DNA from: Diphasiastrum complanatum
Lineage: Eukaryota > Streptophyta > Lycopodiopsida > Lycopodiales > Lycopodiaceae
Assembly (NCBI GenBank): GCA_029204225.1
Contig: CM055097.1
Coordinates: 3,182,620-3,246,619, forward strand
Direction of reading: 5' to 3'
Length of the DNA: 64,000 nucleotides
Position 1 is the first letter of the stretch, and the number at the start of each line of letters is the position of its first letter. The position numbers and the translations under genes are program-made. The notes beneath the pieces are model-generated. The model was not told where the DNA came from, ran no database searches, and saw only the letters and a program-made list of their open reading frames with translations. Shown here piece after piece: positions 1 through 64,000 of this stretch.

Positions 1-130
1 TTCACATGCAATATATGCGCGTCGATTGGCTATTGAGTGAAATAATGGCCGTTGGAATTTTTCGAAATTATAATAATTGGATATAAAAAAGGTCAGATAT
101 TTATAGTTTAACCTTGTCAATTTTAACAAT

Positions 131-190
131 AAATTGTAGATGTGACCATACTTTTGTAGCTTTAATTGTAGATGTGACCATACTTTAGTT
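131..190. repeat. Short imperfect tandem duplication, about 32 bp unit
   Basis: The phrase 'attgtagatgtgaccatac' occurs twice about 32 bases apart in AT-rich DNA. The rest of bases 1-340 shows no gene or RNA that I recognise. Confidence 0.6.
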
Positions 191-341
191 GAAATTAATT
201 TTGGTTTATTCGATATCGACTAATCATTTTGATGATAGATGGATATTTAGTTTGATTTGATTGACAAGACTCAGAGTAATTATCATCGTAATCCGAATCT
301 CGTACATCCAACCCACCACGTTTGCAATCATTTCAAATTTT

Positions 342-353
342 TCCTATATATAC
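342..353 (+). promoter_or_regulatory. Candidate TATA box of the histone-like locus
   Basis: The stretch 'cctatatatac' is a good TATA match about 215 bases upstream of the histone-like ATG at 568. It would imply transcription starting near 375-385 and a 5' UTR of roughly 185 bases. This is inferred from position and base content only. Confidence 0.3.
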
Positions 354-567
354 TGATGGACGATGCTGAAATTTTTTTGCTTAATGTTCTTACAGTTCTC
401 TACATCCATGCATAGCGATTCAGCGCACTCGAAACAAACTTCCTTCCATTCGCTATTACTCATGCGCGCCCATCTGCTACCAGCTATCGGTTTGGTTCGG
501 CTCAAGTATCGATTCGACGCACTCGACCTGACTTCTTATCTTGGGTTCTCCTTCTTCGTGGACATTA

Positions 568-1228
568 ATGGCGTGGACCAAACAAACAACACAAGGCCAC
601 CCTAGTGGAATACCAATCTCAGGAGCGGGTCAGGAAAATCCACCACCACCACCTCGTCCACCACCACCACCTCCTCCTAGGCCAAGGAGCAGAAGAAGAG
701 ACCCACCCTGGCTAAAGGATATTCGGAAGTTACAAAAGACAAATAATCTTCTGATTCCAAAAGCTCACATACAGAGATCCATCAGACAGGTTACAAGAAG
801 TTTATTAACAGATGTGAGATGGACGGTAACAACAATTGAGGCGTTGCACACTGCATATGAGGATTTTCAGGTGAAATTTTTTTTCAGATACTATTGTTGC
901 AACTATCCATGCCAAGAGGGTGACCATCATGCCCAAGGATTTCAACATTGTGTTCAGGCTTTGGGACACATATGACAAATTTGTAGAATACGTTAGACCC
1001 GCTCACTCCTCTCCTCCAAAACAAGATTCAGAGAGGAGAAAACAAAAGCAATCTCAAGCATCCCGGCTTGTTATTCATATACAAAGCGGGAGTGTTTCAA
1101 AGAAGAGGAGGTCTCTTGACCCTCCAAATAAAGCGAGGGATTTTTCCAAGACATTTCCTGTAGATGAGATTCTTTCTTCGAGGCATTCTCCTCCCAATTT
1201 TCCTCCTAAGTCTCCTTCTCTCTCCTAA
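568..1228 (+). pseudogene. CENH3-like (centromeric) histone H3, one frameshift
   Basis: The frame from ATG 568 begins MAWTKQT, matching the MARTKQT start of histone H3. A proline-rich tail follows, then a histone fold. The alphaN region has DIRKLQK and alpha1 starts after NLLIP, which is typical of plant CENH3 (canonical H3 has ELLIR). Loop 1 has VRW; CENH3 also has Trp here, where H3 has Phe. Alpha2 is followed by IHAKRVTIMPKDF, which matches the H3 C-terminal core almost exactly. The frame breaks in a run of eight T (877-884). The second half reads in the +1-shifted frame from about 881, and one T fewer would join them through an FFSDT segment like the CENH3 FSD. There is no intron, so a retrocopy is possible. 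Loop 1 lacks the insertion of many plant CENH3s. It is a recent pseudogene, or an active gene with a homopolymer error in the assembly. Confidence 0.72.
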
Positions 1229-1541
1229 TAAATCTCCTCCTAAATCTCCTCCTCCTACCCCCATAAATATTGGTTCCCCTCCACCTGTTCTAGGAAATGA
1301 TTTAGATGATTTTGTTAATGTAAATGTAGAATCAATTTTGAATGACAATTCTTTTTCTGGTTTATTTGTATTACTTCCGTCACCCCCTGCCCTTGCCTTT
1401 GTAAATACTCCTCAATATGTACAGTATGACCAATTGTTAAACACGTATCTTAAAGCTTTAGGTCCTCGATACAGTTTTAGGATGCCGAAGACCAATGCTG
1501 GTCTCCCCCTTTCTAGTTTAGATACAGGTGAATTAGTTTAG
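1160..1541 (+). pseudogene. Possible C-terminal extension of the histone-like protein, in a third frame
   Basis: After the histone core the second frame continues for about 90 residues. They are rich in Lys, Arg, Ser and Pro, include KKRR (a nuclear-localisation-like cluster), and end at TAA 1226-1228. From about 1164 a different frame stays open to 1541, with more SPP and PPKSPP repeats and then an acidic, hydrophobic segment (DLDDF, SFSGLF). The Pro-Ser-Pro composition runs across the frame change, which suggests one original protein broken by a second indel. I do not recognise the tail. It could also be a chance open frame in a CCT-rich stretch. Confidence 0.35.
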
Positions 1542-2175
1542 GTGACAATGTAGGAGGTGGGGCCATTTAGTACTAGATGGAATTTTTCCAGACCCCATTG
1601 TTTATAGATGTAGCATTGTTTCCCCTTCAATTCATGGCTGCATTTCATTTCCCTGATTTCAAAAGTCTGCACGATGATATGCTCTAACACGTTGCTTTTG
1701 TAGATTGGATCTTTTGTAGATCAAAACACTAAATAGGTCAATATACTTGTTCAATTCTGATTTTTGAATTCACATACTGGATTTGGCCGATTTTTGGATC
1801 ATTGGTTCAGCCTAAGTGGTGGCTTATAGATTGCATATCAAATTTTAAGCATTTGCATGTAGATTTGGAATAGTCATTTTTTTGTGATTTTGTCAAAACC
1901 CTAATTTTGATTGGATCTCTAGATAGTGAGGTTGTTGGACCTCATTTGAGTGTGTTTCAATATTAGGAAGTAGCAAAAGTCATTAGATTGAGGATAGATC
2001 ATAGGTTGATCAAGATTCCATGATTCTATGTGTTGATTTGCTTGGATAAGTGCTAGAAGAGAATTTGTGAGATAGTTTCAAATCTTGGTGATTTCCTTGG
2101 AAAGCATTTGTTGTTGCTCAAAGGAGTGCTTTGTGCATTGAAGCAGGTTGAAAGAGAAGATCAGGTCATTGCTAC
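1542..2175. other. No gene seen; probable leader of the following Copia remnant
   Basis: T-rich, low-complexity DNA without a coding frame. The last 200 bases precede a Copia gag and may be its 5' leader, but I find no clear primer-binding site or LTR end. Confidence 0.35.
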
Positions 2176-3717
2176 ATGGCAACCTCAATTGGAGTCATGT
2201 TGGAAGCCAATGATAGGCTTACCTCAAGTAACTATTCATTGTGGAAAGTGAGGATGGAGTCATTTCTTGAGATGAATGATGTTTTGGATATCGTTGTAGG
2301 CTTGGAGGAGAGACCAGCAACACAACAAGATCAATTGAGGTATGACAAGAGGGCCAAGAAGGCTCTACACATGATAAAGATGAATTTTACCAATGAACTT
2401 CTCAAGGAAGTTAATAAGTGCACATCATCTTTGGAAGCTTGGAATTCATTGAAGAAGCTTTATGAATCCAAGTCTACTTCTAGAGTGTTGACTCTAAGAA
2501 GACAACTCTTTTCTTGTTTGCAAAAGAATGAAGAAAGTCCAAGTACTTTTGTTTTGAGAATGAAAGCATTGAATGATGAGTTAGCTTGCATAGATGAAAG
2601 CATTAAGGAAGGAGAGCTTATTCAAGTGACTCTTAATGGCTTTTGGATGCTCATGCTAACATTGTTCAGAGTATTGCTATTCAAAAGACTTTGCCAAGTT
2701 TGATGGATCTTCAAGAGATCTTGATCAATGAGGAATATAGGCTTCAAGCAAGAGGTGGATCTACATCGACACTTCAAGAGGATGCTATGTTCACAAAGGA
2801 CAAATTCAAGGGCAAAACCAAAAGCAAGTGGTCTAAAGGGCAAGATCAAGTGGATGCTTCTTCAAGTGGCAAAAAGAAGGATAGATCAAAGTTCAAGTGC
2901 TTCTATTGTGGCATCAAAGGACACTTTGCAAGTGAGTGCTACAAGAAGAAGAGAGATCAAGGAGACAAGCAAGGTAATCTTACTCTTGATGAGAATGGTT
3001 TGGATGTGCAAGATGCAAATGATGATGCTTTTGTGATGTCTTCATGTATGCTTGCTAATGATGGAGATCTAGATCCTTGGTGGATTTTCACACATGACCT
3101 TTCACAAAGAGTACTTCTCTTCTTTGTTGGCATATGGAGATGACAAGAGAGTGATCTACACGACCAATGATGGTGAGTGTGTAATCAAAGGGATTGGCAC
3201 AATTCATATTGCTCTCTCTACAAATAGGAGTGTTCATTTGAAGGATGTCTTGTTTATTCCATCTATTACCAAGAATTTGCTTAGTGTGAGTCAAATGCTA
3301 AGTAAGGGCCTCAAGGTGGAGTTTGATGGAGATGCTTGTTTGATCAAAAGGAACTTGATTGGAAAAGGTAAAAGGCAAGGGAAGTTGTTCAAACTTGATT
3401 CTTGTGTTATTGCTAACCAAGTTGGATGTGTTGCAAGAGAGCAAATTTCTATTCAAGAGGTTTGGCACAAAAGGATTGGACACCTCAACTTCAAGTCATT
3501 GGAGGTAATGGCAAGGAAGAAGGTTGTGATTGGTCTTCCAAATTCCTTAAGTAATTACAAGCATGTATGTGAGTCTTGTGCTTTGTCTAAGTCACATAGA
3601 CTACCTTATACTAGATCTATTTCTAGATCTACAAAGTCTTTTCAACTTGTACATTCGGATATTCATGGATTTACTACAATTAGCAATGGAATAGTCACTT
3701 TAGCCTTCTATCTTTAG
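2176..3717 (+). mobile_element. Ty1/Copia gag and pre-integrase remnant, truncated
   Basis: Three successive frames give one Copia polyprotein. Bases 2176-2640 encode a UBN2-type gag (SSNYSLWKVRMESF, LYESKSTSRVLTLR). Bases 2643-3143 continue the gag to a CCHC zinc knuckle (CFYCGIKGHFASEC). Bases 3094-3717 hold the end of the protease region and the GAG-pre-integrase zinc motif (WHKRIGHLNF, then CESCALSK), ending at HSDIHG where the integrase core should begin. The recognisable protease active site falls at the frame break near 3090. Integrase core, reverse transcriptase and RNase H are missing, so it cannot transpose. Two frameshifts and the loss of the 3' two thirds show old decay. Confidence 0.85.
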
Positions 3718-3772
3718 AATTACCTTTGTCGATCTGGCTTTAAGTAGATTTGGGTCAGATCTATATACAATA

Positions 3773-4404
3773 TGTTGGAAATGGTGAACTCATGCAACCA
3801 TTCCCTGGCACTCCATGAAGACGAAACGAAGGACGAAAGAAAAGTGTTCGTCCTTGTAACGAAAAGACACTTTGGACAGAGAGCACGAACCAAAGGAAAA
3901 CAATTCGATCTGACAGGTGGCAGCTCGACGAGCGTGGAGTCTTGGACTATCACGCTCAGCCGCCAAGGGCCACGTCAACAGGGATAATTTTTAAACTATT
4001 ACTTAGTGACCCCCAAATAGATGATAAAAAGAGAATAAACAAAAACTATTCATAGATATACATAAGTGAGATACAGAAGAGAACATAGGCGTATTCAAGC
4101 ACTATAAGCTATGCATGAAAGTCTGCCAATGAGCAAAACATAGCTGATTTGTGAGAGGACTGACAGGCCGCCAACGAGTGAGACACTGATCAACTCACTC
4201 ATAACAGTAATACAAATTACAATTGCTCTCTTCTCTCGATCTTTTATCATTTGTGTCGTTTGTTTGATAGAATAATTTTGTGTCTATGGTTGCTTAGGAT
4301 CCTGCATTAATTTCGTAAGCTAGCCTAAGTAGGTAGCAAAACTCAAGTGTAGACAAGATCAGGAGCTCTTCTTGGTGAGATGAAAATAATCATGAACATC
4401 TACA
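3773..4404 (+). repeat. Probable 5' LTR of a second Copia element
   Basis: The segment starts TGTTGGA and ends CTACA, directly before a classic Copia primer-binding site at 4405. A gag start codon follows at 4441. No partner LTR was found in the window, so the left edge rests on the TG start only. Confidence 0.45.
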
Positions 4405-4416
4405 TGGTATCAGAAC
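4405..4416 (+). other. Copia primer-binding site (initiator tRNA-Met type)
   Basis: 'tggtatcagaac' differs by one base from the usual plant Copia site TGGTATCAGAGC, which pairs with the 3' end of initiator tRNA-Met. It sits 25 bases before the gag ATG. Confidence 0.7.
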
Positions 4417-4440
4417 AATGATTTCCTAAGACAACACAAT

Positions 4441-5610
4441 ATGGCTACAACGATCCAAACGAGAATAGCAATCAATCTTGATGGAGCAAACTACCGAATA
4501 TGGAAGTTTAAAATCAAAATGCTTCTGAAGGGTGAGAGCATCAAATCAGTGACCGATCTCACAGAAGAACAGCCTTTAGAGGGAGACTCGAGAAGAGCTG
4601 AGTGGATCAGAAAAGATGAGCATGCAATGGCAATCATCGTTTCATTTATCAGTAGCCTCCTCAATAGGACGACCATCCACTAGACCAAAAACTGAACCTG
4701 CCAATGGCAACGATTGAAGATTGAAGATTGAATATTGTATGAGCAGCTATAAAGCATGGGAAAGACTAAAACAGAACTACAAAGTAAAGACTGTCACTTT
4801 GGTGATGCACCTCCATAATCAGTTGCAAGCCATGCGATGGGATGACAATCAGTTAGATCAGCATGTCGAGAAGATTAGAACAATCTTCGCTCAACTTGCT
4901 GTATCTGGACAGGAGCACCAAGTCTCAACAAGGCAACAACTGATGCACTTTTTGAAATCATTGTCGACATCCTTTCAGGAATGCTCATTCTGAGCTTACC
5001 AAACATGAGATTCGAGCGAGCTGTCAATCTTGTCGCTGATGAGAGACAAAGGAGAAGGAAGCAGTGATCAGGAGAAGGCCCTTTTCACAAAGGGAAGGAA
5101 GAAGAACAAAAACAAGCCCAGCTTCGACAAAATGAATCCAAAGTCTTTGAGTAGAGGCAACGACAACCAAAAACCTCCTCCTGTGATCACTGTGACAAGC
5201 CGGGACACACAGCCAACAAATACTGGTTTAACCCGACAATACCTTACATGCACTACAATAAGAAGGGTTACTCTACATACGATTGCAGATTCAACCTGAA
5301 AAGAAAAAACAAGGCTGAGAAAGCAAATGTTGCAAAGTCATCAAGGGATGCTGACAAAAGCGATGAAGCCTTCACAATATTCAATGAGGCTTCAACAAGC
5401 TACACAAAAAAGTATAACAAAGATCAATCCCAACAATTATCCAATACAATAAACATAAAGATCCAAATAAAACATGAGAGATGGAGCAAGAAAGAAGAGC
5501 AAGGACATCCGATTTCAATTCGATTGTTGAGATGGATTTTTCATCGAGGGATTGGTCCTGTCGGAAGATCCCCAGCGGGGGAAGGGCCGACACTACCCTT
5601 ACGCGAGTGA
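4441..5610 (+). mobile_element. Ty1/Copia gag remnant with two degenerate zinc knuckles
   Basis: The frame from ATG 4441 begins with a gag N-terminus (LDGANYRIWKFKIKMLL) and stops at about 4683. The gag resumes at 4721 (SYKAWERLKQNY, LHNQLQAMRW) and again at 5030. In another frame near 5185 a zinc knuckle CDHCDKPGHTANKY has lost its last Cys to Tyr. A second one follows near 5247 with only its final Cys left. The sequence after about 5500 no longer resembles gag and no pol is present. It has at least three frame breaks and is inactive. Confidence 0.75.
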
Positions 5611-8747
<3,137 letters not shown>

Positions 8748-8969
8748 TGGTGACATTTTTTTCTTACTAATTTTTAAGACTCCCATTGATTGTCTACATT
8801 ATTTATCCCTCTTATTTCGTTGCACCCATTATGTTAGATACTGGATCCCCTAGTCAGAGGTTAGGCCATAGTCGCGGGTCATCTTGCCTTTCCTCTATGA
8901 GCCCTAAGTGAGCTTTTTAGTTACCTTGACCAGTTGTCTTCCTCGCATTAGGATAGGGTCTTACAGCAC

Positions 8970-10254
8970 TTGAGGGCTCGACGCGAGGCTCGTAGCTCCT
9001 CCCGATTGGTTGAGTACACATCATCGACCGAGGAGATTCAGTCCACTCCTTGTGTAGACCAGTCACATGTTTCCCTATATAGAAGCTCTTGGAAAGGCAA
9101 GATAATGGATTTTAAAGTATCACCTGCCGGTCAATCTATCACGGAAGTTTTAGTTCATCATGCTTATCTTCACAATGAGCTCAACATTCATGATTTGAAT
9201 CCAAATGATAGAAGAAAATGCAATTGTAAGTTTTCAGATTTAATTTCTTTTAAGGTTAGCATTTTCTTTAAATTATATTTTTCTTGTGATATTTTTGTTG
9301 GTTTTGCAGATTTGTATCCATCAAATTCCATTGAATGGCAAATAGTTCAATCGATTGCAGGAATAATCGATGTCATACATTCAAGTATCGGTATTTTACG
9401 ATATAAAGGTCGTTCTCCAAAATCACTTTTAGAGTCGGGAGTTTTCTTTTATGATCACATCTATTTTTCTGATTAAAATGGTCTAGTAGGTAGATTAGAG
9501 CCATATCCTCTACCAAATTTTTTGAGTAAGGAATGGATTTCTCCTGATGCAGCAATTTCAAAAAGTTTTTGATCTAGGCTATATATTGATATTCAAAGTA
9601 TATTAAAATGTAGCACTGGATCAAAGAATAATAGATTAAGTTGGTATCTACCTTTTAATATTTTTGTTGATTTTTTTTCCAAATGCAATGTTCGAAGAAC
9701 GAAAACAATGTTTATTTGTAAGGACTTGACTACTAAAATAATCGCCGAGTTGTTGGATGATGGTTGGGATACAAAACAAAATCAACAAGTTGAGTGCAAA
9801 GTATGTTACTCATCCATGACATTTAGATATCACATCGAAAAACAAATGCTCACTTTGCTGCTGTATTATAGAAGATGGATTAAATCCAAAAATGTTTGGA
9901 AGCCACTTGATCAAGATTTTGTTATAAACCCTCAAGAACAACTTCAGATAACAATGAAAAGAAATGACAACATTTTTGCAATGGTTGAGGTTGAGGAAGA
10001 TTGGTGTCTCAATGACATTCAATCAGAACTAGACATGCTGCAATTCGATTTACCTCAGTACTATCAATTTCGATTGAATGGTGTAAAGGTACGTTATGCC
10101 ATGTAAAAATATTTCTTTTTTTCTATTTCTAAGTGAATCAGTTTTATAAAATATATTAACTAAAACAATTTCTCTTGTGCAGGTAAGAGTAAGGCAGAAA
10201 GGCCATATAAAATGCAAAGATATTGGAACATCCATCGAAATTGAAGATCCATAG
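8970..10254 (+). pseudogene. Unrecognised plant gene, three exons, two in-frame stops
   Basis: One frame runs from about 8970 to 10254. It includes a probable 84-base intron (9226-9309, GTAAG...TTTTGCAG) and a clear 94-base intron (10089-10182, GTACGT...TTGTGCAG). The frame stays in phase across both. The last exon ends with IGTSIEIEDP and TAG 10252-10254. Two nonsense codons interrupt exon 2: TAA at 9474-9476 and TGA at 9570-9572. Both could come from single C-to-T changes (CAA, CGA). Coding similarity of style continues on both sides of each stop. The C-terminal 70 residues (MVEVEEDW, LPQYYQFRLNGVKV, IKCKDIG) look like a small beta-rich, possibly ubiquitin-like fold; that is a guess. A C-x2-C pair (CKVC) lies nearer the middle. 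I do not recognise the family. The first ATG in this exon is near 9105, so the true start is uncertain. Confidence 0.5.
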
Positions 10255-10277
10255 ATTATGAACTATGGAATTTTGTA

Positions 10278-10544
10278 TTATATGTAATACAATTTTTTGT
10301 ATACATCATCTTTGAAAATATATGAACCACTTTTTCTATAAGGCTCTTTCATTTCTATGAACTTTGTTTTCATGGTGCAAAACACAATGTAATTGCAATT
10401 GGATAAAATGAGTTCTCGATAACAAGATTCATTGTCTCCTGTAGGAAATGCATTATCTCCATTGGGGAGATCTTCATTCACTTGAATTCTAGTAACCACT
10501 ACAATCAGATATCGAATCGACGCTTGCCCTTGTTGAAGTCTCAT
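10278..10544 (-). pseudogene. Decayed duplicate of the last exon of the Ulp1-like gene
   Basis: On the minus strand, SPMEIMHFLQETMNLVIENS can be read near 10480-10400. It matches FPMEIMHFRKETIKLVIKNS in the intact terminal exon at 10967-11107, including the run to the Pro-Val/Ile-Ala segment. A stop lies just upstream and the tail differs. This is a partial tandem duplication of the gene's 3' end, about 0.6 kb away. Confidence 0.55.
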
Positions 10545-11357
10545 ATATATCGGTTGTATTTTTTGTTTTCATTGCCTTGGTCTGTATTGTCCTTGTCTTG
10601 GCATATTTGGATATGTTCAGATGATGATCTGATCAAAGCTTTGCTGCAACAAATCTAAATGAACTAATGTCGCATGTTTGGATTGGTTGTGACAAAGGTT
10701 CGATCAGATCATCATTCAGAACTTATCCAAAAAAAACCATGGTAAAGACAAGGCAGACCAAGGCTATGAAAAACAAACATGTCGAAATACCGTAGAAATT
10801 GAAGATGAATGAATCATAACCTCATTTGATAAGAGAAAAAAAAAAAAACAAGTAAGAACAACCATAGAAAAACTATAAATATATTTCTATTAAAATTTTT
10901 TGTACATGTGTCTCATCCACATCAAGTGAGACGAATATTTAATCAGTATCGACTATCTATGATCTCTTAATCCATTTCTCCAGTTGGAAGTAGCTTGGGT
11001 GGAGAACACTCGGCCACTGCAACTGGATATGAATTTTTGATCACAAGCTTTATGGTCTCCTTCCTGAAGTGCATTATCTCCATTGGGAAGACCTTCGGGC
11101 ATTTAAACTGAAAAAAAAAAAACATAAACACAGTTAAATGTAATTAATCAAAGATCAATTAATAGAAATTTGAATATAAAAAAAACAAAAACACAGGTAA
11201 AAGTTATTAATCGAAGATTACCTCTTCCAGATTTGGAAGTCCATCTTGTAGAGCAAGCCAATTAAAAAAGTGTTTGGCATTGCATACAGTATACCAACCA
11301 CAACTAACAGAATCAACTTGCTGGGAGGGTTGCAGAATCCAAATTTTAACATTATGA

Positions 11358-11516
11358 GATATCGGATCAACGCGCAGGATGTTATAATTAAATCGACAAC
11401 GGACACAAGCGCGCGTCGAATCGATATCCAAAAAATATTGTTTTAATATTGGATCAACGTGCACGTTATGAAAAGAAATCAAACAATAACTACAAGGGCG
11501 CATCAAACCGATATTG
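11358..11516. repeat. Two tandem units of about 90 bp, each with inverted ends
   Basis: Unit one begins ATATCGGATCAACGCGC and ends GCGCGTCGAATCGATAT. Unit two begins ATATTGGATCAACGTGC and ends GGCGCATCAAACCGATATT. Each unit therefore has inverted ends of roughly 17-19 bases. On the minus strand the units encode two similar stretches with CxxC and VDPI. A related phrase, 'tatcgattcgacgc', occurs near 508 in the histone-like 5' region. Confidence 0.5.
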
Positions 11517-11620
11517 ATAAATTTTTACCTCTACATCAACAATTTTTAGTTTCGTATATGCTTTTGTATTTGGTATTGGAAAGGATTCCAATATTTTCTG
11601 GATATGGCTCTTGGCAATTT

Positions 11621-11624
11621 TGTG

Positions 11625-11697
<73 letters not shown>
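11621..11697. repeat. (GT)n microsatellite
   Basis: A TG dinucleotide array with one C interruption at 11631. It lies inside the Ulp1-like pseudogene. Confidence 0.95.
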
Positions 11698-11701
<4 letters not shown>

Positions 11702-11829
11702 GAGTTCATCTTTAAACAACTGGATTACGCAACCCTCATCATTGACGTATAAGGACAACACATATAAGATCCAATAATCACTGCAATCAGAAAACAATAA
11801 ATTTATGAGAATCAATGTGAAAACAAAAT

Positions 11830-12012
11830 TCATATGAAAAATTCACATAATAAAATCTGAAAAAAGACACTTACTTTGTTATGTATGACAACACGAGAAT
11901 TGGATTTTGGTGTAGAATCCTCTCTAGCATGCTCTAGACTTGATATCTTCACAAAATCATTGATAGATATGATTTTCTCCTTCATAACCTGAAACACAAG
12001 CTCTGATACCAT
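11830..12012 (-). other. Open frame starting at the LTR/primer-site junction
   Basis: The ATG is formed by the last A of the LTR and the first TG of the primer-binding site (12012-12010). It opens a 60-residue frame (MVSELVFQVM...). About 130 bases downstream a good splice donor (AACAAA|GTAAGTG) occurs, followed by the acceptor at 11780. It may be element leader, or an upstream exon of the Ulp1-like gene now fused to an LTR start codon. I do not recognise the peptide. Confidence 0.3.
12000..12011 (-). other. Copia primer-binding site
   Basis: The minus strand reads TGGTATCAGAGC immediately after the LTR end TTTCACA, the exact classic site for initiator tRNA-Met priming. Confidence 0.75.
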
Positions 12013-12661
12013 GTGAAAGATTTTAGATCCTTAAGATCCAATCTACTTGAATGATCTTTGGTTAGAAAGAGAAATACACTACCAATTTCACCAATGTAGA
12101 AAAATCAGCATCTACACACAATTTGAGATGCAAACACTAATAGAACTTGATCAAACTTGAATAAAAAGATTACGTACTGTTGCTGTCCGTACAAAACCAG
12201 CAATCTACTGTATTTCACACGTGTGGATCCCAAAATAGCAAATATAGATCATTCTACACATAGAATTGCAAGCAATCACCAAGATAGTGCACCAATGGAT
12301 AGTAGAACCCAAGAGAACCATGTATAAGCATGAAATGAGATAGAGAAGAGAGAAGATGACTCTCTCCATGAGTTACATCCTTTTATAGCAGGTCCAAACC
12401 CTGTTTGGCCACTTGGCTTTCCCATCAAAATGCTAACCCTACTAATTTTGGGTCTAGATTCAATGTACCCAACTTTTTCAAATTGAATCTACTCAAACTC
12501 GCATTCTATCTTTCCCACACTTTCAAAAAGTGTTTATTCAAATGAAATTTAGACTAATGAACTTTGAAAAGTCAACCTCTAAGTCTAAAACAAGTTCTGG
12601 CCTCAATATGCCAAATATGGAAATATTGCAAAATGTGATGAAACTAGTTGAATATTTCACA
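12012..12661 (-). repeat. Copia LTR, 650 bp, minus strand
   Basis: The minus strand starts TGTGAAA at 12661 and ends TTTCACA at 12012, so the 7-base ends are perfect inverted repeats, with the primer-binding site next. It contains a TATA-like 'ttataaaagga' near 12380. A diverged copy in plus orientation lies at 37446-38030. Only about 150 bases of possible internal sequence follow before Ulp1-like exons begin, so most of the element is gone. Confidence 0.75.
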
Positions 12662-14647
12662 ACCATGATCATTGGACAAGGATGGAGAGTTTCAAATTCA
12701 CGATGATTTTGGCTTGTGTTGGTAGATTTTCTACCAAGATGACAATCAGCTGAAGGTATACTTTCTGGGGTCAGTTAATTCAAAAATTGGAGTAGCTAGA
12801 CTTGTGATTATGAACCCAACCATGGCATCTTGTTGTGTAAGATCATGAGTTGAGAAAAAACTAGTTAGTTACATTAAAGTTCGTTGGATGTAACCCAGAA
12901 GTGAAGAATTCAACAATTATTGAAAGTGACTGCCAAAAAGCTTGAGGGTGAGTGAGAAGAAGAGTCGAAGGAGGGCGGGATCGGGATCGGGCAATCCAAG
13001 GGAGGATAGTCGATTTGATGTGCTGGTGATCAGTGTTAGCGACTAGCAGAATTGACGAGGGAGCGAACATCTTGTGCATGGAGTCTTATAAGAAGTTATT
13101 GTTATTGGAATGAGAATCCTTGGAGTACTTATCATTTCTATGTACTATTTTGTTGCTCGAGTCGTGTGTTGGGTCCTTGAAGCATTCTGATGTTGAATGA
13201 CGTGAATTGTGAATGTGGGCAACAGTTTTATATCGAGTAAGTAAGAGATTATAGATCTACAGTTTGTGAGTAGTAATCTTGTAAAAAGCACAATAAATGA
13301 GTAGATCTAATTTGTAGTTAACCGAAGTGACAGGCTTGAGTTATGATGTTGAATGCTTAAGAAGTAGATTGTTAATTCCTTCTTGTCGTGTTTCATTCTT
13401 TGTAATAAAAGTTGATGGAAAGGGATCTATTGTGAGCAACAAGTATCTTCGGTTAATTTGAATAGAAGTCATAGGATTTTTAAATGGCAGATTCTAGTTC
13501 TAAGCAAGTGTTGATGACAATTGAGAGAAATCAGTATTAGAAGTTTTTAATCAAACATTGGTGCCGTTGACGACTCTCGTAGATTAGTGCAAAATACGAC
13601 AAGATTACAATCACAATCTCAGATGCATACACTTTTTTCTTGTTTTATTTTCTTAGATATTTTCTTGAGGAAATTGTTGACATGCACCATAGCATTGTTT
13701 CTACCTGAGCAACAATCTTTACAGTTCACCGCATACCTTTTTTATTTTTATTTTCATTTATTATCCTACAATTAGCATTTTGGTAATTATTGCTTAATCC
13801 ATAGCCATCATTTAACCGAACCCTTTACATACAAATCCACAACACCTTTGTGCTTCACCATTCTTTCCTTCATACCTATACCCAACCACTCTTTGTAAGG
13901 GGAGGATAAACAAGTAGTATTGTAATACTCCTTCGTATAAATAATGAATACTGAAAATTATGATGAGAGGTATCATCCAGAACTTGCAAGATGCAATTTG
14001 GAGATTTCACTTTTATGTGATTTTTGATAATTGTTGTAACAAATACTCTATGTCAAGCATGTTCCATTATGCATGTGCCAATTGTGAACACTATATGTAT
14101 GAGCTTTCTATATGTTGAAGCACCTGTGCTCTCTGAGCTCAATCAACAACTCTGATTGGGAAAGGGTGTCCTCCCGATGAACTTCACCCATAGAAACTAT
14201 GACATGCTCTTGAACTTGGGGACCTGCAGACCCCTGATATATGCTTGAACTTGATTCACCTAGTTGTTGTGGAGTCTTGTGAGGTAGTTATCACTAGGAT
14301 GTCACTATCAATCACCTTATCCTAGTGGTGAATAACTCTATACAGTTTGATTGGAGTAGGAAGTCAAAGTGATATATCTAGTTACACCAACTTTACATCA
14401 TATGATGGTTAATCAAGATGTAGCATGCACTTGCGCAATTATGTTCTGGTAATTAGAACTTGTGAGATAGATGGTAAAAGACTAGCATATAGATGCTCTA
14501 CTTCTCTCCAAGAGTCAACAAGGGAATAATTTCTATCTCACAAGTGCCAATATGAAAGTGCCCAAGACAAAGTAAGAACAAGTAATAGATATAGATAGAG
14601 CTGAGTAATTCCTTCATCAACATTTCTGGAATATTCTGTGTGGAAGA
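12662..14647. other. Two kilobases without a gene; possible LTR end at 13557
   Basis: No coding frame was recognised. At 13551-13575 'tcaaaca' is followed by 'ttggtgccgttgacgac', which resembles an LTR end plus a Gypsy-type primer-binding site. A decayed Gypsy LTR may therefore end at 13557. No partner LTR or domains follow. Confidence 0.35.
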
Positions 14648-15502
14648 TGTTAGCAATTGTGCTAACACAGAGAAAAATAAAAAGAAAGAAATAAAACTCC
14701 GTGGCATGTGTTTTGTAAGCCCACGTATGAGTATCTGTCAATAAACTTCCACCATGGCATGTGTTTTGTAAGTCCATGAGTAGAAGCTTAAAATAATAAT
14801 AAAGTAGCTTAAACTTAGATTTAAAACTTAGACTTAGGAAACTTAAGATTAGAAATATTTGTCTTAAGTTTTCCTAAGTTAGAAACTTTGAAGTTCTAAA
14901 TCCTAAGTTAGAAGTTCTAGAATGGCTAGAAATAAGTTAGTCCCATAAGTTCTAGAATGGCTAGAAATAAATTAGTCCCATAAGTTAGTGGATACTTATG
15001 GAAGACCCTCCTTGCCATAAAAGAAGAGGTTTTTGCCATGTAAATAACACTTTTGAGATTATGCTAATTGCTCTCTTTTGAGATTATCTTGCTATTTCAC
15101 TTGTGTTCCCTTTGGAAAGATACATATAGCTTGAGGGAAGGTGCTCGGGTCTCCTCTTGCCTCCTTTTCATCAGTTTCTATATTGTGGCATATTCTTATA
15201 TGCTATTTGCTTAGTTAGCCGCAATCTATTATTTCCATTCCCATTAAGAGTTAATTTAGGATTTAGTTAACTACCTTGCTAGTTGTGTAAGCCTTAGTGA
15301 GGTCCTGTTATTTGTCATTTTTAGATAGTTCATTCCGTTCTAAGCACTAGTTGGGTAAGCCTTAGTGCTTTCACCATTATTCTTATTTTCGCATTTCTGT
15401 TTGAAGCTTGGGAGAAACTTAAAAAGTGGACGATCCTCTCTATACTACACCGCATTGTGAGTAGATCTAGCCAACACGCACAAACAAGATTTACTTCCAA
15501 CA
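14648..15502 (+). repeat. 5' LTR of a non-autonomous LTR element
   Basis: It begins TGTTAGCAATTG and ends TTCCAACA, and matches 17141-17922 closely over its length. It carries an extra direct repeat of 35 bp (14913-14982) absent from the 3' LTR, and an extra AT-rich insert near 14670. The 5 bases before it (GAAGA) match those after the 3' LTR (GAATA) at four of five positions, a likely decayed target duplication. Confidence 0.88.
14913..14982. repeat. 35-bp tandem duplication inside the 5' LTR
   Basis: The unit beginning 'agttctagaatggctagaa' occurs twice with one base difference. The 3' LTR has a single partial copy, so the duplication arose after insertion. Confidence 0.85.
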
Positions 15503-15520
15503 TTGGCGTTGTTGCCACTT
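15503..15520 (+). other. Probable primer-binding site of the non-autonomous element
   Basis: 'ttggcgttgttgccac' directly follows the 5' LTR. It resembles the plant Gypsy-type site TGGCGCCGTTGCC with two or three changes. Confidence 0.5.
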
Positions 15521-15599
15521 TTTTACGCTTTTTCTACTTAGCTTCTTTTTCTTTGATTTTTTCGCCTCCGTGTTGTGTGCTTACTTGCTTGCTTTTTAT

Positions 15600-17020
15600 C
15601 TTCCAACCACAACACGAGTCTTATCTTCAGGTCCTACACGAGCTGCAGAGCAACTTATCAAGCCGAAAGGAAGCAACAAAAGTGTCAGAATTCGTTGATA
15701 TGACTGTAGCCATAACAGACCATGATGATCTTTATCAAGAATTATGTTGAGCAACTTCTCTTGGCCAAAGATATTCTAAAAAACTTTGGTTTTGATCTCA
15801 CACACTTCTGTGACCAGCAAAGCGAGAGCCTGCTGATCCGAGCTGCCTACTCACATATTCGGATGAGTTCCACACATTCAAAATTACATCCAAGGGTGGC
15901 CATTCTCAGCATCATCAACATCTCTGCCAAGAATATCCAGAATATTGGATTTTATAATCTGGGAGAGACGATCCATGGCAAGGGCACGCGTTATGATGCC
16001 AAATATTTCATCAAGTTTCTGGCAGAGGACGGCAAAACCATTGCCCAAACCAATGACGGAATCACTATTCGTCTCCTTACCGATTCCCATCTCAGAGCGG
16101 CATCAGAGATCCGTGTTGCCATGATTAAGGTTCATACCATCAAAATGGGTCGCATCCCACCGAGCAATCTTTTCTCCTTGACGCTCACCATGGATGATCC
16201 CACTCAAAACTACAAGAGGGCAGAGAAGGTATCAAACAAACTCTGTGGGGCCCTAAAATCCAGGAAACCAACCACCAAATGTGGATATCTCCTCCACATG
16301 TTGGTCACCAAATAGTTGGGGCATCGAGCGGCCGCTGCTACCAAAGAGCTCGAAGACATCTATCTGAGCACCCAAAAGCGTGCCACCCCACAAATATCAG
16401 CTGAGTCTGTCTCACCTGCACCACCAACAAAGAAGCAGAAGGGCAAGTGTAAAACTCATAAAGAAGCAGTCAAACTCCTGGATCCACAACCCCTCTGGTG
16501 CCACCAGCTCTTCCTACAAAGCAAGACCTCCATGGCACGGTATCTTGAAGCACCCTCCTACATGCGTACAAGTCCCTATTATTATCCGGTAGCGAGGCGA
16601 GCACCATTTCCTACCACCAAGGGCAAGAATCGGCTATTTTGGCCCAAGCTCACAGGCGTCGATACTGGCAACTTAGTCGAAGACATGGTCACCAACTGCC
16701 ATGCATTCTACCAGAAGCACCATGGCAACCCGGATCGCAATGTCAGATATTTTGTGGACAATTGTGGCCTGGTAGCATTTTTGGTAGAACTGAAGGGTTT
16801 TTGGGATCGAGGGCTTTCCCCAATAGCCATTGATATCAATAAACCACTACGCACACAAGAAGACCACATCAACGTAGCAAGGCTTTATTATCGCGCCACC
16901 CTTACTTTGGCCCTGCACGTTGATATGGTGGAGCTATGGAAAACCACAATTTTGTACAGGGTTTGTTCCATTACTACAAACCCTGCCCTTCCTGAACAAA
17001 TTACGGTGGCAAATGATTGA
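15600..17020 (+). CDS. Unrecognised gag-like protein of the LTR element, split by TAG
   Basis: The internal region codes for one long protein with no reverse transcriptase or integrase. A short lead in one frame (to about 15748, ...DHDDLYQEL) passes into the frame from ATG 15722. That frame is open to TAG 16313-16315 and then continues in the same frame to TGA at 17018-17020, about 430 codons in all. The first half is compact and globular. A Lys-rich stretch (PPTKKQKGKCK) lies just after the stop, and a Trp/Tyr-rich half with FWPKLTGVD and YFVDNCGLVAFL follows. No zinc knuckle is visible. The position between primer site and polypurine tract suggests a structural (gag-type) role, as in TR-GAG elements, but a captured host gene is possible. 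The TAG could be a mutation or a readthrough site. Confidence 0.5.
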
Positions 17021-17126
17021 GGGCATCAACAACAAAATTTACCATTCCCGACAACAACAATCTCGCCTCCAAGAAGCTCAAAAAATCCAGGACGAACTTC
17101 GATTGGTGTGGGACCACCAATCCAAT

Positions 17127-17140
17127 AAGGAGGGGGATAA
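17127..17140 (+). other. Polypurine tract before the 3' LTR
   Basis: 'aaggagggggataa' lies directly upstream of the TGTTA start of the 3' LTR, the usual plus-strand priming site. It fixes the element's orientation. Confidence 0.75.
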
Positions 17141-17922
17141 TGTTACCAACTGTGCTAACACAAAGAAAGTTTTGCAAGCCCACGTATGAGTATCTGTCAA
17201 TAAACTTCCACCATGGCATGTGTTTTGTAAGTCCACGAGTAGAAGCTTAAAATAATAATAAAATAGCTTAAACTTAGATTTAGAACTTAGACTTAGGAAA
17301 CTTAAGATTAGAAATATTTGTCTTAAGTTTTCCTAAGTTAGAAACTTTGAAGTTCTAAATCCTAAGTTAGTTCTAGAATGGCTAGAAATAAGTTAGTCCC
17401 ATAAGTGTTAGTGGATACTTATGGAAGACCCTCCTTGCCATAAAAGGAGAGGTATTTGCCATGTAAATAACACTTTTGAGATTATGCTAATTGCTCTCTC
17501 TTGAGATTATCTTGCTATTTCACTTGTGTTCCCTTTGGAAAGGTGCATAGCTTGAGGGAAGGTGCTCAGGCCTCCTCTTGCCTCCTTTTCATCGGTTTCT
17601 ATATTGTGGCATGTTCTTATTTGCTATTTGCTTAGTTAGCCGCAATCTATTATTTCCATTCCCGTTGGGAGTTTATTTAGGATTTAGTTAACTACCTTGC
17701 TAGTTGGATAAGCTTTAGTGAGGTCATGTTGTTTGTCATTTTTAGATAGTTCATTCCGTTCTGAGCACTAGTTGGGTAAGCCTTAGTGCTTTCATCATTA
17801 TTCTTATTTCCGCATTTCTGTTTGAAGCTTGGTAGAAACTTAAAAAGTGGATGATCCTCTCTATACTACACCGCATTGTGAGTAGTCTAGCCAACACGCA
17901 CAAACAAGATTTACTTCCAACA
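17141..17922 (+). repeat. 3' LTR of the non-autonomous LTR element
   Basis: Starts TGTTACCAACTG and ends TTCCAACA. It is 782 bp against 855 bp for the 5' LTR, mostly through indels. The element as a whole spans 14648-17922 (about 3.3 kb). Confidence 0.88.
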
Positions 17923-19289
17923 GAATACTAGGTGTTTTTGTGTTCATGTATGTATTTGATGCAGGCATACGGAAGACCATTGTATCTATGTACGGTTGTA
18001 AGCTGCATACCTCTTTATTTATCATTAAGCAAGCAACTTCAAGTAGAACGAGCAATCATGGAGATCTTTAAAATAAAGCTTTAAAGAGCTAAATTGTGTA
18101 AGTCATTCAGAAGGAAATTTGTGATGGTGAGAAGGAAACTGAGAATTTTGTGTTTAAGTTAGTAGTGAATTCATGATAGCATGTATGTTTTTTTTCTAGA
18201 GTGTCTAAATGCCATCCATGAATGAGTGCATGTCCCGCACTACAAATGTTGTGAGAGCAAGGCCAAGCAATTGGTTTCTGGAATGGTGGAGTAAGTTGGC
18301 CATCCACCCAAGTTGTGTTGGCATTAAGAAACACTTGTTATTTCCAGGGCAATGCTTCTAAAACCTAAATACATTTTGATGTTATATTGTTCGTATGTGG
18401 AATATTCAAAAATTCCTTAATGATTTGGAAAATGCAAAAGAATTTAGAAGATATTGTTGGTATGCGAATATAAATTTGTACAATTTATCCTCCCTATTTT
18501 TCTGCAACAAAATCATTCTAATGGAATCACTGCCAAATTCTAGAATAGTTCCATGTGACTTCAATCTGACTGATCTCAATACTGCTTGATTGTCCTTGCA
18601 TTAACTTTTGATTTGGCTTATTATTCAATACTACCTTGACTATCCTTGCATTAACTTTTGATTTGGCTTATTATTCAATACCACCTGTTAAGATGTATTT
18701 TCATTGTTTACAGTGTTACGTCTAGTAAATCCATGACCTTTTGAAAAGATGGAATTGTTAGCCCACAAGAGATGTTGAGATGTTCTACAATGGAGACCAT
18801 AACTAACCCTCTCCTTGTGTTCTTATAAACTATTATTGATCACATTCTATTTAGTCTAGATATATTACTTTGAACCCCAATTGATGCTAATTATAGAAAT
18901 CTAAAATCAGAGGAGTTGCAAAACTTGGAATCAAATGATGGAAAAGTTGATTAGAATTTTATGAAATATTTTACACACTTGTTGTTTCAACACTTAAGTT
19001 ACGAGAAATGCTGCTTTTGTGATCTCTGCTGGCAAATAACGGTTACTGATGAGAATGAAAACATGGAACAAGAATATAAAAATATTATTGTTAGGTGCAG
19101 TTGAGGTTTCTCAAGCTTCTCCACATGCTGCCTTATTAATGCTGATCTTAATCCCATATCAGCTCCGATGGCACTTCATCTTTGCAGTCCATTGTCGCGT
19201 GATAGAGTTTTTTGGGCCAATCATCATCACGGACTGAACAACTCCACAGCTTACTTGGATTGGTAGAGAGAAAAGCATTTGTAAAAAAA
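17923..19289. other. No gene seen downstream of the LTR element
   Basis: Ordinary AT-rich intergenic DNA. Apart from the 50-bp duplication at 18586-18685 I see no coding or RNA signal. The last few hundred bases are the 3' flank of the RING gene. Confidence 0.5.
18586..18685. repeat. 50-bp tandem duplication
   Basis: Units 18586-18635 and 18636-18685 share 'ccttgcattaacttttgat' and the following bases, with only a few differences. Confidence 0.9.
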
Positions 19290-20069
19290 TCAAAAGAGGA
19301 GAATCACTATAATGGCAAAACAGCCAAGAAACAGAAAGAGCCTTGAGACAATAATTTCGTGATGGTAGCCAATCGCTGGTAAAGCAGCAACGAGATTGAA
19401 AGGCAGTGGCAGGTGGACATGGCTAAGAGTATTCGGGAACCCAAGATGAAATCCTGGATCTTCGCTAAGGGTATCTGCAGTGTCAGGAAATTCATGCAAG
19501 TGAAGGCCAAATAGAGCTGGGAAAAGACCTATCCCAGCAGAAAGCATGATATGTCCAAATCTGGCTCTCGTAGGAACAATTGCTCTCCTGGACCCAATGA
19601 ACTCACGGTGCTCATAGTGTTCTATACGATGACGTACCCTCATCCGCCGCCCCTGTGGCCTGCGAGGAATCTCAAGAAAGCCCTTGAGGTTCTCATCCTT
19701 AGCAACCACCCTACCCCGGCCATAAAGCGGTATGACATGGTGCTCTTCAACCCAGGATTTGCACACAGGGCAATCCTGGCCGAGAGAATGGACATTGATC
19801 CATCTATAGAGACATGGCCAGCAGAAAAGGTGGCCACATAGGGTGACAACGGGATCTCGAGCAAGCTCTAAACAGATGTTACAATCAAAATCCCCAGATC
19901 TATTACTCCATTCAGAAGCCGAGCCATCTCCAGCAGCATGAAACTGAGAATCTTTATCAACTTGCTGCTTCCCATCCTCCTCCTCATCAGGAGGGGTGGC
20001 TGCCCCAGCAGGAATCTCTTCTGGATCATTTTGCCCACGTACTGGTCTGCTCTCGGCTGCTGCTGGCAT
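19290..20069 (-). CDS. RMA-type RING E3 ubiquitin ligase, tail-anchored
   Basis: This is an intact single-exon frame of 259 residues. It has an acidic, low-complexity N-terminus, then a C3HC4 RING at residues 63-103: C63, C66, C78, H80, C83, C86, C100 and C103. The block CPVCKSWV and the following IPLYGRG are the signature of the RMA/RNF5/RNF185 family. The last 16 residues (about 244-259) form one hydrophobic segment ending at the C-terminus, a tail anchor. Arabidopsis RMA1-3 and animal RNF5 are ER-membrane ligases that ubiquitinate misfolded or trafficked membrane proteins; the same role is inferred here. Length and domain order are normal for the family. The ATG at 20069 is the first in frame, but two tiny upstream frames precede it. 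Confidence 0.9.
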   Translation of the reverse strand: MPAAAESRPVRGQNDPEEIPAGAATPPDEEEDGKQQVDKDSQFHAAGDGSASEWSNRSGDFDCNICLELARDPVVTLCGHLFCWPCLYRWINVHSLGQDCPVCKSWVEEHHVIPLYGRGRVVAKDENLKGFLEIPRRPQGRRMRVRHRIEHYEHREFIGSRRAIVPTRARFGHIMLSAGIGLFPALFGLHLHEFPDTADTLSEDPGFHLGFPNTLSHVHLPLPFNLVAALPAIGYHHEIIVSRLFLFLGCFAIIVILLF

Positions 20070-20083
20070 GCCCGCTTCTTTCC

Positions 20084-20112
20084 TTAGGCTACGATCATAC
20101 CGCTGCCGGCAT
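20084..20112 (-). promoter_or_regulatory. Two overlapping tiny upstream ORFs before the RING gene
   Basis: On the minus strand an ATG at 20112 opens a 5-codon frame (MPAAV, stop TGA at 20097-20095). A second ATG at 20098 opens MIVA with stop TAA at 20086-20084, 14 bases before the main ATG. If transcription starts upstream, they could lower translation of the ligase. The transcription start is not known from sequence. Confidence 0.35.
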
Positions 20113-20247
20113 AGCCAGATGTTAATTCCTTTTCCTCTCCTCCTATATTTCCTTTCTTCCCTTCTCCCTTCCCCCTTCCCAGCCCTGGGACACGCTCAAC
20201 GGTCGAGCCTAGAGAAACGCCTAGTACCCCTTGGTGTTGCCACGTAG

Positions 20248-20482
20248 GCACGAGTCTAACCGGAAAGGGGGGGGGGATTTGTTTAGTTGGTACACTTAAA
20301 AGCCATGGTATAAAATTGAGGTGTCATAGGTTTTGGGCAAGTCTAAGAGGTTACCTTGATATGAGGATGAATCAACCGAGAGTTCCCTCCCCAAACTAAG
20401 TAAGGGTTGCCTAGATCTTACTTGAAGCTTCCTACTCTCCTTGGTCCTCAACACAATTTGGAGTTGATCTAAACATAGTATG
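20248..20482. other. Upstream flank of the RING gene
   Basis: GC-richer than its surroundings, with a run of nine G near 20268. No gene is seen, and the RING gene promoter is expected here. Confidence 0.35.
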
Positions 20483-20906
20483 CTATGCTTCCACTATGGC
20501 ATCACGTTGAACAAGATTAAAAAACACCTCTCCTAATTCATTCAACACCGCTTGAACTAATCTATTATTCGTAATAGAGTCCCCAATGGGGTTGGCTCTA
20601 GTAGTTGGCTTGGCATTCAAAGTTTCCTTGGTCCCAAGGTCAGCCTCCCCTTGGAAACCAAGAAGCATTATCCTTAATAGGATCTCCTATACAAGGAAGC
20701 TCTTTATTTGAATCCTCAACTCTTAGAACATATTGAGGACCACTTTCATTTTTACCCCGTAAGCATTGAGGAATTTGATTCTTCAATGTTAGTAGCCTAG
20801 AGGTGTTCTTAGACTCCTGAATGGTTTGTAGAGTCTCCCAAGCCTCTTTGGTCGACATACATGCATCTACTTTTTTTAGCATTGCCAATTGATTTGCAAC
20901 ATTCAT
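20483..20906 (-). mobile_element. Copia gag fragment
   Basis: The minus strand encodes MSTKEAWETLQTIQESKNTS and RLLTLKNQI, matching the UBN2 gag block of the Copia remnant at 2176 (SLEAWNSLKKLYESKSTS). The fragment covers about 90 gag residues and stops in both directions. It is a scrap of the same or a related family. Confidence 0.7.
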
Positions 20907-21851
20907 TTAATAGCATGCAAGGTTATTTTGCACTTTTTGGGGTACTTTGATGCTTCTCGTCGGTTAATTGGCTCATCTTCCAACCCAAGCAAAATATCCA
21001 TTGAATCTTGAAGCATAGAAATGGATTTCTTTCTTAGCTTCGAAGTTAAAAATTGGTAAATGTTAGCCTATCACTATATTCCATCAAACAGTCAATCATG
21101 GAAGCCGTAGCATTAAATACTAATGTGTCTTGTTTGCTTGTTTTCATGCAGAGCAGACGTCAAGACGACGACAAGTAGATTAGGTTTTTAATATAAATTT
21201 TAGTTCATCTATCGTAAGTTAGAGAGATTGCAAAAGCAACAATTTGACACTTTCAATATATATATTATTGCAATTGATCACAATATTGTTATTGGTTTTG
21301 TATGTCGGAGTCCGAAATATGAGCAATGTCGTATTCTAAGGTGTGCAATGTCTTAACTAACTAGGAACGTTCAGTTGAAGCTAACAAAGTATAAGATATG
21401 TTACAAAAGTTGTCTACATCTATTTTCCCACTTTCTTTGGGACTTGAACAGAGCCTTATTTCTTCTTTAACAAAGTTACAACAATTTTGGACTTACTGTA
21501 TCCAAACAAACTGAAACTAGCTCAATGTGAAATAGATTCAAAAGAAAAAACACCTCCACTTTTACCACAAGATTTACAAAGGGATATGTATTCACTTTAG
21601 GTGATCTTACCACTTCTTAAAATGCACACTTAGGATTCTAAGCTCCTTAAATGAAGTTGGAAAAAATTATACTCAACAAGCATACAAGAGCTATCACGAA
21701 CTAATTCTTCTTACTATTGAAAGGGCACAGTCGGTCCCACTTTTTTGTTTGTTCTAAGTCACTTAGCTAAGTAGTAGCCCACAAGGTTCATGTGAATGGG
21801 CTAGAAGCTATCTAGATACTGCCTTTATAACACTTAAGAGTCTAGACTACT
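20907..21851. other. No recognisable gene
   Basis: AT-rich DNA, probably degraded retroelement sequence given the neighbours. No domain was identified. Confidence 0.4.
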
Positions 21852-21962
21852 TCACATATCCGACTAAGAGCATTAACCACATGGTTAGGAGCACCTTTAC
21901 ATATTGGATCTCATAATTGAAATTCTACAGTAACTTAGCCCATTTAGGCTTTTAAGTACTAA
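21852..21962 (-). mobile_element. Gypsy RNase H C-terminal scrap
   Basis: The minus strand reads KPKWAKLL, a stop, then NFNYEIQYVKG and NALSRI. This matches the Gypsy RNase H end (RWxELLxEFDFxIxYxPG, VADALSR). It duplicates the better-placed copy at 22620-22750. Confidence 0.55.
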
Positions 21963-22212
21963 GATCAGACGAATTGAGATGTTGGTTGTAATGATTGCGA
22001 AGTGAAGATCCTCTAGATCCTATTGCATGCGCCAAAAGGACTACTATGGGGGCCAACCCACCCAACCAACTGGAAACGAAGAGTCAAACCCTAATAAGCT
22101 TCACCCCCAAGCCCACTAAATACATGAGAGGAGAGGATTCTAGCAATTGGAAACAAGAAAATAGATGAAGAGTAGAGTGGTTCCTACAAGTGTATATAAG
22201 CCTCTTGAGGTC

Positions 22213-22412
22213 AAGTTCGTAAGCTAAAGAACCAACATGGCTCACACTTCACCACATAAGGCTTGACATATGGCTTGAGTTTCAGACAACAGAATTCTCT
22301 TCTAACCAAGTCTAGAGTCATATGCATACCTAGATGAGCTACACAGGGTACGTCATGACATTTATAAAGAATTCACTTTTTTAACTCATCATCCCCTGGT
22401 ACACAAACTTCC
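22213..22412 (-). mobile_element. Gypsy integrase zinc-binding domain fragment
   Basis: The minus strand reads YKCHDVPCVAHLG, MTLDLVRREF, and then YVVKCEPCW. This is the H2C2 integrase zinc-finger pattern (HDxPxAGHLG ... CxxC). A stop precedes it and the frame ends just after, so the integrase core is lost. It lies in line with the protease and RT parts upstream on the same strand. Confidence 0.65.
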
Positions 22413-22619
22413 AAAATAGTAATTGAACTCAAATGGTGAACTGTTCCACAATCTTCTTATCTATCTTGGAGATCTGAGATCCATGTGAATTAATTTCTAT
22501 TCCATTCTCATTCATTCTAGTCTCAAGAATTTTCCATATTTGACCAATAGAAGAATCTGTTTCACACTTTTTTTTTTAACAAAAAATATAGATCTATAGA
22601 AATCTGGGTGAATGAAAGT

Positions 22620-22750
22620 TCATTTGATTCACCAATCTGACTAAGAGTGTCTGCAACCCTGTTAGAGCTGCATTTAACATATTAGATCTCATGATCTAAT
22701 TCTTATATAAGCTCAACCCACCGAGCTTTATGAACCCTCAGATTGTGTAA
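22620..22750 (-). mobile_element. Gypsy RNase H end fragment
   Basis: The minus strand reads ARWVELI, a stop, ELDHEI, then RVADTLSQIG, which matches the end of Gypsy RNase H. It sits just before the integrase zinc domain, as expected for a Gypsy pol. Confidence 0.6.
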
Positions 22751-24582
22751 TCTCCTAGTCCTGGACCTTGTGCAAATTGATTGTAAATGTGAGAGTATGG
22801 AAATTATCTCGCCTATCATCATTTTAGAGGCAATACAATTAGCAATATTCAATATATCCCCACATATGTTAAAAAACTACTACAAAACAAGAAGATGCAC
22901 ATTAGAATCTAAAAAACACGTGACAGAATATGAGCATGTCAATGCTATCATGCAAATGTCCAAATAACATTTACCAAACCTTGTTGTTGGACTTGGATGA
23001 GTTGAACAATGGCTTGTTGAATTCAAAAGACTCACGTGGTTGCTTTGCACCAAGTGCCATCGTATGAGTTGTGGTAATCGCCTTGCATGTTCTTTTCCTT
23101 TACAACTTACCTTTGCAAGACGTAGGCGCATCAATGTTATGCATTGGGACAAAAAAATGCGCCCGTGGCATGCATATTATAGCTCTCTTTCTCATCTTTT
23201 GGGCAAAAACCTGTTGGAAAGTCGATCCACCGAGGATTGTTTGCTATTTTCCACTCATTTAAACTTATCATTGAAGTGATACGCATCATTGTACATACAA
23301 CTCTCCTTATCTATAGTTTGAGTCCATAGCCTAAAGTACGAAGACATCTTCTTAAGTTTGTTTATTTTCACCATACATTGCCTTTGCAATTTGTTGTGCT
23401 CATCTCTCTCTTTCTTGTATTGCGCCCTTTCAACTTGAACCTTTGTAGACATCAACTTCATTTAGATTGTTGTACAAAAATCACAATTTGAAAATCCATT
23501 GTCTTTTGCAATACGCACCTCTTTGAATTCTTTAAGATACTCCTTCAATGCTTGCCACTCCTAAGTTTTGATTTATTTCTTGCAAGACATCCTTTTTGTC
23601 ATGTACTTTTTTTCTCAACTTTTCTAAAAAGTTGTTCGACTTTTGTTGGAAATTTGATCAGTGGTTGTTTTGACCACATGCCACATTGTCTCCTTTGTTG
23701 TAGTGACATGTTTAGATTCCTTTGAGATGCCTTCATTCCCATGTATAACTTTCACACAACTTGAAAGCCATGCTCATTTGTATCAATGAAATGTGGCTCT
23801 TGAAATTTCATAGATTCTATACCATGCTTTTTAACAAACCAATGTTGATGCTAGCTCTGGAAGACAATGACATGGCATGCCATATGAAACTAAGTCTATA
23901 TGAAAATGGCTAACCACAATATTTTGTACGTGTCTTTAAAACTACATCACGTCTTGCCAATTGACAACATCTACGATGACAACAGTCAATCATGGCCCAA
24001 CTGCACAAACATTTTCATATGAGCAAGTTGATGTAATTTTTGGTTTTTTTATTTTTGAAAAATCTTTGCACCTCTATACGTGCATTTTCTTTTGGTATTG
24101 GTAGACTATATTGATACATATTGATGGTCACATTCGTCATCCAAAGAAAATAGGTCATCATTGTCCAAAATTGGGCAACTGGGACGTTGTCTAGATGGCC
24201 AATTATCGGGATGCGAATAATTGAAGTCCAAAACCTGGCAACTGGCATGTTCTCGAGCTAGGCCATTTGTAAGCTATAAATAGTTAAAACTAGGTAATTG
24301 GTATCTTGTTGAGAAAGGCCATTGATTGCTTGCATTTCACTTATATTCCACTTAGCGAAGCCACCAACCACCTCTTCCAAGGATGAAACTCCACATGAGG
24401 GATAAGGCAATTTAGCTTGTGAAATACATGCGCTTGTGACATTTACAAATGCACATCCTTCACCTATGACACTACATGACAATTGGCCCTTGGATCCATG
24501 CTTGTAATATTTGCAAGGCCAACCATGTGGCCACCAACATACAAACGTACTTCATCACTTGCAATCATCTGCAATATTGAAA
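22751..24582. other. 1.8 kb of unrelated DNA inside the Gypsy element
   Basis: This stretch separates the Gypsy RT (ending near 24586) from the RNase H end (22750), so most of RNase H is missing. On the minus strand at 23461-23255 a Lys/Glu-rich peptide (VERAQYKKERDEHNKLQRQ) looks like a coiled coil; weaker coding flavour extends to about 23650. I do not recognise it. It may be a nested, decayed transposon. Confidence 0.4.
24167..24325. repeat. Degenerate tandem repeat, three units of about 60 bp
   Basis: Units start near 24167, 24230 and 24287. Each has the pattern AAAAxxxGGxAAxTGG followed about 25 bases later by GGCCA. Spacings are 63 and 57 bases. Confidence 0.5.
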
Positions 24583-24585
24583 ATG

Positions 24586-26946
24586 TTATAGGGAGATTCC
24601 AAACCTACGACAACGAATGCAGATTTTTTCTAGTTCTTCGAGGTGCTTGTTCGCGGAGGAATGGACACCTAGGTCATCAAGATAGATCTCGACAATCCTA
24701 TGTAACAAGTCTTGGAAGGCCACTTGCATGACCCTTTGAAACGTTGAAGGGGCATTGCATAAGCCAAAAGGCATGACATTATAAGCATAAACGCCGTTTT
24801 CTGTTGCAAACGCAGTTTTGTGTCTATCTTCTAGAGCAATTGTACCGAAAAATAGCCACTAAACCCATCCAAAAAGTTGAAAGCTTCAACTCCTGCCATT
24901 TTCTCAAGGATTTGTGTAGTTAAGGGTAAGGAAAAATGGTCTTTTTTTGTAACTGCGTTAAGATTCTTAAGATCGGTGCAGATATAAAGCTTGTCGTTTT
25001 TCTTGGGAACTACCACAATGGGTGATACCCAATCAGTATGTTGGACTTCATAGATGAAGCCAACATCCAGCAATTTCTTAATATCTTCATCGATCCGCTC
25101 GCGATAAACTCGGTATGGCTTAGTTGGAATAGACTTAGTGTTCTCCTCTAAAGGAATAGTATGGACCGCTATTTCAGGTAGGACTTCTTTCATTTTAGTA
25201 TAATTCCATGCAAATACATCCCTGTATTTGTGAAGTAAGGTTTCTAGATCAAGAAGTTGACCTGGCGTGAGGTGGGCTTCGACATGAACAATGCGATCCA
25301 CATCCTTAGGAGGATCTTTGAGATTTAACTCTATGGTTCTGGCTGGGCCTTCAAAGGATTGGGAAACTTTTGTAGGTTCCCTTTGTGGTTGTGGCAGCTG
25401 AATGACTATGTCATCAAGTGTAAAGTCCTTAAACTTGCTTGGTAGATCAAAGGCTGGTTCCACAAAGTTGCCCAGAACTTTGGGAATCACTTGTGTGGAT
25501 GTGCTACCAGATGTGGAAGCGTGATCGGAGGGTATGTCTTTTGTCTGTGCAGACAATAGCTTGATAGGTTAATTTCTCGTGCATCTGTTTTTGACGCTCG
25601 GTTAGTTTTGTATCAATAATTTTGGTTTTTTGTAATCGAGGTTTTCGAGGTTGTGGAGGGGACGGTGTTGCCCCCTCTCTTATCATGTCATCATTTATTG
25701 TATCCCTGACTTCATCCGGGACGTGTATATATCTTTGGTTTTGGTCTATAAGTTGTTGTGTTGGGTATATTGGAGGTCAGTTGGACGTGAGCCAAAGGCC
25801 CTGGTGACTTGATCTCTTGTGGAATTGATTTTGGCAGATAATGTTGGGCATCTAGATAAAGGAGTACATGTTCATCCGTCATTTCAACATCATTTACGAA
25901 AAGAATACCTTCTTCCGAAACATAGGTTGTAGAGACGCTAGGTTCTCCTGGGCACCAAGCTATAGGAATAGGTTCAATCATCATAAGCGGAATGATGAGT
26001 GTATCAATGTTTGTAGAAGATGGTAGATTATACACATCCTCTGCAGCAGTTTAGATACGACATCTGTTGAAATCAGCACAGTCCACAGTAACCAGTGCTT
26101 GACCCCAATTTATTATGTCTGTTGATCTCGTATAGTGGCCTTTCGGTTGGATCAAGTCACTATCTGATTCGTCATAAGTTGTTGATAACCAATCATCATA
26201 AACTTTAGTTGAGTTTACATGGCCAGTTGAGTCAACAGTGACTCGTTTGTCGTTATTGCCAAAGGTAATTTTGCTATGCTTCCAATCTTGGACAACGCCT
26301 GCCATCTATAGCCAAGGTGTGCCAAGAAGGAGTTTATATGTATTTGCATCATCTGGTAAATCAAGAATGACGCAATCAATGAAAAATTTGACACCTGCAA
26401 TACATACATTGATATTCGATAAATGACCGCGACAGGGTCTGTGACTCACTGATCAGCCATGCGAAGTTTGTAACGTGGCTGATCTAAGGTATGGAATCCC
26501 CATGACTTTTCTAGTGATAAAGCCATTATGTTTACACCTGATCGACTATCAAGGATAGTGGATACTGTTAGATAATCTTTATAGGTCATAGGTAAGGTGA
26601 TGCTAGTCCCCTTAGCAACACCGATGTTCATCAGATTCATAGGAATCTAGGGAATCTCTAGGTTCTCGTCTGGTTTTCGCTCTTCATCTGGGATAGTAGG
26701 CAGCTGAAAACTGTGATGGATATAACTTTGGAGACTGGTGAAAGACTTTATTGCGCTATGGAAGGGCATGGTGATTTGAGCCTTCAAGAGTTTAGAGAAT
26801 ACTTCGAGTCCCTGTAGGGGTTGCTCTTTGTCGAGGATCAGAGCAGATAACGGACTGTTAGTTTTCTGTTCTTCCTGCAAAAACTCAATTCTTCTTTGTT
26901 CCGTGTGTGGGTCTTGGTAATCTCTTGGTAAAGTGAAAGCTGTCAA
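24586..26946 (-). mobile_element. Ty3/Gypsy polyprotein remnant: protease and reverse transcriptase
   Basis: Reading the minus strand downward: a gag-like segment (26946-26647), then an aspartic protease core at 26640-26446 (TILDSRSGVNIM, a damaged D-T/S-G site). A linker with scattered frames follows, then reverse transcriptase from 25556 (LTPGQLLDLETLL, IVVVPKKNDKLYICTDLKNLN, FNFLDGFSGYFS). After a frameshift near 24830 it resumes at 24774 with MPFGLCNAPSTFQRVMQ and the catalytic IYLDD. The sequence stops at about 24586 with RCRRFGISL. Several frameshifts and stops make it inactive. RNase H and integrase scraps lie further along on the same strand at 22.75-22.21 kb. Confidence 0.85.
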
Positions 26947-26949
26947 GGA

Positions 26950-29307
26950 GCTTCCCTGATGGTTAGTTGATTTGTCAATGTGTTGCTGCTGTTCAAGGGA
27001 TCTTTAAATCCGATCATGCAGCATGCATGAGCCACATCCTGAAGCGGCAGCCTTACCTAGTGTTGGCCAAAAGAAAATTCCATTGAACAGATTGTGGTTG
27101 GTTTATGTCCAAGATAGCCATAAGGCAAATTCTGTTTTTCAAAAACCATTTGGTTATTCTTTTTGAAAGGTGAGATTTTTTGGATTATTCTACTATCAGG
27201 AGTGATTCATTTGAATAATCGATCTTTAATCTATATCCATTCATTATGTGATTTTGCAGTTTTATTCGTGTTTCTACACAGTTTGTAGAAATATTCAAGA
27301 ATCGCTCAACAAGTGGCTTTGACATATCAGACAACCTCCAACATATCGGATGACTCCAACGAAAGTCGAAAAAGTCTAACATGCCGAAGGATGATAGTTA
27401 ATGGTCCGTCTGATATGAAGCTGAAGACTTGTCCCTAACTGCTTTGCAAGTAAGTTTCTGGGAAGTTATAACTAGATGGATGACAACACATTATGGCTAA
27501 TTGCCAATTGCGATCTACGACCTAATTAGCTATCTTGCCATATATGTTTAAATTGATTTAGTATAAATAGATAATCGTTAAAGACTTCTATAGTCTCTAG
27601 AAAGTTTCTTTCCAGAGCTCTATTAGAGTATTGCTATTAGCGCTTACTACTTACTAGCGAAAGTACATCAGACATGGTTTTCAATTACTCAGAGATAGTT
27701 TAGAGTACACGGTTTCATCCGCTATTGCTTTGTGCTCTCATCATTTGATTTGTACATGCTACTTACTGAATCAATCTATTGCATTCAGTATCATGTCAGA
27801 ATGTATGCTTCTCTGTAGTCTTTTGTGACTGATAAATCTCTTATTCTTTCGTTTGATCTGTTGAATACTTCAACGCTGCAATATTCTATACATCACTTCG
27901 CACTCAAAAATTGTTTGGCTACAAAATCACTTTAGTACTAATGATCTCAAAGTTAGTTGCTAAAAGATTGAATGTGACTTCTGTCATTATAGGTTTGTTC
28001 AATTATTGATAGGCGTAGTCATGCATTAGGAAAGAAGGCTCATCTCGCTGCGCTCGATAGTTCATAGACTTTGGATTACTGAATTGTCCTTCTTCGAACA
28101 GATTGACTTTAAAACATCATCCTCAATGCACATAATGGCATATGAATATCTTGTTGGATTTCCTTTCTGCTTGAAGATGTTCAGTTTTGCACAATTAGGT
28201 AGCTTTTAAACGATTAGCAGCCCTTCCATGCCTGTTATAACATATCTATTATACTTTTTGTACACAAGAGCTTCCATTCTTCAAAGTTCAAATATTGGTT
28301 AACACTTCTCAACAGGTAAACACTTCTCAAATATTGGTAAACACTTCTCGACAGGTCATAGTAACAAAAATACTTGCCCATTCCGTTTTAGAATGCGTAC
28401 GGAACGTGACCCACAAATTTTCCTCGGAAGGCAAATGTAATTGTGCTTTTTTTTTTTCAAATTTTTGCAAGTTGATACAATTTCGATATCAGAATATCAG
28501 AATCTTTAGAATATCAAAATCCTAGAAGGTCATTCACTTAATCATTTTTATGGATCTCTTACCATGTTCTTTGGTGTTTTGTTAAGAGGACTAGCATGCT
28601 TGTATTTTTAGTAAGCTGTTGTTGCTCAAATTCAGAAGAACGAACTTCTAGATCTTTTAGTTCTACACTTAGATTCATATTCAAATTCAAATTCACGTTC
28701 AGGCCCCTCTAAATTTGCCCAACACTAATGGAATTGATTTAGGTGTGATATGCAGTTGTTATAATCATAACTTCTAGCTCTTGCAGGTGTGACACAATTG
28801 TTACAATCATAGATTTTTTGAATTCTAAATCTCCTTTTTTCGAGAGGTGGGATCACATGATAATCGCAATTTTTTTGTGTGGATGTGCCACGCGTGGCAG
28901 AGCCATGCAAACAAAAGAGTATAAATTTCAGCTAAGTCTCTAGTTTGCATGGCAAATGACACATATGTACTTGGGAATCTGATTATATGCCCCATATATA
29001 AATTTGGTAACAGTCCCTTGGCAACTATGTAGCAACTACTTGGTGTTGGTGAATGCTTAACTTCGTGGTGATGTGAATCGTTAGGTGTTGCGATCTGAAG
29101 ATAGAATGAGAAAAGAGAAAATAGAAAAAAATAGGAAAATGAGAATGACATAAAAAAAATCAGGGAAAAAAGGTGACAACAAATACTTAGATTGGAGGGA
29201 AGAGGAAAAAAAAGGAATTGTATATGATAGAAGATGGTTGTATAGAAATTAAACATAGAGATAAATGAAAGGGATATAAATAAATAGAAAACAAAAGAAT
29301 GTTACAC
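26950..29307. other. No gene seen; contains a diverged Copia LTR-like block
   Basis: The block at 27590-28060 keeps, in the same order, short phrases of the 52.25 kb Copia LTR: 'tccgctattg', 'tgtttggctac' and 'gataggcgtagtcatgc'. It is probably an old LTR of a related family. Around 28300-28360 the phrase 'ggtaaacacttctc' is repeated. The rest is AT-rich with no recognised feature. Confidence 0.45.
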
Positions 29308-30930
29308 AATGACATTTGTGGCCCGATGCAGACTACTTCCATAGGGGGAGCTCTCTATTTCCTAACCTCATCGACGACTTCTCTCGAAGGACTACTACTT
29401 ACTTTATAAAGAACAAATCTGAAGCGTTTAAGTTCTTCAAGCAGTTCAAGGCATCTGCAAAAAATTAGACCCAGAGGAAGATCAAGGCTCTATGCACAGA
29501 TGAAGGGGAAGAGTATATCTCCACAGAATTCACGGAGTTCTGCAAGGCCAACAGAATACATCAATAATTTAGAACCAGCTTTTTACCTCAGTCCAATGGT
29601 ATAGCTGAACGGAAGAATAGGACACTCATCAAAAGTGCCAAGAGCATGCTGGCACATGACTCTCTTCCAAAGAAATTCTGGGCAGAAGCTGTTACTACAA
29701 CTGCTTATTTGCAAAATCGATTCATCATCAAAGCCCTGAATGGCAAGACACCTTATGAGGTGTGGACAAGATCAAAACCATCACTCAAAAATATTCGAGT
29801 GTTTAAATGCATCGCTTTCGTTCAGATCCTTGAAGATCTAAGAAGAAACTGGATGATAAGAGCAGAAACGATTTTCATCGGCTATTCCCTAGAGCACAAG
29901 GCATACAAGCTCTACAATATGGATACTGAGAAGGCATTCACCAGTAGAGATGTCATTTTTGTGGAAGACCAGTTCATCGACCACAAGGGGAAAGCTATTG
30001 ATAAATCCGACCCAAGGATCGAACAACCAAATTTCGATCGAGGGATTCAACTGTAGAATATTGACGCTGACTCATACAATGAGTCAGAACTTCAATGAGT
30101 CAACCTAGATAACGCGATGGACACTGAATTCCATTCTCTGATGGAGAATCAAACATGGACAGCCACTGATCTGCCAAAGGACCGAAACCCAATTCCATGG
30201 AAATGGATATTCAAGATGAAGTATGACGCTGAAGGAAGGCTAATCGTTACAAGGCCAGGCTAGTCGCCAAAGGCTTTTCCCAGATTCCAGTTCTGGATTA
30301 TTCAGAAACCTTTAGCCCAGTTGTCAAACATGCTTCGATCTACCTACTCCTCTCCTTTGCAACCGCAACAGATCTTGAAGTCCACCAGATGGATGTTCAG
30401 ACCGCTTTTCTCAATGTAACCATCGAAGAAGAAATCTATATGACGTAGCCAGAGGGATACAAATTCAACGACAAGCAACAACACCTTGTATGCAAAATCC
30501 ACAAGGCGCTCTATGGGCTGAAACAGTCACCCATCCAGAAGATCAACACATTTATGATAGGGAATGGTTTTATTCCAAGCTCGGCAGACTCGAATGTCTA
30601 CTTCAAGTCTATATTAGATTACTTCATCATCATCACTCTCTATGTAGATGATACACTCTTAATCAGTAACAATATGAATATGATGAAGGATACAATCCAT
30701 TGTGACAATCAAAGCACAATAGCGTTATCTCTCAATCCGGGATTTCACTCTCGAAGCAAATATATCGAAATCAGTTATCATTACCTTAGAGAGAAAGTGC
30801 ATAGCAAGGAAGTAGCATTACATGGCAGCAGGTTAATTCACAAAGGCTACATCAAAAGAGCAATATCTGAGATTTAACAATATGTTAAATTTGAAGATCA
30901 AGGTTTTTCAGGATCCACATTAAGGAGGAG
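29308..30930 (+). mobile_element. 5'-truncated Copia pol: integrase, RT and RNase H remnants
   Basis: It begins inside the integrase core (NDICGP), with CTDEGEEY in place of the usual SDNGGEY and an intact GIAERKNRT. The frame 29646-30056 carries the rest of integrase (FWAEAVTTTAYLQNR, YEVWTRSKPSLKN). RT pieces follow with many frameshifts (PWKWIFKMKYD). At 30554-30877 the FIIITLYVDDTLLIS catalytic block is joined directly to the RNase H end (HCDNQSTIALS, KYIEISYHYLRE), so a deletion removed the sequence between them. Gag, protease and 5' LTR are missing. A polypurine tract at 30921-30930 leads into the 3' LTR. Confidence 0.85.
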
Positions 30931-31643
30931 TGTTAGATTTCTTGTGCTCAGCCTTAACAAATCGTTTAAGTAATGAAGATTTTGAAAATCGAAGGCCGAC
31001 TACATGTTTCGGACCTTCGCATTTTTGACCTTTGAGATTTTTTGTGTCTTAATTGTTTTTAAGGCACCTTCGCCTTTTTCGCACCTTCGCAAAAAATGCG
31101 ACACAGTGGCCAGAATGCCTTGGAATCCATTTTAGGACCACCTTCGTCTTTTTCTGCCTTCGTCTAGAGGCACCTTCAGGATTTACATACTTTCAGTCTA
31201 AGGGCACCTTCCGATTTTTTCGAGTTTTTCAATAGTGGCGGACCGACGTCGCTCAAAGCTTCGAGCTTCCGTTGTCGTTCATTTCCACGTTTTACGACAT
31301 ATTAGTGTAATCAACCTATGCCCGACCATGTAACACTGTAACTTCTCGTGCATGTGGCATTTTAATAGCAAATTTGGAAAAAATAAAATTAAAATGAAAT
31401 TACAATCACAATGGAGTATGTTCAGGTTGGCCACTAGTATATTTTATTGGTCAGGCCCCATGAATAAGTTATGTCTTGGACCCTAACGTTATTAATGCAG
31501 AAAACAAATGAGTAAGAGAACGATATCAGTAAGAGAAAGACAGATGTTTTATTCTGATGATCGGATCTGTGAGATGGAGGATGCTCAGAGGGAAGCTGGA
31601 ATTACGAAAAAGGAACCTTGTTTCTCGGTTTCTTGCTCTAACA
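30931..31643 (+). repeat. 3' LTR of the truncated Copia element
   Basis: Starts TGTTAGA right after 'taaggaggag' and ends TCTAACA, a perfect 7-base inverted terminus. It contains a run of imperfect CACCTTCG repeats (about 31060-31220). It ends 97 bases before the open PPR frame, so its promoter or RNA-end signals may affect that gene. Confidence 0.75.
31062..31220. repeat. Degenerate CACCTTCG repeats inside the LTR
   Basis: The phrase 'caccttcg' or a close variant, often followed by a T run, recurs about six times over 160 bases. This could be a subterminal regulatory array or simple local duplication. Confidence 0.55.
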
Positions 31644-31647
31644 CCTG

Positions 31648-31710
31648 GTAAGATCATCCTTCTGTCTCTCACTCAAGTGTAGGTTTCTACAGGCAGTGGA
31701 TTTCTTTTAG
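31648..31710 (+). other. Possible 63-bp intron upstream of the PPR frame
   Basis: CCTG|GTAAGATC at 31644-31655 is a good donor just outside the LTR end. TTTCTTTTAG at 31701-31710 is a good acceptor exactly where the PPR frame opens. Joining them puts an LTR-derived exon before the frame, but the in-phase codon just upstream is a stop, so this would be a 5' UTR intron and supplies no ATG. Confidence 0.3.
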
Positions 31711-31740
31711 GGCTCTTTAATCTTTGTAGATTTTGATAGA

Positions 31741-33936
31741 TTGTGCCCATTCAAAGCAGGATCGCAATTGGGTTGTTTCCAAAATCACAATCCCAGAAGT
31801 GTAGGTGAATTTAGAATCTGCAGCATTGCTAATGGGCGATATCTGATCAACAAGAAGCTAAGCAAAGACATAAAGGATCCTCCCAGTCGGTTCAGCCTTG
31901 GCACACTTACAGCCCAGTATGCAGATCTCCTGCAGGGTTGTGCAGACAGAAGGGATGTGGCTGAGGGTAAGGCAGTCCATGCAGACATTATCAGGGTGGG
32001 TTTGGAGTCGAACAGATTCTTAGCCAACCATCTTGTCCATATGTATGGAAAATGTGGGAGTTTACAAGATGCACGAGCAGTGTTTGATAGCATCTGTGAT
32101 CCAAACGTTTATTCGTGGACCTCAATGATTGGAGCATATGCTCATCATGGGTATGGGAATGAAGCTTTGAATCTGTTCAGGCAAATGCAGAATGCATGTG
32201 TGCGGCCGGATAAGGTAACCCTAGTTACTGCTCTTAATGCGTGCTGCAATCAGGAAGCCAAAAAGGAAGGTGTGCTAATCCACTCTCAGGTTATGGAGAG
32301 TGGTTTGGAGTCGGATATAGTTGTGGCTTGCGGGCTTCTGAACATGTATCGTAGATGTGGAAGCCTTGAGGATGTTTGGGGAATATTCACCAAAATGCAT
32401 GAACGCGATGTAATTGTTTGGAATGTTATGATTGCAGCGTGCATCGAACATGAGCATAGCAAGCAGGCCGTGCAGCTCTTTGGGCAGATGCAGCTAGAAG
32501 GCACAATTCCAAACCAAATTACCTTCATCGGTATTCTTGGTACGTTTTCAGCTCCTGATGATGTAGCAGAGGGTGCACTATTACATGCTCACATTGCGAA
32601 AGCAGGTTATGAAGAGGATGTTTTTGTGGGGACTGCACTTGTGAATATGTATGGCAAGTGCGGAAGTTTAGAGGATTCTCGATATGTCTTTGATAGAATG
32701 CCAGAAAAGAATGTGGTTTCCTGGAATGCAATGTTGTCTGTCTATGCGCAATCTGGGAATGACAGAGAGGTTCTTCATCTTTTTGAACAAATGCAAAAGG
32801 ACATGAAACCAGACAAGGTTACTTTTCTGAATGTTCTTGATGCCTACGGCAATCTATCAGCCTTACGATATGGCAAGCACATCCATTCTCTCATTGAAGC
32901 TGGTAAATTACAAACAGATCTTACCATAGGAAATGCTCTTATTAGTATGTATGCAAAATGTGGAAGCGTGGAAAATGCTCGCAAGGTATTTGATAGCATG
33001 ATTGAGCGAGATGTGATCAGCTGGAATACCATGATAGCAGCTTATGGCCAGCATGGCTATGGGGAAGAAGCACTTCAACTTTTTCGTTCTATGCAGAAAA
33101 GCCATGTGCTTCCCAGTAAAATTACTTTCGTTAACATTCTCTCGGCATGCAGTCATGCAGGTTTGTTAGATGAGGGGCATAAAATTTTTTCTTCCATGAG
33201 TGCAGATTATGGCCTTCCACCTGCATTGGAGCATTATGGTTGCATGGTCGACTTGCTTGGACGATTAGGCCAATTAGATGAAGCAGAGAATATTTTAAAA
33301 CAAATGCCCTTTCCAGCTGATTCTCTTGTATACATGACCTTGCTTGGCGCATGCAGATTGCATGGAGATGTCGAGCGAGGTAAACGAGTTGCAGAGCACC
33401 TTTTTCAGATTGATGCTCGTAAATCTGCTCCATATGTGGTGTTATCAAACATATATGCTGCAACTGGCAGATGGGATGATGTATACAGGGTCAGACAGAA
33501 AATGATTGACAGGGGTGTGAAGAAGGAACCAGGATGCAGCTCCATTGTGGTCAAGAATAGAGTTCATGACTTCGTTGTAGGCAAGAGTTCCCATCCTAGA
33601 TTTAGGGATATATTTGTTGAGCTTGAGACCCTGACTAGGAAGATGAAGCGGTTAGGATATGTGCCTGATACACAGTTAGTACTTCACGATATAGAAGGTG
33701 AACAAAAGGAACACCTTCTTAGCCATCATAGTGAAAAACTGGCTGTCACCTTTGGAATCATTAACACACCTCCTCAAACTCCCATCCAAGTTGTCAAAAA
33801 CCTTAGAGTCTGTGAAGACTGTCATAATGCTGTTAAATTCATTTCTGTGATAACTCGACGAGAAATTGTGCTTAGAGATACTCATCGCTTTCATCGTTTT
33901 AAAGATGGCATGTGTTCTTGTGGAAACTTTTGGTAA
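31741..33936 (+). CDS. PPR protein, PLS class with E and DYW domains
   Basis: One uninterrupted frame (up to 731 codons) encodes back-to-back P, L and S pentatricopeptide motifs. Repeats of the type VHMYGKCGSLQDARAVFD and VYSWTSMIGAYAHHG recur about every 100 residues. An E region with KKEPGCSSIVVKNRVHDF precedes a DYW cytidine deaminase domain. The domain has the catalytic HSEKLA (His663, Glu665) and the zinc pair CEDC (Cys691, Cys694), then CSC near the end. The protein ends CGNFW instead of the usual CGDYW. Such proteins bind organelle RNA and convert specific C to U. Numbering is from 31741, a TTG; the frame opens after TAG 31708-31710. The first in-frame ATG is 32041, inside a PPR motif, so the true start lies on an unseen exon or has been lost. 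No targeting peptide can be judged. Confidence 0.85.
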   Translation: MCPFKAGSQLGCFQNHNPRSVGEFRICSIANGRYLINKKLSKDIKDPPSRFSLGTLTAQYADLLQGCADRRDVAEGKAVHADIIRVGLESNRFLANHLVHMYGKCGSLQDARAVFDSICDPNVYSWTSMIGAYAHHGYGNEALNLFRQMQNACVRPDKVTLVTALNACCNQEAKKEGVLIHSQVMESGLESDIVVACGLLNMYRRCGSLEDVWGIFTKMHERDVIVWNVMIAACIEHEHSKQAVQLFGQMQLEGTIPNQITFIGILGTFSAPDDVAEGALLHAHIAKAGYEEDVFVGTALVNMYGKCGSLEDSRYVFDRMPEKNVVSWNAMLSVYAQSGNDREVLHLFEQMQKDMKPDKVTFLNVLDAYGNLSALRYGKHIHSLIEAGKLQTDLTIGNALISMYAKCGSVENARKVFDSMIERDVISWNTMIAAYGQHGYGEEALQLFRSMQKSHVLPSKITFVNILSACSHAGLLDEGHKIFSSMSADYGLPPALEHYGCMVDLLGRLGQLDEAENILKQMPFPADSLVYMTLLGACRLHGDVERGKRVAEHLFQIDARKSAPYVVLSNIYAATGRWDDVYRVRQKMIDRGVKKEPGCSSIVVKNRVHDFVVGKSSHPRFRDIFVELETLTRKMKRLGYVPDTQLVLHDIEGEQKEHLLSHHSEKLAVTFGIINTPPQTPIQVVKNLRVCEDCHNAVKFISVITRREIVLRDTHRFHRFKDGMCSCGNFW

Positions 33937-36131
33937 TATGTTCATGGTGACGTGGGAATCAGGGAGGCACACATCTCTTTGCCAATCTAAAAGTGGGCTC
34001 ACATGAAGGGCAGTAATAATATATAGGCATTGAATTCAAGGTCGGAGCAAGAATTCTATCATTTACTTTATTTGATTGAAATTCTTGCATTGGAGTCCTG
34101 CAATAAGGGTGCCATCCGCATTGGGAAATGAGGCATTAGCTATCTCAAATTTGGAACTGTTCTTGGATTCAGCATTTCTGAAACTGTTGGTGATAAATTA
34201 TATTTCTTGAATTCAAGGCTAGAGTAAGCCGGCTATTGTTTGGAATGCCTGCATTGAAGCCCTGCAGTAAGGGGGCCATCCGCATTGGAAAAGGAAGCAT
34301 TAGGTATCCATCCTCAAATTTGGATCTGTTCATGGATTCAGCAAGTTTTTCAGCCGATACAAGCATGATCTCCAGAGTATCATGGCCAATGTCACAAAAC
34401 AGTTTTAAGGTACTACTAAGTTCAAACTGGGAATCAGACTGAAAGAAGAATTAGTTTTGGAATTGATGTGTTTACTATAAAATTTTGAATGATGTGATCT
34501 TTGAGCTTGTGGATTACATGATATTTTCTGGTGCTTTTTCTTGAGAAAATTTGCGAATGCCTGATACTCTTGCGCCAGTGAAAGTACCATTCCTATGAGC
34601 CTGCTGATGTAAGTGTGAGCCTTATAGGAGGTAGTCTCATCTTTCGCCTTCTCAGAGTATGCTTGGTCATCGTTGCTACACGCCCTCTGAAGTTATGATG
34701 GATTTCTTGTAAACTATTTTTCTTTTAAGGCATCAGAACAGACTATGTAACACGTTAAACTGACAAGATTAGTGGTAATTCGTGAAAGAGCTTTACAAGA
34801 CAATGTGCTGCTTGTCAGTAAAGTACAAATTTGCTACTTGGAATGATGAGATCTTTCTAGGATTTTAATGTGCCTATATTGAGAAAGTATGTCAAAATTG
34901 ATTCAAATTTATTGATACTCGTGTCATTTCTATGAACTTGCTGTTTTGAGTGTGACTAGCAATATTGTTGGGACGGCTTTATAAGTGGTGGTATCATTGT
35001 TTGACATATTCTTTTTTCAGACCATATTCGACCATCTACGGAAGTGATGATGGATTTGTGGCCGTTTCTTTGCCTTTGAAGGCATATGAGTGTATGATCT
35101 CATCAAACCGATAATGTGAGTACGGGTGTCGTGCATGACAAAGTTGATGATCTAAGACTTTCTGGTGGGACTCCATAGCGTTGAAAATTGTGCATCTCCT
35201 TTGTTATGTTGGGTGGATATTATCTAGACATAACATCGATATTTTGCATCAAACTGACAAGATTTGCTGTGATTTGTCAGAGCTCAATGTTCTGCAATAG
35301 GAAACAAGAATTCCGTCTTCAAATTGTTGCAAATCTTCAAACCTACTGTTGCTGTGATGCATATTGAAAACTAAAGGATAGCAACTGTGTGCTCCACGAT
35401 GTAAGCTGAATAAGCACATTCTTACAAGCTACATTATTGTTGTGCCAATTACTTGCTTATGGCATTGGAGTGTTGTTTGCAGGTTGACGGTTGGCCCCAT
35501 AAAAAAGTACCAAGAAACCAAAGAATATACAGAAAGAACCAAACTGCGAAGTGCTTGCAATGAAGCCATCACTTGGTTTCTCCAAACATTCCAGATTCTA
35601 AAGAGTGATGTGTTATGACCAAAATCATACACTGAAAGCTGAAAGAAGTGGAGGAAATTGAACTTTAGTGATCAAATAAATGCACACCACTGACAAAATA
35701 AAGACCTCCTGGCACAAGATTCTGAATTTAACCATTTACTTGCCTTCACTGTGATATGCCCGTCTTAAGCTACCTCTAAACACTGAATGAACCAAAAAAA
35801 TGAGGCTTGTTGGCCTACCAAGTACTTGGTCTTTGGGGCCCATAACCTGAATGATTTTGACAAAAAGTTTATGTCCTATTTCTTCTCAATTTTAAAAAGT
35901 AGTAACTTAATAAATAAATGCAGAAACTTACAGATACGAAAGGCAATAAAATAACTGTGGACCCAAGATTCAAGTAATTGTGGTTTCACACTAAGTTGAG
36001 GGGAACTCTCCCTCATCCTATGAAAGACAGCATTCACACTGCTTGTAAAAAAAAATGGTGGAGAGTTGTAGATCATGTCAATGAAAATCTACATGTCATA
36101 AAGTAACCGCTCCTGCAAAACAAATGCATGA
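33937..36131. other. 3' flank of the PPR gene; no gene seen
   Basis: It holds an imperfect direct duplication of about 170 bp (34030-34345). The rest is T-rich, with no recognised coding frame or RNA. Confidence 0.45.
34030..34345. repeat. Imperfect direct duplication, about 175 bp unit
   Basis: Both halves contain 'ttgaattcaagg', 'gccatccgcattgg' and 'ttcatggattcagca' or close variants, in the same order (about 34030-34178 and 34205-34345). It lies in the 3' flank of the PPR gene. Confidence 0.75.
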
Positions 36132-36501
36132 GCTATAGCCATAGAACCCACGTGGGTCCCAAGAACTGCGGGTTGAACCGTACCATGGTTCATGAACCGT
36201 GATACGGTCCTTGTAATTAAGTGATTAATTAAATTTTTCTTTTTGATCCTTTTCCCCCGAAAACCCTTCCCACGGATTTTTGGCCCTCATTTCACTGTTT
36301 TGGGTCCTCATTTCTCTGTTTTATGCCCTCATTTTGGTTTTTTTTTTGGCTTTTTTTTGGGCTGTTTTTGGGGGTAGGAAGTAAAAAAAAAAAAAAATCA
36401 ATTAATTAATTACCACAGTTCTTGGAACCAAACTTTGTGAACCGTACGCTTCCAAGAACCGTGGTGAACCGTCCACGGTTCATGGGAACTATGGCTATAG
36501 C
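36132..36501. mobile_element. MITE-like element with terminal inverted repeats
   Basis: The left end GCTATAGCCATAG and the right end (read in reverse) GCTATAGCCATAG are identical for at least 13 bases, and similarity continues inward with AT-rich ATTAATTAA blocks and ACCGT-containing arms. It is 370 bp long with no coding capacity. Several copies of GAACCGT sit near both ends, like transposase-binding sites. No clear target duplication was found, so the superfamily is undecided. Confidence 0.65.
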
Positions 36502-37445
36502 ATATAAAAGCAAAATAAGGACATGGTTGCTGAGGGGTTGAATATCTTGTTGCAAAAGAAATTCATAAATTTTATGATGATGAATGTTTGGAATCTCTGT
36601 ATAGATGATAGCCATTGAAATGAAGGAAAATGACCATCGCCGATCCATTCTCTCATTCCTCAACTACAATTCTTGCCTGGAAATTCTAGCCTTAACAAAA
36701 ATCTTTTGCACCCACTTGGGCTCCAAAACCAATTCCAACAATTTTACTAATCACATTCACAACAACAAATTCATAAAACTAACAAGAGTATCAAAAACTC
36801 TGAATTAGATTAGACAAATTTTCTCAACAAAAGAAAGCACTAGAAAAAACATAGGCTAACATTTCAACATATGAGCGGTTCAAAGATCTCATCATTCTGA
36901 ATTCATACTTCACTAGCAAATAGCACATTGTCTTGTATAGCTCTTTCACATACTAAAAACAAATCTTTTCAATTTAATGTTTTTATACTTTTTGATCGGA
37001 TGCCCTCAAAGCAAAGGAAATGGCAAGAAGTCTTTGATAACCACCTCTTAGAAGAATGCATGCTATATTTAAAACAATTAACATGATGAGCATCTCTCAA
37101 TTCAAATTCGAGCCTAGCTAATGCAAAAATAAATTTGATAGAATCACATACTAAGGCTTTTGACAATGTGGATAGGAATTCCAAGACGTGTGTTAATGAC
37201 TCCAAAGAAATAGTAAGTTTTTCACTAAGATGGCTAAGAAGGTGCTCCTTTTGTTCACCTTCTACATCATGAAGTATTGTGTATCATGCACATATCCTAA
37301 CCCTTAAACTCGATAAATATGTCCCTAAATCTAGGGGGAACTAATGCCTACACCAAAATCATGAACTCTATTCTTGACTTGGAGCAACATTTTGATTTCT
37401 TTTTCACACTCCAGTCAATCATTTTGTCTAATCCTATATACATTA
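36502..37445. other. No recognisable gene
   Basis: Ordinary AT-rich DNA. Nothing was found beyond short chance frames. Confidence 0.4.
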
Positions 37446-38030
37446 TGTGAAAGAACCAACTAGTTTGATCATATTTGCTACATTTTTATATTTGGCAAAT
37501 TGAGGCCAACTTTATTTTAGACTTAGAGTTTGACTTTTCAAAGTTCATTAGTCTAAATTTCATTTGAATAAACACTTTTTGAAAGTGTGAGAAAGTTAGA
37601 AGTCAATTTTGAGTAGATTCAAATTTAAATGTTGGGTACATTGAATCTAGACCCAAAATAGTAGGGTTTACATTTTGGAGGGAAAGCCAAGTGGCCAAAT
37701 AGGGTTTGGACCTATTATAAAAGGATGTGCATATCTTCTCTCTTCTCTATCTCATTTCATGCTTATACATGGTTCTCTTGGGTTCTACTATCCATTGGTG
37801 CACTATACTTGTGATTGCTTGCAATTCTGTGTAGAATGATCTATATTTGCAAATTTTGGATCCACACATGTGAAATACAGTAGCTTGCTAGTTTTGTACG
37901 GACAACAACAGTACTTTATGTTTTGATACATGTTTGATCAAGTTCTATTAGAGTTTGCATCTCATTTTGTGTGTAGATGCTGATTTTTCTACATTGGCAA
38001 GATTGGTAGAGTAGCTTCTTTTGTATAAAA
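37446..38030 (+). repeat. Diverged Copia LTR, plus strand, partial
   Basis: It is the same family as 12012-12661 but in the opposite orientation. It starts TGTGAAAG and shares long stretches such as 'gacttttcaaagttcatta', a TATA-like 'attataaaaggatg' near 37715, and 'gatgctgatttttctaca'. Similarity fades near 38030 and no primer-binding site follows, so it is a truncated or solo LTR. Confidence 0.75.
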
Positions 38031-39725
38031 AGATCCTTTATGGATTTGGCAACATATATGTTTGATAACCTATATATGGAGCATATTTGCAAGCATCAAG
38101 CATGCCATGCACAGGTTTTCTAAGACACGAGCTCTCCGGTTGAGATTTCAACACAGGGGGGGCTCCGATTGGGATGTGATCATGAGGGGACGGGCGGAGC
38201 GTGGACAAGGTTGTGGGTTTCTGATGTAGAAGGTGTTGGAGTTCAATGGGCAACAATGCCAAATGTTTACACAAATGTTTACAGATCAAAGGATCTAGAG
38301 CATTTGTTTACTACGGTTCTTTTGATCCTTGCTTACAACTTCTACAGCTTGGTATTCTGCCTGTTACTAGGCTTTCAGGGCATTCCTTATATGTGTTCTT
38401 GATATTACAATGCCAAACCAGGCAGAAGGGAACAGATTCTCATTGTAGTATATTTTTGTCCTGCCTGTCAGAGGACTACTCAGGGTCGAACTCTCTTGAA
38501 CGCACTTGCATTCTAATAGAGATGCAAGCCAAGAACGCTCATTCACAGATCAGAGTGTAGCCCATATGAACATTCAAAAGATTCTATAGCTATCTACTCA
38601 TAAAACGAACTGAATCAGATCCTAAGTATTACTAAACTGAACTACACTTGCATAAATTGACAAAACAAGAAACAAGAACTAATCTACAACATGTTAGTCC
38701 AAGAATCAAGAAACCAACCAGTTTTTTGATTCTTGGACATCCCAAGAACATCAAGAACTGGATTGTAAAGAGATATGCAAGAATTACACCACAGATCCAG
38801 CCTATTTAGTTTACCTGAATGCTGGTTCCTACATTAATCCACAAACAAGAAAAGAAGCTAATCCACTCTACAAAAGTAGCAATTCTAATCCATTCTACAG
38901 TCCACAACCACACACAAAAGGAGGGAAGGGCAAGATCATAAATGCATCACTCAAGAGACAAGAATGATCAAGGAGCTCAATGGATGCACCAAACTCGTGA
39001 AGGCTCTTCTCATTTCAGCATGGAGTTGATACAATTCACAAAAAGCTCCTCTTCACAAAGAGGGAGTCTCTTAAATAAGCAAGAGAGCTCCCTAGGTGGC
39101 ATCCTAGTGGAATTTCCACATTTCACAAATCACAAGTGGAATAATGCTCTCCACTAGAGGTCACCATCAAAAGGTGGCTCACTCTACTTTCTTTAAGAGG
39201 GGTCTACTTGCATTTATTACATTTGCTTAGAAATACTAGTTCCTACATGGTCATTCCATCTTTCGGGATTCACTATGAGGCTTACACAGTTCTTGCTTGC
39301 CATTCCTAACTAGCATTTCTTGGCTCCCATACTCGGCTCTCAGTCTTCATAATTCTCATCTTCTCAGAGACCTCCTCGGTCTAAGGTGAGAGGTGCTCTT
39401 GAGTTGCTCTGTCCGAGTATCTTGGGGATTCGTCAGAATCAGACAACACTTTCATGCCTAACAACAATGGTGCTTTGGGCCACAACATATAGGAATGCAT
39501 CTTAGTGTTTCTCTTGGAGGGGAGCAAGAGTATAAAAACACATTTCTGGTCGTGAATTCAATATAAAAAAATTCACTTAGTCCTCATTTTATAGTGTTTT
39601 CAAAATCGTATGGTTGTTGCTAGAGGAGATGGCGTAAGCCATTGTTCCAGTGTATAATTGCATCTATATTGGACTATGCAAATATACATGCTCTTTCCAT
39701 ACTTCAATGTTTATGTCGTTTTTAT
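38031..39725. other. No recognisable gene
   Basis: A slightly GC-richer patch at 38130-38290 has open frames on both strands but no known motif. The rest looks like non-coding repeat-type DNA. Confidence 0.35.
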
Positions 39726-40171
39726 AATTATTTGAACACCTTGATATACATTATTGAGAATCATCATCTTCATTGTGCGTCTTCTTAGACTCGCAAGGGC
39801 ATAAATTTGGTCTAAGAAGTAACACAATGTGTCATCCACAATGCCTTGGTTCTAAAATTTCAACTCAAGCAAGATTGACTACTCAACATCCAGAAGTTGC
39901 CTTTCCATTTTTTTGGGAAAAAAAGTTTTAAGTAGAGGACGTGTTAGGTGCTTGCTATGAATGAAAGTCATTAAAATTATATAGTGCAATAAATGGGCCA
40001 AAATACAACCAATCAAATGTCCTAAGATGAGTGCAATTATGTTAGTTACCTTGTCATGCTCAAAGGGACTATTGTTTTTGTATTCTCAATGCAGAACTCA
40101 TTTTCAACAATTGGAAACTTTACATATAATGTGGTGTACGTTGAATGGCTAATATCTCGTGAATGTTAATG

Positions 40172-41040
40172 AATCTTTTTTTTTTTCTCTCGAAAAGCTA
40201 ACCTTAGATTATGGACTTAGCTTTTTACAAAGTACAAGGCAAGATAGCAAAAACTTACAAAAGCAATAGTTATTAGCCTCCTTAAAAAGAAGCAAGAGGG
40301 AGATGACAAAATCACCAATCCCAGATTCCCTGCTATTTCTATCTAACCAAATGTTCCAAAGTGTAATAACTCTAATACATTACCAAAAAGCATTTACATA
40401 AGCATCATCAAAAGTAATATCATACAAGAGTAAATCCATGTGGCTAAACCTCCTGAATCTGACATGAAAGCACACCGTGAAAAGGTTAGTCACTGATTTC
40501 CATAATGAGGCATAACAATAAAAAAGAAAATGTATCACGTCCTCATTAGATGTTTGCATTTAGAGCAGACATGCGACACATTGCCCCTATAACTAGCACG
40601 ATGAAGAAAAAGTTGGAGAATACTACGAGAAGAATCTATATTTACCATGTTTGGTTTTATGGGTGTGGAGAAATTGTTCCTTCCAAAGATGAGGGGAATA
40701 CAAAAGGTTCCACTTAGAGTTCAACTAAGAAAATATTGTCTCCTACTTTGTTTTTGATGTCTAGCATCACTTGAGTAGCACTATGACATTTTATCCACAA
40801 AGGCCTTACATCTACACAAAGTAAGGCAAAGAGAAAAAATGATTAAATCCAAATTACTTTTAGGGGAAAAATCAATTCCGTTGATAATAGTTGGATAAGG
40901 TCTTTCCTTTAGATATTGATGACCAAGGCTCAAATCTTGTTGTGCGTGGACATGAGACCCCTTAGAGTCGTTGGCCTTGAAACACGGCCGTGCAAAATGA
41001 TGCCACATGCTTAATGTGTTTTTGCAATGTGAGGCCATGT
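40172..41040 (-). mobile_element. LINE 3' end remnant in copy A
   Basis: The minus strand shows the zf-RVT pattern of plant LINEs in broken frames: HTHKTKHGKYRFFS, then C-x2-C residues and HFLF. A LWNIW-type C-terminal segment follows. The minus-strand end runs into a poly-A (plus-strand T run 40176-40186), the usual LINE tail. Homologous remnants lie in copies B and C. Confidence 0.6.
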
Positions 41041-41737
41041 TAAATATCTAGATGTGTTTGTCAAAGATTAAGACTTCCTACCAAAATGTTGATGTGGACA
41101 ACAAATGAAGGATTGATTCCTACCACTAAATTTTATGCCATAATGTTTAAATGGACAACCAATAAACTATTTCCCCAGAGAAGATCCAAATGCTATGTTG
41201 GAGGCAATCGTTAATTGTTCACATCAAATTTCTAACATAGGGTTTAGTTTTCTATAGACTTCTATGAAATATAAGCTCACACTTCGAAGATACACAAGTT
41301 GGTACCTTCCATGTCTTAAGTGAGTTTGAGTTTAAAAAAAAAATGAGAGTTTATATTAGCCTTTCAAATTTCTAGCCCTTTTTTTAACTTTTTGATATTT
41401 TGAATTTCTAATGTGCCCGTCAAAGTTGGCCGCAATTTTTAAAAATTTATGTGTTTGGTTTTCAGAAAGAAAAATCATTAACTGATGGGTCAAAGAAAAG
41501 ACCATAATTTTAGATTGCAAAGGCGTTCAAAAAATGCTTAAGTTGCAAATTTCGCATGCAAATTAAATTCTCGACATAAAAGGGATAGCTATCCGTTCTC
41601 TAGGATGATAGGATGAATTGAATGCTTAGGTTCAATGTTTTGAATCTCACTCAAATGTATATCAATGTCATCCAATGGAATTGTGGAAATGAACAACCAT
41701 TACATGATATTACATGGAATTGCGGAAATGAACAAAT

Positions 41738-41748
41738 CCCCCCCCCCC

Positions 41749-41792
<44 letters not shown>
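41738..41792. repeat. C22 tract followed by (CT)n in copy A
   Basis: Twenty-two C bases (41738-41759) run directly into about 16 CT units. The matching site in copy B is pure (CT)n. Confidence 0.95.
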
Positions 41793-41796
<4 letters not shown>

Positions 41797-41965
41797 TGGT
41801 TTCTATTGTGTAGTCTCAACAGAGTTTGATAAAAGGACAATCCTTTATTTTATGGGAACCATCCTTTTAAAACTTGAGGGAGCCCCCACGAGTCACCTGA
41901 CATGGAGTCGTTGGGCTTCCAAAGTTCTCTGTGGACTGCGTGGGAGGCGGACTCAAGAGTGTTGT

Positions 41966-42061
41966 ACTTCCTATTTCGTTTCAAAGCAGGCAGTCAATGC
42001 TACAGGTTGATGCCCGTCAACCTGCAGCATTGACTGTCTGCTTGGAAACGAAGTAGGAAGT
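41966..42061. repeat. 96-bp palindrome in copy A (5 mismatches)
   Basis: Left arm 41966-42011 and right arm 42016-42061 are inverted repeats of 46 bases with a 4-base centre (GCCC). Five positions fail to pair as DNA. In the top-strand RNA, three of these would be G-U wobbles. Confidence 0.9.
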
Positions 42062-42417
42062 TGGTTGAGAAGCTAAAGAAGGGTAGGTGAGAGTTGGAGT
42101 TTGGTTGTTGAGTCCGAAACAAATCTGGTGACATAATGCAAAATATGCAAAAAATAATATATACAAATAAAATAAATGTAAATGTAAATGTGTGGTAGCC
42201 GGAATTCATATGGTATAGATGTTGTGCCTTTAGAGTCATCATGTTGACTGGGCGTTGCACCTAACAGTCTACAAGTGCTACCAGTCACCGAATTCTAAGG
42301 CAGATTCCTCCTCCCCATTTTGATGGGGGCATGGGCCCTTTGGATATGGTAATAGTCACCTCCACGTTTTGCATAAATGTCCCTCTCTCACCATCATCGT
42401 TTGGAGGCACCTGAGGG

Positions 42418-42442
42418 TTTTTTTTTTTTTTTTTTTTTTTTT
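42418..42442. repeat. Poly-T tract (25) in the array; 19 T at the matching site in copy B
   Basis: An uninterrupted T run. The equivalent run in copy B is at 46053-46071. On the minus strand it could be a poly-A tail of another retroelement. Confidence 0.9.
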
Positions 42443-43689
42443 GCAGCGTCTGAAGCAACTAGTGGTCGGTTATTTATATACAACATATATACAACCTAGC
42501 AACTTTAATTGGTCGCAGAAGTCACTTATTAGCACGGGAGCAGAAGTAACTTCCTGCTCCCGTGACACGTGGCGCTGTTGCTTGGATAAAATGCCCGGAC
42601 GGATTTTGATTTTTTCGAGCACTGTCAGACAAGTCTTTTTCTCGGGTGCGTTTGAGCACGGGTGCATTGGGGATGAGCAATACAAGGAGAAAAGAGATTG
42701 AGGAGGGACATTGAGGATACCATTATGTCATGTTCTCTCAACCCTTAATTATTTGAACACCTTGATATACATTATTGAGAATCATCATCTTCGTTGTGCG
42801 TCTTCTTAAACTCGCAAGGGCATAAATTTGGTTTAAGAGGTAACACAATGTGTCATTCACAATGCCTTGGTTCTAAAATTTCAACTCAAGCAAGATTGAC
42901 TACTCAACATCCAAAAGTTGCCTTTCCATTTTTTGGGAAAAAAAGTTTTAGAGGAGGTGTTAGGTGCTTGCTATGAATGAAAGTCATTAAAAATATATAG
43001 TGCAATAAATGGGCCAAAATACATCCAATTATATATTATATTGGTGGGCCTTGTTAAGAGTTAGTTGGACCCAATCAAGTAGAATTGTTTACCTACTTCT
43101 TACATGAAGTTGGGCATTTTTCTACATGGAGGCTATCGTTAACAAATCTAATTTAAGTGAATAATTTGGAGCTTGAGAGGAGCCTTTTTTTGTTGGTTCA
43201 GTTGCCTTTGTTTCCAAACGTGAGTTTTCTCATACTCTAGTTTCAAGCTTGATATCATGAATGTCATTGATTGTGCTTTGATTCAAATCCATTTCATAAG
43301 ATTTATTGCTTTCTTAACTCATCTTTAATGTTTCTTGAGGAATTGTAAGCAAACATTTAGATCTTTACATTTCAATTTAAAAAAAACATAATGATGGCTA
43401 TAAAATTTGGCAAGTTCTAACTTGTTGTCACTCCATACTTGTTCCTTTTGAAGCCCCTATTACTTGGTGTTATTTTCGATCAACTTGTGTTTTAACTGTG
43501 TCAAGGATTCTCAAGACTTATAGCCTCCTTGGTGATCCATTATAGTTAAAAGGCTCTCATGAACTCTAAAATTGTCTATTTTAATCCAGAGTTCTTGCTG
43601 TTTAAACATGAGAGGACGAAAATTAAATCATGAGAAACTTTACATATCATGTGGTGTACATTGAATGGCTAATATCTCGTGAATGTTAA

Positions 43690-44592
43690 TGAATTTTTTT
43701 TTTTGTCTCGAAAAGCTAACCTTAGATTATGGACTTAGCTTTTTACAAAGTACAAGGCAAGATAGCAAAAACTTAAAGAAGCAATAGTTTATTAACCTCG
43801 TTAAAAAGAAGCAAGAGGGAGATGACAAAATCACCAATCCCAGATTCCCTGCTATTTCTATCTAACCAAATGTTCCAAAGTGTAATAACTCTAATACATT
43901 ACCAAAAAGCATTTACATAAGCATAATCAAAAGTAATATCATTCAACAGTAAATCCATGTGGCTAAACCTCTTGAATCTGACATGAAAGCACACCGTGAA
44001 AAGGTTAGTCACTGATTTCCATAATGAGGCATAACAATAAAAAAGAAAATGTATCACGTCCTCATTAGATGTTTGCATTTAGAGCAGACATGCGACACAT
44101 TGCCCCTATAACTAGCACGATGAAGAAAAAGTAGGAGAATATTACAAGAGAAGAATCTATATTTACCATGTCTGGTTTTATGGTGTGGAGAAATTGGTCC
44201 TTCCAAAGATGAGGGGAATACAAAAGGTTCCACTTAGAGTTCAACTAAGAAAATATTGACTCCTTTGTTTTTTATGTCTAGCATCACTTGAGTAGCTCTA
44301 TGACATTCTATCCACAAAGGCCTTACATCTGCACAAAGCAAGGCAAAGAGAAAAAATGATGAAATCCAAGATTAACTTTTAGGGAAAAAATCAATTCCCT
44401 TGATAATAGTTGGATAAGGTCTTTCCTTTAGATATTGATGACCAAGGCTCAAACCTTGTTGTGCATGGACATGAGACGCCTTAGAGTCGTTGGCCTTGAA
44501 ACACGGCCGTGCAAAGTTGAGGATACATTGTGTAGATACATAATGTACGTGATGCCGCATGCTTAATGTTTCTTTGCAATGTGAGGCCATGT
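43690..44592 (-). mobile_element. LINE 3' end remnant in copy B
   Basis: Same remnant as in copy A. The T run at 43694-43704 marks the poly-A end on the minus strand. Coding frames are broken. Confidence 0.6.
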
Positions 44593-45258
44593 TAGATATC
44601 TAGATGTGTTTGTCAAAGATTAAGACTTCCTACCAAAATGTTGATGTGGACAACAAATGAAGGATTGATTCCTAGCACTAAATTTTATGCCATAATGTTC
44701 AAATGGACAACCAATAAACTATTTCCCCAGAGAAGATCCAAATGCTATGTTGGAGTCAATCATTAATTGTTCACATCAAATTTCTGACATAGGGTTTAGT
44801 TTTCTATAGACTTCTATGAAATATAAGCTCTTCCATGTTTTAAGTGAGTTTGAGTTTTAAAAAAAATGAGAGTTTATATTTTAGCCTTTCAAATTTCTAG
44901 TCCTTTTTTAACTTTTTGATATTTTGAATTTCTAATGTGCCCGTCAAAGTTGGCTGCAATTTTTAAAAATTTATGTGTTTGGTTTTCGGAAAAAAAAACC
45001 ATTAACTGATGGGTCAAAGAAAAGACCATAATTTTAGATGGCAAAGGCGTGCCAAAAATGCTTAAGTTGCAAATTTCGCATGCAAATTGAATTCTTGACA
45101 TAAAAGGGATAACTATCCGCTCTCTAGGATGATAGGATGAATTGAACGCTCAGGTTCAATGTTTTGAACCTCACTCAAATGTATATCAATGTCATGCAAT
45201 GGAATTGTGGAAATGAACAACCATTACATGATAATACATGGAATTGTGGAAAGGAACA

Positions 45259-45430
<172 letters not shown>

Positions 45431-45599
45431 TGGTGTCTATTGTGTAGTCTCAACAAAGTTTGATAAAAGGACAATCCATTATTTTATGGGAACCATCCTT
45501 TCAAAACTTGAGGGAGCCCCCACGAGTCACCTGGCATGGAGTCGTTGGGCTTCCAAAGTTCCCTGTGGACTGCGTGGGAGGCGGACTCAAGAGTGTTGT

Positions 45600-45695
45600 A
45601 CTTCCTACTTCGTTTCAAAGCAGACAATCAATGCTGCAGGTTGACGCCTGTCAACCTGCAGCATTGATTGTCTGCTTTGAAACGAAGTAGGAAGT
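45600..45695. repeat. 96-bp perfect palindrome in copy B
   Basis: Left arm 45600-45645 and right arm 45650-45695 are perfect inverted repeats over all 46 bases, with the centre GCCT. It can form a cruciform in DNA or a long hairpin in RNA. Confidence 0.95.
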
Positions 45696-46374
45696 TGGTT
45701 GAGAAGCTGAAGAAGGGTAGGTGAGAGCTAGAGTTTGGTCGTTGAGTCCGAAACAAATCTGGTGACGTAATGCAAAATTTACAAAATATAAAATCTACAA
45801 ATAAAATAAATGTAAATGTAAATGTATGGCAGCCGATAATTCATATGGTATAGATGTTGTGCCTTTAGAATCATCATGTTGACCGGGCGTTGCACCTAAC
45901 AGTCTACAAGTGCTACCAGTCACCGAATTCTAAGGCAGATTCCTCCTCCCTGTTTTGATGGGGGCATGGGCCCTTGGGATATGGTAATAGTCACCTCCGT
46001 GTTTTGCATAAGCGTCCCTCTCTCGCCATCGTTGTTTTGAGGCACCTGAGGGTTTTTTTTTTTTTTTTTTTGCAGCGTTCGAAGCAACCAGTGGTCAGTT
46101 ATTTATATACAACATATATACAACCTAGCAACTTTAATTGGTCGTAGAAGTCACTTATTAGCACGGGAGCGGAAGTAATTCCTGCGCCCGTGACATGTGG
46201 CGCTATTGCTTGGATAAAATGCCCGGATGGATTTTGATTTGTTCGGGCATTGCCGGACAAGTCTTTTTCTCGGGTGCGTTTGAGCACGGGTGCGTTGGAG
46301 ATGAGCAATACAAGGAGAAAAGAGATTGAGGAGGGACACTGAGGATACTATTGTGTCATGTTCTCTCAACCCTT

Positions 46375-48870
46375 AATTATTTGAACACCTTGATATACAT
46401 TATTGAGAATCATCATCTTCGTTGTGCGTCTTCTTAAACTCGCAAGGGCATAAATTTGGTTTAAGAGGTAACACAATGTGTCATTCACAATGCCTTGGTT
46501 CTAAAATTTCAACTCAAGCAAGATTGACTACTCAACATCCAAAAGTTGCCTTTCCATTTTTTGGGAAAAAAAAGTTTTAAGTAGAGGAGGTGTTAGGTGC
46601 TTGCTATGAATGAAAGTCATTAAAAATATATAGTGCAATAAATGGGCCAAAATATAGCCAATCATATATTATGTTGGTGGGACTTGTTAAGAGGTAGTTG
46701 GACCCAATCAAGTAGAATTGTTTACCTACTTCTTAAATGAATTTGGGCATTTTTCTACATGGAGGCTATCGTTAACAACTCTAATTTAAGTGAATAATTT
46801 GGAGCTTCTCTTTGAGAGGAGCCTTTTTTTTGTTGGTTTAGTTGCCTTTGTTTCCAAATGTGAGTTTTCTCATACTCTAGTTTCAAGCTCGACATCATGA
46901 ATGTCATTGATTGTGCTTTGATTCAAATCCATTTCATAAGCTTTATTGCTTTCTTAACTCATCTTTAATGTTTCTTGAAGGAATTGTAAGCAAACATTTA
47001 GATCTTTACATTTCAATTTGAAAAAACATAATGATGGCTATAAAATTATCATTGGCACATGACAAGTTCTAACTTGTTGTCACTCCATACTTGTTCCTTT
47101 TAGAGGCCCTATTACTTGGTGTTATTTTCCACCAACTTCTGTTTTAAATGTGTCAAGGATTCTCAAGACTTATAGCCTCCTTGGTGATCCATTATAGTTA
47201 AAAGGCTCTCATGAACTCTAAAATTGTCTATTTTAATCTAGAGTTCTTGCTGTTTAAACATGAGAGGACGAAAATAAAATGATGAGTTAAACTAGATACA
47301 TGCCCAAGCTGAGCTCCAAGACTCAACTCCCATTTCTAGTGTATGTTTTGCTTCAAGTTTGGTAGACACTAGCCCCTTGAGTCATGTCTTTGTCATGTCA
47401 AATGTCCTAAGATGAGTGCAATTATGTTAGTTACCTTATCATGCTCAAAGGGACTATGGTTTTTGTATTCTCAATGCAGAATTCATTTTCAACAATTGGA
47501 AACTTTACATATCATGTGGTGTACGTTGAATGGCTAATATCTCGTGAATGTTAATGAATCTTTTTTTTTTCTCTTGAAAAGCTAACCTTAGATTATGGAC
47601 TTAGCTTTTTACAAAGTACAAGGCAACATAGCAAAAACTTACAGAAGCAATAGTTTATTAGCCTCCTGAAAAAGAAGCAAGAGGGAGATGACAAAATCAC
47701 CAATCCCAGATTCCCTGCTATTTCTATCTAACCAAATGTTCCAAAGTGTAATAACTCTAATACATTACCAAAAAGCATTTACATAAGCATCATCAAAAGT
47801 AATATCATTCAACAGTAAATCCATGTGGCTAAATCTCCTGAATCTGACATAAAAGCACACCGTGAAAAGGCCAATCACTGATTTCCATAATGAGGGATAA
47901 CAATAAAAAAGATAATGTATTACGTCCTCATTAGATGTTTGCATTTAGAGCAGACATGCGACACATTGCCCCTATAACTAGCACGAACCGGTAGAAAAAG
48001 TTGGAGAATACTACGAGAGAAGAATCTATATTTACCATGTCTGGTTTTATGGGTGTGGAAAAATTGGTCCTTCCAAAGATGAGGGAATACAAAAGGTTCC
48101 ACTTAGAGTTCAACTAAAAAAATATTGTCTCCTACTTTGTTTTTAATGTCTAGCATCACTTGAGTAGCTCTATGACATTCTATCCACAAAGGCCTTACAT
48201 CTACACAAAGCAAGGCAAAGAGAAAAAATGATTAAATCCAAGATTAACTTTTAAGGGAAAAATCAATTCCCTTGATAATAGTTGGATAAGGTCTTTCCTT
48301 TAGATATTGAAGACCAAGGCTCAAATCTTGTTGTGGGTGGACATGAGACCCCTTAGAGTCGTTGGCCTTGAAACACGGCCGTGCAAAGTTGAGGATAAAT
48401 TGTGTATATACATAGTGTACGTGATGCCACATGCTTGATGTTTCTTTGCAATGTGAGGCCATGTTAAATATCTAGATGTGTTTGTCAAAGATTAAGACTT
48501 CCTACCAAAATGTTGATGTGGACAACAAATGAAGGATTGATTCCTATCGCTAAATTTTATGCCATAATGTTCAAGTGGACAACCAATAAACTATTTCCCC
48601 AGAGAAGATCCAAATGCTATGTTGGAGTCAATCATTAATTGTTCACATCAAATTTCTAACATAGGGTTTAGTTTTCTATAGATTTCTATGAAATATAAGC
48701 TCACACTTCGGAGATACACAGGTTGGGACCTTCCACGTTTTAAGTGAGCGAAGTAAATTCCTGCTCCCATGACATGTGGCGCTGTTGCTTGGATAAAATG
48801 CCCGGACGGATTTTGATTTGTTCGGGCACTGCCGAGTCTTTTTCTCGGGTGCGTTCGAGCACGGGTCCCG
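46375..48870. repeat. Tandem array copy C, truncated (about 2.4 kb)
   Basis: Third copy. It has both optional blocks (46666-47285 and about 47290-47500), so it is the most complete at its 5' side. At about 48746 it jumps to the segment matching 42543-42665, deleting the CT tract and palindrome. The similarity ends near 48870 with 'gagcacggg'. Confidence 0.85.
47560..48466 (-). mobile_element. LINE 3' end remnant in copy C
   Basis: Same remnant, with the clearest zf-RVT reading of the three: VSHVCSKCKHLMRT lies in an open frame near 47980-47920, minus strand. The poly-A end is the T run at 47561-47570. Confidence 0.6.
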
Positions 48871-49539
48871 AATCTTTGGGCACCCAATAAGATTCACCTA
48901 GCACACGTGCGTGAGGCCGCAGGAGACCCCAATTTTGATGGGCACCAGACCACCTCACGCCCACACACACATGCAGTTGTGGAAAGTTTTTCAGAAAACT
49001 TATGGAATAATCTGTAAATGCCATGTGGCCTACAATGAAACTAATGTGAGCCACAATTGTGCAGGCGCTGGGGGTACCGGGCAGGAGCAGGTACGGGCAA
49101 TGGGCCGGGCAACATCTGAGCGACACTGGACACACGACGATGATCGACACATGTCAGGAGTTATCGACTCCGTCATAATAAGCTACGAGGTTTGAACAAT
49201 ACCATGTGAGATGCAAGCCCCTAAGATATAACTTCACAGCGGTCAAAAATCGAGCCTGTGCCTATCTGGTCACAGTCAACACATACACCCCACTGCGATT
49301 GACCACCTAAGGGTTTTGACTCGTTAGCCCAAGACAAGGGTGCCTAAAATGAGGAAGGCTAGAGGTTGTGGCCCTTCCTCGACTTAAAGCACTCGCAAAG
49401 GATTGATCATTCTAGTCTCTTAGAAAAAAAAAACCTCTAAATTCATGAAGGGATTTAGATTGTTGAAATTGTTGATTACCTTGATAAAAGCCCAACAAGA
49501 AGACTTCATCCTTTAGCTCAAAAAGTATATAGATCTTAA
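48871..49539. other. No recognisable gene
   Basis: Bases 48900-49200 are GC-richer than the surroundings and have open frames on both strands without known motifs. I see nothing else. Confidence 0.35.
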
Positions 49540-50780
49540 CAATATGAATTTATTAAGGGTAGGCACATTTTTGACAAGGTTTTGATATTGTTACTACCAT
49601 TGGAAATGCATTGCTTCAATACACTCCTTTAATGGTCATGAAGCTAGATCTTAAAAAAGTATTTAATGTAACTTAACTTGAGCTATAGTTTTCTTTCTTG
49701 CTACAAGAATCTAGGAGTATCAATCAATAAAAGAGCTTCAAGTGTTATCAACATCAATGGAAAGATAGTGTCTAGCATAATGAACTTGAGAAGCGGAGTC
49801 ATTGTCTCTTTTCTTTACACCATAGTGGCCCTTTTCTTAATGAGTGATTTTAAAGAAGCACCAAACAAAGGAAAACATTTTGGTATGAAGCCTCTATCAA
49901 AAAGTAATTTCACATCAAGTGTTCACCAATGACATCACTCTTTTCCTTTAAGCTTTGAAAAAGGACCTAGCAAACATGTGTGGTATCTTTGATCGATTTT
50001 GTAGCATATTTGGTTTGAGTATAAATTGGACAAAATCTTACGCACTCTATGTTGGTCCTCTAGATATTTTGGACTAGCTTATGGAATTTATGCTCATTGG
50101 ATCAAAACTGGTGAGTTAATCACACACTTGGAGATTACTATTGGACTTCAGTATCTAATAAACATAGATTTCATTGGATTTTGACAATATTTCAAAATAT
50201 ATTAACTAAATGGGATACACCCTTTCTATCATTTGCTGACAAAGATTTGTTGCTAAAGTATCTTGTTTTCTTTGTTATGTCCTATTCTGTTGTTCAATAT
50301 AAGGAAAATGAGACAATTTTAGCTTAAAGGATTGGATTGTTGTTGATCGTGATATGTAGATGAAAGGGTGTGTAATACAGAAAAGATCATGGCCTATATC
50401 AATACAATAAAAAAGCATATTATTTCTAAAACATATTGAAGATCAACCATAAAGATAGAATTAGATCTTCAAGACTGCTTTGGCAATAACAACAAAAGTT
50501 GGATGTTGATTGATCATGTTGCTGCTTGTGCAATAGCCAGAAACAACCTAACCTTTGAGTGGTCATTTGTTTATTAGGGATTCCTTGAAACCTAATAATA
50601 TATATATGTTTGATTCCTGATTTGCATCATCATGTTGGCAACTCTAGTGTATCTATAAACTCAACCAAAAACAACTTTCTTTGGATATGGACCATAAAAA
50701 AAGATTACAAGAATTTAGCTATGACGTTGCTTTTACTATTAGTAAAGGTCAATATTACATGTAGGATTGGTATATTTCAA
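49540..50780 (+). mobile_element. LINE reverse transcriptase remnant
   Basis: In shifting plus-strand frames one reads FIKGRHIFDKVL and then MKLDLKKVFN, the plant LINE RT blocks GFIxGRxIxDN and KxDxxKAFD. The frame 49678-49932 follows (INKRASSVININGK). FTNDITLF lies at about 49930 where FADDTLLF is expected, so the catalytic DD has become ND. INWTKS and a later LSFAD-like block (FLSFADKDLLLKYL) near 50220 match the post-RT region. There are many stops; it is inactive. Confidence 0.65.
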
Positions 50781-51279
50781 GTGGAAGATGAAGGATGATT
50801 GGAATGTATGGCTCTTTAGATTAGCATTAAAAAAAAATTCCAGGTGGGTATTTTAATAATGGAGAATCATAACAAAGGGTAACACAAGAGAGATAATTGG
50901 GTACTTACTTCATGATTTCCATATTTTCTTATGAGAATGTTCAATGTTTGCAATTTGGGAGGCCATCAATATGTAGATAGAAATGACATATCGCTTAAAC
51001 ATTTTTAAGTGATCATTGTGGAAATCTTTTGATTGATGACAAACTTTTATTGGTTGTGACATTTGAAGATATAGATATGATGTTTTGTAGAAAGATCATG
51101 GAACTTTATTACCTATGGACTTACAATTGAAAGAGATTAGTTGCTAGTTTACTCCTACATTATCAAAGACAAAGAGTCACCAAATGGTTAAAGCTCAAGC
51201 AATTTGGGGACATGCCTAATGAGCATGCTAATCAGAGACATGATGATACGGGAAATGTGGGAAGTTTCTCAGCAAGATG

Positions 51280-52000
51280 GCTTCTTTTAAAACATTAGTG
51301 GCAACAATGTATTCAAATTTAGTAGACAATATTTCCATAAATGTTTGCTTTGTGTTGTTCCATCCTTTGTTAAACAAGACGACAAAGCCAGATACAAAGT
51401 GTCTAGTGTCAACATCCCCAGCCCAATCAACATCTGTAAATCCTTTGGAAACATTGGTAGTCTGGCTGGCTCCATGTTAGATGCATAAATTCTTTGTGAC
51501 TTGTGGATACTTCAGGACTTCTAGAAGTGCTTTCCAATGTGTCAAATTGGGATTTAATATAAATTCATCTAATGTATGGATAGAATAAGCTAAATCATAT
51601 ATAGTGCAAAACATTGCATACATTATGAACCAATAATGGAATAAAAAGAATAGTGGTTCATACGTTCCTTTTCAGCATTAGTTTATGTACACTGATTTCT
51701 TGAAAATTTTAATGTTGGATCCAAATGACATAGCTCATTTTGCAAATTGTAAATTTTGAATCACATTACGAACATATCTTTGTTGGATTATTCTATCAGC
51801 TCAATCTTTGTATATTTGAATCCCAAGACAAAATGTGCTGGTACTTGGTCTTCCATTTTTTTATATGACAAGATAGCTTTGACATCTTTCAAAAATTATA
51901 GATTGTTGCTGAATATTAAATTATTATCTACAAATAATGTGATAATAATGAAGGATGTAGCAATTGCCTGAAATCATTATGACCAAGATGTTGATTTATA
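51280..52000 (-). mobile_element. Copia RT and RNase H remnant
   Basis: From about 52000 downward the minus strand reads a late RT region (LGFKYTKIELIE), then YAMFCTIYDLAYS, NPNLTHWKALLEVLKY and the RNase H start GFTDVDWAGDVDTRH. It continues through KQTFMEILSTKFEYIVAT to LRNFPHF. This matches the order in intact Copia pol. Frames are broken and both ends missing. Confidence 0.75.
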
Positions 52001-52251
52001 TTCTATATTGATGCTCTAGTGGACTGCTTTACCCACATAGAGCCTTGTGCAATCTAGATCCATTCACATAGTCTATTTTGAGCATGTATATACACAAATT
52101 TAACTAGTGATTGAAAGAAGATTTAGTATTGTAAAGATAATCTAGTTTAATGTAATCAAAGTTAATAAAGTCTTGATCCTAGGCTAAATTGAAATTTGAG
52201 TCGATTTGAGTTTGATATCAACCCAACTAGAGCTGATATTGACCAAGGTAT

Positions 52252-53313
52252 TGTTGGATTTACTCCTTCTACTCTCCTAAAGCCCTTTTTTTTTAATCTG
52301 CCTCCATTCTTGCTGCATATTTACTAACGTTGTCACGCAGCCTGCATATTTACATGCAAATTTGCACAGACGAATAAAAGGCGAAAGAATCGTGAACACT
52401 TTGTTTTTACACATGTTATGGTGACAGGCGAAAAGGGGACACTATCCTACCGAATGCCGAAGGTGCCCTAAAAGCTAAGGCACCGTATGAATCTTCTCCT
52501 AAGGCCATTCGTAAGAGTGACCCACTTTTCGCATCATCACCAACGTTCATTTCAACAATGGCTGACGTCGCACCCTTTTTATGCTCACTCCATGCAGTTG
52601 CGCTAACAGATTGGACAACAATTGCAGCCACCACGATCTCCTATAGACAACACATCCACTCTGTACTTTCACAATCTGCACACCAGTAATATAATGTATA
52701 TATATTGGATACCATCCATGTATTCAACATACACATAGAGAGAGTTAGATGAGAAGCGAGAGAAGAAGAGACTAAGAGAAGAGGTTTCATTCCTCATTAC
52801 CGACAAAATAAGCTTCGTAGGGCACACAATTTCGTCCGCTATTGTATTGTGCTCTGCCGCATTATTACCTTGTGTACATGATATACTTAATCTGATATAG
52901 CTCTTTGTTCTGCATTCAAATCTGTGTTAATATTGCTATGCTTGTTCTTCATTTTGTTTGATCTTTCTAGTTGCTTTTTCTGGTAATAGACGATCAACTT
53001 TTAGTCTCGTCTTTCGCGAATAATTTGTGACTAATTATTAGTCGAGCACAGTCTAGCTCTTCACGAATCATTCATGACAGATAAATTGTTTGCAATTCGT
53101 GACAAATTATTCATCTAGTGCTTCATCCATTAAATGTTTGGCTACGTAATCTAGAATGACTGTGATTTCTATCACTGAAGTTCTCTTCATTCTGATAGGC
53201 GTAGTCATGCTTACGGAGAGAGTCAAATAATTCATTCCATTGCGCACGAACATTTTCTATTCGAGTTCGCTTCTTGTTCGTTTGTTGTTCGAGTTCGTTT
53301 CTCATTCATGTTC

Positions 53314-53406
<93 letters not shown>

Positions 53407-53411
53407 CAACA
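52252..53411 (+). repeat. 5' LTR of the full-length Copia element
   Basis: It begins TGTTGGATTTACTCC and ends CCACAACA, 1160 bp. It pairs with 57577-58650 over its whole length. It includes imperfect repeats of 'attcgtgacaaattattc' (about 53020-53115) and a long (TC)n array near its 3' end, which is short in the other LTR. The GTAT before it matches the GTAT shortly after the 3' LTR, a likely target duplication. Confidence 0.93.
53319..53404. repeat. (TC)n microsatellite in the 5' LTR
   Basis: About 43 TC units. The matching place in the 3' LTR (58625-58643) has a C run and only a few CT units, so the array expanded after insertion. Confidence 0.97.
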
Positions 53412-53423
53412 TGGTATCAGACT
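53412..53423 (+). other. Copia primer-binding site
   Basis: 'tggtatcagact' directly follows the 5' LTR and matches the standard initiator tRNA-Met site except at its end. Confidence 0.8.
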
Positions 53424-53562
53424 TATCTTCATAGCTTGGTTAGCTTCCACAGTACAAGACTCTACTAGCCGATAGAGTAATTGTTTTCTTGTTTAGTAAA
53501 TATCAGCTTTTCATACTTAAGTCACTGATAGTTTTTCCTATCACTTAGACTAATTCTTCCAC

Positions 53563-56500
53563 ATGGATTTCCAAGGGAAAGCCAGTCCTATCATGGACAA
53601 GCTTGATGGAGCCAATTACCATCTGTGAAAATTTAAGATGAAAACTATACTAATGGCAAAAGAATTGTTCGACGTTTTTACAGGTGCAGAAGGGAAACCC
53701 GAAGCAAATGACGTGACAATCGCTAGATGCAAGCTGTAAGGATAGAAAAGCTTTTGCGCTGATCATCCTCAACATCATGGATACCCAGATTGGCCATGTA
53801 TGTGAGGCTCAGACATCGAAAAAAGTCTAGGACATCTTGAGCACACTATATGAAGTGCGAGATATAGCTTCTAAGCTACATCTCAGGAAGAAATTCTACT
53901 CCCTCAAGATGACGAATGGTGATTCTCTGCAGAATTACATTAATCAATTCAAGAACCTGCTAAGACAAATGGCCACTGTCGGATCTGTCATAGACGATCA
54001 AGACGCAATGATGCAACTGCTTACAAGCTTGCCAAGTTCTTACGACAGCTGGGTGATGATCATAACGACTCATCCAGAATTGACTCTTTCGAGAGTCATT
54101 ACTATGTTGTTGCAGGAAGACACGCGAAGGAACGAAGCCTCGAGTTCCTCAGCTGATTCTCACACCTTGTACACCAACAAGAGCATGACAAAGTAGAAGA
54201 AGAAAAAAGGCCCGAAGCAATCAAAGCCAGACCAAAAACCAGCTCAGCATAAGGAACAGTTGAATCCACAGACAAAGAAGAAGTTGTTCTGTAGATACTG
54301 CAAACAAAACAACCACAAAATTCAAGACTACCGAATACTTCAAGCGAAGAACAATAGCAAGGGACAGTCGAATCAAGTGGCAAATGCAACTGTAGAAGCT
54401 CCACAACCTATTCAAGAAGCAGATCATGATGCCTTCATGACCAACCATCAAGAAGCATCTGGCGACAGTTCTTGGTTTCTGGATTTTGGAGCCACTCAGC
54501 ACATGACTAGCCTCATTGGCTGTTTCGAGTCCTATACACCTTACAGTACCTCGGTGACAATATCACACAAGCTATCAAAGGTGAAGGCACTGTAAGATTA
54601 AGCTTTGCAAATCATCAATCTAAGCTACTCTCTAAAGTCCTATATGTACCAAATTTATCTACAAATATGCTCTTTGTAAGTAGAATCATAGATTTAGGAC
54701 ATAGAGTAGAGTTTGAATGTGATCAGTGTAAAGTATTTGATAGGACTAGCAAGATCCTAGCACTCAGAAAGAGGCATGGATACTTGTATAAATTAAGTCA
54801 TTGTTTTTTTGCCTCTAGTCAGGCTCTCAGTACTTCAATTCATACAAATAAAGATTTACTTTGGCATTATAGACTTGGTCATTTAAATCATGCTGCTGTA
54901 CAATGAATGTCTAGACAATCTATTGTTCTTGATCTCGACTATCCTCGCGAAAAAGTCGAGTTACCTATCTGTCAAGACTATCTAGTTGGTATACTGACTA
55001 GGAAACCATTTAAGTCAAGCCATCACCATGTTGCTAGAGGATTGCTAGATGTTGTACATTCAGATATTTGTGTCCCGATGAAAAATCCTTCGTTGAAGGA
55101 TGCCAAGTATTTTATAACCTTTATTGATGAATTCTCCAAAAGGACGATGGTGTATTTCATAAAGAAGAAATCAGAAGCCTTCAACTGCTTCAGAATATTC
55201 AAGGAGCGTGCAGAAAAGGACACTGGAAGGACGATCAAGGCCCTAAGGTCAGACAATGGTGGAGAATACATCTTTGTCGAGTTTAAGGAGTACTATCAAA
55301 GCCAAGGCATCGAGCAGCAATTCATCACTCCTTACAGTCCTCAGTCTAATGGCTTAGCTAAGAGGAAGAACCGTACTTTGGTCGAATCTGCTAAGTGTAT
55401 GCTATCGCATGCATCGTTGTCCAAGAGATTCTGGGCTGAAGCTGTATCCACTGTAGCTTACCTCCAGAATAGATGTTCGACCAAGGCCCTCTCAGAATAG
55501 ACACCCCACGAGGTGTGGACAGGCTCTAAGCCTTCTTTGAAGAACCTAAGAGTGTTCGGGTGCATGTTCTACGCGCAGATCCCAAAAGACACAAGGAAGA
55601 AATTGGACTTCCAAGGTCTCAAGACCATCCTGATCGGATATACTTTGTCTAATAATACCTACAAGTTGTATGATCCTGATATCCAGCAAATATTATATAG
55701 CCGAGATACAGTCTTTATCGAGGATCAATTCGTCGACCTCAAAGGCAAGGATATTGCTCAAGAAGAACCTACATATCATGCCATTGACATGATAGTCCGT
55801 GCTTCTGGCTCATGCGTGTCTATTGTCAACCCACTTCAAGATAGCGAATCAGACGAAGATGTTGCTGCTACCCAGCAACAAGTCCCAAGAGCGGTTCATC
55901 AGTCGAATCATCCCAGAAGATCAAGCCGAGTGCGCACACAGCCCACAAGGTATACTCCTGAGTCTGCTTGTCTCTTAATGCAGGAACCGACGACAGTCGA
56001 AGAGGCACTTAGCAACCAGACTCTGATCTCTAGAGAGAAGCCATGGACAGAGAGTATTCCTCTCTGATATAGAATCAAACATGGTTATCAGTTGAAGCTC
56101 CTATTGGATGCAATATTATTGATTGCAAATGGATCTTTAAGATCAAATATAATGCCAATAGCGCAATTGATCGAAGGAAGGCTAAACTAGTAGCACGAGG
56201 ATTCACCCAGATCCCGAATGTCGACTACAGTGAGACTTTTAGTCTAGTCATCAAACATTCGTCGATCAGAATGCTCTTGTCTTATGCTGCAACTGCCGAC
56301 CTCGAAGTACATCAACTTGATGTAAAAACAGCCTATCTAAACGAAGTCATACAAGAAGATATCTAAATGATCCAGCCTGAAGGATAAGTTCTGGAAGGCA
56401 TGAAGAATCATGTCTGTAAACTCCACAAAGCACTATACGGCTTAAAATAGTCTGCCAGAGCTTGGTTTCAGAGGATCAACACATTCATCATTGAACAAGG

Positions 56501-57505
56501 ATTCAAACCAAGCACTGCTGATTGCAACGTTTATTCAAGGTCAGTGCAGCAATCCTTCATTATCATCACCTTGTACGTTGATGATACGTTGCTCTTCAGC
56601 AACAATACCGAAATGGTCAAGGATGCAAAACAAATGTTGTTCTCAGAATTCGACATGACTGATCTGGACGAAGCTCACTTATGTCTTGGAATTCAAATCC
56701 ACAAAGACAGAGCAAATCGACTGATTCATATCACTCAACAAAGGTATCTTCACAATGTTCTTAACAAATACAATTTGACGAACTGTAAATCAGCTCACTC
56801 ACCAATGGATCCAAGCTTGCATATGTCAAAGGACCAATTTCCCCAGACCAAGCAGGAAGAGGAGCAGATGAGAGAATATCCGTATCGATCGATACTTGGA
56901 TCTCTCATGTACGCAATGGTCTGTACAAGACCAAATATCTCTTTTGTTGTAAGCTCACTCAGCCAATGTATGGCTAATCCTGGCATTACCCATTGGAAGG
57001 CTCTTATTCGAGCATGAGATATATTCGAGCTACCATGGACCAGTGCATCTGCTATGGAGATGTCAACAACGACAATCTTCATTAGCTCAGTGGCTATTCT
57101 GATGCAAGCTCGGGAGGAGATGCAGACAATCGTAAATCCACATCTGGATTTACATTCTTCTTCAACGATGGTCCTATTTCATGGAACAGTCATAAGCAAA
57201 CCTCTATCGCACTTTCTTCTACTGAAGCAGAATACATTGCTGCTTCTCAATCTATTAAGGAAGTGTTTTGATTGAGAAATTTGTTGTCAAACATCAATCT
57301 GTATCAGGACAGCCCCACAATTTTGTTTTGTGATAACAAAGTACTATTGCCTTATCGGCCAACCCTAGATTTCATTTTAGGAGTAAGCACATTGAGATCA
57401 GATATCACTACATCAGGGGCAAGGTTCTTGAAGGGAGGTAAGCTTAACATACTGCAGAATGCAGGACAAGGTTGCAGACATTTTCACAAAAGCACTCAGT
57501 ATTAA
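53563..57505 (+). mobile_element. Copia gag-pol, complete domain order but inactivated
   Basis: Gag starts at ATG 53563 (LDGANYHL, then a stop where Trp is expected) and continues at 53837-54196. A zinc knuckle near 54290 (CRYCKQNNHKIQDY) lacks its last Cys. The protease near 54480 reads LDFGATQHMT, so the active-site DSGA is DFGA. GAG-pre-integrase (WHYRLGHLN) and integrase (54907-55500, then 55513-56067) follow. The integrase has HSDIC and RSDNGGEY, but LAKRKNRT replaces AERKNRT, so the catalytic Glu is Lys. RT pieces run from 56085 to 57017 with LYVDDTLLFS intact. RNase H at about 57085-57480 includes SSTEAEYIAAS. At least eight stops or frameshifts are present. Confidence 0.92.
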
Positions 57506-57566
57506 TGCACAAAACAAATTTTGTGCATTGCTCAGTTTGAAAATCAAGGCATTCACGGATCCAGAT

Positions 57567-57576
57567 TAAGGGGGGG
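57567..57576 (+). other. Polypurine tract of the Copia element
   Basis: A purine run 'aaggggggg' lies immediately before the TGTTGG start of the 3' LTR. Confidence 0.8.
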
Positions 57577-58650
57577 TGTTGGATTTACTCCTTCTACTCT
57601 CCTAAATCCTTTTTTTTTTTTTTTAATTTGCCTCCATTTTTCCTGCATATTTACTAACGTTGTCACGCAGCCTGCATATTTACACGCAAATTTGCATAGA
57701 CGAATAAAAGATGAAAGAATCACAAACACTATGTTTTTACACATGTTATGGCGAAAAGGGGACACTATCCTACCGAATGCCGAAGGTGCCCTAAAAGCTA
57801 AGGCATCCTATAAATCTTATCCTAAGGCCATTCGTAAGAGTGATCCACTTTTTGCATCATCACCAACTTTCACTTCAACACTGGTTGACGTTGCACCCTT
57901 TTTACGCTCACTCCATGCAGTTGCCGCTAACAAATTGGACAACAATTGTAGCCACCCACGATCTTCTACAGACATCACATCCACTCTGTACTTTCACATC
58001 TGCACACCTGTAATGTTATGCATATATATTGGATACCATTCGTGTATTCAACATACACATAGAGAGAGAGTTAGATGAGAAGCGAGAGAAGAAGAGACTA
58101 AGAGAAGAGGTTTCATTCCTCATTACAGACAAAATAAGCTTCGTAGGGCATGCAGTTTCGTCCGCTATTGTATTGTGCTCTGCCGCATTATTAACTTGTA
58201 TACATGATATACTTAATCTGATACAGCTCTTTGTTTTGCATTCAGATCTGTGTTAATATTGCTATGCTTGTTTTCATTTGGTCTGATCTTTCTAGTTGCT
58301 CTTTCTGGTAATAGACGATCAACTTTTAGTCTTGTCTTTCATGAATAATTCGTGACTAATTATTTGTCTAGCTCTTCGCAAATCATTCACGACAAATAAT
58401 TTGTCTTGCAATTTGCGACAAATTATTCATCTAGCGCTTTATCCATTAAATGTTTGGCTACGTAATCTAGAATCACTGTGATTTCTATCACTAAAGTTCT
58501 CTTCATTCTGATAGGCGTAGTCATGCTTACGGAGAGAGTTAAATAATTCATTCCGCTGCGCACGAACATTTTCTGTTCGAGTTCGCTTCTCGTTTGTTTC
58601 TTGTTCATGTTCGTCATTTATTCTCCCCCCCCCCCTCTCTCTCCATAACA
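57577..58650 (+). repeat. 3' LTR of the full-length Copia element
   Basis: Starts TGTTGGATTTACTCC and ends CCATAACA. It is 1074 bp and differs from the 5' LTR by scattered substitutions, small indels and the short microsatellite. The differences point to an insertion that is not very recent. Confidence 0.93.
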
Positions 58651-59439
58651 AGTATAATATTGACCTAGAGCTAATATCAATCTAAGGTCAATTCAAACTC
58701 CATTTTGACCTTTGGTTTCTAATCTACAAATTGAATTTTTTTAGGTATGTACAAACTTTTATAGGAGACACAATTGTAGTGGACTTTTAGTTTTTATATA
58801 AATCCAATAGTTAGTCCTCTATTGGTAAATGTATATTTAATCGATTGTAGGGTGATTTGGCTGATTGGTTCTTCACATAGTTTTTTTGAAGGTCTTCGTG
58901 TTATTTAAGGCTTGTGAGTGAGTTTTTGGTGGTTGAATCATGTTTTTTTTGGAAAATAGCTACTTGTGAAAAATAGGCAAAATCTAGCTTGATCTTTTGC
59001 AATATCATGTACACAGTGAAATTTCACATGTGTGGAGCATGTTCCCACGTGTGGAGGGTAGCCATAATCTTTTTAATTCATTTATGAAGAGTTTGAATAG
59101 TCAATAGGCCTTAATCTTGAGTTTGGGGGTACTTTGACTTTTCTACCCCATTCACACATGTTAGTAGGTGATTAGTCCAACTTTGGTGTGTGATGTAGCT
59201 CGAGGTAGGCTAGGCTTCTTACACATGGCATGATAGTAGAGGGCTAGTGACACTTTCCTATGTGTTGTCATGAAGTCATGTGACCAATCAAAAGTGAAAT
59301 GTTTTGAGCACTGGTATACTTATGAAAAAGAACTAACAACCTATGAGGATGTATACAACATTTTTCTACACGTAGAATAGAAGTGAGAGGTTGTAAAAGC
59401 TTGTAGTGAATTATCAAACAACTAGGCCTTATCTTCAAT
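58651..59439. other. Flank of the Copia insertion; no gene seen
   Basis: The first 40 bases ('gagctaatatcaatctaagg') resemble the sequence just before the 5' LTR ('gagctgatattgaccaagg'), a local duplication separate from the target duplication. No coding frame was recognised. Confidence 0.4.
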
Positions 59440-59900
59440 AGAGCAAGCATTGCTAACAAAGAAACCCTATAGTAGAACATTAGACAACAAGAAGAAAAAT
59501 AAAAAATGTTGTGACTGACATAAGAATGGGCCTTGGGCCAAAGATTGTCAAAATAAAGGATATATATCAATGAAGGCAAACTAAAGTAGCAATCAATTAA
59601 ATGTGTTTGTTGTTGCATTGGCTTCACAAGACAATGACAATAATTGATTTAGGGGCAACACAACACATGATTGACAATTGACAATGGTTTCTCCAATTCA
59701 CTCCATTGGTGACAATGTAGCGCAAGCGTTTAATGGGGATAAAATCTTAAACTTGCACCCCAAATAAAAGTACCCATCATTTTTGAGCGGAAAGGTAAGG
59801 AATATCTTGAATGTGTTTTTTGTGACATGCTTAAAGAAAAGTATAATAACTATTTTCTGAAAATTGTCAACTACTTTTCTAGCTTTTTAGTTAGTTTTGC
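59440..59900 (+). mobile_element. Copia gag-protease scrap
   Basis: A zinc knuckle near 59495 reads CCD, stop, HKNG, then WAKDCQ, with one Cys codon changed to TGA and the His to Pro. A protease-like block near 59640 reads IIDLGATQHMIDN, stop, QWF, where DSGATQHMT is expected. This matches the Copia order gag-knuckle-protease. It is heavily decayed, with nothing further downstream. Confidence 0.6.
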
Positions 59901-61564
59901 AATTTGAGCCTAAATGAGGCCAAATTATTTTGTACACACAAAAGTTCATTTTTAGGTTTACTTGGCAATTTTGGCCAATATGACTAGTTTAGGTCAAGTT
60001 TTGGATAAGCTAAGCCAAATGACTCTAGAGAAAGGAGAAAGAGAGTCATCACTTTTAGCTATAAATAGTAGGCTCTTTGCTGGAATAGCATTAGGAGCAA
60101 CTTCATAGGTGCATATGTCATTGAAGAAAGAGTTCTTTTATGCTTTGAAAAAAATGTTGAAACATCTCACAAACGAGATTATCACAATTTCTAGGTCTTT
60201 GAATTGTTTGCCAAATATTTGTTTATCGATTACTATTTGAGGATATTGAAATGCATAATAAATTTAACGACCTTAAGAATAGGTTTTACATGTAAATAAT
60301 ACATGGATGACATAATTGACTTACAAAGCATGTCTCAAATTTGGTGTACTTTATAGTTTTTGATCTTGAATTTGATGCAACATTCTCATCGAAGTATGGC
60401 CTCAAAATTTGTTTATAGGTATACGATGTTTCCACATTCATTTATTCCTCCAACTTCTCTACATTTTATTGGCTATTTATGAGATTGTGCTAAACATCAT
60501 AATGCTATAAAGCCATCATTGGTTTGAACTTGTACCCTTTATAGGGTTTCATTTACATTGAAAGCAAGGAAAAACTTTCAAGTCAAGCTTTTCTTATTTT
60601 TCTTCCAGAGGCATAGTATCTCAGGATCTTCTTAGATCAAAGTGTTAATCTTGTCTATGTACTTGTAGTGCAATCACATTTGTAGCACTCTTTTGTCGTA
60701 AAATAAGTTTCAGCTTCTTTGATGAATAAAACACATTCATATCCTTCGGGGGAATATGTTTTCTTTTTGCATTTTTTTTAAGGTCCATGTAAAACACAAT
60801 TTATGGAAAAAAAACAACTATTTTCTTGTTTGGTAAGGTTTGCCTTCTCAGCCCTTCCATCGTTGGATGAGCTTTGCATTGGGTTACCGCCCTAGGCAGC
60901 AGGTCCTGCCCTGCCGAAAGAGCCTCAGAGTGTGTATAGCAAAATAATAAGCCAAAAGTGAAAACACTGAATCCTGTTGGATAAATTTTCATTACAAATT
61001 TTGGTTAGCATATTAATATGGAAATCAAGTCTATGTGGTTAATTCATGCACATTGCTAAGATTCTTCTATGACAGATCAGTAACACGATTCATAAATTTC
61101 ATTCACGTAACATCAAAATTGAAAAGAAAAGTTACAGTTCTAAACAATTCCAGAACACAGACTCAGCATTGCACCAGGGGCATTCTAGCCAGCAACATTG
61201 CATGCAGCTAAATGATTATTTGAAAAAATTATACTCTTTGCACTGAAATTGGCTAAAAGCCACAAGGTGAATCAAGCATATCCCCTGATATAGGTGAATG
61301 TTGCTATGTATCAGGGTTACTATATAATATAAGCTAACAAATTTTGCTATACAAAACCTCAATCTATTGCTAAACTGTTCTGCTGTAACGCTTTTTGGTA
61401 ATATCAACCCGTGGGAGCACAGAGAAATGTTCTGCTATAAATTATGGCATAGGACAGGATACCTTGCATTGATAGCAAGTCTTGCTTGTGTTGGATCCAT
61501 CAGAGCTCCTGCATTCTTGATTTATATGAGGAAAGAGATTGCTGCTGGGCTTATGTCAAGCCGT
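59901..61564. other. No gene seen; 3' flank of the methyltransferase gene
   Basis: It contains a canonical TATA-like 'gctataaatag' near 60058 with no recognisable gene after it, possibly an old LTR promoter. The segment next to 61564 should hold the 3' UTR of the minus-strand methyltransferase gene. Confidence 0.4.
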
Positions 61565-62813
61565 TCAGAGTTCTAGAACTTTGTAGAATTCTAAAACAGA
61601 CATGGAATCAATAGTGCAGATCACTTTAATCCCTGCAAACCCAGCAGCAAGGGCCAGATCCTTGAATTCTTCCTCGGTGCGCTCCTTTCCACCTTGATTG
61701 TAGGCCAGCATGAGCAGATCTACGCTGTAGCCAACTTTGGCAGCAAGACTATGATCTACTGTAGCAGGCAACACAGCGTCTACCACAATCACTTTGCCGG
61801 CGTCGGGAACAGACTTGTAGCAATTTTTGAGGATTGTGAGGCAGTGATCATCGCTCCAATCGTGCAAGATCCACTGCAAAAACCCGCAAGTAGTCAATCT
61901 CCACAGTACCAAAAAGTCCAGGGGAAAAGGATTCGATAAAAGGACTAGCTCAAATGCTTTATAGAAAAAAAAGCTTTAGTACCTTCATGAAGATGGCTTC
62001 TCCTGAAGGCACGCTTTCAAACATGTTCCCACCAACGTGCTCTACACCAGGATATTGTGGGGCAAGAGCCACAACATGAGGCTGATCGAAATTTATCCCT
62101 TGAATGTGGGGATATTTCGACACAATCATGTTGAGCGATGATCCGAATCCTCCCCCTACATCAACCAGTTTGCTGATGTTCTTAAAGCCATCATATGCAT
62201 CAAGGGTAGCTTTCATGAAGAGTGTTGAGTGGCTTCCCATGGCGGTGTTGAAGAGCTTGTCCAAGCGAGGATCTTCTGTCCCCAGCTGGAATGCATTCTT
62301 GCCATGAGCTTTGAAGAAAGGCTCTCCTCCATCCAGCACTGCCTCAGGAAGGTACTGCCATGAGGCCATGAACACTTTATCCTGGTTCATCACAACCAGA
62401 GGTGCCAATGACATGCCCATCTCATCCTTGATTAGATACTTGCAAAGAGGAGTGAGTCCATATCTGCTCTCTTTCTTACCATCTACCTCCACAATTGTGT
62501 CACTGAGAATTTCTCTGGATGCAAGAAGCTTAAGGATGCGGTCAAGGTAGACAGCAGATTTGGTCGTAGTGGTAGGAATGTGAGCAACAATGTCTTTTGC
62601 AGAGATGGGTTCAGTAGGGCTCACTTTGTTGATGATCTCAAACACATCCAGAATAATGGCTGCTCTGAGAGCCATGGGAACTGTGCTCAAAGTGCCCAGC
62701 TCCAATACCTTCATTCTCTCCAAGTTCTGTACCTTGGTGGGCTCTGCTTCTTTCTCTTCCACCTTGGAAGCTGCCCCATTCTCTTCCACCAGTCCAATCT
62801 TGTCAGAACCCAT
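61565..62813 (-). CDS. COMT-family S-adenosylmethionine O-methyltransferase, two exons
   Basis: Exon 1 is 62813-61983 (277 codons) and exon 2 is 61873-61565. The 109-bp intron has GTACTA at its start and TTTTGCAG at its end, and the join is in phase, giving 379 residues. The N-terminal dimerisation domain (about 30-130) is followed by the SAM site VDVGGGFGSS (217-226), the FDQPHV acidic residue (Asp243) and the catalytic WILHDW (His281). GGKERTEEEF holds the catalytic Glu341. The usual Glu of AECILP is Asp309 here. Length and motifs are normal for caffeic acid/flavonoid-type enzymes, which methylate phenolic hydroxyls in the cytosol. The exact substrate cannot be told. The acidic N-terminal 25 residues are longer than in angiosperm COMT. 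The start is the first ATG after a 5' UTR. Confidence 0.93.
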
Positions 62814-62969
62814 CTCTCCTCGCCCTTTTCCTCTCTATCTGTGAAATTATTTTGTGCTTCGAAGTTCCTCTGCAGCCTTCCGAAAAAAGTCGCTCTCTTT
62901 CTCTCTGATAACAGAGATGGAGCACAAAAGAAAACGTGAGCTGCTGTGAGACTCGAAGAAGAGAAGCGC

Positions 62970-62981
62970 GAATTATATAGA
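62970..62981 (-). promoter_or_regulatory. Candidate TATA box of the methyltransferase gene
   Basis: On the minus strand 'ctatataatt' lies about 160 bases upstream of the ATG at 62813. This would give a 5' UTR of about 130 bases. A CT array lies a further 75-105 bases upstream. Confidence 0.5.
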
Positions 62982-63051
62982 ATTTAGAAAACGTCAAGTT
63001 AGAATAGGTACACCTACTGCTTTCCTTTGCTTGTGGCCAGGACAAGGACAC

Positions 63052-63055
<4 letters not shown>

Positions 63056-63087
<32 letters not shown>
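63056..63087. repeat. (CT)n microsatellite upstream of the methyltransferase gene
   Basis: Sixteen CT units (GA on the gene's strand). GA-rich promoter arrays can bind BPC-type factors in plants; that role is an inference here. Confidence 0.95.
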
Positions 63088-63090
<3 letters not shown>

Positions 63091-64000
63091 GGCTAAACAA
63101 TTTAACCACCTCAAGCAATAGTTACTTGTTTTTCTCTCTTTCTCTCAAAGGAATCTTAGGACAATATCTAAAGGCTGAACAATTTAAGCACCTATGACCT
63201 CAGCCATAGTTCTTTTCACTTGGTTTCTTTTTTGGCCACTAGAGCAACTAGTTAGTTATATGTATAAGTTACACAACAAGCATAACTAATTTCCTAGGTT
63301 TGAAGCAAGCTCCTAGTGTCTCTTGTGTCTACCTAGAAAATAATTTAATCCTTGCTCATCAACTTTGCAAATAATGCCCTTGTCCAACTCACCACTCAAG
63401 TGCATTGGGATAAAATAAGTATTGTTCTTTACCTTGTAAAAATTTATCTTCATTCTTTTAACTTAAGAGGGTTTTCATCAAATAAGTCTAAAATGAACTA
63501 TTGAGCTATCTTAAACACAACTACAAATATGGGGCTGGCACCTTTGCCACACACATAAGACGCGGCCCATGTTTGGCCTGTAAGGCCTAGCGTGGTAGTT
63601 TTCGTGGCAATCAATGGCAACAGACGAGTGGTAGTGCCATGTTGCCAAAATTTTCAATTGATGACAACTTTAAATTTGAGATTTTTGTAACAAAATTAAA
63701 GAATGTAGTAATGCAATGACTACTCAGAAAACATAGCAACTTCAAGCTTATCATTCTCGATGCCTTCACATATCCTCCCTCTCCTCTTATGTGTTGCTAA
63801 AGGGTGTCTTAGTTTTTGTAAAGTTGTCCTATGTACTTGAGGCCATATTCATTTTTCCATTCTAAGTATCCTTAGTGACTTTGGCCGTTTACTAGTACTT
63901 TTGGTTTTGCGGACTATTGAGATTTTGCTTGAGTTTGCGATAAGATATGTTGGAATTTGGTTAGTGTTGTACAATCACTCTTCAAATGTACATGTTCTTT
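63088..64000. other. No recognisable gene at the right end
   Basis: AT-rich DNA with no supported feature. Confidence 0.4.

Follow-up and report, generated by a model that had tools for sequence, protein, structure and literature searches.

A diverged, CENH3-like histone H3 gene copy with two frame breaks and a C-terminal extension in Diphasiastrum complanatum

The locus and the architecture of the histone gene

The window analysed here, a stretch of 64,000 nucleotides from D. complanatum, carries close to its start a gene of the histone H3 family, which is composed of an N-terminal tail, an H3 fold and an extension of about 185 residues. Its neighbours include a PPR-DYW gene, a RING gene and an O-methyltransferase gene (best PDB match: caffeic acid O-methyltransferase), and these indicate no more than a land plant; the seed-free plant of the sequence-only reading does not follow from them. 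The PPR gene (31711-33936) is intronless and encodes an E motif and a DYW deaminase domain, which ends in NFW rather than the usual DYW. Repeats and mobile sequences occupy other parts of the window. A Ty1/copia-like element lies at 52300-58614; its copia-type ORFs, one of which encodes an integrase core domain, are flanked by direct repeats at 52300-53298 and 57630-58614, each about 1 kb long and 90.7% identical to the other. At 39725-48834 a unit of about 3.5-3.9 kb is present up to three times in direct orientation, with blocks 63-98% alike in an ungapped comparison, and at 14710-17846 lies a direct duplication, its copies about 2.4 kb apart, with blocks 94 and 98% alike; two ORFs inside it matched no Pfam family at E 0.001. 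Long CT/AG dinucleotide microsatellites occur at 45168-45644 and 8648-8745, one of which reads as a Leu-Ser repeat ORF. On the reverse strand, a 245-codon ORF (24831-25568) resembles by eye part of a gypsy-type pol, but had no Pfam match at E 0.001.

The histone gene lies on the forward strand and passes through three reading frames, with the following features:

568..717, + strand: N-terminal tail, residues 1-50; the translation starts MAWTKQT, has 12 prolines in residues 25-37 and then an Arg-rich stretch
667..882, + strand: H3 fold part 1 (alpha-N, alpha-1, loop 1 and most of alpha-2), frame 1; from PF00125 and PDB H3 chains
877..884, + strand: T8 run, first frame break, from frame 1 to frame 2; adjacent profile positions on both sides
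881..961, + strand: H3 fold part 2 (end of alpha-2, loop 2 and alpha-3), frame 2; from PF00125 and PDB
962..1216, + strand: C-terminal extension part 1, frame 2, with PPKSP at its end; from the open frame, the codon-usage scan and the motif
1217..1226, + strand: TC run, probable second frame break, from frame 2 to frame 0; from the position of PPKSP in either frame
1224..1541, + strand: C-terminal extension part 2, frame 0, 105 residues closed by a TAG stop; from the open frame, the codon-usage scan and the sequence

Frame 1 opens with an ATG at 568 and runs for 135 codons to a stop at 973-975, with the match to the H3 fold confined to its first 105 codons. The second frame stops at 1226-1228, and the third, frame 0, is open from 1164 to 1541; none of the three pieces contains an in-frame stop. 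At the second break, the TC run separates PPKSP in frame 2, which finishes at 1216, from PNKSPPKSP in frame 0, which starts at 1224. A sequence-only reading of this DNA had placed the start ATG at 568, the T8 run at 877-884 and the end of the frame at 1228, all of which are exact. The one-base frameshift that it located in the T8 run is real, but it is not the sole break, given the second one at about 1217-1226; nor does the likely coding region end at 1228, since the frame that follows the second break runs open to 1541. Neither part of the extension had a Pfam match in the profile search, and no second copy of the histone gene was found within the 64-kb window.

The H3 fold, the tail and the coding signal

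The identification of a histone H3 core was borne out by two kinds of comparison. Against the Pfam family PF00125 (Histone), the first half matched with an E of 3e-10 over profile positions 24-94, and the second half with an E of 1.1e-5 over positions 95-121 (26.1 bits, just below the cut-off of 26.4), such that this check, which the sequence-only reading had proposed, put adjoining profile positions on the two sides of the T run. When the T run was read through, a single match over positions 24-121 was obtained (76.6 bits, E 2.6e-21), in which 98 residues align to 98 profile positions without net gap. Against PDB, the first half matched 168 distinct sequences at E up to 0.1, the top one being the H3.3 chain 4h9s (6.8e-08), and the second half matched 139 sequences, with a best E of 0.0028; both halves match H3 chains. 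The match to the H3 fold is thus far beyond chance, and the fold is complete, but only with the T run read through. That alignment has no intron anywhere across the fold, in agreement with the earlier description of the gene as intronless. A 17-base intron across the T8 run (CAG, then GTGAAATTTTTTTTCAG) was considered and rejected, since excising it would leave the reading frame out of phase and the histone alignment shows no gap at this place; plant introns are longer than 17 bases.

The N-terminal tail is about as long as that of H3 and non-canonical. It retains TKQT at residues 4-7 and has no lysine between residues 5 and 50, so the proline-rich tail with TKQT as its only conserved motif, as first described, is confirmed by translation.

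Coding signal was followed with a codon-usage scan for which three other genes in the window served as training set. Its score includes a stop penalty, and is therefore not independent of openness, and its values are mostly near or below zero. The scan favours frame 1 in windows 611-730 to 851-970, frame 2 in windows 881-1000 to 1091-1210, with the exception of 1001-1120, and frame 0 in windows 1121-1240 to 1481-1600. Frame 1 is not favoured in windows starting before about 611, and hence the tail is unsupported by the scan. Within the first 2100 bases there are three open runs, of 147, 125 and 117 codons. In 2000 random sequences from a Markov-1 model, the third-longest run never came to 117, and the longest was at least 117 in 9.8%.

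Relationship to CENH3 and to plant H3-like genes

To place the gene, it was aligned with three H3 rows and six CENH3 rows, of which the plant CENH3 and Cse4 rows are provisional. Identity amounts to 38-39 of 95-100 residues for the H3 rows, 37/99 for human CENP-A, 38/99 for Cnp1, and 35-43 of 96-100 for the provisional plant CENH3 and Cse4 rows; by this alignment, overall identity cannot separate H3 from CENH3.

At the six sites where the three plant CENH3 rows, all provisional, agree with each other and differ from H3, the gene has the CENH3 residue four times, the H3 residue never and another residue twice. Where two of these three rows agree (16 sites), the corresponding counts are 5, 3 and 8, and when the comparison is restricted to the PDB-verified CENP-A and Cnp1 rows (5 sites) they are 2, 1 and 2. 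Taken alone, human CENP-A differs from H3 at 35 sites, of which the gene has the CENP-A residue at 6, the H3 residue at 9 and another at 20, and the provisional row of Arabidopsis CENH3 gives 13 CENH3, 8 H3 and 18 other residues at 39 sites. None of 5000 runs of simulated drift from H3 attained the plant-site count of 4 (mean 0.2), and 2.8% attained the PDB-only count of 2. A further count, of 26 CENH3-only against 1 H3-only residues over the union of the six CENH3 rows, was dropped, being biased by the larger size and greater diversity of the CENH3 set. In a tree of ten rows the gene stands beside Arabidopsis CENH3, with support of 87/54 and a branch of 1.68; there is a published warning that uncharacterised divergent H3s are not assignable to CenH3 by tree position (PMC2939574). 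Twelve of the 29 positions that are constant in the nine reference rows are changed in the gene.

Loop 1 gives a divided answer. At its end, where H3 has Phe84, the gene has the Trp found in five of the six CENH3 rows (the provisional maize row has Tyr). Its length is that of the three H3 rows, 1-6 residues short of all six CENH3 rows, and a longer loop 1 is a CENH3 trait (PMC4308911). The earlier designation as CENH3-like thus has mixed backing: the diagnostic residues and the loop-1 Trp speak for it, while loop 1 lacks the CENH3 length and the N-terminal tail, though non-canonical, is not extended.

With plant CENH3 the gene shares Trp-Thr after loop 1, LLIP, FSD and KDF, as judged from the provisional rows, together with a non-canonical tail; it differs in its H3-length loop 1, its short TKQT tail, its lack of introns, its long C-terminal extension and its broken frame. 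With human CENP-A, a PDB row, it shares SRRR...WLK.IRKLQK at the start of the fold, a likeness that may be convergent, and the loop-1 Trp; the loop 1 of CENP-A is two residues longer, and the gene sides with H3 more often than with CENP-A (9 vs 6 of 35). A third point of comparison is offered by the plant H3-like (HTR) genes, for which the published criteria are a degenerate tail together with departures from H3.1/H3.3 at positions 31, 41, 87 and 90, and in which introns may be absent (PMC4357034). Our gene has a degenerate tail and deviates at 41 (Arg), 87 (Thr) and 90 (Glu), position 31 being not alignable, and on the criteria of PMC4357034 it is formally an H3-like gene. The CENH3-type residues of the fold and the C-terminal extension set it apart from these HTR genes, and on sequence grounds it is probably an H3-like gene derived from CENH3.

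Long C-terminal extensions are, to our knowledge, rare on H3-type histones. Neither a C-terminally extended plant H3 nor a proline-rich, intronless CENH3 was found in a literature search at the level of titles and the openings of abstracts. CENH3 genes of bryophytes, lycophytes and ferns have already been used in print (PMC11687628), so that a CENH3 in such a plant would not be new in itself. Among viral contigs, nine stretches matched a pattern from the first half of the histone and none was confirmed, and among prokaryote contigs the same was true of 446 matches to the read-through histone and 23 to the window's PPR gene; plant genomes as such are absent from these collections, and the outcome says little.

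Breakage, coding past and competing readings

As written, the gene is dead, because its first frame lacks alpha-3. Lacking alpha-3, an H3 product cannot assemble the H3-H3' four-helix bundle or, in consequence, a nucleosome. Some constraint seems to have acted on the gene in the past, as gauged by comparison with neutral drift to the same identity. Hydrophobic H3 sites are retained at 24 of 26 positions, which drift from H3 equals in 1.1% of runs; against the provisional Arabidopsis CENH3 row the figures are 23 of 27 and 13.2%. Absence of stops, taken alone, occurs in 6-9% of neutral runs, and hydrophobic retention and absence of stops occur jointly in 0.2% of 1000 runs from H3 and in 1.5% from the provisional Arabidopsis CENH3 row. 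A test for conservative replacement gave 0.00, 0.03, 0.04, 0.11, 0.11 and 0.31 for six references. Altogether, a coding past and a late breakage are favoured, though not proven, by these drift controls. Both breaks lie in slippage-prone runs, a situation that fits mutation and assembly error alike.

Of the features of a processed pseudogene, the gene has a disabled frame and a fold without introns. The interval 1-2200, which includes the region downstream of the gene, has no run of seven or more A, so that retroposition is no more than a candidate origin. With two TATA-like sites in 1-2200, where 2.9 would be expected at the rate of the whole window, there is no promoter evidence. The CENH3 of plants usually resides in one or two genes with introns. 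Published plant CENH3 genes that have introns include that of cotton, with 7 exons (PMC4308911), and those of rye, with 7 and 4 exons (PMC5732303).

The reading that we prefer, with a probability of about one half, is that of a single-exon, strongly diverged plant H3-family gene of probable CENH3 descent, which gained a C-terminal extension and was broken by two indels. It would have originated as an intronless copy of CENH3, either a retrocopy or an old intronless duplicate, and would have acquired the extension with its PPKSP-type repeats. A period of evolution as a coding gene would probably have followed, and a late death through two slippage-type indels, one in the T8 run where alpha-2 ends, the other in the TC run of the extension, would have left a first frame that yields a 135-residue product without alpha-3. 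In short, the locus is most likely no working centromere histone but a dead copy of a gene, a pseudogene whose breakage came late.

The same data can be arranged differently. If both breaks were assembly errors, in the T run and in the TC run, the gene could be a live paralogue of H3 or CENH3, an unlikely alternative. In its favour, the runs are of types often miscounted by sequencing, the three pieces have no in-frame stop, and the drift controls favour a coding past. It needs, however, two independent errors within one gene of about 1 kb. That the three comparison genes are unbroken over 3978 bases also speaks against it, yet few such runs occur in their coding parts, so this says little. 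It is rather doubtful that an ordinary H3-like gene gave rise to this locus as an old copy, processed or degenerate, which drifted without function, with its CENH3-type residues due to chance and its later frames fortuitous. The changes at constant positions, the frequency with which neutral runs escape stops, the H3-length loop 1 and the agreement with the published H3-like criteria would all suit such a history; the plant-CENH3 sites (4 vs 0 of 6, from the provisional rows), a gapless fold of 76.6 bits, the joint test of hydrophobicity and stops, and the continuation of PPKSP across two frames argue against it.

Two other explanations carry less weight. A copia-type element with broken frames starts about 0.6 kb downstream (gag from 2176), and one may imagine that a mobile element carried the histone-fold gene and supplied the extension from its own sequence, but this seems improbable, as no repeat pair surrounds the gene in 1-16000 (the start of the window cuts the upstream side, where a repeat may yet lie), no other copy of the gene lies in the window and the extension belongs to no Pfam family. 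More improbable still would be expression despite the breaks through polymerase or ribosome slippage on the T8 and TC runs; both breaks do sit in slippery runs, but two slips in series would be required.

It is tempting to speculate about a working second centromeric-type H3 of a land plant whose regulatory tail has become C-terminal, with the breaks being either assembly errors or bypassed by slippage, although we consider this to be quite unlikely. Such a protein would have its N-terminal tail reduced to TKQT and polyproline, and its tail of about 185 residues, with PPKSP/PNKSP repeats, might offer putative S/T-P kinase sites.

For the dead gene copy that we favour, the interest is moderate and lies chiefly in the C-terminal extension: if dead, the gene is an ordinary, though well preserved, pseudogene. 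A CENH3-derived copy with an open frame, in spite of 12 of 29 constant positions changed and an added extension, would instead show the limits within which the H3 fold can be remodelled.
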